A DNA stretch of 64,000 nucleotides, from contig VFIW01000064.1 in the NCBI GenBank assembly GCA_006386115.1, positions 186,001-250,000 of the forward strand, read 5' to 3'. Source of the stretch: Globisporangium splendens (taxonomy: Eukaryota; Oomycota; Peronosporomycetes; Pythiales; Pythiaceae). A model generated the notes under the pieces. It had not been told where the DNA came from and did not search any database. It was given only the letters and a program-made list of their open reading frames with translations. Position numbers and translations under genes: made by a program. Of the stretch, positions 1 through 64,000 are shown piece after piece; the first letter of the stretch is position 1; every line of letters starts with the position of its first letter.

Positions 1-154
1 TGGAGCGCGAGGCCAGCACCACGCGGCGCACAGCCTCGTCCGGCGACAGCGCGGCGTCTGGGGGAGCGGGGCCATGTGGCGAAGGCGAAGGCGAGTCAGT
101 CGGCGCCATCACGAAGATCGGATTCAGCGGCGGCGCGCGCATGTACGGCGCCAT
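1..154 (-). CDS. 5' end of an unrecognised protein, runs off the window
   Basis: Read on the minus strand from an ATG at 154, an open frame of 51 codons runs to the window edge without a stop. A second in-frame ATG lies at 109. The encoded N-terminus is rich in Pro, Ala and Ser and contains a short run of Ser-Pro pairs; no signal peptide or domain is visible. Base composition is GC-rich like the other genes here, and codon third positions are mostly G or C, which supports coding. The function cannot be guessed from this piece, and it could be the first exon of a longer gene. Confidence 0.45.
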   Translation of the reverse strand, partial: MAPYMRAPPLNPIFVMAPTDSPSPSPHGPAPPDAALSPDEAVRRVVLASRS

Positions 155-469
155 GGCTTATGGTTGTCGCGCGTGCTTTGGATTGTGTGTTCTTTTTGCG
201 TTTCGGCATGTCGTTTTCTTGGAATAGAGGAAAAAGCAGAAACGGCTGGCCTCAGGAAAAGCAAAAAAGATGCAGTATAAGATTGTAGAAGCATTGCATG
301 CGTGGGAATGACTGAGATAGCGTGATGTCATCGAAATAGAGTTTGAGGTGTGTACGGCTTTAGGAAGGAGCAACAAGATGGACCATTTATTAAATCTGTG
401 CGATATAGACTCTGGAAGGGTCAGGTCAGACACACACATCGACCGAATAGGCACTTTCATCCGATTCTC
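155..469. other. intergenic, no feature seen
   Basis: AT-richer spacer between the partial gene at the left edge and the RNase H remnant. Probably the promoter of the left gene; no convincing core element was identified. Confidence 0.4.
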
Positions 470-860
470 CACTGCATCACTGAATATTGGGGATCGCGCT
501 TTGGGCTCTTAGCAGCTCTAGCGTTCAAGTGCAGACCCCTACATGTCGTTGGAGACAGCGATCTTATTCTTTCTCAGTTGCGCCATTATCATCCTCCAAG
601 TGCCAGCAGTTGACCCAGCTGTAAGAAGAATGCCGCGGAATTACTAATGAAATCGGCGTGCGATCCTCTGTCGCGAGTTCAACAAAATGGCTGACAAAGC
701 GGTTACTCTGGCAATGGATGCACGACGCAGTGTCCAAGTTGGTGTTGATTCAGGGCGACCAGAATTTGACCGGAACGATGTGTGTCTTTATCTATCTCGC
801 GTGGCGTGATGGATGGATGATGTGCCTCCTCTGCCTCATCATGTGATGAGATCCACGCTC
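470..860 (+). pseudogene. decayed RNase H-like (RVT_3 type) fragment, copy 1
   Basis: The plus strand encodes an interrupted match to the fragment near 7.7-8.15 kb. The shared core is an AEYRG/TEYWG-like segment, then PLHVVGDS followed by a (I/L)xSQLxxYH segment, which is the RNase H strand carrying a catalytic Asp. Stops and frameshifts follow at about 613 and beyond, but the later NKMAD-like segment can still be traced near 680-720 in another frame. Similarity continues into the DNA after the frame (CATCATGTGATGAG at about 836 against CATCATGCGATGAG near 8181). RNase H domains of this kind occur in retroelements and as free genes in oomycetes. It is not functional as it stands. Confidence 0.65.
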
Positions 861-982
861 TCTGTGGTAGTGAATTGTTTCTGCATAAAATAACCCTCCG
901 CGTGTTTGCGCGCAGTGACACCTCAAAGTCGGCATTTCGAACAGAGGAAGTACTTTTATTATAAACACACATGCTCCCTTCC

Positions 983-2206
983 TCAAGACAAGATGAACCC
1001 GAGGTCCATGGCCATGGACTGTGGCGACGACGCCGTGGATGATGATGATGGCGTTGTCGCCGTCGTGTCCGTCTGGTCTTCCTCCATCTCTACTGTCTTC
1101 TCATGCATCTGCTCCACACGTTCATTAACAGCTCCCTCATTCTCTTCATAAAGCAGCACGACGTCGTCGTCCGTGGTTTCCTTCAGGATTACGGCTCGGT
1201 CTTCGATGAGCGCGCCGCCCAACAGCAGCGTCACGTCTTCCAGGTTGCCAACGATCTCGTAGAGCGCCTCGATCATCTCGGGTGTCAGCTCGTATTTCTC
1301 CACTTTGCCCTCGTCATCAAAGTAAAAGTGGTCCGTGTACTTGAGATGCAACTCGCGGCCCAGCAGCATCTGCACCAGCGCTTCGTTCGAAAGCACGTGA
1401 GGGAAGAGGCTCTCGATCGTCCTGCGTGCAAAGCGCATGTGCAGCACGCCGCTCGTGGTCACGATCGAGCAGTTGGCCACTGCGTGCATGCGGAACGACA
1501 CGAACTCGAGAAACAGCGACGAGTAGAACGTCGAGTACCGCTTCCACTGCTCCACGACGTGCGCCGTGCCGATCACGTCGCCAAACTGGCAGTCAGGACG
1601 CACCATCGCCTCCAAGAACTGCTCCTGTCGCTGCGAACTGATCACCCGCGTCTGGGTCTCTCCATTCAGCTCTCGTCGTCTCCCCGGCGGCAGCTGCATG
1701 CCGTACCGGAACACCTCAAAGTACTCGTGCACGAGTCGCAGCGGCGAGCCCGTCGACGTGTAGCTCGTGTGCAGCGACTTCTCCATGTAGATCTGCTTGA
1801 GCGTGCTCAGCTCGCGGACGTGCGCGCGTAGCGTCGCCACCTGCTTGAGCGTGAGCTCGAGCTGCGTCTTCTTCTTGGCGCGGTACCGCTTGGCGCGCGC
1901 GCTGTTGTCCTTGCGTGGGCGGCGCGGTGCCTTGGGCTTCTGGACTACGGCTGCTGGCATTAACGGTGCGACCGCGTACGAACTGCCGGGCGACGGCGAT
2001 GCGTCTTCCTCATTATCGTTGTGCTCGTACAGAGCGTAGCGCTGGAGCGGCATGGCGGCTATGGCGGATGTATCGAGAAATGGCACGTCTGCGTTTTGCT
2101 GATTCGTTCCTTCGCCTTTACGTTTCGCTTTTTTGCTTGTAACCAAATGGAGTAAAGAGACTGGACACGATGGCGTATTTGGAGCATCTCCGCCGCGTCT
2201 CTTCAT
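983..2206 (-). CDS. bZIP transcription factor, paralogue 1 of a tandem cluster
   Basis: A 407-residue nuclear DNA-binding protein. The bZIP basic region lies near residues 100-115 and keeps the invariant Asn-x7-Arg (NSARAKRYR), followed by a heptad Leu region. Compared with canonical bZIPs, the first Ala of the contact motif is Arg and the Ser/Cys is Tyr; an aromatic residue there recalls fungal Yap/Pap1 proteins. The C-terminal half (about residues 150-340) is a conserved alpha/beta domain with a VEQWKRYS motif and an (R)xTIExxFPHV motif, shared by the two paralogues downstream; it may be NTF2-like, which is inference. A Glu/Thr-rich tail follows. The start is the ATG at 2206. It is the leftmost of three same-strand copies spaced 1.2-1.5 kb apart, so each probably has its own promoter. 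Confidence 0.85.
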   Translation of the reverse strand: MKRRGGDAPNTPSCPVSLLHLVTSKKAKRKGEGTNQQNADVPFLDTSAIAAMPLQRYALYEHNDNEEDASPSPGSSYAVAPLMPAAVVQKPKAPRRPRKDNSARAKRYRAKKKTQLELTLKQVATLRAHVRELSTLKQIYMEKSLHTSYTSTGSPLRLVHEYFEVFRYGMQLPPGRRRELNGETQTRVISSQRQEQFLEAMVRPDCQFGDVIGTAHVVEQWKRYSTFYSSLFLEFVSFRMHAVANCSIVTTSGVLHMRFARRTIESLFPHVLSNEALVQMLLGRELHLKYTDHFYFDDEGKVEKYELTPEMIEALYEIVGNLEDVTLLLGGALIEDRAVILKETTDDDVVLLYEENEGAVNERVEQMHEKTVEMEEDQTDTTATTPSSSSTASSPQSMAMDLGFILS

Positions 2207-3371
2207 ATGGTCTCTCTGCGAGAAGGTAGAGAAGGTTCGGTAATTTATTCCCCACCTCTATATCGATACTTTTTTTCTTTTCATTTATTCGCTAAAATTT
2301 GGAGACGCCTCGCGAAATCAGGCAAACACAAAGAGACCTGTCTCGGAGGACTTGACAAAAGTAGGGGTAGGTTTTGTTGGCAGACAGAGATTGACTTGGT
2401 GGGAGGATTTACAGAGACGTGGTGGGAGGATGGCATTGATTATTTTGAAGAGCAGAATGCATTCTGCTTTAAACGATATTGAAAGAGAGGGGGATAAAGA
2501 GACGCGGTGGAGATGCTCTTACAGGCAAAAAAAAGGGAGGGAGCGTCATCGGTCGATAGATGTGACTGCATTTGCAAAGTGTTGCGGGAATCAGATAAGA
2601 GAGAGAGAGGACGGTGCTGCAACTTGGGGAAGAAAAAGGTCTGCCACCAAACCGTGGTGATGGTTTAAAGGAATTTGAAGTTCTTGCAAAGACCATTTCT
2701 TCTGATACAAGATGAGCACAAATCACTGTTTAAGTTGTATTAGCCCGCTTCAATGTTGTATAAGTTAATAAACTCCATAAGTTACTCGTCCGGCAATCAA
2801 ACCTAGGGCGAGACGAGAGACTAGCAATCAGCCCTCCAGTCTGACGTGCCACCCTGATGTGATTCCCAACTGACTCGCATTCTGGACACAGAATCCAATC
2901 TGCGTTTGCTTGTTTAACATGGAGACAGAGATGGCATTTTACTCCGAAAATGCAGAGTCTTCGTACAATACAGCACACATATCGACATGGAAGTGCCCAT
3001 GTTTGCTTTCAAAATGACAAAGCGACTTACTAAGCTGTTGTATGGTACTAGTATATCTCAAGTCAACGGCAATGGGTCCGTCACTTCAACATGCTCACCT
3101 TATTGCTTTATAGGACAAGGGCTCTTCATTATATTCTCACGCTTCGAGGCTTCTTTTGCGCTGGAATTGCCAACGTCGAATAAAGAAGAGAAGTCTTGGA
3201 GTTCTTGACTTTTTTGCAGTAGACCTAGCTGGTTCCTCGCTCAAGCAGCCCGGTCTTCATTCATAGCATCAGAAGAAGATCCGGATCAACGCGTCGAGCT
3301 TCTCTCGACATGTTATTATACACTTGCTGTGCCATCAGCAACACCGATACATACACAATCTCATCCTCGCG
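2207..3371. other. intergenic between bZIP genes 1 and 2
   Basis: AT-rich spacer with no credible coding frame. It should hold the promoter of bZIP 1 (right of 2206) and the 3' end of bZIP 2. No repeat shared with the other bZIP spacers was noticed by eye. Confidence 0.4.
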
Positions 3372-4589
3372 TTAGGAGATGTCTGCTGCTCGCGTCTCCA
3401 TCCGCATCTGCTGCTCTTTGGTCTCATGCACGTATTCGAAACGCGGCGGCTCTCGATCTCGACCAGTGTCCATCTCCACATCCGTCTCTACGACCTCAAT
3501 GCCCGATGGATCGTCGTCGTCCCCGTCGAGGATGCCGATCATGTGCTGCTTCTTGATCAGCGCTTTCCCCAAGAGCAGCGCTGCGTCCTCCGTGTTCCCC
3601 AGCGCCTGCACCATGGCGAACACGAAGTCAGCCTCGGTATTGTACCGCTGGATGCGGCCGTCTTCTGAAAAAAAGAACAGATTCGAGCACGGGTACACGA
3701 TCTCCTTGCCGATGAGCCGCTGGATGAGCGGCTCATTGCCGACGACGTGCGGGAACACGTTCTCGATCGTCTTGCGCGAGTACCGCGTGCGCAACCTGCC
3801 GTTGGCCGAGATGATCGGCGCATTCTCTGGCCCCATGATGTCCATGTCCACCAACTCAAACACCAGCAGCGCGTGGTACTGCGAGTACCGTTCCCACTGG
3901 TCCATGATTGTGTCGATGCCCTGGAAGTCGCCAAAGCTGACGTTGCGCTCCATAGCCGCGTTCATGTAGAGCTCCTGCTGGCGCATCGAGATCTCGACGT
4001 CGGGAAGCGCCATGTTGCGTCGCGTCGGCGGCAACTGGACGCCATGGCGGAACTGCACAAAGAATTCGCGCACGAGTCGGCCCAGCGATCCGGGGAGACT
4101 CATGCGCGTGCTGATACTCAGGTCGCTGCAGATCGCCTTCATCGAGTGGAGCCGCTCGATCTCGTCGTGCAGCGCCGCGACGCTGCCCGTGAGCTCGTCG
4201 CCGTACCGCTTGCGCTTGTTCCGGTAGTACTTGCCGCGCTCGCTGTTGTTCATCTTGGGCAGATGAGCCTTGCGACCTCGTCGCTTGGGCGGAGGCTTCG
4301 TCGTCGTCGCCATCGCCGCTGTCGTGGACTCGACTGCGAGCGTGTCGGAGCCTGAGCCGGACGCGTCTTCGCTCGTGTGGCCACTCAACGCGCGCGACGA
4401 CGTGTCGGAGCCAAAGGCATCTGCTGCGTCGTCGTCTTCTGGGTTGAGCAGGATGCTGAAGGGGATATACCCAGAAGAGCGCGGTGGCAGTGGGCCGCAG
4501 CGCAGGGCGATCGTGGCCACGGGCATCGTCGTCACTGAGTTCGGCGCCGTCCTGTCGCGATCTGCGCGCGCGCCGCTCGTTCGTTCCAT
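3372..4589 (-). CDS. bZIP transcription factor, paralogue 2
   Basis: A 405-residue bZIP protein from the ATG at 4589; the frame stays open upstream to 4670, but only with a TTG codon, so 4589 is preferred. The basic region reads NSERGKYYR, keeping Asn-x7-Arg with Arg, Gly and Tyr at the positions usually held by Ala, Ala and Ser/Cys. A leucine-zipper segment and the same C-terminal domain as paralogue 1 follow (MDQWERYS, then RKTIENVFPHVVGNE and a GKE(I/V)VY motif). The N-terminal third is Ser/Asp/Ala-rich and possibly an activation region, and the tail is acidic. It probably arose by tandem duplication. The target site and the role of the C-terminal domain are unknown. Confidence 0.87.
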   Translation of the reverse strand: MERTSGARADRDRTAPNSVTTMPVATIALRCGPLPPRSSGYIPFSILLNPEDDDAADAFGSDTSSRALSGHTSEDASGSGSDTLAVESTTAAMATTTKPPPKRRGRKAHLPKMNNSERGKYYRNKRKRYGDELTGSVAALHDEIERLHSMKAICSDLSISTRMSLPGSLGRLVREFFVQFRHGVQLPPTRRNMALPDVEISMRQQELYMNAAMERNVSFGDFQGIDTIMDQWERYSQYHALLVFELVDMDIMGPENAPIISANGRLRTRYSRKTIENVFPHVVGNEPLIQRLIGKEIVYPCSNLFFFSEDGRIQRYNTEADFVFAMVQALGNTEDAALLLGKALIKKQHMIGILDGDDDDPSGIEVVETDVEMDTGRDREPPRFEYVHETKEQQMRMETRAADIS

Positions 4590-6065
4590 GGGCTTCTGCT
4601 GTGTGGTCTCGCAGAAATGAGTGTGTGTGGCTGTTTCATTTGATGCAACAGAATCGTGCAATTCCTTCAATCAAGAGTTGTGCAATAATGCAACTATTCC
4701 TTTAACAAGATTGTGTATCTTTGTTTACTATACCAATCGAGCTGCTTGTTTGAATATGGAGTAAGTTATGGAATATTGGAGGGAGGGGGCTATGAGTTTT
4801 TTTGAGGGGGAGACCCACACGTCGTGTGAACACAGAATGCGCAGGAAATAAGTTCGTCGAAGGCACAGGGTTCGCTCTGTAAATAAGTGTCACCATTTAT
4901 CATAACTAAAAGGCATATGCAATATAACATGATGTGGGAGACATGAAAACACTAGCAGGTGACCTTCATGACCGCATCGGTTGCAGCAATCCTATCTGTT
5001 TCTACGGTGTTAGTTGCCCTCGTGTTTGTTTGCAAGCCAGCCAAGAGGCTCGCACTCATCATTCGAACACGAACCAATGACCAGTGTTGTTGTTCTTCCG
5101 AGTGCCAGCGCGCTCACTGTGACCAGATAAAGCCATTTTTTCATTTTTCGTTTCGCGTCCGTTCGATCTCCGTGAACATGGCACGCCTTTTCCACAAAAG
5201 AACGCGCTCTCCGATCGTGAGACAACGGCAGACACTTCATTTGTGCATCGACATGCAGAATGGTGAGCATCCTACCGTACACGCGACTTGTGCACTGTCG
5301 GCAGCACTCAACCGTGCACAAGCGTCAAGTACGGTGTACTCACGTGCGTGTGCGCAAGGAGAGTGGCTTTGGCTCCAATGACTCGAAATATGTGCGTCGC
5401 ACTTGTCATTCAGCCAGACTGAACGTCAGACGGGTTGCGCCTGCCCTCAAAACTTGCAGTCTTCCTCGCTTGTTGCGCTAGATCTGCAAGAAAGTTAAGT
5501 AAAGAGGTCGCTTACAAACAGATAGCTGCTGGTGGAGCTTGAGCGCGAGTTTCATCGTCTCGTCGCAGCTGCAGATGCACCAGCGCCGCTGTATGAGCAA
5601 CCTCCGATCTCAAGCGATTTGTTGCTCACTATGCCGCAAACATGCTGCAGACGCGACTAGCGTAAGGAATTGATGACCAGTGTACCAACGACAACGAGCC
5701 TGCCGTCGAGTGCGTGATGGTCGCTGACCAAGCTCACACTGCTGGTCGGGTCCGACAAGTGACGCTTGCCCATCGGCTGAATGGTCCAAATCCTCTCATC
5801 CCTCTCTTTGAGGCACTACATTCTGATCAAGAGAGCCTAAATGGTCTTGAACGAAGAAAAAGACAAGAACCATCGTCTGCAGTTGATGTACGAATCAAGT
5901 TATTCACCTAGACGTTTGACTTCAAAGTACTACATGTCGAGTGAGGCTGGACTGTTTATTTGCAGGATACTTTGGATCACTCTCCGTATCGGATCCCACA
6001 GGCAAGGAAGAGGGTCCGACACGTGGAAAGCGATCCTTTCTGTTGCAGCTAACCTTTTTGGTAGC
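4590..6065. other. intergenic between bZIP genes 2 and 3
   Basis: About 1.5 kb without an intact gene. Around 5520-5910 the plus strand has short coding-like stretches in shifting frames (one starts near 5714), which could be a decayed gene, but no family was recognised. The part next to 4590 should contain the bZIP 2 promoter. Confidence 0.35.
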
Positions 6066-7280
6066 TCACTGCGCGCTGGACAGTATGAAATTCATGTCGT
6101 GCTTGCAGTTCGTTCTCGGTACTTCGCGTGGCGATGGCGTCGATTCTGGCATATCGCTCAAATCCATATCATGCTCGTGAGTCTCTTCGACCATCGAGAA
6201 GGTATCTGCCGCCATTTCGTCGTCGGCTGGTCCGAGCTTGTACTGTTCGACGATGCGCGCCTGCTGCATCAGTCGTGATACATCCTCTATCGAGCTGCCG
6301 GCGTCCAGCAACGGCTGCACAAAGTCGACGACAGTATCATACACCATAATGCGGCCGTCGGCACTGAACTCGTACACATTCCGATACGTGTACACGACCT
6401 CTTTGCCGACGAATCGCTGCACCAAAGCTGCGTCGTGGAAAACGTGTGGAAACACATACTCGAGTGTGCGGCGAGTGTACCGAACTTGCATTCTACCGTG
6501 TGCGACGACCACTGGTTTCTCGTCCGTACCGCAAATCTCAAACTCGTCCGCGCGCGTACTGAGGTCGCTGTGATACCGCGTGTACCGCTTCCACTCTTCA
6601 ATGATTGTGGCCATGCCTGGTTGACCGCCAAGCCGGAAATCCGGGTCAAACGCGTGCTCGAGATACAACTGCTGTCGTGTGATCAGATCTTGGTATCCTG
6701 CGGCTCCGAGTCGCTTTTCACCGACGCTTGGATCAGGGACGCCGATGTAAAAGAGCGCGTGGTACTCGCGCGCGAGCTTCAAGAGTGAGCCTGTGTACGC
6801 GTTTCGAGTCTGAAGCGTGCACTCGCTGCGGACGTTGCGCACGACCTGCAGGTCATAGATCTCGCTCTGGAGCGACGTCAGCACCTTCATCAGATCGACC
6901 TCGTACTGCTGCTGCCTGGCTCGGAAGATCTTGCCGCGCTCGCTGTTGGACTTGCTCGGATGCTGCCCGCGCCGCCGGCAGCCTGTGATCGCACCCTCCG
7001 TTCGCGTCTCTCGACGCAATGGCATCAGCGGTAGGCGCTTGACGTCGGGAAACTGCGCGAGCAGCGCCATGGGGTGCATCCCAGGCATCAGCGCATGATC
7101 GATACCTCGGAACTCGTCATTAATACTATTCACAGCACCGCTCTGCTGGCTCATCACAAGTGACAGTGGTACCGGCATTGGACCTGCGGCTGCTGATGCT
7201 GGAGCGCGTCGATCGCCACTGGCGCCTGACGTGGCAGCGACTGAGAGTGAAGGCGGCGGCCGCTTCCTTTGCTGCCCCAT
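6066..7280 (-). CDS. bZIP transcription factor, paralogue 3
   Basis: A 404-residue bZIP protein from the ATG at 7280; the frame is open a little further to a GTG. The basic region is NSERGKIFR, again Asn-x7-Arg with Arg, Gly and an aromatic residue at the unusual positions. The C-terminal domain carries IEEWKRYTRYHSDLS, then EFEICGTDEKP, RRTLEYVFPHVF and VQRFVGKEVVY. A fragment at 17246-17490 is closest to this paralogue. The N-terminus is Pro/Ser/Ala-rich. The spacer to its right holds an RNase H fragment on the opposite strand, so the bZIP cluster ends here. Confidence 0.87.
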   Translation of the reverse strand: MGQQRKRPPPSLSVAATSGASGDRRAPASAAAGPMPVPLSLVMSQQSGAVNSINDEFRGIDHALMPGMHPMALLAQFPDVKRLPLMPLRRETRTEGAITGCRRRGQHPSKSNSERGKIFRARQQQYEVDLMKVLTSLQSEIYDLQVVRNVRSECTLQTRNAYTGSLLKLAREYHALFYIGVPDPSVGEKRLGAAGYQDLITRQQLYLEHAFDPDFRLGGQPGMATIIEEWKRYTRYHSDLSTRADEFEICGTDEKPVVVAHGRMQVRYTRRTLEYVFPHVFHDAALVQRFVGKEVVYTYRNVYEFSADGRIMVYDTVVDFVQPLLDAGSSIEDVSRLMQQARIVEQYKLGPADDEMAADTFSMVEETHEHDMDLSDMPESTPSPREVPRTNCKHDMNFILSSAQ

Positions 7281-7689
7281 GCTTTGTGTGGAGCCAATGG
7301 CGAAATCCGTTCGTCTTGCAGTTAAATCTGCGCTGTCTTGTCGAACGTGACTCACACTAAGGAGCAGTCAAGGCTTTTCACCGTCACAAAAACGCGCAGA
7401 AGTCGTAGAAGAAAAGATAGAGAGCTGAACAGCCATTCTCATGTCTCCCAATGCCTCAACCGACATGGATTTCAACGCTCAGCCATCTTTGGAAACTGTG
7501 TGCTGCTGTCACAGTGATTTGGAATGAGAGATTATCGTATTTCAACACAAAAACTCCATGGACGCCCTCTCGAGCGTGCGTGCTTCTGTCTGTTAAAATC
7601 CAACACTCCGTTGCTCTCTACAACATTTGGTTGCAGCGGAACTCGGAACAAGACTTCAAGGTGAAAAATTCCATAGTCAGCGCTGTTCA

Positions 7690-8153
7690 GCTCAGGTGCG
7701 GTCTGAATCAAAGTGGCGATGGATGGCAGTGCTTTTTCGGTTCACCGGTTTGCTTCAGTCGCCTTTTCCCTCACCCCAGTCACCAACAACGTTGCTGAAT
7801 ACAGAGGTCTACTCTTGGGACTCACAGCGGCTCGTCGATTCAGGTGGCAACCTCTCCACGTTGTCGGCGACAGCAATGTTATTGTTTCACAGCTTCAGGA
7901 TTACCACTCGCCTAAGCGTCAGCGTCTGATCCCGCTGTACGAAGAATGCCGAGGTATTGCGAATGAAATCGGAGTGCGCTCTTGGACACATCACCACCGT
8001 GAGTACAATAAAATGGCTGACAAAGGTGCTGATCTGGCTATGGATACGAGTCGCAGTATTCAGGTTGAAAGGAATTCCGGTTGGTCCGAGTTTGAACTCA
8101 TCGGACAATTTGTACGGAACGATGAATGTCATTGTCTGTCCCGTGTGACGTGA
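7690..8153 (+). pseudogene. RNase H-like (RVT_3 type) fragment, copy 2
   Basis: An open plus-strand frame from about 7713 encodes most of a plant-type RNase H fold: the TNNVAEYRG motif with the catalytic Glu, PLHVVGDSN with a catalytic Asp, and the late NKMADKGAD motif with another catalytic Asp. The N-terminal strand with the first Asp (normally DGxSxGNP-like) is not recognisable, so the domain is incomplete and probably inactive. It resembles the decayed fragment at 470-860. A Ty3/gypsy element later inserted about 60 bp after its stop. It could be the end of an old non-LTR retrotransposon or a relic of a host RNase H gene. Confidence 0.65.
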
Positions 8154-8212
8154 TGGATACTCGATATGCTGCTTCTACCTCATCATGCGATGAGTTTCAT
8201 GTCTTTTGTTGA

Positions 8213-8217
8213 GTTGC
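8213..8217. repeat. target site duplication GTTGC, left copy
   Basis: GTTGC directly before the left LTR; identical to 14418-14422. Five bases is usual for Ty3/gypsy integration. Confidence 0.9.
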
Positions 8218-8647
8218 TGTAAGGACTGGGGTCGTACTTTTCCGGAGACGAACTTAACGAGGTGCGCACTTAACGAGAGGAAGGAAGATAGGAGGGTTGG
8301 TCTGGTCTGGATGGGCGCTTGGCAGTTGGAGAGTAGATTGAGAAGTGAGTTAGAATGCACTGCTCGCGCAGCTAGCTACTCTGGGCTGCCCTAGGGGCTC
8401 CCTCTTACTTCTCCTAGTGTCCTACGCCTCTTTTTCTCCTTTTTCTCTTACTGGATTTTTCTTCTTTTCTTTGCATTGTTCTTCAACTAATTCACTACTT
8501 CAATGGGTTCTTACTGGCCTCACACTGGCCTCATACATGCCTTACCTAGAGTTTATATAGACTTTTGTATACTATGTATATACTTCTTTTTCTGGCGACA
8601 TACCTGTCGCACTTAGCAGCTGGACCGTATTCATCTGGGTCCTTACA
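8218..8647 (-). repeat. 3' LTR of element A
   Basis: 430 bp, TGTAAGGA to TCCTTACA. The gag-pol stop codon (TAA on the minus strand, 8643-8645) lies inside its terminal inverted repeat. Confidence 0.95.
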
Positions 8648-11600
8648 TCCTCCTCGATTTGAGTTCTCGTTGTCGTTCTTTGAAGTCGGCAGCGAGTTCG
8701 GTCCAGTGGGCAACATGACGGATGTCTCGTTCTCTTTCCCATGTGGCTTCGTGTTCCGTCTCACCATGCCACTGGACAAGCCATTCTGGCAGTCGATTGA
8801 ACTGACGTTTCTTCAGCAACTTTTCCACGATCTGAAGATCGTTCGCTGAATCGTCCATGACGAACTTCGACGACTTTGGAATGGGACGACTCAGAAACTT
8901 GTCTGGCGTTGGCACGTAGTGCGAGAGAACATCCACGTTGAACGTTGGGTTGATTCGCTTCATTTGGGCAGGAAGTTTCAACTTTGCAACATTCGGGTTT
9001 ATCATTCGAATGATCTCCAAGGGACCAATTTTTCTTGCAGCGAACTTTGCACGTTTCATATCTGTTTCGCTTGCAGCATGTTTCAGCGATACTCGACTAG
9101 TATCTAGCATCACAAGGTCGCCTGCTTTGAACTCAACTTGATGGACACGGCGTTTGCGGTCATAGTATTTCTTCTGCGTTTCTTGCGCCTTTACCAAGTT
9201 CTTGCGGGCAAGTTCCACTATCTTCTGCCGTTCCTCGGCAAAGATCTTTGCGTACTCTGCAATGCCTCTTTCTTCTGCTTTCGAGTTGATTGTCTGTTCC
9301 CAAACGTTTCGCTCTTTACGTCCTGTATCGATCTCGAAGGGAGAGAATCCTGTCGAGGCACTGATCAAGGTCGCGTGCGCGTATTCGATCATTCCAAGGT
9401 GTTGAACCCAGTCGGTTCCTTGATACGAGATCATACACCTTAGCGCATCTTCTACAACCAAGTTCTGACGTTCGGTCTGACCATCTGCTTGAGGTCGGTG
9501 CGACGTTGTCATACTGAGTTTGATGCCCATAAGCTTCATCAAAGAAGTCCAGAACTTCGACGTAAACTTGCTATCACGATCACTGATGACGACTTCCGGC
9601 AAGCCGTGATGACGTACAATTGTGTCGAAGAACACTTTGGCTACATCGGAAGCACCGTCCTTGGCGTGAGTCGGCGCATACTTCGCTCGCTTCGAGAGCT
9701 TGTCAACAACTGTCAGGATTGCATCGTAACCTTCTGACAGAGGTAAGCCAGTGATGAAGTCCATTGACACCACTTGCCAACATTGTTCAGGAATCGGAAT
9801 TGGCATCAGACGTCCATTCTTGCGCTGACTATCATGCTTCCAACGAATGCACGTTTCACAAGACTTCACATACTCTTTCACGTCTTGTTGCATCGTTTTC
9901 CAATAGTACCATTGAGCTGTTCGCAGGAAAGTACGGCGGTTGCCGGGATGCGCGGCAATTGGTGAGTCGTGGTACTCGGAAATGATTCGTGTGCGCAAGC
10001 GGTCATTGTCTGGGACGCAGAGTCGCTTCATTTTGTTCGAGGACTTAACGAAGAGTAACTCGTCGGTTTTCGTAAAGTTCGAGTTGTTGTCTTCATCAGA
10101 CCAAACTGCTTTGAACTCTGGATCGGCTAGGTACCCTTGCTGAAACTCTTTCTTGACTTCCGGAGCCAGATCGACACGAGATTCAGCGAATCCAATCACA
10201 GCATGAACTTGGAACATAGCCTCCTCCCCCGGCAGAGCTGGATCCGAGGAGTCAGAAGAACAAGTGCGGAAACGCGATCCACGAGATACACACGCTTGAT
10301 CACAGCGGTGGAACTTCATCTGAGCGAGATTAGAGTCGTCATCGCCAGGTCGACGAGATAATGCATCAGCAACTACGTTCAACTTCCCATTGACATGATG
10401 GATCGTGAATGTAAACTGCGCGAAGAACGTCAAATACCGCGCAAGTTTCGCCGAAACTTTCGGATGCTTTAGCAACCACGAACACGCACTGTTGTCGGTG
10501 TAGATGTCAAATTTACGACCGTAGAGGTAATGACGCCACTTCTCGAGGCCCATCTTGATTGCAAACAGCTCTTTCTCATGAATGGGCCAGTGGATCTCAT
10601 GCGGGCCAAGCTTCTTCGAGTAGAACGCAATTGGATGATCATGTCCGTCGTGGAACTGCGATAGAACACCACCAACACATTCGCCAGATGCATCAGTTGT
10701 TAAGATGAACGGCTTGGAGAAATCTGCGAGCTTCAGCACTGGAGCAGTCTGCAACGCATGCTTGCGTTGCGCATAAGCATGATCTTGATCATCACCCCAA
10801 GTCCATACTGAATCTTTCTTGATTAGCTGACTTAGCGGCAATACAATGTGTACAAACCGATAGATGAATCGGCGGTAGTAACCTGCAAGTCCAAGAAAAC
10901 TTTGCAGTTCTTTCACCGTCGTCGGAGTTGGCCAATTTTCGATGGCGGTCGTCTTCAGTTTGTCAACAGCAAGACCATTCTTAGTGACTGTGCGACCAAG
11001 AAAACTGACTTCTTGTACAGCAAACTTACACTTGGCGCGATGTGCATACAACTTTTCTTCACGGAGTGCCTTGAACAATATCTCCAGGTACTTCAGATGC
11101 TCCTCCAACGTAGCTGAGAACACACAGATGTCGTCTAAGTAAACCACAACGAACGGAAACTTGCCAAACAGTACACGCATCAACCTGGACCAAACCCCAG
11201 CCATTCCAGCAAGTCCCATAGGTGCAACACACCATTGGTAAGTCTCATCTTGCGTGCGGAATGCAGTGTACTTGGCTGAGTTGGGATGCACGCGCATTTG
11301 ATGATGGTAACCTTGTGCGAGATCAATCACAGTAAAATACTTGTTGCCGACCATTCTGTCAAACAGTTCATCAATCCGCGGCAACGGTATCTTCGGCACA
11401 ATCGTTTGTGTGTTCATATGGCGATAATCGATCACCCACCGAATAGGAATTGACGAATTTCCGGATTGGATCCATTCGGCTCGAGATGGCGCTTCGCCAG
11501 TCTTTAGATCCTTCTTCGGGATCCCAAAAATGTTCGAGACCCAAGGTGAGTCGGAGACTTCGATCCATTGCTTTGCCAGGTTTTCTTCGACAAAAGCACG

Positions 11601-13265
11601 CAGAGCTTCTTGCTCTGTCTGTGAAAGACGAAACGGAGGTCTATTGCTCGGCTGGGCGTCAGCCTTCATGTTCATTTCGAACTCGACGCGACGATTCGGC
11701 GGTAGTTCATTCGGCAACTTCTCTGGAAATACATCCGAGTACTCGTTCAATAGCTGCTCAACGCGAGGATCAATAACGATGTGTTTGTCTTCTTGCTTAG
11801 CCAAACTGTTGACCTTGATGCGGTACACTTCTTCGTAGTGCGAACATTTCAACTTTTTGTTGAATTCTGCAAAGGACACGGTAACACGTTCCATGAGTTT
11901 TCTTTCAGTGTCCGGAATCTCGACATCATGCGTTCGCCAATTGATGAGAGGCTGATACTTAGTGAACCATGGCTTCCCCAAGATAACGTCATGGGTGTTG
12001 TTCATTGGCCATTCAATTACTGGCACATTGCGGAACGTACGTTCTCCAAACGCAACATTCACAAAGCCTTTGTTCACCTTCTTCTTCACGGTGTTCGTAC
12101 CATCAAAACGAGTGACTTGGATCGTAGCTTTGTTCGTGACTTGCTTCAAGAAACCGGGTTTGACGACATTGCACGTAGCACCAGAGTCGAGCATGATGTT
12201 GGCATTTTCACCTTCACAGGTGCCTTGCTTTACCACGAGATCTCTGCCAGAGTAGTTGTCAAGTTGGAGCTGATCCAAGTTCGTGACGATTTCGTGACGC
12301 ATCATTGAGATCTCTTCTTCTTCATCTTCTTCTTCTGCCGGCATATCTTCGAAGTAGTTCACGGCAGTTCGCTGAAAGTTGTTTCGTCCATTGTTACGAC
12401 GAGGCCGGCTGTTGTTACGGTTCTTCTTCTTATAACACTGCTCAATGGTGTGGCCAATCTTCTTACAGTAGCGACACTTCGGCTTCCACTCACGGCGTTG
12501 TTGGAAGCGGTTACGATGTTGAAATGGACGAGCATGGTCGATTTCCATTGGCTCGGCAGTGTCTGGCTCAGCTGGCGTCGGCGTTCTTTGATCCATGTAC
12601 GTGGGCAGAGTCTGCGAGCGACGTTGTCGGCGATGGTCAAGGTCATGAGCTCGATCATATTGCAATGCTTTGGACATAGCCTGCGAAAGTGAATCGCAAC
12701 GGCAGTATTGTACTTCTTCCCTGATTTCTCTGCGCAATCCGCGCACAAAGTACGTGATCTTGTCGAGTTCATCCATGCTCTTGACTTGCATGATGAGCTG
12801 GCGGAACTTCCACAAGTACTCTTCTAAGTTTTTGCATTCGTGCTGCTTGAGCTGATATAGCTGATCACGCAAGCGTTCTTGCAAGTCCACCGGTGTGAAC
12901 TCGGCATGCAAACGCTGAATGAATGTCTGCACATCCTTGATGCTGTCCTTGTTCACCATGAACCACGCAGCGGCGGCGCCCTTGAGATTGGCTGAAAGCA
13001 AAGCCAATACACGCTTCTCTTCTTCTTGATTCTGCCACTGAATGCCCTTTGCCTCCATGTAGCGAATGGCTTGGTCAAAGTACAACTCCACGGACTCTCC
13101 GATCTTCCCATGATACTGCGGCATGTTGATGCCTTCGACTTTGTACTCTATGGGTCTGGCACAGAGCCGGTCGAGTAGATCCTGGTTGCGAGTCATCAAC
13201 CGGGCCATCTGGGTCAGGAGAGAGTTCATATCGGCAGTTGTGGACGTGGAGGACTTGGAGGACAT
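8643..13265 (-). CDS. Gag-Pol polyprotein of element A (single frame)
   Basis: A 1540-residue polyprotein in one frame. Gag covers about residues 1-290 with a CCHC zinc knuckle at 264-277. The aspartic protease has its DSG at 360-362. Reverse transcriptase spans about 520-790 with YLDD at 709-712; RNase H follows with a catalytic Asp near 858. Integrase has an HHCC zinc domain, the D,D-35-E core (SMDFI, SDRDSKF and the Glu of GQTERQN) and a C-terminal chromodomain-like module with a WLVQWHG core. An acidic stretch (EEEDEEEEI) separates Gag from protease. No frameshift is needed, unlike element B. The last codons overlap the polypurine tract and the stop is in the LTR. Start is ATG 13265, 47 nt after the stop of the leader ORF. 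Confidence 0.95.
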   Translation of the reverse strand: MSSKSSTSTTADMNSLLTQMARLMTRNQDLLDRLCARPIEYKVEGINMPQYHGKIGESVELYFDQAIRYMEAKGIQWQNQEEEKRVLALLSANLKGAAAAWFMVNKDSIKDVQTFIQRLHAEFTPVDLQERLRDQLYQLKQHECKNLEEYLWKFRQLIMQVKSMDELDKITYFVRGLRREIREEVQYCRCDSLSQAMSKALQYDRAHDLDHRRQRRSQTLPTYMDQRTPTPAEPDTAEPMEIDHARPFQHRNRFQQRREWKPKCRYCKKIGHTIEQCYKKKNRNNSRPRRNNGRNNFQRTAVNYFEDMPAEEEDEEEEISMMRHEIVTNLDQLQLDNYSGRDLVVKQGTCEGENANIMLDSGATCNVVKPGFLKQVTNKATIQVTRFDGTNTVKKKVNKGFVNVAFGERTFRNVPVIEWPMNNTHDVILGKPWFTKYQPLINWRTHDVEIPDTERKLMERVTVSFAEFNKKLKCSHYEEVYRIKVNSLAKQEDKHIVIDPRVEQLLNEYSDVFPEKLPNELPPNRRVEFEMNMKADAQPSNRPPFRLSQTEQEALRAFVEENLAKQWIEVSDSPWVSNIFGIPKKDLKTGEAPSRAEWIQSGNSSIPIRWVIDYRHMNTQTIVPKIPLPRIDELFDRMVGNKYFTVIDLAQGYHHQMRVHPNSAKYTAFRTQDETYQWCVAPMGLAGMAGVWSRLMRVLFGKFPFVVVYLDDICVFSATLEEHLKYLEILFKALREEKLYAHRAKCKFAVQEVSFLGRTVTKNGLAVDKLKTTAIENWPTPTTVKELQSFLGLAGYYRRFIYRFVHIVLPLSQLIKKDSVWTWGDDQDHAYAQRKHALQTAPVLKLADFSKPFILTTDASGECVGGVLSQFHDGHDHPIAFYSKKLGPHEIHWPIHEKELFAIKMGLEKWRHYLYGRKFDIYTDNSACSWLLKHPKVSAKLARYLTFFAQFTFTIHHVNGKLNVVADALSRRPGDDDSNLAQMKFHRCDQACVSRGSRFRTCSSDSSDPALPGEEAMFQVHAVIGFAESRVDLAPEVKKEFQQGYLADPEFKAVWSDEDNNSNFTKTDELLFVKSSNKMKRLCVPDNDRLRTRIISEYHDSPIAAHPGNRRTFLRTAQWYYWKTMQQDVKEYVKSCETCIRWKHDSQRKNGRLMPIPIPEQCWQVVSMDFITGLPLSEGYDAILTVVDKLSKRAKYAPTHAKDGASDVAKVFFDTIVRHHGLPEVVISDRDSKFTSKFWTSLMKLMGIKLSMTTSHRPQADGQTERQNLVVEDALRCMISYQGTDWVQHLGMIEYAHATLISASTGFSPFEIDTGRKERNVWEQTINSKAEERGIAEYAKIFAEERQKIVELARKNLVKAQETQKKYYDRKRRVHQVEFKAGDLVMLDTSRVSLKHAASETDMKRAKFAARKIGPLEIIRMINPNVAKLKLPAQMKRINPTFNVDVLSHYVPTPDKFLSRPIPKSSKFVMDDSANDLQIVEKLLKKRQFNRLPEWLVQWHGETEHEATWERERDIRHVAHWTELAADFKERQRELKSRRM
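8648..8656 (-). other. polypurine tract of element A
   Basis: Minus strand CGAGGAGGA directly next to the 3' LTR; the expected plus-strand primer site. It also encodes the Arg-Arg-Met end of the polyprotein. Confidence 0.75.
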
Positions 13266-13312
13266 CGTACTTAGCTAAAAGGAAAAAGTTCTGATTTAAA
13301 CTTAAGGAAGAG

Positions 13313-13696
13313 CTACTGTTGGGTCTTCTTACGCTTCTTCTTGGCTTCCTGGGAGTCTTGGGCCTTGCGCTTCAACTCAGCACGTTCTCTGACCTTCCGC
13401 TCTCTCGTCTTCTTGTGCTCTTTGACCTTGCGATCAGTGAAGATGCCAAGGATGGACTGGAGGTCGTTTACGTGGACTTGGGCCCTTACGACGATCTCGT
13501 GGACGTAATTACGAGCGTCCGAGTCGTCAACAACCGGGATCGTGTTGCGAAGGGCGATGAGTTGACTTGAGAGCTTCTCAGTCGTAGCGTAGAGGTTTGC
13601 ACGGAGTTTGTCGACGGCGGGATCGTCGGAATAGAGAGCAGAGAGAGGCTGAGCGAAGGTGTAGCGATCGACGGCGGGAGTCTTCTTTCGTGGCAT
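13313..13696 (-). CDS. extra small ORF (ORF0) in the leader of element A
   Basis: A 127-residue protein lying between the primer binding site and gag-pol, same strand, different frame. The N-terminal two thirds look helical (repeated Leu, Ala and charged residues), and the last about 45 residues are extremely Lys/Arg-rich, ending in KKKRKKTQQ, which suggests nucleic acid binding or nuclear targeting. No zinc knuckle or known Gag motif is present, and the main polyprotein already has a full Gag. The frame is intact with an ATG and third-position GC bias. Standard Ty3/gypsy elements have no ORF here. It could be an acquired gene, an expression regulator, or chance; function unknown. Confidence 0.65.
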   Translation of the reverse strand: MPRKKTPAVDRYTFAQPLSALYSDDPAVDKLRANLYATTEKLSSQLIALRNTIPVVDDSDARNYVHEIVVRAQVHVNDLQSILGIFTDRKVKEHKKTRERKVRERAELKRKAQDSQEAKKKRKKTQQ

Positions 13697-13973
13697 CCAC
13701 GGCTCTATCCAGGCTCTATCAACAGTGAGCTTTTGTAACCACAGACCGTTTAGCCAGCAACTTTAAACCGCTATCGAGACGTTATCCTCCCTTGGCAGCC
13801 GGTAGGGACAGGCACAAAGGCACTAGACCACTCAACACCCGGCTAGGAGCTCTCGATGTGATGCGGGTTGCAGCACGCAGTCGGGACAAGCAAAGCTCTA
13901 CCGGACGGAACCGACGGAGACTTTCAAAGGGACAAGGAACCAAGACCGAGAGGCGAGGGCTGAGCAGGACCAA

Positions 13974-13985
13974 CAAGTGCTACCA
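13974..13985 (-). other. primer binding site of element A
   Basis: Two bases inside the 5' LTR the minus strand reads TGGTAGCACTTG, beginning with the TGG complementary to a tRNA CCA end. Elements B and C have the same TGGTAGCACTT core. Confidence 0.75.
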
Positions 13986-13987
13986 CT

Positions 13988-14417
13988 TGTAAGGACTGGG
14001 GTCGTACTTTTCCGGAGACGAACTTAACGAGGTGCGCACTTAACGAGAGGAAGGAAGATAGGAGGGTTGGTCTGGTCTGGATTGGCGCTTGGCAGTTGGA
14101 GAGTAGATTGAGAAGTGAGTTAGAATGCGCTGCTCGCGCAGCTAGCTACTCGGGGCTACCCTAGGGGCTCCCTCTTACTTCTCCTAGTGTCCTACGCCTC
14201 TTTTTCTCCTTTTTCTCTTACTGGATTTTTCTTCTTTTCTTTGCATTGTTCTTCAACTAATTCACTACTTCAATGGGTTCTTACTGGCCTCACACTGGCC
14301 TCATACATGCCTTACCTAGAGTTTATATAGACTTTTGTATACTATGCATATACTTCTTTTTCTGGCGACATACCTGTCGCACTTAGCAGCTGGACCGTAT
14401 TCATCTGGGTCCTTACA
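13988..14417 (-). repeat. 5' LTR of element A
   Basis: 430 bp, identical to the left LTR except for five substitutions. A TATATAAA-like box (minus strand, 14321-14330) is a candidate core promoter. Confidence 0.95.
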
Positions 14418-14422
14418 GTTGC
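14418..14422. repeat. target site duplication GTTGC, right copy
   Basis: Matches 8213-8217 exactly. Confidence 0.9.
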
Positions 14423-15180
14423 AGTGGATTTGTTTGTTCTGGATTCAGGGCATCTTGTTCTCTTTTGATGCAACATAACATACCCCACCTAAATCAATTT
14501 TATGTCTTCCAATAACTGGCTGGTATCACTTTTGCTCTAACCACAGACGCAATTTACACTAGCACCGAATTTTCAGCAGCAATTTTTTCCTTTCAAAAAC
14601 ACAGAGTCTGACCAGTAAGATGAGAGATTTGTACACACCACACTAAAAACCAGCTCTGCATCGTAATTGCAGCAATGCAAGGGCAGTGCGAGGACTAACT
14701 TCAGGTCGCAATTTCTACTCCCCCCATCGTGGTGCCAGTCGCGAATTAGAAAGAAAAATGCAAATCAATTCGATCGATGTTTTCTCTTGCAGTATAGTTT
14801 GCACTCGCTCCCACAATCGATTCTATATATACCGATATTTGTATAAACTGATACGACACTCATCAAATCTGCTTTCCCGATATCTCAAACAGCGACTTCC
14901 CATTGTATCGAATTCTCCTCTCTCATCTGATGTCGGATGCAAATCCATCCCGATAAATACACAGGTCAGTTCACTCTTTACTCAGCATTACAGATTCGGA
15001 CAGGACCAAAGGTTCGTGTGGTACTTTCGGTTTGTATTGAAACGAAACTGGGAGCTGTTGCAGTGGTACTTGGGGCTCCCCTTTGAGGACCTACTTCATT
15101 ACAGCCAATAGGATAGCGATAACGAATAAGGTGTGTCGAGGTAACGTTTTTACAAAGAAGCATGGTCTTAGCCCGTTACA
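14423..15180. other. non-coding; ends in the LTR edge of a decayed element
   Basis: AT-rich, no gene seen. The right end reads CCGTTACA at 15173-15180 followed by CC and TGGCAGCACTTCG, which corresponds to the LTR end and PBS of the element B family (CATTACA, CC, TGGTAGCACTTCG). The start of this old LTR could not be placed. Confidence 0.45.
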
Positions 15181-17246
15181 CCTGGCAGCACTTCGTAGTC
15201 CGTCCACACGACCAAGCCAAGACGTCCGACATTTACCTGGAACACGACAAATTCCCACACCTCACTCGGTTTGAGTGGGAGGCACATGGCAACTCAAGTG
15301 ACGACGTTTATGACGAGCCTTCACGACGGCCCTGTCAAGACACATTTGTTTCGGGAATACCCCGAAACCCTCGAGAGAGCATTCTGAATTGCTCTACGTG
15401 AAGATTTCAGCGTCTGCCAGGCACGAAGCTCTAGCGATTTCCTACTGCAACGCGATTCGGATGGTTCCGAACCTATGGACATCTCCACGCTCTGTGACGA
15501 AGCTCAACTCGTCGCCACAACGAACACTGACCGATGCCGCAAGCTGAGTTGTTATCGTTATCAAATGCTTGGTCACGTCGCGAGAGAGTGCCGTGCTCCA
15601 GCGCCAGTCGTTACTGGTACTTGTCGTTGTGCTAACGGCAATGATCGTTCGGCTCGCGTTGGTCCAAAAAACGAGGCGAACCAGCAGGTGCGGGCCACCT
15701 GCAAGCCGAACAAGAGTATCGCGTGTGCCGGTGGACCACTGACACTCTGCGGAGATTGACTTGCGAGACCGATCTGTGGAGCGTCTCAATACATTTGACG
15801 ACGTGGTGAACGCGCAACTTGATACGGACATTTGGCGGGTGAATGTGTTAGCAGGCAAACCTGCGATGCGAAGCATCCCCACGACCCCAGCGACCGGTGG
15901 CCATGCGGGAGTTGATGCTCTCCGCAAGACGGTTCTGCAACCGTCTTCCACGCCCTCAGTTGTTCCCACGGACGGGTTAACGATGACACCGTCTGCCGAC
16001 ACCTCGCCACCGAATGAGTATGTGGCTGCAAGTGCTGCGCTGCACACGACGAAGAGTGAAGAAGCCACGAGGGGGTCCACACCCTGGTAAGAAGGTGCGC
16101 GAGCATGCGATACGCCAGCGCGCACCACCGATAGTGTCGTTGCACCTGACCAGGAAGCAACGAAAAACCAAGGTCTCGTTGCACAGAACACGGAGGAGGA
16201 AGAGGTACACGTGGTGATGTACGCTAAAGAGAATCAGGGTTCGAAACTGACCTGCGTCGTGTGTCCCCCGCAAACGACGAGGGCAATGGTGCGCCTACCG
16301 AAAGTGTCCTACAAGGCATTTCTTCGTGATCTCAAGCGCGGCGAGATCGAGCAGATTTGTGTGATCGTCACCGAGTCAGAGGAACAGTGACGTCGACATT
16401 GGATCCCAGCGACTCGGGAGCAGCGATGTGAAGCGCAGTCGCTGCAAGCATTGCAACGATCGAAGAATCCAGTCGTCCCGACGGCCATGTGATTTCAAGG
16501 TATTTTCTCATATAAAGTCCCAGAAGAGCTGCCTCTGGACCGCGGCGTGCAACACGAGATTGATCTCGAGCCAGGGTCGACGCACTGTGTGACGCGGCAA
16601 TGGCCACTTCCCAAGGATCAATTCTGCGCAATTGATGGCTGCTTCTATGGCCGGCTCAAATCTGGTCACATTCGTGAGTCGGCGTCGCCGCACTCTGGTC
16701 GACTTTCTGCGTCAAGAAAACCTCAGGTGGCTGACACATCGTCCAAGCTTTTAACAAGCTGAACGATGCGACCATTCCTGCGCAAACTCCGACTCCAAGA
16801 AAGGACGTGATCTTGGACTCCATGTCTGGATTCAAGGTGTTTATCGCCATTGATCTGATGGACGGGTTCTATCAGATCTTGATGCGCAAGAGCGACACAC
16901 CACTCACAGTCATCAGCACCCCAAATGGTATGCTCTGGGAGTGGCTTGCCACGTCGCAGGCTTTGAAGAACACTCTTGCGACTTTCAATCGAGTGGTTTC
17001 TCAAGTGTTGCGGCCGTTCCGTAACTTTGCTCCGAGCTATTTTGATGATATCTTCGTTCACAGCAAGGCTGAGAACTCAAAGTCCGCGGGGGATGTCCAC
17101 ACAAAACAGCAGCGCAAGGCGTTTCAAGCGGTGTGCGACCACAGGCTCTGTGCAAATATCAAGAAATGCGTTTTCTTTGCATCGGAAATTCCATCGCTCG
17201 GCTGCTTTACGAGCAAGGACGTCGCTCGAGGCTACCCAGAGAAGGT
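15181..17246 (+). pseudogene. wreck of an element B-type Ty3/gypsy retrotransposon
   Basis: The order of fragments follows element B. PBS at 15183. A Gag start with FPHLTRFEWEAH near 15260-15300 (element B has FPHLSSHEW), then a jump to the Gag C-terminal part (LFREYPETLERAF in shifting frames near 15345-15380). A damaged zinc knuckle at about 15535-15590 has its second Cys replaced by Tyr. A 57-codon frame at 16217-16390 matches the protease-RT linker (FLRDLKRGEIEQICVIV). RT begins at about 16545 (HEIDLEPGSTHCVTRQWPLP) and continues to the FDDIFVHSK catalytic segment near 17040-17070. Large parts of Gag and protease are deleted and several stops are present. The RT frame runs without a stop into the bZIP fragment. 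Confidence 0.85.
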
Positions 17247-17490
17247 TATCATCTCAGTGACCTCAACATGCGCGAACGAGTTCGAGATTTGCGGCCCCGA
17301 CGAACAACCGATCATTGCCGCGCGCGACACGGTGCGGGTCCGGCATACACGTCCCGCTTTCGAGCATGTGTTCCCGCATGCTTTGTTCGACGAGTCGTTG
17401 GCGCAACGATTCATCGGCAAGGAAGTCGTGTACATGTGTCGGAATGCAAACGAGTTCAGGGACGATAGTCCGCACACTGTGCACTAGGAG
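17246..17490 (+). pseudogene. fragment of a fourth bZIP paralogue fused to the RT remnant
   Basis: From about residue 155 of the frame that starts at 16807, the translation changes from RT to ANEFEICGPDEQP, HTRPAFEHVFPHALFDE and LAQRFIGKEVVY. These match the C-terminal domain of bZIP 3 (ADEFEICGTDEKP, RRTLEYVFPHVFHD, VQRFVGKEVVY). DNA similarity to the bZIP 3 gene starts at TATCAT near 17246 and fades near the stop at about 17487. There is no basic region or zipper. The piece is on the plus strand, opposite to the cluster. It is either an insertion scar or a recombination joint. Confidence 0.85.
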
Positions 17491-17803
17491 CGATGACTGG
17501 GTGCTGTGCGGACGGCTGCATCGCAATTTGGACACACACGCTGCTGGGGATTGCTGTGCATGGCAGTGGAGGGACATCTTCCGTGAGAACAGAGCAGGAG
17601 AGTGGGCATCGACAGTAGTACAGTTGTCTGGCCCGTAAGGTTCGCATCGTCTTTGTGAGATTTTTGAATCAAGTTGCGGGCATTTAACTCAATCGTATTT
17701 AGAGTTACAAATGGTTCAGACAATGTGCATATTTATTGACTGAAAGTTATAGTTCAGGAGTGCGGACTTTTGAGGAAGAGAATGCAGTGTTTTCGTTTGT
17801 CGT

Positions 17804-17885
17804 GCGTGTCACGCTCAGGCTGTTGACACTGCGAGCGACCTGCTCGTGTCATGCTTCCGTGGAGATGGGGAGCGGCTCGTTTCGT
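17804..17885 (+). repeat. inverted repeat, left arm
   Basis: The reverse complement of this stretch resembles 19770-19845, with the shared core GCTCCCCATCTCC and flanking CGAAAYGAGC and GTGACA blocks. Confidence 0.5.
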
Positions 17886-19769
17886 TGGAAAGCTCCACCT
17901 CTACGAATTTTCTCGCGACCTCACGAACCTGCAACGCGTGACACGCTTGGCGTGCAAAATTGTTCTCCAGACTCTCATGGACGCAATCCTTTACCGAATG
18001 CGCTTTGACACAATTTGTTGACGATCATGTTGGCATGAATTCGCTTTCTGCTGTAGAGCTTTGGCGCTGCCTAAAGAATACCCCCCACACGATGTGCGAG
18101 GGATCGTGTTGTGAGGCGCCTCTGTGCTGGCCTGGATGCTGTGTGACCAAGTTGGTCATCTCGCTAGGTGGTTTCTCGCACTAGCAATCTGGATCGTCCC
18201 TTCCCTGTGTGGCACCTTTTGATGTCTTCTGTGATGGAGACAGGGTGACCAACTAAGCTTCAGTTGGCTTTGGCCGACGAGATCATGGCGGAGGTGCAAC
18301 GCAGCTACGCGCTATCAAGCGGGAATTTGGCGGTACGATGGGCTGTCTGTGGCGACGTTCGAAGATCTTTTTTCGATGCGCTCCTGTGCACGGGAGCAAC
18401 AAACGGCGGATTCTCAGGTTCGAACCAAAAAATCAAGAATGTGCCTCTCTTTCTCCATGCACTGGGGATGCACCGCCAGCGACTCGTTGGTATCGACGAG
18501 ATCTCGGACACGGCGCTCATCCCACGAAGTGACATGGCTTCCTTTTCCTATTTTTCGCTCTTTAATCAGCAAGTTGAACACGCCAACTCAACCAGCAGTG
18601 CACGAGTGCAAGCCGGGTGGATGATATGCAGCCGGCACAAGTACACAGGAAATCGACGCATACAATTATTTACGCCAGCGACTGGTGTGTGTGTGTTCTC
18701 TGTCCATCCAAAGGTCAAGCTTGTAGCTTCCCCACTGTTTGTTGCCTCAGTTTCGGGTCGTTAACTCAGCATTTGCTCCAATACAGAATCAACGCCGCAT
18801 CCAATGGGCAATCAGCTGCAGGAAGTCAGACGCTCTCTCATTTATAGGAAGGTATAATCGGTCGCGCTTGTATAAATCCACACTCCGCGATCACTTGTAA
18901 TGGCGTTCGCTCGTGCAAGCATTTCTTTCCACTTACACAACCCAGGACCCTCCAGTCTGTGAATGAAGCTGTGGCTTAGCTCTCATGAAAACTTACAACT
19001 TTGAGTTGGATACCGTAAGCTGCAACGTCCTAAATGAGTTATCGTGTTCAACTCGCTGATTTGGAACGAAAACTGAAAAAAGGAAGCTGTGTCACTTCGT
19101 TGTACCGAGTCATGTCAGAAACCCCATTTGACATGCAATTGAAGAAAAACGAGCGTCATTATCCGTCGACGATATGAATCAGACTAGCTTAGTGCAACCA
19201 GTGTACTACTGGTAAGCACTTCGCGATCGAGGGTCAGATGTCAAAGGTTCCATCGAGAACCTGTTGTTCTGTGAAAATCGCAACTGTCCGCCAAGCACGT
19301 ATCGACTTGAAGACCGCATCGGAAAATAACGGCTCGATACCACCGCACAGAACAGATCCACAAGCAGCCGCGTTGGTCATCCCTCCCCCTCCCAGCAATC
19401 TTTCACAAATGTTTGATGCCATCTGTGATGCAGTCTTGCTAGGGTCAACTGAACGAGACGCGAGACATTAACTGACTGTTGTCACATGCGCCATCAAACA
19501 GCAACAGGGCAGCAAGCCAAAGTCGGTCCTGGTCGGCGCGGAGCTGCCTGATCAGGTAGACAAGCCCTCGTTCGACGGAACGGTTCTTTGTGTCGCCTGC
19601 CTGACCCAGTCATCTGTAAGCTGCACCCGTTTGCCCCGGAGACCAAAGCACGTCAACGCAGCGGCGGTCAACTGTTCTGTGTGTCAAATGGATCAAGAGA
19701 AATTTTGAGCAGGATGCGTGCCTTGGCAAGACCTCGAGGGTGAGTGAATCAGACCGTGCGGTCTGGAGG

Positions 19770-19845
19770 CGAAATGAGCTGCTCCCCATCTCCGTGGCAT
19801 CGTTGCACGAACCACTCGACAGAGTCAGCAGTGCTGTGCGTGACA
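19770..19845 (-). repeat. inverted repeat, right arm
   Basis: Imperfect partner of 17804-17885, about 2 kb away in opposite orientation. Translation of both arms gives RNExLPIS on one strand and EMGSxSFR on the other, so it may be two copies of an old coding piece rather than transposon ends. Confidence 0.5.
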
Positions 19846-20778
19846 GATCCCAGAGAAATGCATCGGCGACTCCCGCCAACTCTCTCGAAAGTACGCACTA
19901 TGATAAAACCTCACTTCTTTTAAAAAACGCATCTTATTGAACGATACTACAAATTAAGTACGCATATGTTAAATGTCCGCGACTCGTTTTCGACCGCAGA
20001 ACGGCCATACGAACTTTACGTGAATGGCTACGGTACTGCACTTTCTCGTTTTGTGTTGCCTTTTCTGATCCAGTTGATGCCATTCCCCCAAAGATGATCT
20101 TCGCGGATCTTGCACTGCGTCCAGTGGAGCCATCAATGCGACGAGATTCGTCACGAGTGGCCTGGCGCTCGCGTATTGTGCGTAACGCAGTGCGTCCATA
20201 CGTATCTTCTGTGCCGTGCTCTGCTCCAAGTTGCTCAGAGGGCAACGGAACCCGCTGGCTCGAGCCAGACGCCTCCATTGGACCTCGCTCGCACTGGAGG
20301 GACCTCAAGTCCCGGCCCCATCCTCCTCTCTCGTTCGCCGTCTTTTCTTTCCCTCCTTCCCTCCCACATGGCGTTCTGCTCCAACCGAACGGGCAATCAG
20401 ACGCTGCTGCAATAAGAACCGATGTGGGAACCTGCGGTCTGTCTCGTTCTCCGAGAAAGAAGAGTGGAGACCCGGGACGAGCGACAACGAGCACGGACTT
20501 GCGTCAGCGTCGAAGAGCTACAGTAGCCGTTGCGCCCATTACACAAACGCGTAGATCTCGGGTGAACGCGCCGCCAGTGATCACGACGCGTGAGGAGACA
20601 AGAGCCATTAGTATCCACTGGACAGGCTCCCGAGGGGGAAAACAAGAGAGGAGGTCCACCAGACCCACGCACACGACAAGGATGAAAGGGAACACACTCA
20701 CGTCTCAACTCAACTCGGTCGGCACGCGACGAGCACGCAGGTCTCCTCACTTTTCCAATTGACGCCTGCTGATGCGCC

Positions 20779-21495
20779 ATGACTGAGACACACGGTGAGG
20801 AGGACCTCCAGTTCCGCTGTGTGCGGCATCCGTCGGGGCTCTCGATGCTCGTGCCGATCGAGAAGGTGATCCCGGTACCCGCGCAGCTCCACACGCGCCA
20901 CGACGCCAAGACCGCGTGCCGGTACGCGAGCAAGCGCTGCAGCGCGCCGCGCACAACCAAGCGCAACGGCGAGCTGCACAGCTTCTGTGAGTGGCATCGC
21001 AACAAGGCGAACCAGAACCAGCGCCGACTCGAGAGCAAGAAGAAGCTGCAGCGCGAGTCCTCGTCGTCGTCGTTGGCTGCGTCTTCACCATCGTCCTCTA
21101 AGGCTTCCTCGCCTGCGCCTGCGGCCACCGTGACCAAAGGCGCGCGTCGGTTCTCGCCGTACGACCTCAAGACGACGCCCACGGCGCGTACCTTAACCCA
21201 GAAGCTCCAGCGATCTCCCCAGGACGACTACGACGACATCCAGTACCCTCCGCCGCCGACACTGGATCCGTTCGAGCCCATTGGGGTCCACGACCACAAT
21301 GCATGGGCTGCCGTCCATATGCCGTACCGGTTCGTAGGTGAGACCATCAACACGCCAGTGTATCATCAACAGCCGCAGTATCACCAGCAGTATGCTCCCC
21401 ACACACACACTACGGCACACTTGCCGCTGGAATGGGAGCTCGTCGGCGATCTCGTCGGCACCTCCGTCACGTTCGCGTCCATACTGCAGTTATAA
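20779..21495 (+). CDS. Cys/His-basic domain protein, paralogue 1
   Basis: A 238-residue protein from ATG 20779. Near residues 50-95 it has a C-x6-C-x15-C-x2-H array (CRYASKRC, then KRNGELHSFC and EWH) followed at once by the basic arm NKANQNQRRLESKKKLQ. The spacing and basic arm are also found at 23194-23985 and 28958-29617. It resembles the plant WRC (C3H) DNA-binding module in general design, though the spacing differs (WRC is C-x9-C-x10-C-x2-H). A Ser-rich linker and a Pro/Tyr/His-rich tail follow. Probably a nuclear DNA-binding protein; this is inference. Its 3' end overlaps the convergent gene at 21381-22535 if that frame's tail is real. Confidence 0.75.
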   Translation: MTETHGEEDLQFRCVRHPSGLSMLVPIEKVIPVPAQLHTRHDAKTACRYASKRCSAPRTTKRNGELHSFCEWHRNKANQNQRRLESKKKLQRESSSSSLAASSPSSSKASSPAPAATVTKGARRFSPYDLKTTPTARTLTQKLQRSPQDDYDDIQYPPPPTLDPFEPIGVHDHNAWAAVHMPYRFVGETINTPVYHQQPQYHQQYAPHTHTTAHLPLEWELVGDLVGTSVTFASILQL

Positions 21496-22535
21496 CATGT
21501 GATGCAGCTAGTTCTCTGTGTGTAACTCTGTGTGTGGCTGAGACCAAGAAGAAAAAAGTAAAAGTACAATACAAGATTTGAGGTTCCCTTTAGCCCGAGT
21601 GTATTTAAGTTGTGTGCATCCATCCATCCATTGGTGCAGGGCTTCTTGGCCGACGCGGAGCTCGGCGGTATCGCCTCGGTCGTCTGCACGACGTGGTAGG
21701 TCGTGCCGAGCGCCTGGACTTGGTCCGGGTTCATCACGACCACGAGCGTGGGCTTGCGCTTGGTCGGCGGTGGCGCTGGCGGCGTGTCCCCAACACCCGC
21801 GCCACTGGGATCCTGGGGTGGCGCTGGGGCAATGCTGCTACTGGCGGCATGATGCTGGGGTTCCTGGGTCACACGATTGGTCTCGGACGGAGCTGAAGCG
21901 CCATCGGCAGCGACGATGGCCACGGACGTGTCCAAGAGACTGCGGAACCTCTGGCGCCGGAACGTGTACCCGAGCGCGACGTAGAGGCAGTAGTTGAGCG
22001 CTTCGTCGGCGACGACGGTGCCGTACTGCCACGTGGAGTTCGTGGCGTAGTTCATGAGCCCGAGGATGCCGAGCACGCAGGAGAGAAACATGTAGAGCCC
22101 GAGGATGCCGCGGAACCGTCGGAAGAGCATGCACTTGGTGTACACGGGCGTGCGCACGTGGTCGAGGCTGTTGAGCTGGCGCACCATGGCGACCTGGTAC
22201 TTGAGCATGTTCATGTTGAACGCCGAGTTGTACCAGACCATGAACACGACGCAGGTCCAGGCGACTCCCCAGATCAGGAACACCGTCACGTGCTTGACGA
22301 GCGCGTTCTTGAGGATCGCGTAGGACGCGGTCCAGAACAGTGTCACGAAGCGGATCCACTGGTGCTCGCGCACGTGGAGCTGCGGCCGCGTGATCTTCCA
22401 GCCCTTGGCGATCAGGATCACGACCTCGACCGAGACTGCGAGCGAGAGCACCTGAGTCAGGCTCACGAAGAGCAGCAAGAGCAAGATGAAGAGCCATTGC
22501 ATGGAAGGTATCTGGAGCACGCGGCATGGTGCCAT
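21381..22535 (-). CDS. multi-pass membrane protein, lung-7TM receptor-like C-terminal region
   Basis: A 384-residue frame from ATG 22535. The first about 200 residues hold several hydrophobic segments. An (I/L)AKGWKITRPQL motif follows the first long segment, and a later EALNYCLYVALGYTFRR segment occurs; both resemble the Lu7TM/GPR107-GPR180 family (GWxITRP, and a Tyr-x-(F/Y)RP-like end of the last helix). The usual long extracellular N-terminal domain is missing, so 5' exons may lie to the right, or this is a short form. The Pro/Ala-rich cytosolic tail follows; beyond about residue 310 the frame looks non-coding and overlaps the 3' end of the gene at 20779-21495 by 115 bp, so the true end may be spliced or earlier. 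Golgi or trafficking role is known for the family. Confidence 0.6.
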   Translation of the reverse strand: MAPCRVLQIPSMQWLFILLLLLFVSLTQVLSLAVSVEVVILIAKGWKITRPQLHVREHQWIRFVTLFWTASYAILKNALVKHVTVFLIWGVAWTCVVFMVWYNSAFNMNMLKYQVAMVRQLNSLDHVRTPVYTKCMLFRRFRGILGLYMFLSCVLGILGLMNYATNSTWQYGTVVADEALNYCLYVALGYTFRRQRFRSLLDTSVAIVAADGASAPSETNRVTQEPQHHAASSSIAPAPPQDPSGAGVGDTPPAPPPTKRKPTLVVVMNPDQVQALGTTYHVVQTTEAIPPSSASAKKPCTNGWMDAHNLNTLGLKGTSNLVLYFYFFLLGLSHTQSYTQRTSCITCYNCSMDANVTEVPTRSPTSSHSSGKCAVVCVWGAYCW

Positions 22536-23193
22536 GATGCGTCTGGAGGTCGGGCGATGCAGAACAAGCAGCCATGCGCTGCTTCTTCCAGAGTGACTGA
22601 GGACGAACTGGAGGCACTGGGGATTTGGGTGCGAGGGCTATTTCCGACCTACGATGAGAAATATCTATAAATGAGACCGCGGACCAGATAAGGCGATGCC
22701 CATACACACGCATGCGCAATCGGAGCTCTGACAAAGTGGCATCTTCGGTGCACACGCATATGCGCTACAGAGCAGTGACCGCCACCAACCAGGCATTAAC
22801 AGTGATTCACTAAACACTTTGCACATACACAATTGCTCTATTCATTGCGCTTTTAGAGCCGCACGTGACCCGCATTGCGAGCCTTCACTCACTACCGGCG
22901 CATTCACTCACGGCCTCCATTAAAGAGAACCAGATCCTTTGTAGCTCTTCACTTGCTTGAAGACAGACGCGCTCACTCCCATCCACTCGCTTGCTTATTA
23001 AATACATTATTGAGCACCGCAGGCTCTCTCTCTTCATAGCAACCTGACTGCAGCTTCGGTTTTCTTTCCTTTGCCCCACGGGTCCACCCACTCTCATCGA
23101 TACGATGGGTAATCTATGCACACACAAGCAAACAGCAGCAACCAAGCACACGTCGTCTCCATTAATAATCAACCTCATACTTAGAAATGTCAA
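22536..23193. other. intergenic
   Basis: About 660 bp. May contain the promoter or missing 5' exons of the 7TM-like gene; no hydrophobic leader exon was identified with confidence. Confidence 0.35.
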
Positions 23194-23985
23194 CTAGCAA
23201 CGGAGCCCGTCAGACATACCTCGGTACATCGCAGTGTACGAAGGCGGCTGCTGCTGCAGATCCTGCGGCATGTGGTGGTACTGTTGATGTTGGTGCTGCT
23301 GCTGGTGGATCCCTGATGGCTGCGTCCGCACGATAGTAGCCGCTGTCGATGTGCTCGTGATCTTCTTCTGGGTGCGGCGCTTGGACTCGAGCTTGCGCTG
23401 GTTCTGGTTGGCTTTGGCGCGGTGTTTCTCGCACAGGTTGTGGCGGTCGCCGTTGCGCTTGATGGCGCGCGCGTTGGCGCAGCGTTTATTGCGGTACCGG
23501 CACAGGTTGTCCTGGTCATCTGGGTGCATTTGCGTGGACGCCAAGGACGACGCGGAGTTGTCGCCGTGGTGGCGTGTAGCGCGCATGCGAGGCTGCAAGG
23601 ACGCGGCTGCCGTGAGCATGCTGATGGGCGGCAGGCGCGGCGTGCTCAGGCCGCTGGTAGCAGCAGTCGGACTGCTAACAACATTGTTGTGCTGGTGGTG
23701 GCTCAGGTGGCTCACCGGCGGCAAGGTGGGGGAGTAATACCCTCGCGCATGCTGCTGATGCTCGTATTGCTGCTGCGAGTACTGAGGCTGATGCTGTGGC
23801 GGGTGCGCATACGCGTTGCTGGAATAAACCGAACTCAGGAGTGGCGGCGGTACTCGACCGGCGATTTGAGCCATCGCGAGCGGCGAGCGGATGGCGGCAC
23901 TCTCGGCCTTGGGCGATGGCGTCTGGTCTCCGCTGTCGCGGCGCTTGCGCTTGTTGGACGCGCTGTTGTTGAGAAGGTGCTCCAT
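23194..23985 (-). CDS. Cys/His-basic domain protein, paralogue 2
   Basis: A 263-residue protein from ATG 23985. The conserved module is at about residues 163-208: CRYRNKRC, 15 residues, C, EKH, then AKANQNQRKLESKRRTQKK, with the same C-x6-C-x15-C-x2-H spacing as its paralogues. The N-terminal half is rich in Gln, His, Tyr, Pro and Ser (low complexity, activator-like), and the tail is Gln/His-rich. An N-terminal KRKRR cluster is a candidate nuclear signal. It faces away from paralogue 1. Probably a transcriptional regulator by analogy to WRC-type proteins; no direct evidence of function. Confidence 0.75.
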   Translation of the reverse strand: MEHLLNNSASNKRKRRDSGDQTPSPKAESAAIRSPLAMAQIAGRVPPPLLSSVYSSNAYAHPPQHQPQYSQQQYEHQQHARGYYSPTLPPVSHLSHHQHNNVVSSPTAATSGLSTPRLPPISMLTAAASLQPRMRATRHHGDNSASSLASTQMHPDDQDNLCRYRNKRCANARAIKRNGDRHNLCEKHRAKANQNQRKLESKRRTQKKITSTSTAATIVRTQPSGIHQQQHQHQQYHHMPQDLQQQPPSYTAMYRGMSDGLRC

Positions 23986-26513
23986 CTCGGTAGCAAGTGT
24001 TAACTTGGGCTTGGTTCGCAGTGCCTCGCAGACCGCGCGTTCCGATGTGGGCGATGGGAAGGTGACTCGTTCGTGCGAGAGTGGCGCTGTTAGATGAAGA
24101 CTGCGTGCGTGGAGATGGAGGCGAAGGGGGGGGGGGAGGTGGGAGGTGGGAGGAATGAACGAGCGAGAGAGAGAAGATGGAAGGAAGGAGGGGGCCTTGG
24201 CGCGAGGGAGCGGCGATCATCACTTGGCCGTGATGATGCAAATGAGCGCATCTCCAAACAAACCCACCAAAAAAAAGGCAGGATCAGATGGAGGAACTGC
24301 ATAAACCTGAGTAATTGCATACATGATGCAAACGCTCAACTGCAGATTTCGCGTGCAGTTTGAGCCTCTTGAAATGCATACGGGATGAGATGATACTTTG
24401 AAGAAGGCATGATATCTTGCCGATTAGCTGCCGTGCATAGCCCGGCGCGGATACGATCGCACACATCACACACAGCATTGTTGCAACAAGAAACGCCCCA
24501 TCTTGCCGAAATTGCATTCACCCTCCCAACCCTGATATATTGTTTGCGCATATTCCGCAACACGATGCCAAAGCAAGATTGTACTTTGCACGCTGTTGCT
24601 GCTTTTTGGAGTAAACAACGAGTCGTAATCAACATGTGAGCTTCACAAGCAAGTCCGCTTCACAAGCAAATCTCGTTGCTGTTCTGGCTACCCAACGGAT
24701 TATGCACCGCTAGTCCATCGGCATAAACGCTCGCATGTCAATTCGCGAACTTCGTACTTTCGTTAGGAAGGAAAGCCACAGAAAGTGTAGTCATGAAAAA
24801 ATGCAAAGACTTGCATCGTGTCTTGGAATAAGTTCGAACTCCGCACTCAACAGCTGATTTGCTGTCGACCCTTCTGTTCAAGCAAACGACAGGCGAACGC
24901 AAACGACAGCGAGTTTGTATGGAAATCAAGTTCACGCACCACCTGATTTTCGAACGGTCCGTACCGCGATATCAGGAAAATGGCATAAACTTCCAACGTC
25001 CCGACTTTGTTTGGTATTGGATAGAGCCGAGCCAGCTGATATCCCATCTCCGAGCTCGTGCGTTTGTTTGTCCATCCATCCAGCCGCCAAAAGCAGCCTT
25101 GTCGTTCGTCGTTGTCGGCTGGCCATACTGAAATCCATATTAACAGACCCTGCAGCTTTGCATTTCTTGGCATGCATTTGTTGGCTCATGCGTTTGCGAA
25201 AACTTGTCAAGACAGAACCGTTTTTCGATCACAACGCCAATCGTGCTGCAGCAAATCCTCCTTACACCGGACTCGGATCATCACACAATCGCATCTTGAT
25301 TTCTCGAGCATAGAGAGCAAGCCCAGTCACGCTCGATGATCCATTTCACACCTCCATTCTCCGATGTATTTTGTTTTCTTTTATAGCTAAGAGCAGAAGA
25401 CAACTACAACCTTACCGCATCGCAAAGAGCGCAGCAGTAAACGTTAGAGGGGAATTTCTGTTGTATTTTGCGCATCGAATCATGCAGATGGGTCTATTGC
25501 TGTCTACAAGTTCGTGTCGTTCATTCCACACGTATACAGTAGTACTTTTTCCTTTGCTCTCTTTCTTTAAGATCGGTTCGGAATGGCCGCGGCCTGGTGT
25601 GTGCTGGGAGAAGTACTGTAACGAGGCTGTGACCTGCTTTCCTTTATCCTTACTCATCCTTCGTCGTTTGCTCTTGGGTGGTGACTCCCTCCAAGAACAC
25701 CTTGTGCCCTCAATGTATCCATGCTGACGGCAACCATCACAAACCTCAAGACGACACCTCACCATATACTAGGTACCGAACAAGTACTTGATGCAACAAC
25801 AACAAATCTGAAGCTGGTCAAAGAGGGATCGTTTGCTTTAGGGAAACGACCTTGGGTATGCAGACAGCTATACAACAATGCTGCCTTGTTGTGCTGCTAT
25901 TCGATGCCGTTTGCAATCGCGTCGAGAGTGCTCGCCTCGTTCACAAAGTGGGCAATTCGGCTCGACGATGCTCGAGGGAGGAAACTGAAGCCCTGCTGGC
26001 GGTACGGCTCGAGTGGTATGGTGATGGTGGCTTTGCATCTTTTATGCCTGAGTGCTGTTCCCTCGCATCACGAAAGGAATCAGAATGAGATCAAGAAACG
26101 GAGATGATATATTACGGTACATTGAGGAATAAATAACCAAAGTAATAATTGCTGAAAGACCATTTGGTCTTTTTATGTTATTGCAATTGTTCTTGCACAT
26201 GTTGTGTGACTGTTTGATTGAGTCAATAGTCACAAGTTGCAATTAATTGTAAACTGCCGCTGATATCTCTAAATATCCTGTCATCGGAGTTTCGTGTGCA
26301 GATGGGAGATGGTCCTGAAGCATTCACGCAACAAACGGTACACTGTGCCACTCTCTGGCATCATTGTACCACTCTCGTACTGTACCAAATCAATCACACC
26401 ACGCAACTGTAAACGAGGAGCTCACTTGGAAGAGTGGAGTACAGCACTCGTTGTGTGTGACGTGTGAGGCGCTCACACACCAGTGGCTCGCATTGACCTC
26501 TGTCGCTGCCGTG
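23986..26513. other. gene-poor spacer
   Basis: About 2.5 kb. A purine run (A/G, with a G9 tract) lies at about 24119-24200, just upstream of the paralogue 2 start. A minus-strand frame at 25412-25765 has a CDGCRQHG segment and a Lys/Arg patch but no recognisable family. A plus-strand frame at 25852-26088 contains a short REETEALLAVRLEW piece that could be a decayed Myb/trihelix segment. Nothing here is supported as a gene. Confidence 0.4.
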
Positions 26514-27647
26514 CTACTTGAAGAGTGCCGCGAGCGCTTTGCTCTCGTCAAGGTTTGCTTCGGCGACGCTCGGGTAGTACGTCAGGTCGTCGCCCTCGCG
26601 CTCATCGCACGTGAGCACACCCTGGAGGTACGCTGACCTGGCAACGCTCAAGCTCGAGCTACTGCTGCTCGCCGCCCCGCTGAGAGATGCAAGAACATCG
26701 CTGCAGAGCGGAGTTCCACCAGCGTGAACTACCGCGAGCTCGAAGAACTGGGTGTCCATCCAGGTGGGCAATGCCTCGATCTTCGTGTCAATGAGATGCA
26801 CGCGCCGAATTGAGCGAGATGGTTGAAGTGACTCGGGGAGAGACCTGATCGGGTTACCGCTGAGCCAGATCGTGATCGCATTGGTGCTCGTGAAAATGAA
26901 GTCGGGGAGCTCTGTGATCTGGTTCTTCACGAGCGACAGGAACGAAATGCCCATCTGCTCCATCACAGGTGGCACTTGCGTCAAGATGCCCTGCTCCAAC
27001 ACGAAGCTCGCTCCGGGCGGCCAGCTCTGGCGTAGACTTGCCGAGAGAGCAGTCAGATTCGAGCCTGAGAACTCGATGTCCAGCAATTGCTTGGGAAAAT
27101 CGTCCGAGAGCAAGCCGTCGGGAAACGAAGACATATTGACAAACACGAGAAAGAGAAACACGACATGCGGATGGCTCGCTTGCGTGAGTGCTGCGCTCGC
27201 GCTCCACTCGACCAAGGTGGAGTTGTAGATCTTGAAGCCAACTAGACGAGAAAACGATTTCAGACGCGGCAAGATCTCAACGTGGGGGCAATGTCGGATA
27301 ACGATGTGCGCCAACGTGGTCTCGTCGATATTTTCGAGAATCGCGTCCATTTCCTCACGGGTGCATGTCAACTGCCGTTGCTGTTCTCGTCGCACGTTGC
27401 AGTTGATCTGCACTAGCGAACACGCTGATTTGTGACTGAACCATGGTCGTGCGGTGAGTGCGCACTCGGCAGGCGTGGTCTGGAGCTCGCCGCGCAAGTG
27501 CAACGTGAGCACAACGATTCCCCAGAGCGCAAAGAGTACATGAGCCACTTTGGTCACTGTATGGTCGAGCACTGGAAGTGGCACCGCCGTCACCGGAATC
27601 GAGCTCGTGGTCAATGTTGAGGACATGTGTCGTGCTCTGCGCAACAT
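26514..27647 (-). CDS. leucine-rich repeat protein, downstream half of a membrane-LRR gene
   Basis: A 377-residue frame from ATG 27647. Residues 30-55 form a transmembrane segment (VLFALWGIVVLTLHL). A Cys-containing cap follows (PWFSHKSACSLVQINC), then LRRs at about 100-320, clearest in LVKNQITELPDFIFTST and ITIWLSGNPIRSLPESL, and a short Asp/Glu-rich tail. The topology suggests an extracellular or lumenal LRR domain. It lies 45 bp after, and in the same frame as, the multi-TM frame at 27693-28739, separated only by an in-frame TGA. Oomycetes have proteins with a polytopic N-part followed by this cap and LRR arrangement, so the two are probably one gene joined by a short intron, or one gene broken by a stop. 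Confidence 0.7.
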   Translation of the reverse strand: MLRRARHMSSTLTTSSIPVTAVPLPVLDHTVTKVAHVLFALWGIVVLTLHLRGELQTTPAECALTARPWFSHKSACSLVQINCNVRREQQRQLTCTREEMDAILENIDETTLAHIVIRHCPHVEILPRLKSFSRLVGFKIYNSTLVEWSASAALTQASHPHVVFLFLVFVNMSSFPDGLLSDDFPKQLLDIEFSGSNLTALSASLRQSWPPGASFVLEQGILTQVPPVMEQMGISFLSLVKNQITELPDFIFTSTNAITIWLSGNPIRSLPESLQPSRSIRRVHLIDTKIEALPTWMDTQFFELAVVHAGGTPLCSDVLASLSGAASSSSSSLSVARSAYLQGVLTCDEREGDDLTYYPSVAEANLDESKALAALFK

Positions 27648-27692
27648 CGTTTGGCTGAACTTCCTGGAGAAGAAGGGAATAACCTGCGTCTT

Positions 27693-28739
27693 TCAGCGCG
27701 CTGAAAACGACGCCGACGCATCTCGATCGGCCGCTACGGAGAATTGATCGCTTGCAGTCGTCGTGACCTGGACCTTTCTGTTGGTTTTCCGCAGCAGCGA
27801 CTTGGCATTCTGCACCGCCACCAAGAGCGAGACGGAGAAGAACATGCGCGAGACGAGGTCGCCCCAGGAGCTCACAAAGAGCAGCTTGAACTCATTCATC
27901 ATGTTGATGAGCCAGAAATCGTCGTACAGGTGCTGCACCACGAGCGAGGACCAGCTGTTGACGACGATGATCCCGACGTAGAACCGGTTGAGGAGCACGC
28001 GCGGGACGTACAGACTCATGCGGTACGCCTGGATGGACTGCAACACAGACTCGACGAGCTCGCGCAGGATGAACAGCAGCGTAAAGTGCTTGCCCTCGAT
28101 GCCGAACATGCCCCGACGACTGAATACTTTGATCCAGAGCGCATCGAGCGTCGCGAAGGCGTGAATGACACTGCGTAGCCAGGCGTACTTGTAGATCACA
28201 CCTCCGCGAGCGTCCTGATGGCAGCTGCTCGTGGTCTTGATGCGCCAACCCGGTCTTCCAAATGCGAGCCGACGATGCAGCAACGAGCTGAGCAGCATGC
28301 GCATCAAGAAGAATGCGTGGCCCGCAGCGATTGCACCGTGACAGACCGCGACAATGGGCATGTCCCGGAGCGGCATCGACACGCGGTGGGTCTCCAAGTT
28401 GATGGCCATGTACGTGAGCGGGAGCTTCCAGTAGCAGTACGCGGCGACGCCAAAGTAGCCCAGACACATCGCATGAAGCGCGGTGAAGATCAGCCACCAG
28501 ATGCGGAACTGGAGCTGCGAGACGCTCACCGAGAATGCGTTGCGTCGTGCCGCGTTGCTGCGGCCCGACTTGGTGCGCGTCAGGACGCGTGGGAACACGT
28601 CGCCCCGCGGCGAACGCAGAGACGAAGGCCGCATCGCTGACACCGTCATAGTTGTCTGCCTTGTATAGAGCTCTTCGCGGCGAAAACGAGGAGCTACAGA
28701 TGGGGGAATGCGATGGTAACTGCGCCGTTCGCCATCCAT
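27693..28739 (-). CDS. multi-pass membrane protein, upstream half of a membrane-LRR gene
   Basis: A 348-residue frame from ATG 28739 (the frame extends to a TTG at 28790). The N-terminal 75 residues are basic and Ser/Arg-rich; then at least four to six hydrophobic segments (such as IWWLIFTALHAMCLGYFGVAA and the stretch near VLLNRFYVGIIVVN) give a polytopic protein. The last residues before the stop are Thr/Ala/Ser-rich and look non-coding. A possible intron from GTAGCG to CGCAG (54 nt, multiple of three) would remove the TGA and join this to the LRR frame, but it is short and unproven. Function unknown. Confidence 0.65.
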   Translation of the reverse strand: MDGERRSYHRIPPSVAPRFRREELYTRQTTMTVSAMRPSSLRSPRGDVFPRVLTRTKSGRSNAARRNAFSVSVSQLQFRIWWLIFTALHAMCLGYFGVAAYCYWKLPLTYMAINLETHRVSMPLRDMPIVAVCHGAIAAGHAFFLMRMLLSSLLHRRLAFGRPGWRIKTTSSCHQDARGGVIYKYAWLRSVIHAFATLDALWIKVFSRRGMFGIEGKHFTLLFILRELVESVLQSIQAYRMSLYVPRVLLNRFYVGIIVVNSWSSLVVQHLYDDFWLINMMNEFKLLFVSSWGDLVSRMFFSVSLLVAVQNAKSLLRKTNRKVQVTTTASDQFSVAADRDASASFSAR

Positions 28740-28957
28740 TTCTAATCTTACCGCAGTCTCAAATATAGCGGAAACCAAGGCGAGGTGCAAGTAAACACCA
28801 CGCTAGTCAGCATGATGATCAACACAGCTCGCACACTTGTTCGTATTCATACATTTCATTTAGTTGGTTCATACTTTTAAAAGGTCCTCGCACATTCACA
28901 CACTTTGACACACAAAAACTGTTTTCTTGGGGGCGTTGCGTTGGTCACTCAGCAAAG

Positions 28958-29617
28958 TCAGCGACGCAGCGTGTCGTCGTGGCGGTGGAGGCGTTCGTGG
29001 TACAAGAGCGGCAGCGGCTCTCGTGGCATCGGGATGTCGTCAAAGCAACATGGGTCGTCGTGCGGGGGCGACGCGAAGAGCGTGAGCAGCGTGGCCACGT
29101 CTTCGTCGCGTAATGGCGTCGGGGTCGCCAGTGGTTCGTACAGCAGGTCGCTGCTGTTGTTGTTATTCGAATGCAGCGAGAGCGCCGCGAGGTGCTCGCC
29201 GCCGTCGTAAGGCTGCATTGCCGGTTCCGGCTCAGGTTCTTCTTCCAATGCAGCGGTAGCGGCGGACCGCATCGCCTCCTGCTTCTGCAGCCGCTTGCGC
29301 TGGTCGAGACGGCGCTGGTTGCGGTTGGCGTTCTCGCGGTGGAGCGCGCAGAACGTGTGCAGTCCGCCCGTGCGCTTGACGGCGCGCGGGTTGGAGCACT
29401 TCTTGTTGGCGTACCGGCAGTGCAGCTGCGACGGCGCGCACGTCACGTTGCGCGTGGACGCCGCCCTGCGCGGCGACTTGCTGGACGCCATCGGCAGTGG
29501 CGACGACGACGATCTTTGGCGCATGGGCGGGTGCATTGAAGTTGCTGCTGGCTGGAGAGGGTACTGGGCGTTGTCGGCGGTCATGATGGTCAGCGTGGGT
29601 TCGTGGACAAACCACAT
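28958..29617 (-). CDS. Cys/His-basic domain protein, paralogue 3
   Basis: A 219-residue protein from ATG 29617 (alternative ATG 29584). The module at about residues 67-112 reads CRYANKKC, 15 residues, C, ALH, then RENANRNQRRLDQRKRLQKQE, the same array and basic arm as paralogues 1 and 2. The C-terminal half is acidic (EEEPEPEP and many Asp), typical of an activation region. The N-terminus is Pro/Ser/Arg-rich. The third copy in 9 kb, separated from the others by unrelated membrane genes, so duplication was followed by insertion or rearrangement. Confidence 0.75.
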   Translation of the reverse strand: MWFVHEPTLTIMTADNAQYPLQPAATSMHPPMRQRSSSSPLPMASSKSPRRAASTRNVTCAPSQLHCRYANKKCSNPRAVKRTGGLHTFCALHRENANRNQRRLDQRKRLQKQEAMRSAATAALEEEPEPEPAMQPYDGGEHLAALSLHSNNNNSSDLLYEPLATPTPLRDEDVATLLTLFASPPHDDPCCFDDIPMPREPLPLLYHERLHRHDDTLRR

Positions 29618-30883
29618 CGACGTTGGGCTCGGGAAGCAAAAAGGGGAATGGGCGCGTCCATTTCGATGGCATTGCGCACTTCAACGGCAACTGCCATGCG
29701 TATCATTAATAGCGTTTGTGCTGAATTTCGTAGGTACACTTTGCTTCAACCGCGCCGCTTGGTCCGCAATGACCAATTTGGCCACTTGATACAAACACGT
29801 TGCGAAAATTTACAGAAATCAAGTGGGGGGCGGAATATGTACTGTAGACAGCAATAGTATCCACGCGGTTGAACCTTGCAAATATAATATTCTCGGAGAT
29901 GTGCACTACGATGACGTCAAAATGTGCTGCACAAAATCCTGTATGAACGGATGAGGTAGTTTTGGCTGGTGAATGTTATTGTGTAGTTCAAAAATTGGAC
30001 CACTTGATTGTGGGAGGGCAAAATGCAACTTGATTGATTGGAATGGTCGAACCACTTGATTGACACGATTTTTTGGTTGTCAGCGTCGTCCACACTGTTA
30101 GAAGGGACCAAATAGGTCGGACAATCGAATTTTCGTATCGGATCTTAGACTGCTCGGTTTGTTGCTCCTCCCCCTGAGTTGGCGATTCGCTAGGGCCATC
30201 GGTTTTGTTGTGACGAGCGCCGTCATGTTCCGAACAAAAGGATGCGCTTGCTTTGTCTGATTTCGATCTTCAGCTTTCAAGCGGGCGGTCTCTGTGACGT
30301 GGAGATCCTTCACAGCTCAGTAGGGAATTGCGGATTGGTTGTGCGGATCTGGCTTATGCAAGGTACTTGGAGCGTGAGCGCAACAAATTGGCCAATTACA
30401 CACTGCGAGCTGGGGACAACGTACCGAGTGCGTGCTTTAGGGATGCCTCATAATACAGCATGGCAGGTGTCGTAAAGCGCCATTGAGAGAAGATTAATGC
30501 GAGCCAAGTGCCAAGTGCAAAATGGAGAGAGGTGGTGACGGAGCACTGAAAGGCATAAACTAGACAAAATATCAGAGGTACCAGTAAATCAAGTGACAAC
30601 ACGACACCAATTAATAGTATCACTGCCATTATAATTGATAATTATCCATTTGTACATGTGCACTTATTTAAAGAGGCACGAGCTTCGACTTGACACAAAG
30701 CCAGCGAATTAGTCAGCATGTAAAGACGCGGAGCGCTTCGCCAGCGCCATCTGGATGGCTGCTTCATAGCGGCAGCCCCATCCAAAAGCACCCAGGCGCC
30801 GTATAGAGTGTGTCTGCCAGCACCGCGCGCCATTTCCCGTTCAGATCGGAATCCGCCGCGTCCCGCAAAGACTCAAGTAAAAA
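29618..30883. other. intergenic
   Basis: About 1.27 kb, AT-rich, no supported gene. Divergent promoters for the genes at 29617 (minus) and 30884 (plus) should lie here. A diverged repeat of a CCACTTGATT phrase occurs near 29780, 30000 and 30050. Confidence 0.4.
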
Positions 30884-31279
30884 ATGGCGCGCATCCTCGC
30901 ATCGCTGACATTTCTCGCTGTGTGCGCCGTCAACATAGTGGCCGCGCAAGACGCCGCTGCGCTGGCTGCGGCCGCAAACGCGGCGGCGGCTGTGAGATCC
31001 AACGACACGTCGAGCGACGTCGCCAGCGCTGTCGCGGCGGCCACCTCCGCGACGGAATCGCTCGCTGCCGCGGTCTCCGACAGCGTCTCCAAGGTCACGA
31101 CGACCGACGTCGTCAAGGTCGCCGAGTCTACCCCCACACCTGCTGCGAAAGCGGCGGCTTCAAGTCCGTCTCCGAGCCCGACTCCGACCACGTCTGTTGC
31201 AAGCTCTTCGCGTTTTGCCTCTGGTTTCACTGTCGTCGCGATCTCGGCCGTTGCAGGCTTGGCGCTGAACGCGATCTAG
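30884..31279 (+). CDS. small secreted Ala/Ser/Thr-rich protein, probably GPI-anchored
   Basis: A 131-residue protein. Residues 1-21 form a signal peptide (hydrophobic core ILASLTFLAVCAVNIV, cleavage probably after VAA). The mature part is almost all Ala, Ser, Thr and Val with a Pro-Ser/Pro-Thr stretch near residues 82-105 suited to O-glycosylation. The last 17 residues (FTVVAISAVAGLALNAI) are hydrophobic after a Ser/Ala-rich omega-like site, the usual GPI addition signal. There are no mature Cys and no enzymatic motif. Likely a cell-wall or plasma-membrane surface protein. The ATG at 30884 is the only start giving the signal peptide. Confidence 0.8.
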   Translation: MARILASLTFLAVCAVNIVAAQDAAALAAAANAAAAVRSNDTSSDVASAVAAATSATESLAAAVSDSVSKVTTTDVVKVAESTPTPAAKAAASSPSPSPTPTTSVASSSRFASGFTVVAISAVAGLALNAI

Positions 31280-31458
31280 AGAGAAGCGAGTCGACGCATG
31301 TCCGTTGTTTATATATTCGTGCTGTACGTTTGGTTGTTATGGATAAATACCGTGAAAATGTATACGAAGCAAGACAATCGGTCTGTCTACGTTGCATTTA
31401 TATTTACGTCAAAATGGCGCTTTTCGCCACCATGCGTGCTGTTTCACCACTCTCCGTC

Positions 31459-34097
31459 TCACTTTTTCGCGAAGAAGTCGTGGATTGACTTTTGCTGCAT
31501 GCTCTTCCCTGCTCCATCTCGTTGTGCAGGCGACAGAAGCTTCGGTTCCAGCGGCAGACCTTCATCCTGACTGCCCCGTTGCTTTGGCGAATCTGCAGCC
31601 GCTCGCGTGGGAGACGGCGCCTTGCGCTTCATAGGCGACGTCCTCGCATTCTCATCTTGTCTCGTGACGTCACGCGGTGGAGACTCCACTGTGAGATCAT
31701 TAGCAGACGCCGAAGCAGAAGACGCTTGGCCCGCCTCATCCATTCGCGGCCGCCGGTCTCGACCTGCAAGCTTGTGGCGCAAAAAATCTCGCGCCAGCGC
31801 CAGTACACTCGGACGCGGGATGCGTCCTCGCATGGCGCTGTTTCGCAGCGCATTCGCGCGATTCCTCAGGATCGTGTCCAGATTCAGCAAGAACTCGGCT
31901 ATCAACACGGGCACGACGCGCTTTTCGCTCTCGCCTGTGATGCTTTGGAACAATTGCAGCAACTCGGTGATCTTGTCATGCAGTTCCTGGTCGCGGTCAA
32001 AGAGCACGTACACGAGCTCCCGCCTTGCGAACGACGCGGCGAGCCACTGAATGAGAAACTTGAGCTCCGCATCGCCGCGAAACACGCCGCAGCCCCAGTT
32101 CCCCGTCGCCACGGGCCAACGTGCCGACACTTGCTCCGGGTACGCGAAGCCAACGAACGCTTTCACGAGATCGCGCCAAATGTGAACACTCGTGTACTGA
32201 CGACCGACCGCTGCACTCCCGTAATTGACGGCATCGATGCCCACGATCACACACTTCCGTCGTTTTGTGTTGGTTCCTTGCGCGTCTGCCGGCATGGACT
32301 CGAATTCAGTCTGGTCGCTGTAATTGCCTCCAAACTCAAACGTGTCGCCATACCCTTTGTACGAGGAGTAGCGCTCTGTGCCGTGAATCACAAACGACTC
32401 GTTTGGTTCGAGCTTGGCAAACACGAGGCACGCAATGAAGAGCTCTGGAGATAGCAGGAAGCGAATCTCTTCTTGCACGCACCCGGTGCCAAACACGCCA
32501 CCACCAGCAAACTTGTTGGCAAAGTCAATCTGTAGATGCTCGTCCAGATCTTCAATGAGACGATTCGATTCACATCGGACGCCGCCCATTACGAGTGGCT
32601 CTGCAGCCGGATCAACCGACACAGTCAGAGCGCGCAGTAGATCGTGTGGCGCCATGTCGAATGGTTTCTTGGTAGTCTCTGGCAACGACACAGCGACGCG
32701 CGTGAACGTAATCACTTCTTCTTGCAGTTGTTGGCGCCCGATGTTCGCATCAATAGCAAGCGGAACAACGCGAAGGAAATACTGAAGCACAGTGCGGATC
32801 TTCTGCGCTTTGAGGTCGACGACGCGACTTGTCGAAGACGCGGAATACATTCGTTGCATCGTGAAGAACGGGAAATCCACTTCCTCGTCGTCTTCGCCCT
32901 CCGTGTTGGGTAGCTCTTCGCTGTCTTGCGACAGCTTTGCTGTTTGTTTCTTGACCACTCTGGTTTGAGACGGGAACACGCAAAAGAAGCATGCGGACAC
33001 CAACGCCAACGCCTCGAGTTTCGTGAACGAGCAGCTTTGAGTGAGCAGTTTTGCATGAGAGTCAGGTCCCTGCGGATCGCGAAATGCCGCCAACAAGGCA
33101 GGCTGCTTGGCAAATATCGTTGACAAGTTTAGCACGAGCCGCACCATCTCCGGAAGGAGTTTGCTGAAGAAAACTTCACGTTGATCTTTGGTCAACAGCT
33201 AATTCGCAAAGCAGGACAACGATAAGTCAATGATAATCTCATGCATGTCGAAACGACCAGCATTGGGCATTTATAAAGTGCGTACCCCATGAAGTGCCTT
33301 CTCAAGACAGTTTAACTGAATACGATCTTCCATTCCTGAAATGCTAAACACAAAGAAAAACGACCCATAGTCATGTAAACCAAACGCGCTCGTCAGAGTC
33401 GTCACTGAGAGCTAGTGACTTACCTTTTAATGACGACCGAGAGCTCGCGCGGGTTCCGCATCGGCAGGTTCAAATACGCTACGTAGTATGGCCACAACGG
33501 CACTCGATCTCGCCAGAGATTTGTAGGCGAACATGGTAACTTCATCGGCAACCGCGGCGCTAAAGTCGGAGTCGATGATGCTGCATCACCACTTGGTGGT
33601 GGTGTATCCCCTCGCATGGTCACATCACTGTCCACGACTTCCATGGCCACAGGCACATTGTCCCCATCATCACCACCGCTTTCGAAATCCATGGGGTACG
33701 AGATCAGACTCTGCAGTGGAATTGGTCCATGACGCGGCTTTGGCGGCGGCGCAAAGAGCGCGAAGGCGTCGGGATCGATCCACTCCTGCGTGCGCAGCAT
33801 CTCGCTCGCCCAGAGCTCTGTCACGGGCACAAACGCGATAGCTGATGGTGCCGACCGCCGTGGCTTCAAGTGCGCATCCACCCAGTAGTCTGTAATCGCA
33901 TACACCACCACAGTGCCATTGCTGTCACCAGGAGACTCCGCAGTCGTCGAGTACACGTGCCCGTGGGCCGCGACGATCGCAGCCGCCAGCTCTGCGCGCG
34001 CGGCGGCAGACACGCCGTGGAAGTGGAACCACTTGCCGCTCAGCGAGAACGCGCTCTTGCGGCGCTTGGGGCCGCTGTCGTTATTCGCGCGGTGCAT
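31459..34097 (-). CDS. PARG: BRCT-PARG fusion with C-terminal PIP box (poly(ADP-ribose) glycohydrolase), two introns
   Basis: Inferred coding parts are 34097-33424, 33343-33286 and 33198-31459, 823 residues in all. Splice sites are AG|GTAAGT...TTTAG|C and GGG|GTACGC...TTAG|CTG, and the frame closes exactly. Residues about 20-115 resemble a BRCT domain (GKWFHFHGVS start, AHGHV, and a VTELWASEML...WIDPDAF end). The PARG catalytic region follows with the accessory helices (VFFSKLLPEM), then the GGG at about 476-478 and the QEE at 486-488, which hydrolyses poly(ADP-ribose), and the ERYSSYKGYG and GNWGCGVF segments. The C-terminal tail is Ser/Pro/Lys-rich and ends with a PCNA-binding PIP box, QKSIHDFF. 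It should act in the nucleus in DNA repair and PAR turnover. The PARG call is firm; the BRCT join rests on the predicted introns. Confidence 0.85.
33199..33285 (-). other. intron 2 of the PARG gene (predicted)
   Basis: 87 nt, minus strand GTACGC to GAATTAG. Removing it joins Gly to Leu-Leu-Thr-Lys in frame. Confidence 0.7.
33344..33423 (-). other. intron 1 of the PARG gene (predicted)
   Basis: 80 nt, minus strand GTAAGT to TGTTTAG with a T-rich tract before the acceptor. Skips the stop that would end the BRCT exon. Confidence 0.7.
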
Positions 34098-34425
34098 GCC
34101 TGGAGCTCTTCTCTTGATGCTTCACGATGGAATTATGGGTACTTTGCGAGAGTGTGGATGGGCTTTCCAGTAATTACGAATTACCTGCATGAATGCATTT
34201 GTGAATAATTTGTATTGTGCATCTATTTTGGAAATATTGGAAAACCCAACTGTCACGTTCTTTCTCGCTGTACAAAAACAAGTCTTTTCGCTTTGTACCC
34301 ATGTCACCATTGCTCTTGCACGCCAACCTTCAGCTCATGAGTTCACTGTCAGTGTATTTTCATGTTGTCGTCATTAAAATTACCAGCAGGTCACATCTCT
34401 AGTGCCAGCTTCCACACACACATAA

Positions 34426-35828
34426 CTAGGACGCCTTAAGCAGCACGGGGCTAACAGCGAGGGTTTCCCACCGGACTGCGAGAAACACGAGCTCCGCGAG
34501 CCACGCGCGCGCATGGGCCTCATGGACGTACGAGAGCGCGCCGCCGAACTCGGTCATCGTCTCCATGACCTCGTTGCCATTGGGACCCGACCTCCGAATC
34601 GGCTCAAAGCGCATCCAGTAAAAGATATCGCACCACACCTCGTCGTGGATGAGCAGCTTCTTGACCAAGGGCGAGTCGATCGTTTTCATGATCACAACCT
34701 CGCTGCCTTCGAAATCGTGCACTCGGAGCAGCATGTACACTGTGCGCAGTGTGGCAGCAGGCTCCCCGACATATGTGCGCCGGTCGATGATCAAAACATT
34801 CTCCGAGATCTGCTGCAGGGCTCGGATGTCGCATCTCAACCCCGGGGGTAGAAGCCGTGCGATTCGCGTGCTGTCCGTGACGCAATTCCACATCACGCGC
34901 GCCAAATCAGCAGGAAGAGTGTTGGCGATTCGCTTTGTCACCAGAAACGTGATTGACGCACCGACCTGGGATCTCGCATCGCTCCAGCCAAAAACTTTGC
35001 CTCCGGACGAATGTTTATCCCGTAGCGAATGGTCGTAGCGCGCATTGCGACACTGCCGCAGCACTTGGTCAGCAAACACTCGGACTTCCTCCTGCGTGAG
35101 CGGCGTAAACCCGATCAGCGTATGCAACTGAAGATGGAGCTCGCCGTCGTCGCTGTCGTCGCTATGGTGTGGCGTGCTGTCTTTCTTGTCAAAATCTAAA
35201 AGCAGGTGTTGCATGGCGCTGTTAAATAGATCGCGTTCGTGGAGCTGTCTCGCGAGCGCGGCATTCTCGGCGCGCAATTGCTCAATGAGCTCAGTGAGGC
35301 TCACAAACTCATCCTGCTGGATCGATAGTGGCGTTACCAGCGAGGTAGACGCAGGATCATCTGTGAGGACCTCGTCTTGTGCGTTTGCCTTGCGGTTCGG
35401 ACTAAAAGAGTTTCCGGTTCGATGGATTCCTGGTGCCAGACCAGAACGCCGCACCAGCAGTTCGCGCTTCTTGGCTTCCAGCTCCTCGACGACCTTTTTC
35501 ATATCCTTGAGCGATTCCTAGAGCAACGGCATAGAGAATGCATTTGTGAGTCGTGTAGCCATCGCGACGAAAAAGATACGCAGCGAGTGAAGCACTCCGT
35601 TGTGCGTTTCGATTGAGTGTGTGCCACATGAGGCTTTGAATCTGGGTACAAAGTCGTGGTCTCTCCACAGAACGAGGAGCTCTTTTCATTTCGTGCAGCG
35701 AAAACGTGGATAGAGCAACGTACCCGTTTGGACAAGCTGCGCAGTCGGTCGCGCTCATTGCGCCGCAGTTTCTTGAGCTGCGCCTCGTTCAGCAGATGGA
35801 CGTCTTTCACAGTGGCGGCGTCCTCCAT
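34426..35828 (-). CDS. M96 mating-specific-like protein (basic-helical N-terminus plus START-like domain), one intron
   Basis: Exons 35828-35724 and 35517-34426 give 398 residues. The donor is CGG|GTACGT and the acceptor CTCTAG|GAA, in phase. The N-terminus is basic and helical (LKKLRRNERDRLRSLSKR, then ESLKDMKKVVEELEAKKREL), like a short bZIP or coiled coil. The rest resembles the START-like fold of the oomycete M96 mating-specific family: KVFGWSDARS, ITFLVTKRIANTLPADLARVM, VVIMKTIDSP, WCDIFYWMRFEP and a final helix WLAELVFLAVRWETLAVSPVL. That family has many members of unknown biochemistry and some are linked to mating. An in-frame ATG at 35990 could add 54 residues. It follows the PARG gene on the same strand with about 330 bp between. 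Confidence 0.72.
35518..35723 (-). other. intron of the M96-like gene (predicted)
   Basis: 206 nt, minus strand GTACGT to GCTCTAG. Contains stops in the flanking frame and joins Arg to Glu-Ser-Leu in phase 0. Confidence 0.7.
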
Positions 35829-35990
35829 TGGGGTTGGCAGCGGAAGATCGTTACGTAGAAGAGCGTCGGTTGAGGCCTGTGAGCTCACTCCCGCATCTCT
35901 TGTTGACCGTCGCAGGCGCAGAAATGCGGAGAGCGAGAGGCTCGTGTGGCGCGGAGAGAAGCACGTCGGACCTGAGTGAGAACGGAACAA

Positions 35991-36961
35991 TAATCAGCTC
36001 TGTTGCGCCAGCCGAGCGTCGAACGATCGCACCAACGGCGTAATCTTATGCGCTCAATATGACGAGCGTTCATTGGTTGGGAGGTATAGACTTTGCTCGT
36101 TGTTCGCGCCAATTTAGTACCGTTTATGATCACTAAATCCTTTTATAGATGTTAAATGCCCTGTTACAATAGTGAGAATACACATTGGATAACCTCTTAT
36201 ATCTAATAGTACGATGCATGAAGAGCAAGGGGACCTGATACAGGTGCGTGTGGCACATCTTGCGAACCTGGCGAGAGAGGAGCACTCGCTGAACCCAACT
36301 GACCACAAACGACATGCCTAACAGACCTTTTGTATGTCATAAGCAAACTTCCATATAGCATACCTGCCACATCTGCATTGCCAAGCTGTTTTGGCCAATT
36401 GCCTCACGACCTGTTTGACTCACCAAGAGTCCAGGGCTAAACTTTTGAGTTAAGAATAAACTTGATTTCAGTGTACTCTAGGTTCAGGGTTAAAATAGTC
36501 GAAGTGGTCAGCTGCACCAATTCCGCAGCCAATCAAAATACGATATGCATCAGTAGTTTGAACACGTTTTCGCACCACAGAGGGTCAATTCGGATCGCCT
36601 GGCTTGGCAAAGCAGGGTTGAGCGCAGTGCAAATATTCGCAACATGGACAAGAACAGCAATATCTTGCAAGGACTTCCCCAGCTAGGGTGGAAAAAGAAA
36701 TACCCGCGTGCAAAAGTCTCAGTGTATATGTATTATGATCCTTCTGTCTTTGCAACGTCAACGGCGTGCGCCAAGTCCGCAGCGACTAGGAGCTGGTCGC
36801 TTACAGAAAGCACATCGATGCCACCAACGCGACGTTTGCTTCAGCCGTGGTATTGCCAACTCCTCCACACACTGCGCCACTGCCGACCTCTCCACTGCTG
36901 CCTTACAGTATCGCTAACCATTCCTACCGCGCTTGTGGTACTACCGTTTGTTTCTTCTTGT
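35991..36961. other. intergenic
   Basis: About 970 bp without a supported gene. The left part should carry the promoter of the M96-like gene. CTTGT at 36957-36961 is the left flank of the next LTR and a candidate TSD whose partner was not found. Confidence 0.4.
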
Positions 36962-37613
36962 TGTAATGGGCGCTGTTCACAACAGTCCCTCAAACACGGC
37001 ACACACGCTTGTGCGACGAGGAAGCGATTCTCCCGACTTGGAGGGAGAGAAGAACGACTTGAGTACTTGGTGGTAAAATTGCAACTGAATTGAAAAGGTT
37101 GTGGTTCCTGTCGCTACTGACGAATGAACCCCAAGGGATCCTACACGTTTTATAACTAAACCTAAACATGCACAATAAAACCTATGAATCTGATATATAA
37201 AACCTTGGGTACACTAAGGTTGAACCTAGGGGACAGTCCAATAACTTGAACTTGAAGTCCTGTGGAAAATTCCCTGCAAAGTGAATGGCTCGCGCCACTC
37301 ACTTCAGGTGGCAGAGACACGTCGGTCTCATCACCAGTGCAGTTTCCCAAGTAGGAACCACCACTCAGTACTTGATTAGTACATGGATGTCATCACTCTG
37401 TACTGATTAGTACATGTGAACAACATTGTGCACTGATCAGCACAGAGAGCGCTCGTGACGTCATGGGATGACGTCACATGTGCATGTGGGGACTGTCGTA
37501 CCGTAATCCCTTTGTTATTTGTCTCTCCACAATGCACACTGAAGGTGGTGTGTGGCACACTAGATCTGGGAACAGATCCACCTTCATGTAATGGCTAGGT
37601 ATAGCCCATTACA
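36962..37613 (-). repeat. inverted 3' LTR of a truncated element B copy (element B')
   Basis: 652 bp bounded by TGTAATGG and CCATTACA. Reverse complement matches the LTRs at 39237 and 46078. On its U3 side it has its own sequence with two TGACGTCA palindromes at 37456-37463 and 37469-37476. Confidence 0.88.
37456..37476. promoter_or_regulatory. paired TGACGTCA (CRE/bZIP-type) palindromes in LTR of B'
   Basis: TGACGTCA at 37456-37463 and 37469-37476, 13 bp start to start, the same spacing as in the other two LTRs although the sequence between and around them differs. Confidence 0.65.
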
Positions 37614-37626
37614 TCATCCCCTCCTT
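37614..37626 (-). other. polypurine tract of element B'
   Basis: Minus strand AAGGAGGGGATGA directly next to the LTR; counterpart of 46065-46077. Confidence 0.75.
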
Positions 37627-37689
37627 AAAGTCACAAGTACCTTGCGTACTTTTGCAGACCTTCCGGAGCAGTTCACTTTCCAATCGGCC

Positions 37690-38751
37690 ATGAAGCGACC
37701 AAGTGACCAAGTGAACCAAGGTGAAGAACGTCCGTTGTCTAAGCGACAGCAGACAGCTCCAGAACTCTTCGACGTATCCTCCATTCTGAAGAAGAAGGGG
37801 GATCTCGAGTTCTACAAGGAGCGATTCTTCAGTTGGCGTCGGATCAACAATCGTGATCCGAACCAACCCATCGCAGCCCAGAGAGACTCATGGCGAACAT
37901 TCGTTCGTCTTGAGAACGAGAACCGAATGGAGCGTCTTCTTCGTCGTGGCAATGCTCGTGCCGAAAGAAGAACTCCTGCTGACGACAGAGCGAATCCCAG
38001 CTCTGGTCGTCGTAGTGTCGCTCCTGGCGACGCTACAAGCGGTTCTCGTAGCTGCGGACCACGTCGGGAACATCAGACTCCAATGTCTGACGTGGTTCCC
38101 ACGTGTCCGAGCTCGGTGGATATCCACGCCACCGAACTCTGTAGAAGCGTTGAGGACTCAACCGCTTCTTCCCACGAGTCGGTCGATCCTCATGATCAAC
38201 AATCGACTCAACCACCCAGCGATGATCTCCCTGAGAGTCTATCAATGGGGGTGGGGCTGAACGCCAAAACGATTGAGCGACTCTGGAAGTGGAAGAGTGC
38301 TCATCGCGCTCAGATTGAGACACTGGAAGTTCGCGATGCGATCCTTTCGGATCGGTGCGAGAGCCTCGAGGACCAAGTGAAGGAGCAGGAGCCGCGGATC
38401 GACTCGCTGACCTTTGGTCCCGCTCAGTATCGGGCTTTGGAGTCCCGTTTCGAGCAACGGTTCGAGCAAGTCCAGGGCGAACTTGAGCGACTCCAAAAGG
38501 CTGAGAAGGCTCGTGAAATGCATCACGAACGTCTGCTGCGCTCTGTGGAAGAGGCAGGGACGGCTCTTGAGGTACTCCGCAAGGAGTATAACTCGCGCCT
38601 TCTCGTGCTGGAAGCTGTGAAGGAGGAGTCCTTCGATGTGCTTCAGCGCCTTTACGCCGAGAAGAATCTCCAAAGCGATGAGCTGTTTGCTCTTCGCAAT
38701 CAAGTGGAGAAGCTTCAAGATCAGCTCGACCGTTTGCGGAAGATCTCGTAG
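37690..38751 (+). CDS. antisense coiled-coil protein (aORF) of element B', intact
   Basis: A 353-residue protein from the ATG at 37690, on the strand opposite to the pol remnant of element B'. The frame is open upstream to 37591, but the homologous copy in element B supports the inner start (MKR(P/S)SDQV). Residues 1-75 are basic with FYKExFFxWR and a later SWxTFVxLENEN segment; about 100-185 is Ser/Pro/Asp-rich and lies antisense to the chromodomain; about 190-353 is a long coiled coil (GLNAKTIERLWKWKSAHRAQIE, then heptads rich in Leu, Glu, Lys, Arg). Similarity to the element B copy is high over the coiled coil with mostly conservative changes, while the sense pol frame there differs more. 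It starts 76 bp from the LTR, so it may be driven by antisense activity of that LTR. Function unknown. Confidence 0.75.
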   Translation: MKRPSDQVNQGEERPLSKRQQTAPELFDVSSILKKKGDLEFYKERFFSWRRINNRDPNQPIAAQRDSWRTFVRLENENRMERLLRRGNARAERRTPADDRANPSSGRRSVAPGDATSGSRSCGPRREHQTPMSDVVPTCPSSVDIHATELCRSVEDSTASSHESVDPHDQQSTQPPSDDLPESLSMGVGLNAKTIERLWKWKSAHRAQIETLEVRDAILSDRCESLEDQVKEQEPRIDSLTFGPAQYRALESRFEQRFEQVQGELERLQKAEKAREMHHERLLRSVEEAGTALEVLRKEYNSRLLVLEAVKEESFDVLQRLYAEKNLQSDELFALRNQVEKLQDQLDRLRKIS

Positions 38752-39236
38752 GATCCGCTGATCCGCTTGGAAGGTAAGGCTTTAGTCTACCCACATAAAA
38801 TGTAGGATGTAGACGCATGCGTGTAGGTATGTCTAGCGTGTAGGCATCACCATTGCATTTAACCACCTTGAACGGTCCAATGAACCTTGGCAGAAGCTTC
38901 GAGCTTCCCAAGTTGGACACTGCATGTTCAGGCAGGTTCGCCGTGCTAAGTAATACAAGATCATTGATCTTATATACTTGCTTGTTCTTCCTTCCGCTCT
39001 TGTCTGCTTGTTCCTTTTGCAGATCCTGAGCCTTCGCGATTGCGTCTCGAACAAACCTCACAACGGCTTGTCTCCTCACAATAAAATCATCGACTTGCTG
39101 TTCCTCACGACTAGTGATGTCGTTGAGGGGTTTCATCGAGTCAAAGTTGGCTTTTAACTCAGAGGCAGCATTCGGGTCATACGACGACTGCGGCTTATTG
39201 CCTTTAGCCGTAGTCCCTCCCCCACTTAAGGTAGAG
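38033..39236 (-). pseudogene. 3' part of pol (integrase C-terminus and chromodomain) of element B'
   Basis: The minus-strand frame begins at the junction with the LTR at 39237 and encodes the STLSGGG region, the post-integrase domain (INDLVLLSTANLPEHAVSNL, then HPTFYVGRLKPYLPSGS), a long low-complexity linker, and a chromodomain (WVVESIVDHED, RFYRVRWRGYPP, SDTWEPRQTL). Everything upstream of this in pol is missing; the break is where element B begins. The linker and chromodomain lie antisense to the coiled-coil ORF. Confidence 0.88.
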
Positions 39237-39843
39237 TGTAATGGGCTAAGGCTGCCATTACATGCAAGGTGGCTCTTTGTGTGTGTCACACACCACCTTG
39301 TGGAAATGCATTGTGGGTGCGAAGATATTGGGTGAAACACATAATAGTGATCCCCACATGCACTTGTGACGTCATCGTCTGACGTCAGAGCAATCCGTGT
39401 CTGAGTTGAGTGTTGGTCGCTCGCAATCATTGAGATTCGGCGTGATTACGCACAACAGTACTCTAGACACGTGAGTGATGGTTCCTACTTGGTAAACTGC
39501 ACTGGTGATGAGACCGACGTGTCTCTGCCACCTAAAGTGTGGCGCGAGCCAATCACTTTGCAGGGAATTTTCCACGGGACGTCAAGTTCAAGTTTCTCGA
39601 AGATCCCCTGGGTTCAACCTCAGTGTACCCTAGGTTTTATATATCAGATTCATAGGTTTTATTGTGCATGTTTAGGTTTTAGTTATAAAACCTCTAGGAG
39701 CCCTAGTGGTGTTTTACATGTAGTGTCAGGAACCATAAGCTCATTTCAATTCAGTTGCATTTTTGCCAAGTTCCTCTCAAGTCTTCCTCTTCAAGCGCAA
39801 GCGTGCGTGCCGTGTTTGAGGCTGTCTCGGATAGCCTCTTACA
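39237..39843 (+). repeat. 5' LTR of element B
   Basis: 607 bp, TGTAATGG to TCTTACA. Contains two TGACGTCA sites and a TTTTATATATC TATA-like box at 39635-39645. Confidence 0.9.
39367..39387. promoter_or_regulatory. paired TGACGTCA palindromes in 5' LTR of B
   Basis: TGACGTCA at 39367-39374 and 39380-39387. This is the canonical CRE recognised by many bZIP proteins; placed about 260 bp upstream of the TATA-like box. Confidence 0.65.
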
Positions 39844-39845
39844 CC

Positions 39846-39857
39846 TGGTAGCACTTC
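39846..39857 (+). other. primer binding site of element B
   Basis: TGGTAGCACTTC, two bases after the LTR. The primer tRNA should end in AAGTGCTACCA. Confidence 0.75.
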
Positions 39858-39950
39858 GTAGTCCTTCCAACGACCAAGTCAAGAGTCTGCATAGGCCGCT
39901 TGTGTAGCGTGCGCGGACATTCCAAGACCCCTGTCCGATTGTGAGAAACA

Positions 39951-40994
39951 ATGGAAGGGATTGAGACGCCGATGGGCTCGATGCCTGGAGAGACCGTGGA
40001 GCTGACGAATGAGCATTTTCCTCATTTGTCGAGCCACGAGTGGGCAGCCCTCGAGCGTATGCGAGCGGTCATCGGTGAGGCAGCTGTGATCAGCTTGCTG
40101 AGATCAGCGTCACCGGATGAGCAGAGGAACGCGGCTACGAGCTTCATGCATCACGAGATCATGAACTCTCATCGACAGCCCGCAACTCCTGTCACGACGA
40201 TGAGAGTGGCACCTCTGAAGCTCGATGTATCTCCGTACCGTGGCGGAGAGAACGAACCTCTAGCGAGATGGTTCGTTGAGTTGGATGCAGCAATCACTGC
40301 AAGACAACTACGGGACCCAATGCAGCAAGTGTTGTTTGCGATGTCAAACCTTGCGGGTCGAGCGAAGAGTTGGGCGTATGGGAAGCGATTGGCGGAGCCA
40401 CATTGCTTCTACGACCTGGACGACTTCAAGCGAGAGCTGAAGAAGGCTTTTGAGCCTCCGCAGAGCGAATTTCGGGCTCGCGCTGAGTTCTTAAAGCTTC
40501 GTCAGGGTAAATACGACCTACACTCGTACGCTCAACGAGCACGATACCTCGTGTCAAGTATCGTGAATGAGCCGATTGATGCCTCAACGCAAGTTGTGAC
40601 ATTCATGGCAGGGCTCAATGATGGTCCAATTCGGAACCAGCTGTTCCGCGAGTACCCCAAGACGCTGGATGAAGCCATCGAGCGAGCGATGCAAGAAGAA
40701 TTCAGCATCAAGCAAGCCAAGTTCAACGGTTTCGGCCCTCGTCCTGTTCGACAACACGCAGTCACACACGACGGTCCAGAACCGATGGACATCTCGTATG
40801 CCGATGCGACTACAAGCAGATACCCACGCAATGACGGGAAGTGTTTCCGTTGTGGCAAGCCCGGTCACATCGCAAGAAATTGCAAGGTGTCCTTGCCAAG
40901 CCAGCAAGCGACACACGGTTCGCAATCGAATCGACCAGGCAGAGGCCGGCGATTCGAGCGTTCCCAACAGCCAAAAAACGGGAACGACCAGTAG
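39951..40994 (+). CDS. gag: Gag of element B
   Basis: A 347-residue capsid/nucleocapsid protein. The retrotransposon Gag core covers about residues 70-260 (SPYRGGENEPLARWFVELD, GRAKSWAYGKRL, FEPPQSEFRARAEF, LHSYAQRARYLVS). A CCHC knuckle (CFRCGKPGHIARNC) lies near residues 299-312, followed by a basic tail. It ends at TAG 40992-40994, inside the stem of the frameshift signal, so most ribosomes make Gag and a minority shift into pol. The ATG at 39951 is about 105 nt after the LTR. Confidence 0.93.
   Translation: MEGIETPMGSMPGETVELTNEHFPHLSSHEWAALERMRAVIGEAAVISLLRSASPDEQRNAATSFMHHEIMNSHRQPATPVTTMRVAPLKLDVSPYRGGENEPLARWFVELDAAITARQLRDPMQQVLFAMSNLAGRAKSWAYGKRLAEPHCFYDLDDFKRELKKAFEPPQSEFRARAEFLKLRQGKYDLHSYAQRARYLVSSIVNEPIDASTQVVTFMAGLNDGPIRNQLFREYPKTLDEAIERAMQEEFSIKQAKFNGFGPRPVRQHAVTHDGPEPMDISYADATTSRYPRNDGKCFRCGKPGHIARNCKVSLPSQQATHGSQSNRPGRGRRFERSQQPKNGNDQ
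40973..40979 (+). promoter_or_regulatory. -1 ribosomal frameshift slippery site A AAA AAC
   Basis: The heptamer is in the correct phase relative to gag (CCA AAA AAC GGG), and pol lies exactly in the -1 frame. A AAA AAC is one of the classical X XXY YYZ heptamers. The gag stop is 13 nt downstream. Confidence 0.85.
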
Positions 40995-43900
40995 GAGCGG
41001 GGCTCCCTACTGGGCGAACAAAGAGTTCTGTGAATGTCGTGGAAGCGCAGAACTCTTGCCCCGGTGTGCGCAACGCACATGAAGTTTCCGCGAACAGATG
41101 TGAGCGTGTCGAGCAAGAGCCAGCCTTGATAGTCCACAAGGTTAAGGTAGATGGTTACTCAGAACCTCTACGGGCTCTTGTAGACACTGGTGCGTCGAAC
41201 AATTTTGTCCGCACACAAGTGGTGAGAAGGCAAGGTTTGGACCTGCCTATCTCGAACAAGGAAATGATCGTTCGCTTGGCGAATGGATCGGAAGTGACGA
41301 TGCCTAAGCGCGTGTTGCGTATGGCAATCGAATGTGATGATTTCCGAGGCGAAGATGAGTTTATTCTACTCGACCTCGATGACAAGTTTGATCTGATTCT
41401 GGGAATGCCCTGGTTGAGAAGGTACCAACCGAGCATCGACTGGAAGAAGAAGAAGATCAGCGTCGACAAGCAAGTCGACGAAGACCTCAGCTGCCAGGCA
41501 GCAAGAGAGGTGATTTGGGCATATACATCTGTTGAAGATGTGTCTAATGAGAGTCAGGCGTGCGATGGCCCCTCACACTCAAATGACAAGCCCGTGAAGA
41601 CCACTGGAGGTGGAGTAGTCAGGCGCCAGAAAAAGACTACTCCTGTAGCCAAGAGCGATGAAGAGTTCCGCTCTGGCAGGGTTAAAGAAGACAAGAAGAC
41701 CGACGAAGAAGAACGAAGATCTGCAAGCGTCCCTGATCAAGACACAAGAAAGGCAGAAGATGAAGTGAAGCGACAAGAACAAGCCACTTCAAGCGAATAT
41801 GTGAACGTCGCAGTCTACAATGAAGAAGGTGACAGCCAGATAGTGCGTCACGTACAAGTGGAAAATCCTCCAAGTCTGGCTCAAGAATTGATTTCCTTGC
41901 CGTTGATGAGCAAGAAGACGCTTAAGCGTAGCCTGGCGAAAGGCGAAATTTCGCAAATTTGTGCGATCGTCGATGAAGTTGCCGACGATGTCATCAACAC
42001 TGCGGAAGTGTTAGATGAGAAGACACGGAAGGAGAGGTTTGATGAGCAGTCGTGGGACGCTCTAAAGACAAACCCCGTGTATGGACTTGTCAAGGAATAT
42101 GCGGACATATTTCCAGACAAAGTGCCGGACGAATTGCCGCAGGACAGAGGCATTCGTCACGAGATAGATGTACTTCCGGGAACGAAGTACTGTATCACGA
42201 GGCAATGGCCGCTACCGAAGGAACAAGTCGATGCGATCGACGAGTTCTTCGCGCAGCGACAGAAGGCTGGCCATGTGCGCGAGAGCAAGTCTCCGCACTG
42301 TAGTCCCACCTTCTGTGTGAAGAAGGCCACAGGCGGTTGGCGCATTGTTCACGCATTCAACAAATTGAATGATGCGACCATACCTGCTCAGACCCCAGTT
42401 CCACGCAAGGATATGATCCTTGATGGAATGGTTGGCAGCACTGTCTTTAGCGCGATCGATCTGAAAGACGGGTTCTATCAGATTCGAATGCGCGAGAGCG
42501 ATGTACCATTTACAGCAGTTAGCACCCCTAGTGGTATGCTGTGGGAGTGGATGGTGATGCCACAAGGTCTGAAGAACGCACCAGCAACTTTCAACAGAAT
42601 GGTCACGAATGTACTTCGTCCATTGAGAGAGTTTGCACCGAGCTACTTTGACGACATATTCGTTCATAGTAAGGCCTCGGAAGGGAAGAAAGATGTCGAT
42701 GTTCATCTTGAACATCTTCGTCAAGTCTTTCAAGTTATGCGTGAGAACAAACTGTACGCTAACTTGAAGAAATGCATCTTCTTCGCCCCCGAGATCCCTG
42801 TACTCGGTTGCTTTGTTGGCAAGAATGGCGTTCGGGTCGATCCTGAGAAGGTCAAGTCTATCGACGATTGGCCTATTCCTCAGAACGTCAAACAGCTACG
42901 TCAGTGGCTGGGTTTGGCCAACTATTTGCAAAAATACACGCGCAACTATGCAGCGTTAGTGCAACCCCTCACGAGTCTTTTGAAGAAAGATAATGAGTGG
43001 GAATGGTCAGAGGAACATCAGGCAGCGTTTGCCGAAGTAAAGAAGAGCTTAAGAGAAGCTCCTGTCCTAGCTCTCGCAGACCATGAGAAGCCGTTCCATG
43101 CAGTCTGCGATGCGAGCGACTATGCCATCGGGTGTGCACTGATGCAACACGATGATGAGGGCAAAGAAAGAGTTGTGTCGTATCAGTCACGACAACTCAG
43201 GCCCGCAGAACGGAACTATCCGGTCCATGACAAGGAACTATTGGCCATGAAGTATGCATTGGCAAAGTTCCGAGTCTATTTGCTTGGTGAAAAGCAGTTC
43301 GCTATTTACACTGATCACGCATCACTGCGGACAGCTGTAAAGACGCCTCACCTATCGCAAAGAATGGCAAGATGGTTTTCCTTCTTCGCTGAGTACAACT
43401 TTGTTGTACATTACAAGCCCGGCAAGTCAAACATTCTTGCCGATGCGCTGTCAAGACGTCCGGATTATGATCCGAAGAACAAGAGTGACGACACGAACGG
43501 AGCGTGCCGACTCTGTGAAGATGTCAACGCGATTGCTACGGGAGTGACAAGCACAGTCCAAGAAGAGATCACTGAGGGATACAAGCAAGACGAAGCATGC
43601 CAAGAACTGATCAAGTATTTCAAGAATCCCTCAGAGAAGGCACTCCAGAGCCTCCCACCAAGAGCAAGATCGCGTGTTCACCGTTACAGCATGCACAATG
43701 AGCTGCTGTACTATACGGTTGACGAAGGGGATCCAGCGAGGATCGTTGTCCCCAACGACGAAGGTCTGCGTCATCGACTCTTGTACGAGTATCATGACGG
43801 TCCTTCGAGTGGCCATCTCGGACGTGAGAAAACGTTTCTCAACTTGTCTCGAGATTACTACTGGCCTCACATGTACAAGTGGGTGCGCAAGTATGTAAGG

Positions 43901-45676
43901 ACTTGCGAAGTGTGCCAAAGAGTTAAGCCATCCGGCTCTACTCGGGCCCCACTTCGTTCATTGGCTGTCCCTCAGGACAGTTGGAAGTCTGTGAGTATGG
44001 ATTTCATATTCGGACTTCCAAGAGACAAACACGGACGCAATGGCATCCTTGTGTTTGTGGACCGATTCAGCAAGATGGTCCATCTTGCGCCTGTTTCGGA
44101 TAAGATCTCGGCAGAGATGACTGCGAAAGTCTTTGTAGACGTGGTGTTCCGTCTACATGGTCTGCCCTCGGAGATCGTATCAGACCGTGACACTCGGTTT
44201 ACGTCTAGGTTTTGGCGAACTCTGTTTGGCATTTTGGATACAAAACTATCCATGTCAACAGCAGCACACCCAGAGACAGACGGTCAAACTGAACGAGTGA
44301 ATCGTGTCCTTGAAGACGTGTTGCGCAGTTATGCGACGTCTTTCGGAGAGTGGAGTGAGTTTCTCCCTCTCGCAGAGTTTGCGTTGAACAACTCCACGCA
44401 TGTCTCGACAGGTCATACCCCGTTCTATGTGAACTACGGACTCCACCCGAGAGTGCCAGCGTCACTAGTGGGAGAGGTTTCTACCTTAAGTGGGGGAGAG
44501 ACTATGGCTAAGGAGCCACAGTCGGATCTGAATGCTGTCACAGAGTTAAAAGCGAATTTTGACTCGATGAAACCTCTAGACGACATGACAAGTCGTGAGG
44601 AACAGCAAGTCGATGACTTTATTGTGAGGAGACAAGCCGTTGTGAGGTTTGTTCGAGACGCAATTGCAAAGGCTCAGGATCTGCAAAAGGAACAAGCAGA
44701 TAGGAGCGGAAGGAAGAACAAGCAAGTTTATAAGATCAATGATCTTGTATTACTTAGCACGGCTAATCTACCTGAACACGCAGTGTCTAACTTGGGGAGT
44801 TCGAAACTTCTGCCAAGATATATTGGACCGCTCAGGGTAGTTAAATGCAATGGTGATGCCTACACACTAGACATTCCTAAACGCATGCGACTACACCCTA
44901 CGTTCTACGTAGGTCGACTAAAGCCTTACCTTCCAAGTGGGTCAGCGAACCCTACAGAGCCTTTGGCAGACGATCAAGTCGATCCTGAAGTCGCTCCACC
45001 AGCTCGCGAAGAGTCTGTAACTCATCGTCATGGAGCTTCTTCTCGGCATAAAGGCGCTGAAGCACATCAAAGGACTCGTCCTTTATTGTCTCCAACGCGA
45101 GAAGGCGACCATGATACTCCTTCCGAAGTATCTCAAGAGAAGTCCCTGCCTCTTCCACAGAGCGCAGTAGACGTTCGTGATACGCATCGCGAGCTTTCTC
45201 AGCCTTCTGGAGTCGTTCAAGCTCGGCTTGAATCTTCTCGAACCTCTGTTCGAAATGTGACTCCATTGTCGAACGCTGGGCAAGACCATCGAAGAGCAAG
45301 TCGATCTTCGACTCCTGCTCCTTCAACCGGTCTTCGAGGCTTTCGCACCGGTCTTCGAGTACCGCGTTGCGAACTTCAAGAGCCTCGATCTGAGCGCGGT
45401 GAGCACTCTTCCACTTCCAGAGTCGCTCAATCGTTTTCGCGTTCAGCCCCACCTCCTCTGATCGATCATCAGGGAGAGTGTCGTTGGATCGTTGAGTCGA
45501 TAGTCGATCACGAGGATCGATCGACTCGTCGTCGAGGAGAGAAGTCGTTGAACCGTCAACGCTTCTACAGAGTACGGTGGCTTGGCTATCCGCCGGACTC
45601 GGACACGTGGGAACCTCGAGAGACTCTTCAGTCTGATGTCCCCGACGTGGTTCACAGTTACGAACAGAGCTTGTAG
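40979..45676 (+). CDS. pol: Pol of element B (protease, RT, RNase H, integrase, chromodomain)
   Basis: About 1565 residues read by -1 frameshift from gag; the open frame itself starts upstream inside gag. The protease has LVDTGASNNFV. RT has the YFDD box (SYFDDIFVHSK) in place of the YLDD of element A. RNase H has VCDASDYAIG. Integrase has the HHCC domain (HDGPSSGHL...CEVCQRVK), catalytic Asp in SMDFIFGLP and SDRDTRF and the Glu of DGQTERVN. A low-complexity linker of about 180 residues, poorly conserved between copies, precedes a C-terminal chromodomain (WIVESIVDHED, FYRVRWLGYPPDSDTWEP) that should steer integration to modified chromatin. All frames are intact. The linker and chromodomain lie over the antisense ORF. 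Confidence 0.94.
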   Translation, partial: RERPVGAGLPTGRTKSSVNVVEAQNSCPGVRNAHEVSANRCERVEQEPALIVHKVKVDGYSEPLRALVDTGASNNFVRTQVVRRQGLDLPISNKEMIVRLANGSEVTMPKRVLRMAIECDDFRGEDEFILLDLDDKFDLILGMPWLRRYQPSIDWKKKKISVDKQVDEDLSCQAAREVIWAYTSVEDVSNESQACDGPSHSNDKPVKTTGGGVVRRQKKTTPVAKSDEEFRSGRVKEDKKTDEEERRSASVPDQDTRKAEDEVKRQEQATSSEYVNVAVYNEEGDSQIVRHVQVENPPSLAQELISLPLMSKKTLKRSLAKGEISQICAIVDEVADDVINTAEVLDEKTRKERFDEQSWDALKTNPVYGLVKEYADIFPDKVPDELPQDRGIRHEIDVLPGTKYCITRQWPLPKEQVDAIDEFFAQRQKAGHVRESKSPHCSPTFCVKKATGGWRIVHAFNKLNDATIPAQTPVPRKDMILDGMVGSTVFSAIDLKDGFYQIRMRESDVPFTAVSTPSGMLWEWMVMPQGLKNAPATFNRMVTNVLRPLREFAPSYFDDIFVHSKASEGKKDVDVHLEHLRQVFQVMRENKLYANLKKCIFFAPEIPVLGCFVGKNGVRVDPEKVKSIDDWPIPQNVKQLRQWLGLANYLQKYTRNYAALVQPLTSLLKKDNEWEWSEEHQAAFAEVKKSLREAPVLALADHEKPFHAVCDASDYAIGCALMQHDDEGKERVVSYQSRQLRPAERNYPVHDKELLAMKYALAKFRVYLLGEKQFAIYTDHASLRTAVKTPHLSQRMARWFSFFAEYNFVVHYKPGKSNILADALSRRPDYDPKNKSDDTNGACRLCEDVNAIATGVTSTVQEEITEGYKQDEACQELIKYFKNPSEKALQSLPPRARSRVHRYSMHNELLYYTVDEGDPARIVVPNDEGLRHRLLYEYHDGPSSGHLGREKTFLNLSRDYYWPHMYKWVRKYVRTCEVCQRVKPSGSTRAPLRSLAVPQDSWKSVSMDFIFGLPRDKHGRNGILVFVDRFSKMVHLAPVSDKISAEMTAKVFVDVVFRLHGLPSEIVSDRDTRFTSRFWRTLFGILDTKLSMSTAAHPETDGQTERVNRVLEDVLRSYATSFGEWSEFLPLAEFALNNSTHVSTGHTPFYVNYGLHPRVPASLVGEVSTLSGGETMAKEPQSDLNAVTELKANFDSMKPLDDMTSREEQQVDDFIVRRQAVVRFVRDAIAKAQDLQKEQADRSGRKNKQVYKINDLVLLSTANLPEHAVSNLGSSKLLPRYIGPLRVVKCNGDAYTLDIPKRMRLHPTFYVGRLKPYLPSGSANPTEPLADDQVDPEVAPPAREESVTHRHGASSRHKGAEAHQRTRPLLSPTREGDHDTPSEVSQEKSLPLPQSAVDVRDTHRELSQPSGVVQARLESSRTSVRNVTPLSNAGQDHRRASRSSTPAPSTGLRGFRTGLRVPRCELQEPRSERGEHSSTSRVAQSFSRSAPPPLIDHQGECRWIVESIVDHEDRSTRRRGEKSLNRQRFYRVRWLGYPPDSDTWEPRETLQSDVPDVVHSYEQSL
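40988..41013 (+). promoter_or_regulatory. frameshift-stimulating stem-loop
   Basis: CCAGTAGG (40988-40995) pairs fully with CCTACTGG (41006-41013); an inner AGC/GCT stem caps a GGG loop with one bulged C. The spacer from the slippery site is 8 nt. Element C keeps the stem with AGC/GCT changed to GGC/GCC, so one pair covaries. Confidence 0.8.
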
Positions 45677-46001
45677 TGCTCTCGCGAGCACTAGAACGAC
45701 GAGAGCCAAGCTCTTTATGGTCGTTCTCGAGCGTGCCTCCTAGGTTCCCTAGCAAACGCTCGACAAGATTCTCGTTCTCGAGTCAGACAAACGTCTTCCA
45801 CGACTCGAGCTTCGCTGTGCTGGACTGGCCAGGATCGTCGCTGCCGGACATCTTGCGCCAGAGGAAGAACAACTCCTTGTAGAACCGACGTCCTCCACGC
45901 TTCTTGCGAATAGCGGAGATGTCGTACAAGCCGGGAGTCGTCCGCTGCCGCTTTGGCTCGGGCTGTTCTTCGCGCTTCACTTGGTCGCTTGATCGCTTCA
46001 T
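44952..46001 (-). pseudogene. antisense coiled-coil protein (aORF) of element B, one in-frame stop
   Basis: The minus-strand frame from ATG 46001 to 44952 would encode about 349 residues homologous to 37690-38751. One TGA at 45783-45785 stands where the other copy has CGA (Arg), so this copy is split into a short N-part (46001-45783) and a 267-residue frame with its own ATG at 45755 that keeps the whole coiled coil. Conserved blocks include GLNAKTIERLWKWKSAHRAQ, ERLQKAEKAR and HERLLRSVEEAG. It starts 77 bp from the 3' LTR. Whether the downstream frame is still translated is unknown. Confidence 0.75.
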
Positions 46002-46064
46002 GGTCAATTGGAAAGTGAGAGCGGGTGCCTCTTCCGAAAGAAGTAAAGTCCGTGATGGAACTTT

Positions 46065-46077
46065 AAGGGAGGGATGA
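46065..46077 (+). other. polypurine tract of element B
   Basis: AAGGGAGGGATGA directly before the 3' LTR. A similar TTAAGTGGGGGAG tract occurs inside pol near 44488-44500. Confidence 0.8.
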
Positions 46078-46720
46078 TGTAATGGGCTAAGGCTGCCATT
46101 ACATGCAAGGTGGCTCTTTGTGTGTGTCACACACCACCTTGTGGAAGTGCATTGTGGGTGCGAAGATATTGGGTGAAACACATAAAAGTGATTCCCACAT
46201 GCACTTGTGACGTCATCGTCTGACGTCAGAGCAATCTGTGTCTGAGTTGAGTGTTGGTCGCTCGCAATCATTGAGATTCGGCGTGATTACGCACAACAGT
46301 ACTCTAGACACGTGAGTGATAGTTCCTACTTGGGAAACTGCACTGGTGATGAGACCGACGTGTCTCTGCCACCTAAAGTGAGTGGCTGTAGCCAATCACT
46401 TTGCAGGGAATTTTCCACGGGACTTCAAGTTCAAGCTTCTCGAATATCTCGTGGGTTCAACCTCAGTGTACCCAAGGTTTTATATATCAGATTCATAGGT
46501 TTTATTGTGCATGTTTAGGTTTTAGTTATAAAACCTCTAGGAGCCCTTGGGGTTCATTTACAAGTAGCGACAGGAACCATAAGCATTTTAATTCCGTTGC
46601 AATTTTACCCTCAAGTACTCAAGTCGTCTTCTCTCCCTCCAAGTCGGGAGATCGCTTCCTCAAGTCGCACAAGCGTGTGTGCCGTGTTTTGGGGACTGTT
46701 TGGAACAGCGCCCCATTACA
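46078..46720 (+). repeat. LTR shared by element B (3') and element C (5')
   Basis: 643 bp, TGTAATGG to CCATTACA, perfect 8-bp terminal inverted repeat. Confidence 0.9.
46208..46228. promoter_or_regulatory. paired TGACGTCA palindromes in the shared LTR
   Basis: TGACGTCA at 46208-46215 and 46221-46228, spacing identical to the other LTRs. Confidence 0.65.
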
Positions 46721-46722
46721 CC

Positions 46723-46734
46723 TGGTAGCACTTC
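46723..46734 (+). other. primer binding site of element C
   Basis: TGGTAGCACTTC two bases after the LTR, as in element B. Confidence 0.75.
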
Positions 46735-46824
46735 GAGCGGTCCTTCCAGCGACCAAGCCAAGAAAGGTTTGACGAAGCGGCTTTGAGCACTTCGCGCATT
46801 CCTGTCCAAGACCTACCTCCGTCT

Positions 46825-49800
46825 ATGTCTGAGAACATGGAAGAAGTAGACGTGCCACTCGGTCCAGCAGTACCGGAAACTGTCGAGTTGACTATTGAGG
46901 GTTTTCCTCATTTGTCTTCTTATGAGTGGTCGGCGCTGGAGCGGATGCGAAACGTCATCGGGGAGGCTGCTGTAATCAGCCTACTACGATCGGCGTCTCC
47001 TGAAGACCAGAAGAACGCTGCGGTCAGTTTCATGCACCACGAGATTATTGAATCTCGAAAGCAGGTCGCAACCCCTGTTTCGTCCTTCAGGACGGTGCCG
47101 CTGAAGCTGGATGTGTCTCCGTATCGTGGCGGAGAGAACGAGCCTCTTTCGAGATGGTTCGTCGAGTTGGATGCAGCCATCACTGCAAGACAACTGCGAG
47201 ACCCTTCGCAGCAAGTGTTGTTCGCGATGTCAAACCTTGCGGGTCGTGCGAAGAGCTGGGCTTATGGGAAGCGTTTGTCGGATCCAAACTGCTTCTACAG
47301 CTACGAAGACTTCAAGGCAGAGCTCAAGACAGCGTTTGAGCCACCGCAGAGTGAGTTCCGTGCGCGTGCCGAGTTCCTCAAGCTTCGCCAAGGCCGTTTC
47401 GATCTGCATTCGTATGCACAACGAGCGCGCTTCCTGGTCTCAAGCATCGTGGACGAGCCGATTGACGTTCCGACGCAAGTTGTGACGTTCATGATGGGTC
47501 TGAACGACGGGCCAATCCGGAACCAATTGTTCCGTGAGTATCCCAAGACGCTGGACGAAGCCATCAGCCGTGCGATGCAAGAAGAGTTCAGCATCAAGCA
47601 AGCCAAGTTCCAAGGGTTTCCGTCAAGGCCACCAAGACAAGCGAATGTCGCGCACGATGGCCCAGAGCCGATGGACATCTCGTACATTTCCACGCCTGGA
47701 AATGGACGTCCTCACAACGATGGAAAATGTTTCCGTTGTGGAAGTCGGGTCACTTCGCTCGGAACTGCAAAGTGTCTTTGCCTGACCGGCAAGCGACACA
47801 GGGTTCGCGCTCGAACAACTACGGTCGCGGCCGTGGGTTCGATCGTTCCCAACGTTCAAAAACGGGAACGACCAGTAGGGGCGGGGCCTCCTACTGGGCT
47901 CGAAAAGAGGACTGTGTTTGTGGATACACAGGACTCTGGCCCCAATGTGCATGATGCACATGCAGTTTCCACGAGGGAGAAGAGTGTCAGTCAAACGTCA
48001 AGTTTGATCGTTCTCAAAGCTCATGTAGACGGTATTGCAACGCCTCTACGTGCTTTGGTTGACACTGGTGCGTCGAACAATTTTGTTCGAAATGAAGTGA
48101 TCGTCAGGTATAAAGTACCAATGCCTGATGCGAATGAAGACAAGACGATGGTTATTCGGTTGGCCAACGGGTCAACTGTGAAGATGCCGAAGCGCGTGGT
48201 GCGCTTGGCAATGGAATGTGAAGATTTCCGAGGTGAAGACGAGTTTATTCTACTCGACCTCGATGACAAGTTTGATCTGATTCTGGGAATGCCATGGTTG
48301 AAGCGTTATCAACCTAGCATTGACTGGATGAAGATCTCCGTTGACAAGTCACACGATGCTGACTTGAGCTGTGTGACAACGGATGAAGTGGTGTGGGTTT
48401 ACACATCTGTCGAAGAGATCCCAGATGACCCTCGTGATATTGCGGTGTGCGATGGCCCCCCATGTTCACGAGCGGTACCCATCTTGAAGAAGACTACTGG
48501 AGGTGGAGCAGTCAGGCGCCAGAAAAAGACTGTCTCCTTTGCCATCGACCCTAAGAGCGAGGCGATGTGCGTGGAAGAAACGAATGGGAAAAGAGCCGAA
48601 GAGCCATCCCGAGAGAAGAAGAAGAAGACCAGCAAGGAGAGTGTCCCGTGTGCCCCTGATCAAGGTACAAGTTACGGTGACGAAGGAAGTGTCCAAGCAC
48701 AAGACATTTCAAGCGAGTTTGCGAATATCGCGGTCTACAATGAAGATGGTGACGTGGATGTAATCCGTCACTGAAGATTGAAAATCCTCCAAGCTCTGTT
48801 GAAGAGTTGGATTTCCTTGCCGTGGATGAGCAAGAAGACGCTGAAGCGTAGCCTAGCGAAAGGCGAAATTTCGCAGGTCTGCATGATCGTCGATGTTGAC
48901 GATGCAGAAGACATCAACACGGTATCAGCAACGGAGGCTGAAGTGTTCGATGAGAAGACACGGAAGGAAAGGTTCGAGGAGCAGTCATGGGATGCTCTCA
49001 AAACGAACCCCGTGTATGAACTTGTCAAGGAATATGAGGACATATTCCCAGACAAGGTGCCGGACGAACTGCCATTCGATAGAGGCGTTCGTCATGAGAT
49101 TGACATACTTCCTGGCACGAAGTATTGTATCACACGGCAGTGGCCGTTGCCAAGAGAACAAGTCGTTGCGATCGACGAGTTCTTTGCGCAACGTGCTAAG
49201 GCTGGTCATGTGCGAGAGAGCAAGTCTCCACATTGCAGCCCAACCTTCTGTGTGAAGAAGGCAACTGGAGGTTGGCGCATCGTTCACGCTTTCAACAAGC
49301 TGAACGACGCTACCATTCCAGCCCAAACTCCGGTTCCACGCAAGGACATGATCCTTGATGGAATGGTTGGCAGCACCGTCTTTAGTGCTATCGATCTGAA
49401 AGATGGGTTCTATCAGATTCGAATGCGCGAAGACGATGTACCACTAACTGCAGTGAGTACCCCGAGTGGTATGCTGTGGGAATGGTTAGTGATGCCACAG
49501 GGTTTGAAGAACGCTCCTGCGACTTTCAATAGGATGGTCACGAATTTACTTCGTCCATTGAGAGGGTTTGCACCGAGTTACTTTGACGATATATTCGTTC
49601 ATAGTAAAACCACGGGTGAAAAGTCTGACGTTGATGCTCATCTTGACCATCTCCGTCAAGTCTTTCAGGTCATGCGAGAGAACAAGCTCTACGCTAACCT
49701 GAAGAAGTGCATATTCTTTGCACCAGAGATCCCCGTTCTCGGCTGCTTTGTGGGAAAGCATGGCGTTCGAGTCGATCCGGAGAAGGTCAAAGCTATTGAC

Positions 49801-51777
49801 GATTGGCCTGTGCCTCAGAACGTCAAACAGCTACGACAATGGTTGGGTTTGGCCAACTACTTGCACAAGTACACGCGCAATTATGCAGCGTTGGTGCAAC
49901 CCCTCACACAGCTCCTGAAGAAGGACATTGAGTGGGAGTGGTCCAGTGACCACCAAGCAGCGTTTGCCGAAGTCAAGAGGAGTCTGCGAGAAGCTCCCGT
50001 GCTGGCAATTGCAAACCACGACAAGCCTTTTCATGTGGTTTGCGATGCAAGCGACTATGCCATCGGTTGCGCGTTGATGCAACACGATGATGAGGGTCAT
50101 GAGCGAGTTGTGTCGTATCAGTCACGACAACTCCGACCCGCAGAACGGAACTACCCAGTTCATGACAAAGAACTTCTTGCGATGAAGTATTCTTTGGTCA
50201 AGTTCCGTGTGTATCTGCTTGGAGAGGAGCGCTTCGCGATCTACACAGATCATGCGTCGCTGCGTACGGCAGTGAAGACTCCTCACTTGTCGCAAAGAAT
50301 GGCGAGATGGTTCTCTTTCTTTGCAGAGTACAACTTTGTTGTACACTACAAGCCAGGCAAGACGAACATCTTAGCCGATGCGCTTTCAAGACGTCCGGAC
50401 TACGATCCGAAGACCAAGAGTGAAGACACGGACGGAGCGTGTCGACTCTGTGAAGACATTCAAGCGATCGCAGTGCAAGCAACGACTACAGTGCGAGAAG
50501 ACATTGTCGAAGGGTACAAGTCTGACGAAACATGTCAGGACTTGTTGAAGTATTTCAAGGACCCTTCGGACAAAGCACTGCAAGGTCTTCCGTCGCGCAC
50601 AAGGTCGCGAGTTCACCGCTTCCGAGTACACAATGGGTTGTTGTACTACGCGGTTGAACAAGGGGATACAGCAAGGGTTGTTGTTCCCAACGACGAAGGT
50701 CTGCGTCATCGACTCTTGTATGAGTACCATGACAGTCCTTCTGGTGGCCATCTCGGACGTGAGAAAACGTTTCTCAACTTGTCTCGAGATTACTACTGGC
50801 CACACATGTACAAGTGGGTGCGCAAGTATGTGAGGACTTGCGAGATCTGCCAACGAGTGAAACCTTCTGGTTCCACTCAGGCACCACTTCGTTCATTGGC
50901 TGTCCCTCAGGACAGTTGGAAGTCTGTGAGTATGGATTTCATATTCGGACTTCCACGTGACAAACACGGACGCAATGGCATCCTTGTGTTTGTGGACCGA
51001 TTCAGCAAGATGGTCCATCTTGCGCCGGTTTCGGACAAGATCTCAGCCGAAATGGCGGCCAAGGTCTTTGTAGACGTCGTATTCCGTCTGCATGGCCTGC
51101 CCGTTGAGATCGTGTCTGACCGTGACACTCGGTTTACGTCCAAGTTTTGGCGTGCACTGTTCGGACTTCTGGACACCAAGTTGTCCATGTCAACAGCGGC
51201 ACATCCTGAAACGGATGGTCAAACTGAACGAGTGAATCGTGTCCTCGAAGACGTGTTGCGCAGCTACGCAACGTCTTTCAAAGAGTGGAGTGAGTTTCTC
51301 CCTCTTGCCGAGTTTGCGTTGAACAACTCCACGCATGTCTCGACGGGTCACTCTCCATTCTATGTGAACTATGGCATTCATCCTCGAGTGCCTGCTTCCA
51401 TAATGGGTGAGGTCTCTACCTTAAGTGGGGGAGGGACTCCGGCTAAAGGCAATAAGCCGCAGTCGTCGTATGACCTGAATGCTGTTGCCGAGTTAAAAGC
51501 CAACTTTGACTCGATGAAACCCCTCAACGACATCACTAGTCGTGAGGTGCAGCAAGTCGATGACTTTATCGTGAGGAGACAAGCCGTTGTGAGGTTTGTT
51601 CGAGACGCAATCGCGAAGGCTCAGGATCTGCAAAAGGAACAAGCAGACAAGAGTGGAAGGAAGAACAAGCAAGTTTATAAGATCAATGATCTTGTATTAC
51701 TTAGCACGGCGAACCTGCCTGAACATGCAGTGTCCAACTTGGGAAGCTCGAAGCTTCTGCCAAGGTTCATTGGACCA
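46825..51777 (+). pseudogene. gag-pol of element C, degraded by indels, a stop and 3' truncation
   Basis: From ATG 46825, Gag is collinear with element B up to the zinc knuckle, where one base is missing near 47742; the reading then leaves the knuckle frame. A second base is missing from the A run of the slippery site (5 A at 47858-47862 against 6 in element B). Together the two losses put Gag and protease in one continuous frame but destroy the knuckle and the slippery heptamer. A TGA at 48772-48774 lies in a stretch with a one-base loss and a compensating gain relative to element B. After that RT (SYFDDIFVHSK), RNase H and the integrase core are open to about 51777. The frame then continues for 119 codons into unrelated DNA. 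Confidence 0.88.
47872..47897 (+). other. conserved frameshift stem-loop without its slippery site (element C)
   Basis: CCAGTAGG pairs with CCTACTGG, with inner GGC/GCC. The stem persists although the A run upstream has lost one base. Confidence 0.7.
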
Positions 51778-52260
51778 GGGTCGGTAGTAAGGATTCCATT
51801 TGCTGCTTCAGATCGTCTTTCCACGCGGGATTGCGTCTCTCTGCCACCACCAGGTCTTCACAGAGATACTCCCACCCGAGTCTGTGGATATTGTTCGTCT
51901 GGTACAGCCTTGTCTGTGCTAGCTGGCTTCGCTCCTTTGGTGAAATCGCGCAACATCCCCGGTTTTGACTTTTGTCCCGATGCACTTGTTCATGCCAAGC
52001 TTCTGTATACTTGTCTCGGGCTCGCTGTAGCCACCGAGTTGTCCGCCGCATCGCTTGTCGCTTTATTGCAAGAGGTATTGAATAGAGACCTATGCCTCCC
52101 CCCGCAGGATTCACACGGGATGAGTCATACATAAAAACCAGGTACAAACAAATCAATCGAAAGCAGGAGCGTGCTAGACTTGGAGGGAGGCGGACATCGA
52201 GTCTTTGATTATATACGGAGGACGTGTAGTATACTACATGTTTTGCCGAAGCTTTTTTGA
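51778..52260. other. unidentified DNA at the broken end of element C
   Basis: The minus strand is open from 52285 to 51767 and would encode an Arg/Gln-rich protein (WLQRARDKYTEAWHEQVHRD, and a final RRNPAWKDDLKQQME stretch). It could be a piece of another retroelement (Gag or leader) read toward element C; no family was recognised. Confidence 0.4.
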
Positions 52261-52980
52261 AGAGAGTGTTGCAAAAGATGTACATACTGTGGTGCTGTAT
52301 TCAAGTAGTGCTCGCGTAACTCATGAAGACAAGCTGGGCGAGTAATTCAGTCGTCGCGGTTGTTCTCTCTGGCTTCACGACTGGCTGTGGTGGAGGGCGT
52401 CCACAAAAGCGTTTTCAGCACTGTTATGCAACGTTTGCCAATGCGTCACAATCAGAAACCAAATGCTGTTCAATTTTTCACAGCGCTGAGATGTCTGTAG
52501 CAAAACTGCCCGCTATATTGACATCTCACTGTAAAACTGCTTGCAACAATAAATGCATTATCACATCGTAAACAGCTTGGTATATTAACAGTGTGGGTCG
52601 ATTTGGGGACTTTTTTTGGATCCTTTTTGGTGCAAATAAGGTTGTTGGCCGAAATGTCCCAGTTTGCAGATGCCTGGCTATGAATCCAGTGCAAACAACG
52701 AGGCTGTAGTGTCCCGAACTCCGAGAAGCAAATGTTGTGCTGTCGCACAGCTAGTGTGCTCTGATTCCAATGCTATACGTGTCCTGCGTCAGTCAATGTA
52801 CACACTCCAGAAGTGAGCATCCCTCTGCAGAGAGGTGCCTGAAGTATTCACGAGCTGTGTCCACAAGATAATGCGTGTGTGTGTGTGTATTTCTTTACGT
52901 CTCTCTCACACACACTCTCTCTCAAACTCATTCTACGATTTGCCTCGTCCAAAGCAATTGTCCTCGGCTACTATCCCAGT
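52261..52980. other. intergenic, upstream of the elicitin-like gene
   Basis: No gene seen. A TG-rich run followed by CTCTCA repeats sits at about 52870-52925, within 110 bp of the start codon. Confidence 0.4.
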
Positions 52981-53685
52981 ATGAAACTCCAAGCTCCTCT
53001 CGCTGTTGCCGCCGCTATAATGGTGGACATTACTAATGGTGCACCGATCGAGCTGTGCAATGGCATCCAAAGACTCGCTATTAATCGAGTTGCCAACTTG
53101 CTTACCTCCATGTCTACTGTGTGTTTTCTGAATTCGGGATTCAACCTTCTATTGGGCCAGAGTTTGCCGAGTGATGCTCAGAGAATCTGGATGTGCGGGG
53201 CACCTTCGTGTCACTTAATGGTTGCGAAGATGAATGCATCGAACCTTCCGGATTGTCGTGCAACCAATTTCAACGTTAACACCAATTTGTACGCATTCGC
53301 ATCGACCTTTGAGTCAGAGTGGACGAGGCTGACAGCCTCACCGACGCCAACCACGACAGCACCACCAATCGCGACACCAGCGCCAACCATGAGCGCTCCG
53401 TCAAACACCCCACCGACGCCAGCCACGACCAATCCACCTACTGTTCATCCTCCGCCAGAAACGCCGGCGCCATTGACTTCACCAACGGTCGTGCCAACAC
53501 CAAGTACCGCCACTCCGACGACCGGTGAGCCACCACCCAGCACGACAACTCCAACGACGGATACGTCAACACCGAGCACCGAAAACCCGACAACCGACGC
53601 TCCAACACCTGCCGTGGATACTCAAGCAACAGGCGCGCCAACTCCTACAGTGGGTACTCCATTGACGGAGAAGCCAGTGTTTTGA
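52981..53685 (+). CDS. secreted elicitin-like protein with Pro/Thr-rich tail, lacking one conserved Cys
   Basis: A 234-residue protein from ATG 52981, chosen because it gives a signal peptide (residues 1-21, cleavage probably after NGA); the frame opens earlier. Residues about 22-120 follow the elicitin pattern: C(1) at 26, C(2) in STVCFLNSGFNLLLG, LP then MC(3), PSC(4), PDC(5), NFNVNTNLYAFA. The sixth Cys, expected in the F-x-x-x-C end, is Trp (FESEW). Classical elicitins have three disulfides; here Cys3 would lose its partner. The last about 115 residues are Pro/Thr/Ser/Ala repeats, likely O-glycosylated, with no GPI signal at the end. Elicitins are oomycete sterol-binding secreted proteins recognised by plants; sterol binding here is untested. 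Confidence 0.82.
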   Translation: MKLQAPLAVAAAIMVDITNGAPIELCNGIQRLAINRVANLLTSMSTVCFLNSGFNLLLGQSLPSDAQRIWMCGAPSCHLMVAKMNASNLPDCRATNFNVNTNLYAFASTFESEWTRLTASPTPTTTAPPIATPAPTMSAPSNTPPTPATTNPPTVHPPPETPAPLTSPTVVPTPSTATPTTGEPPPSTTTPTTDTSTPSTENPTTDAPTPAVDTQATGAPTPTVGTPLTEKPVF

Positions 53686-53981
53686 GCTTGCACTCCACAC
53701 CTTCATGGCAACCAGAACCCGACGACTTCTCGCCAATAATGAAATCTCAACCCTTTTGTTCTGCAATGCAAACAAATCCTTTCGCTGGGTCACAGTGACT
53801 TGAGATACATCCACTTAGTCACAGTCAATTACGTAGTCCAACGCCGCCAAGCAATTCCATCGTCTATTGCAAAGTGGAAGCAAGCATTGGTTTGAACTTG
53901 GAATACAGACAACTGCATGATTATTGAGCTAGATGCAAAAATGCAGATATGAAAGCCAGCGTTCTCATTGCTACCTTGGTC
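53686..53981. other. intergenic between convergent genes
   Basis: About 300 bp, AT-rich, 3' ends of the elicitin-like gene and the ABCC gene. Confidence 0.4.
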
Positions 53982-56900
53982 TTATTGAATAGATCGTTTT
54001 GCGAGCGACGCGAAAATGGACTCGGGCTGGCTCAACAACTCTTCTGGCGCTCCAAACTCGGCAACTTGACCCGCGTCCATAACCGCGATCTTGTCACAAT
54101 GCATGATCGTGTTGATGCGATGCGCGATGATCAAGACAGTCTTGGTCACAAACGTCTCCTTGATCGTCACTTGGATGAGGTTGTCAGTCGCTGTGTCCAC
54201 GTTCGCAGTCGCTTCGTCCAGCACCACGATCTTGCTGTTCTTGAGCAAGGCACGAGCGATACACAAGAGTTGTCGTTGGCCGACAGACAGGTTGTCGCCA
54301 CCTTCTGAGACGACAAAGTCGAGACCAGCTCCCCATTTTGTGACGCTGTCAGACAAGTGCACTTGTTGCAGAATGGACCAGATCTCGTCATCTGAATACT
54401 CGGAGAACGGATCCAAATTCTCACGCAGCGAGCCACTGTACAGCACCGGGTCTTGTGGGATGATCGCCAGACTGCGGCGCAAGTCGCGAAGCTTGACGCT
54501 TTGGATATCGATGCCGTCAATAAACACCGAGCCACTTTCAAACTCGCGGATGCGGAACAACGCCACCATCAGGGAGCTCTTGCCAGCACCAGTACGACCA
54601 CAGATACCGACCTTTTCGCCACCTTGGATGTCCATGTTGACACCACGAAGCACCAACGGCAACTCTGGGCGATACTTCAAGCACAATTTGTCAAACTTGA
54701 TGGCACCTTGCGATGGCCAGAGCTCAGCGTTGATTGGAGTAGACGCCGCGCCGTCATCTTCCTTTGGGATCTCGCGAAAGTGCAGCAGTCGCTCGACACT
54801 CGTCATCGCGTTGTCCGTACGATCCACCGAACGCACGGTGTTCTGGACGATCGATGTGAGCATCAACGAGTACGTCAACGAGATACCACCGACGACAGTG
54901 CTGATCTGACCTTTCGTCGCAACCAAGTAGAGTGACACGACGAAAATAATCACAACAGACATCCAATCCAAGCGCACCGCGAGCCATCTGCCTGCACCCC
55001 AGTACAAGAAATACGCCGCTGCGTTCCCGTCGACTGTGTCCTTGTTGATACGAATGAATTTGTCTTGCATCTTGAACGCTCGAATTGTGTGCAGACCAGT
55101 CAAAGTCTCGCCAAACAGGTTGTACACAGGCGTTCGCGTGATGCCCTCCAGTCGTTTCACTTCGCGCGACGTCTTCTTGAAGTACTTTCCGATCATGACA
55201 AAGAGAATGATCATCGGAATGTACGAGACACCGATCCAGTACGACGATGCTGCGGACACCGCCAAGGCACCAACCGTCATCGCGACATTCTGTAGTAACA
55301 GTTGGTATTGTTGTGGCAAACTCGCGTCAACTTGGTCGAGATCGTTCGAAAATCGGTTCAAGATGCGGCCCACAGGAGTGACATCAAAGTATCGATTCAC
55401 GGGAGCGCTCAGCACACGTCGAAACAGTTCGTTGTGCAAGTTGCTCGAGCTGCGAACGCACGCCTCGATCAGCAACTGGCCTCGAGCGACGGTCAGGATG
55501 CAACAGAGCACAATGAAACCCAGATACCACATGCCAAATTTCACGTCCGAGTACGAAGGGTCCACGCCGTTCCGGACCATATTCTTGGCCCAGTGGCCTT
55601 GCCACCAATCCACCAGCGTTCGCACACCTTGGCTCGTCGCGTAAATTATCAGCAAGAGGATCAGGACGATCACACCATTGAAGCCAGCCTCGTCAAAGTA
55701 CGACCTGTAGATTGCGCCGGTGACTTTACCCTTCACTCGATCTTCCGCCTGAACGAGTTTGGCTGGATCCTCTTGACCTTCAGATTTGCCAGATTCGGCA
55801 GCGTCTTTTGCGGACTGTTCCGCGGACATAACCACTTCCATCGCTACTGCAAGCGCAGATTCTCGCTGCTTCTCGTCTTCGTCGATCTCATGCTCATCGA
55901 TCACATCCTTCTCGAGCTTGTCCAGCGTTGTGCTTTGCATGCCGAGCTCTGGGAACTGCGCCAGAATCTCATTGTACGTGCCGTCGCCAGCGATGCAGCC
56001 GTCCTGGACCACGAGGATCTTGTCCGCATGCATCAGCAAGTCGTAGTGGCTGTTGAGTACCAGCAACCGCGTCTTGTCCTTTGCCAGACCCACGATGCAA
56101 TGGTTGAAAATGGCGTGGGCGACATGCGGATCCACAGCACTCAGCGGGTCGTCGAGAATCAGAATATCGTACTTGGATCGGTACATGGCTCTAGCGATCG
56201 CCACACGCGCTTTCTGACCACCACTGAGGTTGATGCCACGCTCACCGATCTCAGTCTGGTCGCCGTTGGGGAGTGCATGCAAGTCCAGCGCCAATTGCGT
56301 GGCTTCGAGCACTTTTTCGTATCGTTCGACATCAAGCTCAGCTTCAAACAGGATGTTGTCCTTTACGCTCGAGTTTCGGATCCACGATTCTTGGCTCACG
56401 TACGCGATGTCACCGTGAACGTCCACACGGCCTTGCGTCATTTTCATTTCGCCGAGGAGCGCATTCAGGAGACTGGATTTGCCCGACCCGACAGTACCAA
56501 TGATCATCACCAGACTGCCAGCGTCAATCTCCGCATTGATGCCTTCCAGTCGGAAACCGGGACCATTCACTAAGTCAATCTCGCCTCCAGGCACTTTCTC
56601 CTCGGTACCTTCGCCTTGGTCAGTGCTCACAACGACCACGTCTGGCGACGAGTCGGATTGGGACCATTGAAAGTGTGCGTCGCGGATAGAAATGGAGCCC
56701 CGAATAGTGGAGTCATCAGTAAGACCGCCTAGAGTTCTCGAAGCCGTTTGCTGCTCTTGGAGCTCTTCACCAGCCAGGTATGCGTCGATCCGGCGGAACC
56801 CGATTCGAGCTTGAGACACAGCAGCGATGGCGCGCGGAAACATGCCGACAGCTGCACGGCACACGTTCACCATCGCGATCAACGTGAACGCATCAGTGAC

Positions 56901-58043
56901 CGAGATGTCGCCTTGAATGATCACATACGCTCCCAAGGTCACGCCAGAGAGCAGCGTTGGCGTCAACAATAGCATTGCGGTGTTCAGCACTTGGTAGGTG
57001 TGGAACTTGCGGTACAAGCGCACCTCGACTTCTCGGATTTTCTCGACGCGGCGAGCCAGCGATTCTTCCCACGCGTAATACTTCATGACACGAATGCCCT
57101 GCAGCGCCTCCGACGTCACACGCACGCGCTCATCGACCACGTATAGCAGCTTGGATTGGAGTTGGCCGATCTGCTTCGCTTGACGGAGCGACGCGTACAT
57201 GACCACTACGAGCAGCACAGCGCCACAGAGCGCCGACCAGACATTGAAGAGCAGCGCAATCAGCACGATCGTGACAACGAAGCCGAACGGCGACATCACG
57301 ATCCAGAAGCCTTCCGACAGGCACGTAAAGATGCGCTCGGCATCGACGCTCATCAGCGTCACGATCTCGCCCGTCGTGTACGCCTGGCGCGCACCCGATG
57401 AGAGCCGCAGTGACTTCTGGTACACCATGTCCATAACCACGGAGCGCACGTTCACGCCTATGCGCGCCGTCATGTAGAACGCATGGTTCGAGCACGTGAC
57501 GGCCAGGAGCGACGACAACGTCATCATGGCCACGAGCACGTACCCATTGTTCACGTGGAAGATGTTGACGCGGTCGTTCAGGTAGTCCAAGATTGCTTGC
57601 GCGACGTACGATTGCAGCGCCAACGCGAGCGTGTATACGGTAAAGTTGGCCAAGATGATCGCAATGTCTGCGCGGAACGTCTTCAGGATCGCCATCACGA
57701 ACGGCGAGCGGCTGTGCTTCGTCTCGTTCTCAGGGTCGTAGTTCTGTACAAAGCGCGCATACACGGTATCGCACGAGTCCTCGTCGGCGATCGGCCAGAG
57801 GTCTCTGAGCTCGAGCACCTTGCGCGCGCCGAGCGAGATAAGCGGCTGCAGCCACTGGGCTGCGAGGATCGACGGCAGCGACGCTTTGGACACTGGATTC
57901 ACGCACTGCGAGAACGGCCGACCGGCTTCGTAGGTCTCGAGGAGAGAGCGCTTGGTGTTGGCATGCTGAGGTGGTGGTGAGGAGTCATTAGTGGTGGTTG
58001 GGGTCTGAGGCGCAGCCTCGTAGTGGTCCTGCGCAGACGGCAT
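53982..58043 (-). CDS. ABC transporter, ABCC/MRP type, paralogue 1
   Basis: A full transporter of 1353 residues from ATG 58043 (an open stretch upstream to 58187 looks non-coding). Order: cytosolic N-tail, TMD1, NBD1, TMD2, NBD2. NBD1 has Walker A GTVGSGKSS, signature LSGGQKARVAIARA and Walker B ILILDDPLSAVD, with Asp in place of the catalytic Glu, typical of ABCC. NBD2 has GRTGAGKSS, signature LSVGQRQLLCIARA and IVVLDEATANVD with the Glu. There is no TMD0, so it is a short MRP. The family exports glutathione or other conjugates across plasma or vacuolar membranes; the substrate is unknown. Intronless. Highly similar to the gene at 59450, so a tandem duplicate. Confidence 0.95.
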   Translation of the reverse strand: MPSAQDHYEAAPQTPTTTNDSSPPPQHANTKRSLLETYEAGRPFSQCVNPVSKASLPSILAAQWLQPLISLGARKVLELRDLWPIADEDSCDTVYARFVQNYDPENETKHSRSPFVMAILKTFRADIAIILANFTVYTLALALQSYVAQAILDYLNDRVNIFHVNNGYVLVAMMTLSSLLAVTCSNHAFYMTARIGVNVRSVVMDMVYQKSLRLSSGARQAYTTGEIVTLMSVDAERIFTCLSEGFWIVMSPFGFVVTIVLIALLFNVWSALCGAVLLVVVMYASLRQAKQIGQLQSKLLYVVDERVRVTSEALQGIRVMKYYAWEESLARRVEKIREVEVRLYRKFHTYQVLNTAMLLLTPTLLSGVTLGAYVIIQGDISVTDAFTLIAMVNVCRAAVGMFPRAIAAVSQARIGFRRIDAYLAGEELQEQQTASRTLGGLTDDSTIRGSISIRDAHFQWSQSDSSPDVVVVSTDQGEGTEEKVPGGEIDLVNGPGFRLEGINAEIDAGSLVMIIGTVGSGKSSLLNALLGEMKMTQGRVDVHGDIAYVSQESWIRNSSVKDNILFEAELDVERYEKVLEATQLALDLHALPNGDQTEIGERGINLSGGQKARVAIARAMYRSKYDILILDDPLSAVDPHVAHAIFNHCIVGLAKDKTRLLVLNSHYDLLMHADKILVVQDGCIAGDGTYNEILAQFPELGMQSTTLDKLEKDVIDEHEIDEDEKQRESALAVAMEVVMSAEQSAKDAAESGKSEGQEDPAKLVQAEDRVKGKVTGAIYRSYFDEAGFNGVIVLILLLIIYATSQGVRTLVDWWQGHWAKNMVRNGVDPSYSDVKFGMWYLGFIVLCCILTVARGQLLIEACVRSSSNLHNELFRRVLSAPVNRYFDVTPVGRILNRFSNDLDQVDASLPQQYQLLLQNVAMTVGALAVSAASSYWIGVSYIPMIILFVMIGKYFKKTSREVKRLEGITRTPVYNLFGETLTGLHTIRAFKMQDKFIRINKDTVDGNAAAYFLYWGAGRWLAVRLDWMSVVIIFVVSLYLVATKGQISTVVGGISLTYSLMLTSIVQNTVRSVDRTDNAMTSVERLLHFREIPKEDDGAASTPINAELWPSQGAIKFDKLCLKYRPELPLVLRGVNMDIQGGEKVGICGRTGAGKSSLMVALFRIREFESGSVFIDGIDIQSVKLRDLRRSLAIIPQDPVLYSGSLRENLDPFSEYSDDEIWSILQQVHLSDSVTKWGAGLDFVVSEGGDNLSVGQRQLLCIARALLKNSKIVVLDEATANVDTATDNLIQVTIKETFVTKTVLIIAHRINTIMHCDKIAVMDAGQVAEFGAPEELLSQPESIFASLAKRSIQ

Positions 58044-58186
58044 CGTGCTCAGGTGGAGATGTGCCTGAGTGAGCAACAGACGCGCAATTGCAAAGTGAGC
58101 GAGCGAGACGCCATCAAGATGGAGGCAATGCGCTCTTCGTCCATGCTCCCAAGAGCTCTTTTGCCTGATGGAAGAGATGGGCAGCA

Positions 58187-58333
58187 TCGCATATAGGAGC
58201 AGTCCGGATAAGCGGATGCATCTTATGTTGCGCGAGGTTCATCCTATCTTGCGCGACTTGTAAACTTTTCGTTGTGTTGCTGAAGGTTCATCCTATCGAT
58301 GGAGACACGTAAACCACTTGATTTGGATTGGAT
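58187..58333. repeat. imperfect direct repeat upstream of ABCC 1, copy 1
   Basis: Shares ATCGCAT-TAGGAG, GTCCGGATAA, ATCTTATGTTGC and GTTCATCCTATC blocks, in order, with 58598-58727. GTTCATCCTATC occurs twice in this copy. Confidence 0.7.
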
Positions 58334-59449
58334 GCGAGATTGCCACCCAGCAAAGAGGGGTTCAATAATGCCGTCGTTGTTTGTCTGTTGCTCGGCGTGT
58401 GCATGTGCAAGTGTATGGAACAGAACCCGACTCACGAGCCAGCAATGCTTGACGGAGGATATGTGCCAGTGTCCGAGACAAAGGCAACTACGGTGGATGC
58501 TCGCTGTTCGACTTCAGTGTCTCAATATATCGCTGTTAGAAGCTCAGACATCATATCTGTTGCTGGTCGTTCAGGTGTGCCGTTGTCACTTTGAGAATCG
58601 CATGTAGGAGTGGTCCGGATAATCTAGTGGATAGTCGTGTGCTATCCGGATATCTTATGTTGCACAAAGTTCATCCTATCCTTGATGACCCGTAAACTCG
58701 TTGCACCCGATTGGAGGGGTGCCAGTCAGCACAACATGGGACTTTCTGTGACTCATGCACTGCTGCTGGTGTTTGGATGCGCATGTTCGCTTCTTTGTAC
58801 GCGTGTACTTTGTGAACGTGCACGCACTGGGGAGCTCCGTCTCACCTGCCACCAATGATGGCGTGGCAGCACGTTGCCCCAGTCAGCATCTGAGCCCAAG
58901 GCTCGAGAGCGGATGATCACAAAACACGCACCAAGCAAGCATCGTTGAGCATCAGACAAATCGACTAATTAATTCCACTGCTGTGAGAAAAATAACGTTA
59001 AAGCGAGCACAATCGAAAGAGTTTGCGACCCGTTTGGTCTCTTCGGATTTGCTGTTGGTCACCTCGTGAGCGAGGTTCTCTTTCTCACGAAATGCTTACT
59101 GGCATCCTCTGCGCAACAAGACTGGCAAATCTATTTTGCTGGACTTGCGTTTCAAAAAGGACCGAGGGTCTACAGGACTCCGACCCGCCGAATTCTCAGG
59201 CTTTGCGTACACTCTGTCTCGTTGAACTCCGTTTGGTCGCGTATACCATATCTTGAAGCAGAGGAGACGTGACCCTAGAACGGCTCACCCAAACATCCAA
59301 CAACTCCTCGAACGACTCAGCTCGACAAGCACAGAAGAACAGATTTCCTAGACTTGCAGGGTGTATACATATATATCCTTTTAGAGAAGGAAGCCAAAAA
59401 GAAGACAGCAAAATCAAGCTGAGACCATCTTCGAGCCTGTTCACGACAA
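58334..59449. other. intergenic between the ABCC paralogues
   Basis: About 1.1 kb: upstream region of ABCC 1 and 3' end of ABCC 2. Contains the second repeat copy at 58598-58727. Small frames at 58299-58607 and 58637-58858 both hold short hydrophobic Cys-rich stretches, consistent with the repeat extending further; neither is supported as a gene. Confidence 0.45.
58598..58727. repeat. imperfect direct repeat upstream of ABCC 1, copy 2
   Basis: Second copy, about 410 bp further from the ABCC 1 start; also contains a GGATAGT...CTATCC hairpin-like block. Confidence 0.7.
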
Positions 59450-62400
59450 TTACTGGATCGAGCGCTTGGCGAGTGACGTGAAAATCGAGTCCGGGTTGCT
59501 CAGCAGATCCTCCGGGGATCCGAACTCGGCGACTCGACCAGCGTCCATGACCGCGATCTTGTTGCAGTGCATGATCGTGTTGATGCGATGCGCGATGATC
59601 AACACGGTCTTGGCCACAAACGTCTCCTTGATCGTCATCTGGATCAAGTTATCGGTGGCCGTGTCGACATTGGCGGTCGCTTCATCGAGCACGACGATCT
59701 TGCTGTCTTTCAGCAAGGCACGAGCGATACACAAGAGCTGGCGTTGACCAACCGACAGGTTGTCGCCACTTTCCGAGACAGTGAAGTCCAGACCAGCTCC
59801 CCACTTGGTCACTGTGTCCGCGAGTTGCACTTGTTGCAACACAGACCAAATCGCATTGTCAGAGTACTCGCCAAAGGGATCCAGGTTCTCACGCAGCGAG
59901 CCACTGTACAGCACCGGGTCTTGTGGGATAATCGCCAGGCTGCGGCGCAAGTCGCGAAGCTTGACGCTTTGAATATCGATACCGTCGATGAACACCGAAC
60001 CACTTTCAAATTCGCAGATACGGAAGAGTGCGATCATGAGCGAGCTTTTACCGGCACCCGTGCGACCACAGATTCCTACTTTCTCACCACCTTGGATGTC
60101 CATGTTGACACCACGAAGCACCAGAGGAAGCTCGGGTCGGTACTTCAAGCGCAGTTTGTCGAATTTGATCGCACCTTGCGATGGCCAGAGCTCAGGGTTG
60201 ATAGGAGTGCAGTTGGCGCCATCGTCTTCGACGGGGATCTCGCGGAAGTGCAGCAATCGCTCGACACTCGTCATCGCATTATCTGTCTTGTCCACCGCGC
60301 GTACCGTGTTTTGCACAACGGACGTGAGCATCATCGAATACGTGAGCGAGATACCAGCGGTGACGGCACTGATCTGACCCTTCGTTGCGATCAGGTAGAT
60401 CGACACGACAAACACGATCGCGATCGACAGCCAGTCCAGACGCACAGCGAGCCATCGACCAGCTGCCCAGTACGAAAAGTACGCTCTCGTGTTCGTATCA
60501 ACGGCGTCCTTGTTGAGTCTCACGAATCGGTCCTGCATCTTGAACGCGCGGATCGTGTGCAAGCCAGTCAAGGTCTCGCCAAACAAGTTGTACACCGGCG
60601 TGCGCGAAATGCCTTCAAGTCGTTTCACTTCGCGTGAGGTCTTCTGGAAGTACAGCGCCGTCGCGATGAAGATACCGATCATCGGAATGTACGAGATGCC
60701 AATCCAGTATGATGAAAACGCAGAGACAACGAGCGAACCAAACACCTGCGCTGTGTTCTGGAACGTGATCTGGTACTGTTGTGGCAACGTCGCGTCCATC
60801 TGATCGAGGTCGTTCGAGAAACGGTTCAGGATACGACCTACAGGTGTCACGTCAAAGTACCGGTTGACTGGGGCAGCAAGCACGCGGCGGAAGAGCTCGT
60901 TGTGCAGGTTCTTGGCACTGAGAATGCACGCTTCGGCGAGCATGAGACCGCGTCCGACGATCAAGATGCAGCAGAGCACGATCAGACCAAGGTACCACAT
61001 GCCGAATTTCAAGTTCGAGTACGTTGGGTCAACGCCTTCACGACGCATTTCTCTTGCCCAGTGTCCTTGCCACCAATCACAGAGCGTTCGCACGCCCTGA
61101 CTCACAATGTAGAGCACGACAAAGATCACGAGCAGCAAGATGCCGTTCATGCCAGCTTCATCAAAGTACGCCTTGTAGATCGCGCCTGTCACCTTGCCCT
61201 TGACGCGGTCCTCAGCCTTGACGAGCTTGGCGTCGTCGTCCTTGGCTTGCGGCTTCTTGACCTCAATGCCGTCTTTCTGCTTCGAGGACCCGGTTCGCTT
61301 TCTCGCGACGGCGACCGCGATCTCGTGGTTCTTTTCTTCCTCGTCGGTACTGTTGTGCTCATCAATCACATCCTGCTCGAGCTTGGCGAGCGCCTCACTT
61401 TGCATGCGAAGGTCAGGGAACTGCGCGATAATCTGGTCATAGCTGCCATCGCCAGCGATGCGACCGTCCTGGACCACGAGGATTTTGTCGGCGTGCACCA
61501 GCAGATCGTAGTGGCTGTTGAGCACCAGCAAACGGGTCTTGTCCATGGCGAGACCGACAATACATTCATTGAAGATCGCATGCGCGACGTGCGGGTCCAC
61601 GGCACTCAGTGGATCATCCAAGATCAAGATGTCGTAGTCTGGACGGTACATGGCTCGCGCGATAGCGACACGAGCCTTCTGGCCACCACTCAAGTTGATG
61701 CCACGCTCACCGATCTCGGTCTGGTCGCCATGCGGGAGTGCATTCAAGTCCAGAGACAACTGCGTCGCATCGAGCACGCGCTGGTACTGGTCTGCGTCGA
61801 ATGCCGATTCAAAGAGGATGTTTTCCTTGACGCTCGAGTTGCGGATCCACGATTCCTGGCTCACGTACGAGAGCTTGCCGTTGACGCTCAGGTGGCCGTC
61901 GGTCAACGCCATTTCACCCAGGATTGCATTCAGCAGACTCGACTTGCCCGAGCCGACGACCCCAACGATCATCACGAGCTCGCCAGCGTCGACTTCAATG
62001 TTCACGCCTTCCAAGCGGAACCCGCGAGGCGATGGCGCCACCGAGGCGCTTGGGGTATCGTCCTTGGTCACAGTGTCCTGGTGGTTCGCCACCTCAGCTT
62101 CATTGCTGTCCTCTGGACGCACGAGCACGACATCTGGCGACGCCATTGAGTGCGACCACTGGAACTGCGCATCGCGCACCGAAATGGTGCCGATTGGAGC
62201 CGATTCATCGTTGGTAGGAACCGCGCCTTCAAGAAGTCGGTGGACATCGAGCTCTTCGCCCACGAGGTACGTGTCGATGCGATTGAACGCAATAAGACCC
62301 TGGGAGATCGCGGCGATCGCACGCGGGAACACGTGCACGGCATGACGAGAGATGTTGACCATCGCGACGAGCGTGAACGCGTCCGTGACCGAGATCGTGT

Positions 62401-63607
62401 CTTCCATAAGCACGTATACTCCCAGCGTGACTCCCGAAAGCAGCGTCGGAGTTAGAAACAGCATCGCCGTGTTCACAATCTGCAAATTATGGAACTTGCG
62501 GTACAGATGCACTTCGACTTCGCGCAATTTCTCGACGCGGCGCGCCAGCGATTCCTCCCACGCATAGAACTTCATGACGCGAATGCCCTGGAGAGCTTCC
62601 GACGTCACTTTGACGCGCTCGTCGACGACGTACAGCAGCTTGGATTGCAGCTGCCCGATGCGGTCGGCTTGCAGGTACGACACGTACATGACGACGAACA
62701 TGAGCACGGCGCCACAGAGTGCCGAGATGACGTCGAAGAGAAGCGCGATGAGCACCACCGTCAGGATCAGCCCGAACGGCGCGATAAAGAACCACGGACC
62801 GTCACTCATGCACAAGAACACGCGCTCGGCATCGACACTCATCAGTGTCACGATCTCACCCGTCGTGTACGCCTGGCGTGCGCCCGACGACAGCCGCAGA
62901 GATTTCTGGTAGATCACGTCCATGATCACGGTGCGCACGTTCACACCGAGGCGTTGCGAGATGAAGAAACCGCAGTTGAGGCACGTGATCGCGATGAACG
63001 ACGTCACCACCATCATGGCCACGAGTACGTACCCGTTGCTCACGTGGAAGATGTTGACGCGGTCGTTCAGGTAGTCCAACATCGCTTGCGCAATGTACGA
63101 TTGGAGAGCGAGCGCGAGGATGTACACCGAGTAGTTGATGAACACGATCGTGAACTCACGCTGGAACGTTTTCACGAGCGCCTTCGCAACAGGCGCAATG
63201 AACGGCGATTTGGTCTCCACCGGTTGTCCAGCAGTGGCAGACGCTTTCTGTTGCTTCAGTTGTTGTTGCTGAGCCGCGAGGATCGGTTCGTACACGCTCA
63301 TGAAGCGCGCCGTGAGCTCGTCGCACGAGTTTTCGCGCGCGATGGGCCACAGATCGGTCTCTTCGAGCACTTTGCGCGCACCGAGCGACACCAGTGGCTG
63401 CAGCCAGTCGACCGTGAGGTACGAGATCAGACCAGCGCTCGAGAACGGGTTCTCCTTCTCGCACATGGGTCCATCCTGCTCATACTTGTCGAGGAACGTG
63501 GCTTTCTTCTTCTTGAGGCTCGGCTCCTGGGCATTGGACGACACGAGCGGCTCGAGCTTGGGCGTGGACGGCACAGCCGCGTAGTCCGTCTCGCTCTCCT
63601 TCGTCAT
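59450..63607 (-). CDS. ABC transporter, ABCC/MRP type, paralogue 2
   Basis: A full transporter of 1385 residues from ATG 63607. Same TMD1-NBD1-TMD2-NBD2 layout: NBD1 GVVGSGKSS, LSGGQKARVAIARA, ILILDDPLSAVD; NBD2 GRTGAGKSS, LSVGQRQLLCIARA, IVVLDEATANVD. It differs from paralogue 1 mainly in the N-terminal tail, the extracellular loops and the linker after NBD1 (here with KRTGSSKQKDG and a longer Gln-rich N-part). The near identity of the C-terminal thirds suggests recent duplication or gene conversion. Substrate and membrane are unknown. Intronless. Same strand as paralogue 1 with 1.4 kb between them, so separate promoters are likely. Confidence 0.95.
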   Translation of the reverse strand: MTKESETDYAAVPSTPKLEPLVSSNAQEPSLKKKKATFLDKYEQDGPMCEKENPFSSAGLISYLTVDWLQPLVSLGARKVLEETDLWPIARENSCDELTARFMSVYEPILAAQQQQLKQQKASATAGQPVETKSPFIAPVAKALVKTFQREFTIVFINYSVYILALALQSYIAQAMLDYLNDRVNIFHVSNGYVLVAMMVVTSFIAITCLNCGFFISQRLGVNVRTVIMDVIYQKSLRLSSGARQAYTTGEIVTLMSVDAERVFLCMSDGPWFFIAPFGLILTVVLIALLFDVISALCGAVLMFVVMYVSYLQADRIGQLQSKLLYVVDERVKVTSEALQGIRVMKFYAWEESLARRVEKLREVEVHLYRKFHNLQIVNTAMLFLTPTLLSGVTLGVYVLMEDTISVTDAFTLVAMVNISRHAVHVFPRAIAAISQGLIAFNRIDTYLVGEELDVHRLLEGAVPTNDESAPIGTISVRDAQFQWSHSMASPDVVLVRPEDSNEAEVANHQDTVTKDDTPSASVAPSPRGFRLEGVNIEVDAGELVMIVGVVGSGKSSLLNAILGEMALTDGHLSVNGKLSYVSQESWIRNSSVKENILFESAFDADQYQRVLDATQLSLDLNALPHGDQTEIGERGINLSGGQKARVAIARAMYRPDYDILILDDPLSAVDPHVAHAIFNECIVGLAMDKTRLLVLNSHYDLLVHADKILVVQDGRIAGDGSYDQIIAQFPDLRMQSEALAKLEQDVIDEHNSTDEEEKNHEIAVAVARKRTGSSKQKDGIEVKKPQAKDDDAKLVKAEDRVKGKVTGAIYKAYFDEAGMNGILLLVIFVVLYIVSQGVRTLCDWWQGHWAREMRREGVDPTYSNLKFGMWYLGLIVLCCILIVGRGLMLAEACILSAKNLHNELFRRVLAAPVNRYFDVTPVGRILNRFSNDLDQMDATLPQQYQITFQNTAQVFGSLVVSAFSSYWIGISYIPMIGIFIATALYFQKTSREVKRLEGISRTPVYNLFGETLTGLHTIRAFKMQDRFVRLNKDAVDTNTRAYFSYWAAGRWLAVRLDWLSIAIVFVVSIYLIATKGQISAVTAGISLTYSMMLTSVVQNTVRAVDKTDNAMTSVERLLHFREIPVEDDGANCTPINPELWPSQGAIKFDKLRLKYRPELPLVLRGVNMDIQGGEKVGICGRTGAGKSSLMIALFRICEFESGSVFIDGIDIQSVKLRDLRRSLAIIPQDPVLYSGSLRENLDPFGEYSDNAIWSVLQQVQLADTVTKWGAGLDFTVSESGDNLSVGQRQLLCIARALLKDSKIVVLDEATANVDTATDNLIQMTIKETFVAKTVLIIAHRINTIMHCNKIAVMDAGRVAEFGSPEDLLSNPDSIFTSLAKRSIQ

Positions 63608-64000
63608 GGCAGCGGCGCTGGGGACAGTACGCTCTGCGTGCTTCGAGGTAAATGGTGAAGTGGTTCACTCGAGCTCCTGGCAAGTCGTGGAGCTGTGCTG
63701 ATGGGACGCTGAGAGTGATGGTCTTGTTGCATCACGCATCTAAAACGGGAATGGCCCATTTTGGAGGACAGTGGGATCTGATGGGATCAATTGGGAGGGG
63801 TAAAAACGGGACAAATAGTGCAGTTGGGTAAAACATTGACCGGGTGGGATATATCCACGGTTTGCTAGTCGAACAGCAGGAAATATAGCCCACATGGGTT
63901 TTGAGGGACATTGAGCTGTGGGGATGAGGTTAACCCACTTTGAATATGTGCTTGGCGTGCGTTTGGTGCGACAAAACCCAGGCTCACACTCATCAAGGGT
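63608..64000. other. upstream region of ABCC 2
   Basis: No gene seen. Shows a loose recurrence of GGGA/GGGT-rich phrases (GATGGGA, GGGACAAA, GGGTAAAA) about 100-250 bp before the start codon. Confidence 0.4.

Follow-up and report, generated by a model that had tools for sequence, protein, structure and literature searches.

The antisense gene and its element

The window, i.e. the whole stretch of 64,000 nucleotides analysed here, contains three elements of one Ty3/gypsy family; its oomycete host, as the earlier note had presumed, is Globisporangium splendens. Element 2 (39237-46720), which carries gag, pol and a chromodomain, interrupts the pol gene of the first element, which lies on the minus strand and is referred to below as copy 1, and the third element shares with element 2 the LTR at 46078-46720, its family match extending only to 51776. 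The 5' LTR of element 2 (39237..39849, plus strand, 3' edge approximate) is 91.4% (556/608) identical to the 3' LTR (46078..46720, plus strand), which also stands in the place of the 5' LTR of the third element. The coding part comprises gag (39951..40994, plus strand; Pfam Retrotrans_gag and zf-CCHC) and a pol ORF of 1611 aa (40841..45676, plus strand) with Pfam matches for protease, RT, RNase H, integrase, SH3 and chromodomain, the last at 45485..45667 on the plus strand (PF00385, E 9.5e-12); the Gag zinc knuckle and the order of protease, RT, RNase H, integrase and chromodomain place it among the chromodomain Ty3/gypsy elements. The C-terminal pol piece of copy 1 (38033..39235, minus strand, an ORF) ends at the 5' LTR of element 2, matches 44480-45676 at 82.4%, and includes its own chromodomain at 38039..38218 on the minus strand (PF00385, E 9.7e-13).

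In two copies within the window, the earlier note had described a long frame antisense to the end of pol that starts about 75 bp from the LTR, and both observations hold, the distance between ATG and LTR edge being 76 nt in either copy (46078 is the edge in copy 2). In copy 1, the frame runs from the ATG at 37690 to the stop at 38751 (37690..38751, plus strand), antisense to the pol C-terminus; it is open and encodes an intact protein of 353 aa. In copy 2, it runs from the ATG at 46001 to the stop at 44952 (44952..46001, minus strand; 349 codons), antisense to the end of the pol ORF. Unlike copy 1, copy 2 is not a single open frame, being interrupted by a TGA at codon 73 (45783-45785). Because the pol stop of element 2 is situated at 45674-45676, about 325 nt of the antisense gene fall outside pol, i.e. 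~110 codons lie beyond the pol stop and ~240 overlap pol, and ~0.4 kb separates the pol stop (45676) from the LTR (46078). The gene was found in copy 1 and element 2 of the three family elements, and tblastn returned no further match to it in the window with an E value better than 0.07.

Copies across the genome

The genome search covered the G. splendens assembly of 53,310,241 bases, the published draft being of 53.3 Mb (PMC7163027). With the copy 1 protein as query, 115 matches were scored among 485 candidates, 106 of them stop-free, a share that is biased upward because these were the best-scoring matches. A second query gave 116 scored matches among 481 candidates, and 67 of its rows were places of subfamily B new to the first list; the antisense gene is therefore present at at least 182 distinct places in the genome, with a length of 349-355 aa. 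In the G. splendens annotation, the family is entered as hypothetical proteins only.

Ninety loci were examined. Seventy were selected by antisense score, 30 from subfamily A1 and 40 from subfamily B, a sample in which intact copies are over-represented; the pol SH3 region was the sole criterion for the other 20. A full-length, stop-free antisense frame occurs in 28/30 A1 loci, 30/40 B loci and 9/20 pol-chosen loci. Among the 70 loci chosen by antisense score, the frame is open in 58 and the pol C-terminus is without stop or frame change in 64, pol thus being somewhat better preserved in this sample than the antisense frame. All 20 pol-chosen loci carry at least part of the antisense gene at the expected place. 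An antisense frame broken in most copies was the outcome that the earlier note had set against its proposal; this was followed in part, through the pol-chosen copies, where the antisense frame is open in 9/20 and the pol C-terminus fully open over the overlap in 10/20. The stop is included in 65 of 67 intact copies, with lengths of 349 aa (n=29), 352-355 aa (n=35) and 374 aa (n=1).

The TGA at codon 73 is found in 7/37 aligned B copies, copy 2 of the window among them, and the nearest neighbours of the TGA-bearing copies are mostly without it, i.e. it occurs in different backgrounds. In two B copies (L060 and L069), the ATG is lost (GTG instead) and a TGA stands at codon 3; together with the TGA-73 copies, this means that not every copy requires the complete protein. 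The recurrence of the TGA allele across backgrounds points to a protein that individual copies can do without or can obtain in trans. A selected short form of 72 aa, produced by way of the codon-73 TGA, was considered and rejected, the site being one of 35 polymorphisms (including 11 CpG transitions) shared in 28 B copies, six of which have the TGA.

Constraint on both strands

The codon alignment included 77 of the 90 loci; the 13 left out, L060 and L069 among them, had a broken frame, were truncated or had lost the start. Of the three antisense codon positions, the first pairs with pol position 1, the second with the pol wobble position and the third with pol position 2, and the two genes therefore predict opposite patterns of change. 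In between-subfamily averages, changes over the chromodomain fall at antisense position 2 and those over the coiled coil and beyond the pol stop at antisense position 3, pol wobble sites being most changeable over the stretch of the disordered linker and chromodomain. The same trend is seen within subfamilies, though not everywhere; the exceptions include the A1 copies in CC2 and, for the B copies, the junction and the stretch immediately ahead of the pol stop.

Pairwise tests were carried out with one representative for each of three subfamilies (A1, A2 and B), i.e. on three pairs. Over the coiled coil, the differences at antisense positions 1, 2 and 3 amounted to 25/23/54, 32/21/48 and 40/29/70 (chi-square p 1.4e-4, 4.2e-3 and 6e-5) and, since antisense position 3 is pol position 2, this bias reverses the pattern that selection on pol only would leave. 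Position counts beyond the pol stop were significant in two of the three pairs (p 0.08, 0.039 and 0.023), and those over the chromodomain had the expected direction without being significant at 5% (p 0.65, 0.098 and 0.078). By the Nei-Gojobori method, antisense dN/dS in the three pairs was 0.30, 0.21 and 0.19 in alignment columns 1-85 and 0.29, 0.26 and 0.25 over the coiled coil, where pol reached 1.6-2.1; over the chromodomain, pol gave 0.33, 0.30 and 0.27 and the antisense frame 0.9-2.1, i.e. it is without constraint of its own there. Antisense columns 85-116 gave 0.08 for A1 versus A2, and 0.73 and 0.60 against B. The alternation of constraint between antisense coiled coil and pol chromodomain that the earlier note had noticed is thus borne out by both the counts and dN/dS.

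The dN/dS values were not accepted as proof by themselves, an unrelated frame with 17 stops in two sequences having also given 0.34. Counts in overlapping frames are biased, and simulation and permutation tests were therefore added. When selection on pol alone was simulated (three strengths by three pairs, 300 runs each), the antisense identity or position bias observed over the coiled coil was reached in 0/300 runs at all nine settings; over the chromodomain, this null was mostly not rejected, the observed antisense identity being reached in 12-217 of 300 runs. The 239 overlapping pol codons contain no stop in the antisense frame, a state reached by none of 5000 synonymous permutations within the overlap (mean 7.8 stops) and by two of 5000 recodings that followed codon usage in the remainder of pol (mean 7.5). 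Two controls were available. Pol just upstream has an ordinary wobble pattern, with 39/21/115, 37/20/116 and 26/16/110 differences at pol positions 1, 2 and 3 (the L003 segment, used in two of these three pairs, has 3 stops), and another Ty3 family in the window, with long antisense frames at 54091-54909 and 59567-60637, has the ordinary pol pattern only. With both controls ordinary, the codon-position test is evidently able to come out negative.

The antisense frame is constrained over the coiled coil and pol over the chromodomain, in separate stretches. The codon-position, dN/dS, simulation and permutation tests, as well as the mirror test described below, agree with the two real overlapping genes that had been proposed, and it is almost certain that this Ty3/gypsy family carries a real antisense protein gene. 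To our knowledge, long antisense overlaps with protein-level evidence for both strands are rare, and a large family within one genome offers a natural experiment on two genes sharing one stretch of DNA.

Predicted architecture of the antisense protein

The AlphaFold2 model, built on a 60-sequence alignment, has a mean pLDDT of 75 and a pTM of 0.29. Its N-terminal helical domain, delimited by the model and by dN/dS (codons 1-93, outside pol; 37690..37968 on the plus strand in copy 1), has predicted helices at residues 39-52, 61-76 and 80-93, followed by a short one at 96-100, with block-mean pLDDT of 85-93 over residues 31-90 and below 70 before them; folded alone, the N-terminal part gave two helices at lower confidence. 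Residues 94-181 are of low confidence (pLDDT mostly <50) and are read as a disordered linker rich in S, T and P, mostly opposite the chromodomain (37969..38232, plus strand). Residues 182-352 are predicted as one helix of ~171 residues (38233..38745, plus strand), with block-mean pLDDT of 84-99 from residue 191, which, on the strength of pLDDT and dN/dS, is read as a coiled coil. If the model is correct, the disordered linker would face the constrained pol chromodomain and the long helix the free pol linker, so that the ordered part of each strand's product would be encoded over the loose part of the other's.

No known family or fold was matched by the antisense protein in the libraries searched; Pfam returned no row for it at its cut-off, and the single PDB sequence match, with an E value of 0.72, was dismissed as meaningless. 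The N-terminal 95 residues are basic (K+R 23 and 19, D+E 14 and 14 in the two copies), and a bipartite-NLS pattern is present in copy 2 and absent from copy 1.

A candidate promoter close to the ATG

The oomycete initiator has been defined as YCAYTYY and the FPR element as MWTTTNC, the two lying two bases apart in the example promoter shown there (PMC3599244). Within the 75 nt upstream of the antisense gene, a YCAYTYY match occurs in 75 of the 79 copies with a located ATG, its first base lying precisely 17 nt ahead of the ATG in 74 of the 79 and 16 nt ahead of it in one; an FPR-like heptamer at a spacing of two accompanies it in 74/75, with 5 or 6 of 7 positions matched. In copy 1 (37673..37688, plus strand), these are TCACTTT at 37673-37679 and AATCGGC at 37682-37688 (5/7), and in copy 2 (46003..46018, minus strand) TCACTTT at 46018-46012 and AATTGAC at 46009-46003 (6/7). 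Since 20% of shuffled upstream sequences also contain an initiator match in 75 nt, the weight rests on the fixed position and on conservation, the initiator-FPR stretch being 91% identical between A1 and B and the adjacent spacer 50%. The earlier note had called the gene LTR-driven, which is not upheld: the only conserved promoter-like element found is this initiator, situated outside the LTR, between the ATG and the LTR edge 76 nt away. Judged by sequence, it is thus the likely, predicted promoter of the antisense gene; a transcript starting in the LTR is possible. Initiation at the motif would imply a 5' UTR of ~15 nt, shorter than the 32-144 nt given for a P. infestans set (PMC3599244).

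Homologues and the age of the overlap

Two protein searches, each scoring only the candidates with the most words in common (7994 and 7996), and a search with residues 1-100, in which all 121 candidates were scored, found matches only in G. splendens and among environmental proteins. This restriction to one named species may be due to repeat masking in other annotations. At 43-51% identity, homologues keep the architecture of the protein.

The geometry of the overlap is such that two adjacent antisense residues limit one pol residue, and in the mirror test the pol chromodomain core was scored in all registers against 20 homologues. Its mirror image was detected in 18 of them, with scores of 23-43 at the homologous place, a second-best register below 0, and z of 9.6-17.4 against shuffled cores; nine environmental proteins, 43-51% identical to copy 1, are among these 18. 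The other two homologues (P0089 and P0090) had zero mirror score, and both start at residue 188, i.e. the region is not covered. The presence of the mirror image in all 18 covering homologues implies that the overlap is older than the divergence of these relatives. Read from the proteins alone, the overlap is apparently old, the arrangement being common to distant relatives, and the mirror image of the chromodomain offers a protein-only test that can reveal an overlap where the relatives' DNA is not at hand. A pattern search for such DNA picked out 7 stretches in viral contigs and 52 in genome contigs, of which none was confirmed.

Comparison with known antisense genes of retroelements

The plant elements Retand, Grande and RIRE2 bear antisense ORFs near the 3' LTR, mostly TRP28, and an antisense ORF was present in all Retand clusters studied there (PMC11963269). 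Retand is like the present family in being a Ty3/gypsy element with an antisense ORF, of function given as unknown, between the polymerase core and the 3' LTR; Retand-type ORFs, however, occupy a region of 2.9-6.6 kb between pol and the 3' LTR of non-chromoviruses (PMC11963269), whereas here that distance is ~0.4 kb, the ORF overlaps pol by ~240 codons, and the element is an oomycete one with a chromodomain. TRP28 (PF04195) had no match in either copy (Pfam-A, E up to 1).

Another likeness is to HBZ of HTLV-1 and to APH-2/3/4, which are likewise antisense genes of retroelements read from the 3' LTR side and have a C-terminal helix suited to dimerisation, HBZ possessing a bZIP domain and a promoter in the 3' LTR (PMC10186651). 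The gene described here also enters from the 3' LTR side; in contrast to HBZ, its predicted helix is much longer and its conserved initiator lies outside the LTR, and bZIP had no match in either copy (Pfam-A, E up to 1). HIV-1 ASP is positioned over env and the constraint on it is debated, whereas here both frames are measurably constrained, in separate stretches. ASP, too, is a retroviral antisense protein, of function reported as unknown (PMC10186651).

Among oomycete elements, Chronos is also a Ty3/gypsy element with a chromodomain and has an extra plant-like RNase H (PMC5348765); in the present element, the Pfam-A matches for RNase H at E up to 1 were RT_RNaseH ones only. In the text of that survey of oomycete chromodomain elements, the word 'antisense' is absent (PMC5348765), and no paper announcing an oomycete antisense retrotransposon gene was among those listed from an open-licence PMC library. 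The present case differs from the known ones in its host, its protein, the deep overlap with pol and the alternating constraint, and it brings an oomycete into the range of hosts whose LTR elements carry antisense accessory genes.

Possible roles of the antisense protein

What could such a protein do for its element? We propose that the second protein gene, which starts close to the inner edge of the 3' LTR and reads back on the antisense strand over the chromodomain and the pol linker, would have transcription of its own, beginning at the initiator 17 nt upstream of the ATG, and that its product would be an oligomeric accessory protein, probably nuclear, that regulates the element. It might act on transcription or RNA, on cDNA handling or on integration, perhaps in a manner similar to that of retroviral antisense accessory proteins. 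The basic N-terminus, the NLS pattern of copy 2 and the long coiled-coil-type helix are most simply read as an oligomeric nuclear accessory protein, and the combination of a conserved antisense gene, its own initiator and an oligomeric, probably nuclear, accessory regulator is the best explanation overall, one that we consider reasonably probable. Taken by itself, a nuclear regulatory role, to which the basic residues and the NLS pattern point, is put forward tentatively. It is also conceivable, and suggested here with similar caution, that an overprinted gene has turned into a nuclear coiled-coil regulator with its own promoter, an oomycete counterpart of the retroviral antisense regulators that would have evolved independently, with ordered and disordered parts complementary to those of pol.

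The main rival accepts the gene as real and takes its product for a structural partner of Gag, serving particle assembly or tethering cDNA and integrase in the particle. A single predicted helix of ~171 residues would suit a scaffold, and the presence of at least part of the gene at 20/20 pol-chosen loci would fit as well; however, expression from the opposite strand with an initiator-like motif of its own would uncouple the protein from Gag dosage, and the searches yielded no capsid or matrix family match (in itself weak evidence). A Gag-associated scaffold appears rather unlikely. Still less probable is a product that restrains the element in trans, as in copy-number control, and that single copies lose freely: the recurrence of TGA-bearing copies in different subfamily B backgrounds would fit such an inhibitor, but trans-complementation accounts for these copies equally well, and both ends of the protein have long been under purifying selection, which exceeds what a purely optional inhibitor would need.

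Two further explanations dispense with the protein and are both highly improbable. One of them takes the open antisense frame for a side effect of pol codon usage or composition and draws on the long antisense frames over pol of the other Ty3 family in the window, but these have the ordinary pol pattern only, opposite to that seen here, and the codon-permutation, simulation and dN/dS results disfavour it, as do the ~110 codons outside pol and the conservation of codons 1-85 as protein. The other places the constraint on a regulatory RNA from the antisense strand or on the structure of the DNA and has a parallel in retroviral antisense transcripts, which can act as RNA (PMC10186651), but the constraint observed tracks codon positions and amino-acid identity, and the architecture kept by homologues at 43-51% identity is that of a protein.

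Variation among copies of the antisense gene

In copy 2 of the antisense gene (genomic locus L031), the frame is interrupted at codon 73 by a change from CGA to TGA at 45783-45785, an allele that also occurs at six further loci (L037, L045, L053, L056, L057 and L067), making 7 of the 37 aligned subfamily B copies. The closest relatives of the TGA carriers among the aligned copies mostly carry CGA, and the site is one of 35 shared polymorphisms found when 28 B copies were compared, a pattern that points to recombination among active copies. Modules also seem to have been swapped between subfamilies, as a B-type N-terminus is combined with an A2-like coiled coil both at locus L061 (compared with L032 and L073) and in the homologous protein P0053.

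Three annotated G. splendens proteins (P0064, P0067 and P0070) resemble mis-joined models of the antisense gene, one skipping the codons around the TGA and two being joined to copia-like or pol sequence. Of the eight copies displayed, five (L001, L061, L071, L073 and L083) also have a second sense frame, opposite the antisense gene, that stays open over 179-180 codons; L002, L032 and L065 do not.

Other elements in the window

A third element of the family (46078-51776) lies in tandem with element 2, with one LTR common to both; its similarity to the family ends at 51776, shortly before the expected start of the antisense gene. Another, putatively Ty3-like family (53982-58187 and 59450-63607) has long antisense frames as well, at 54091-54909 and 59567-60637, lying across its pol C-terminus. 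Its pattern is one of plain pol constraint, wobble sites holding 42 of the 53 differences in the last 100 codons. Finally, a 1540-aa ORF is flanked by two 430-bp repeats of 98.8% identity (8218-8647 and 13988-14417), and the whole is perhaps a young LTR element.
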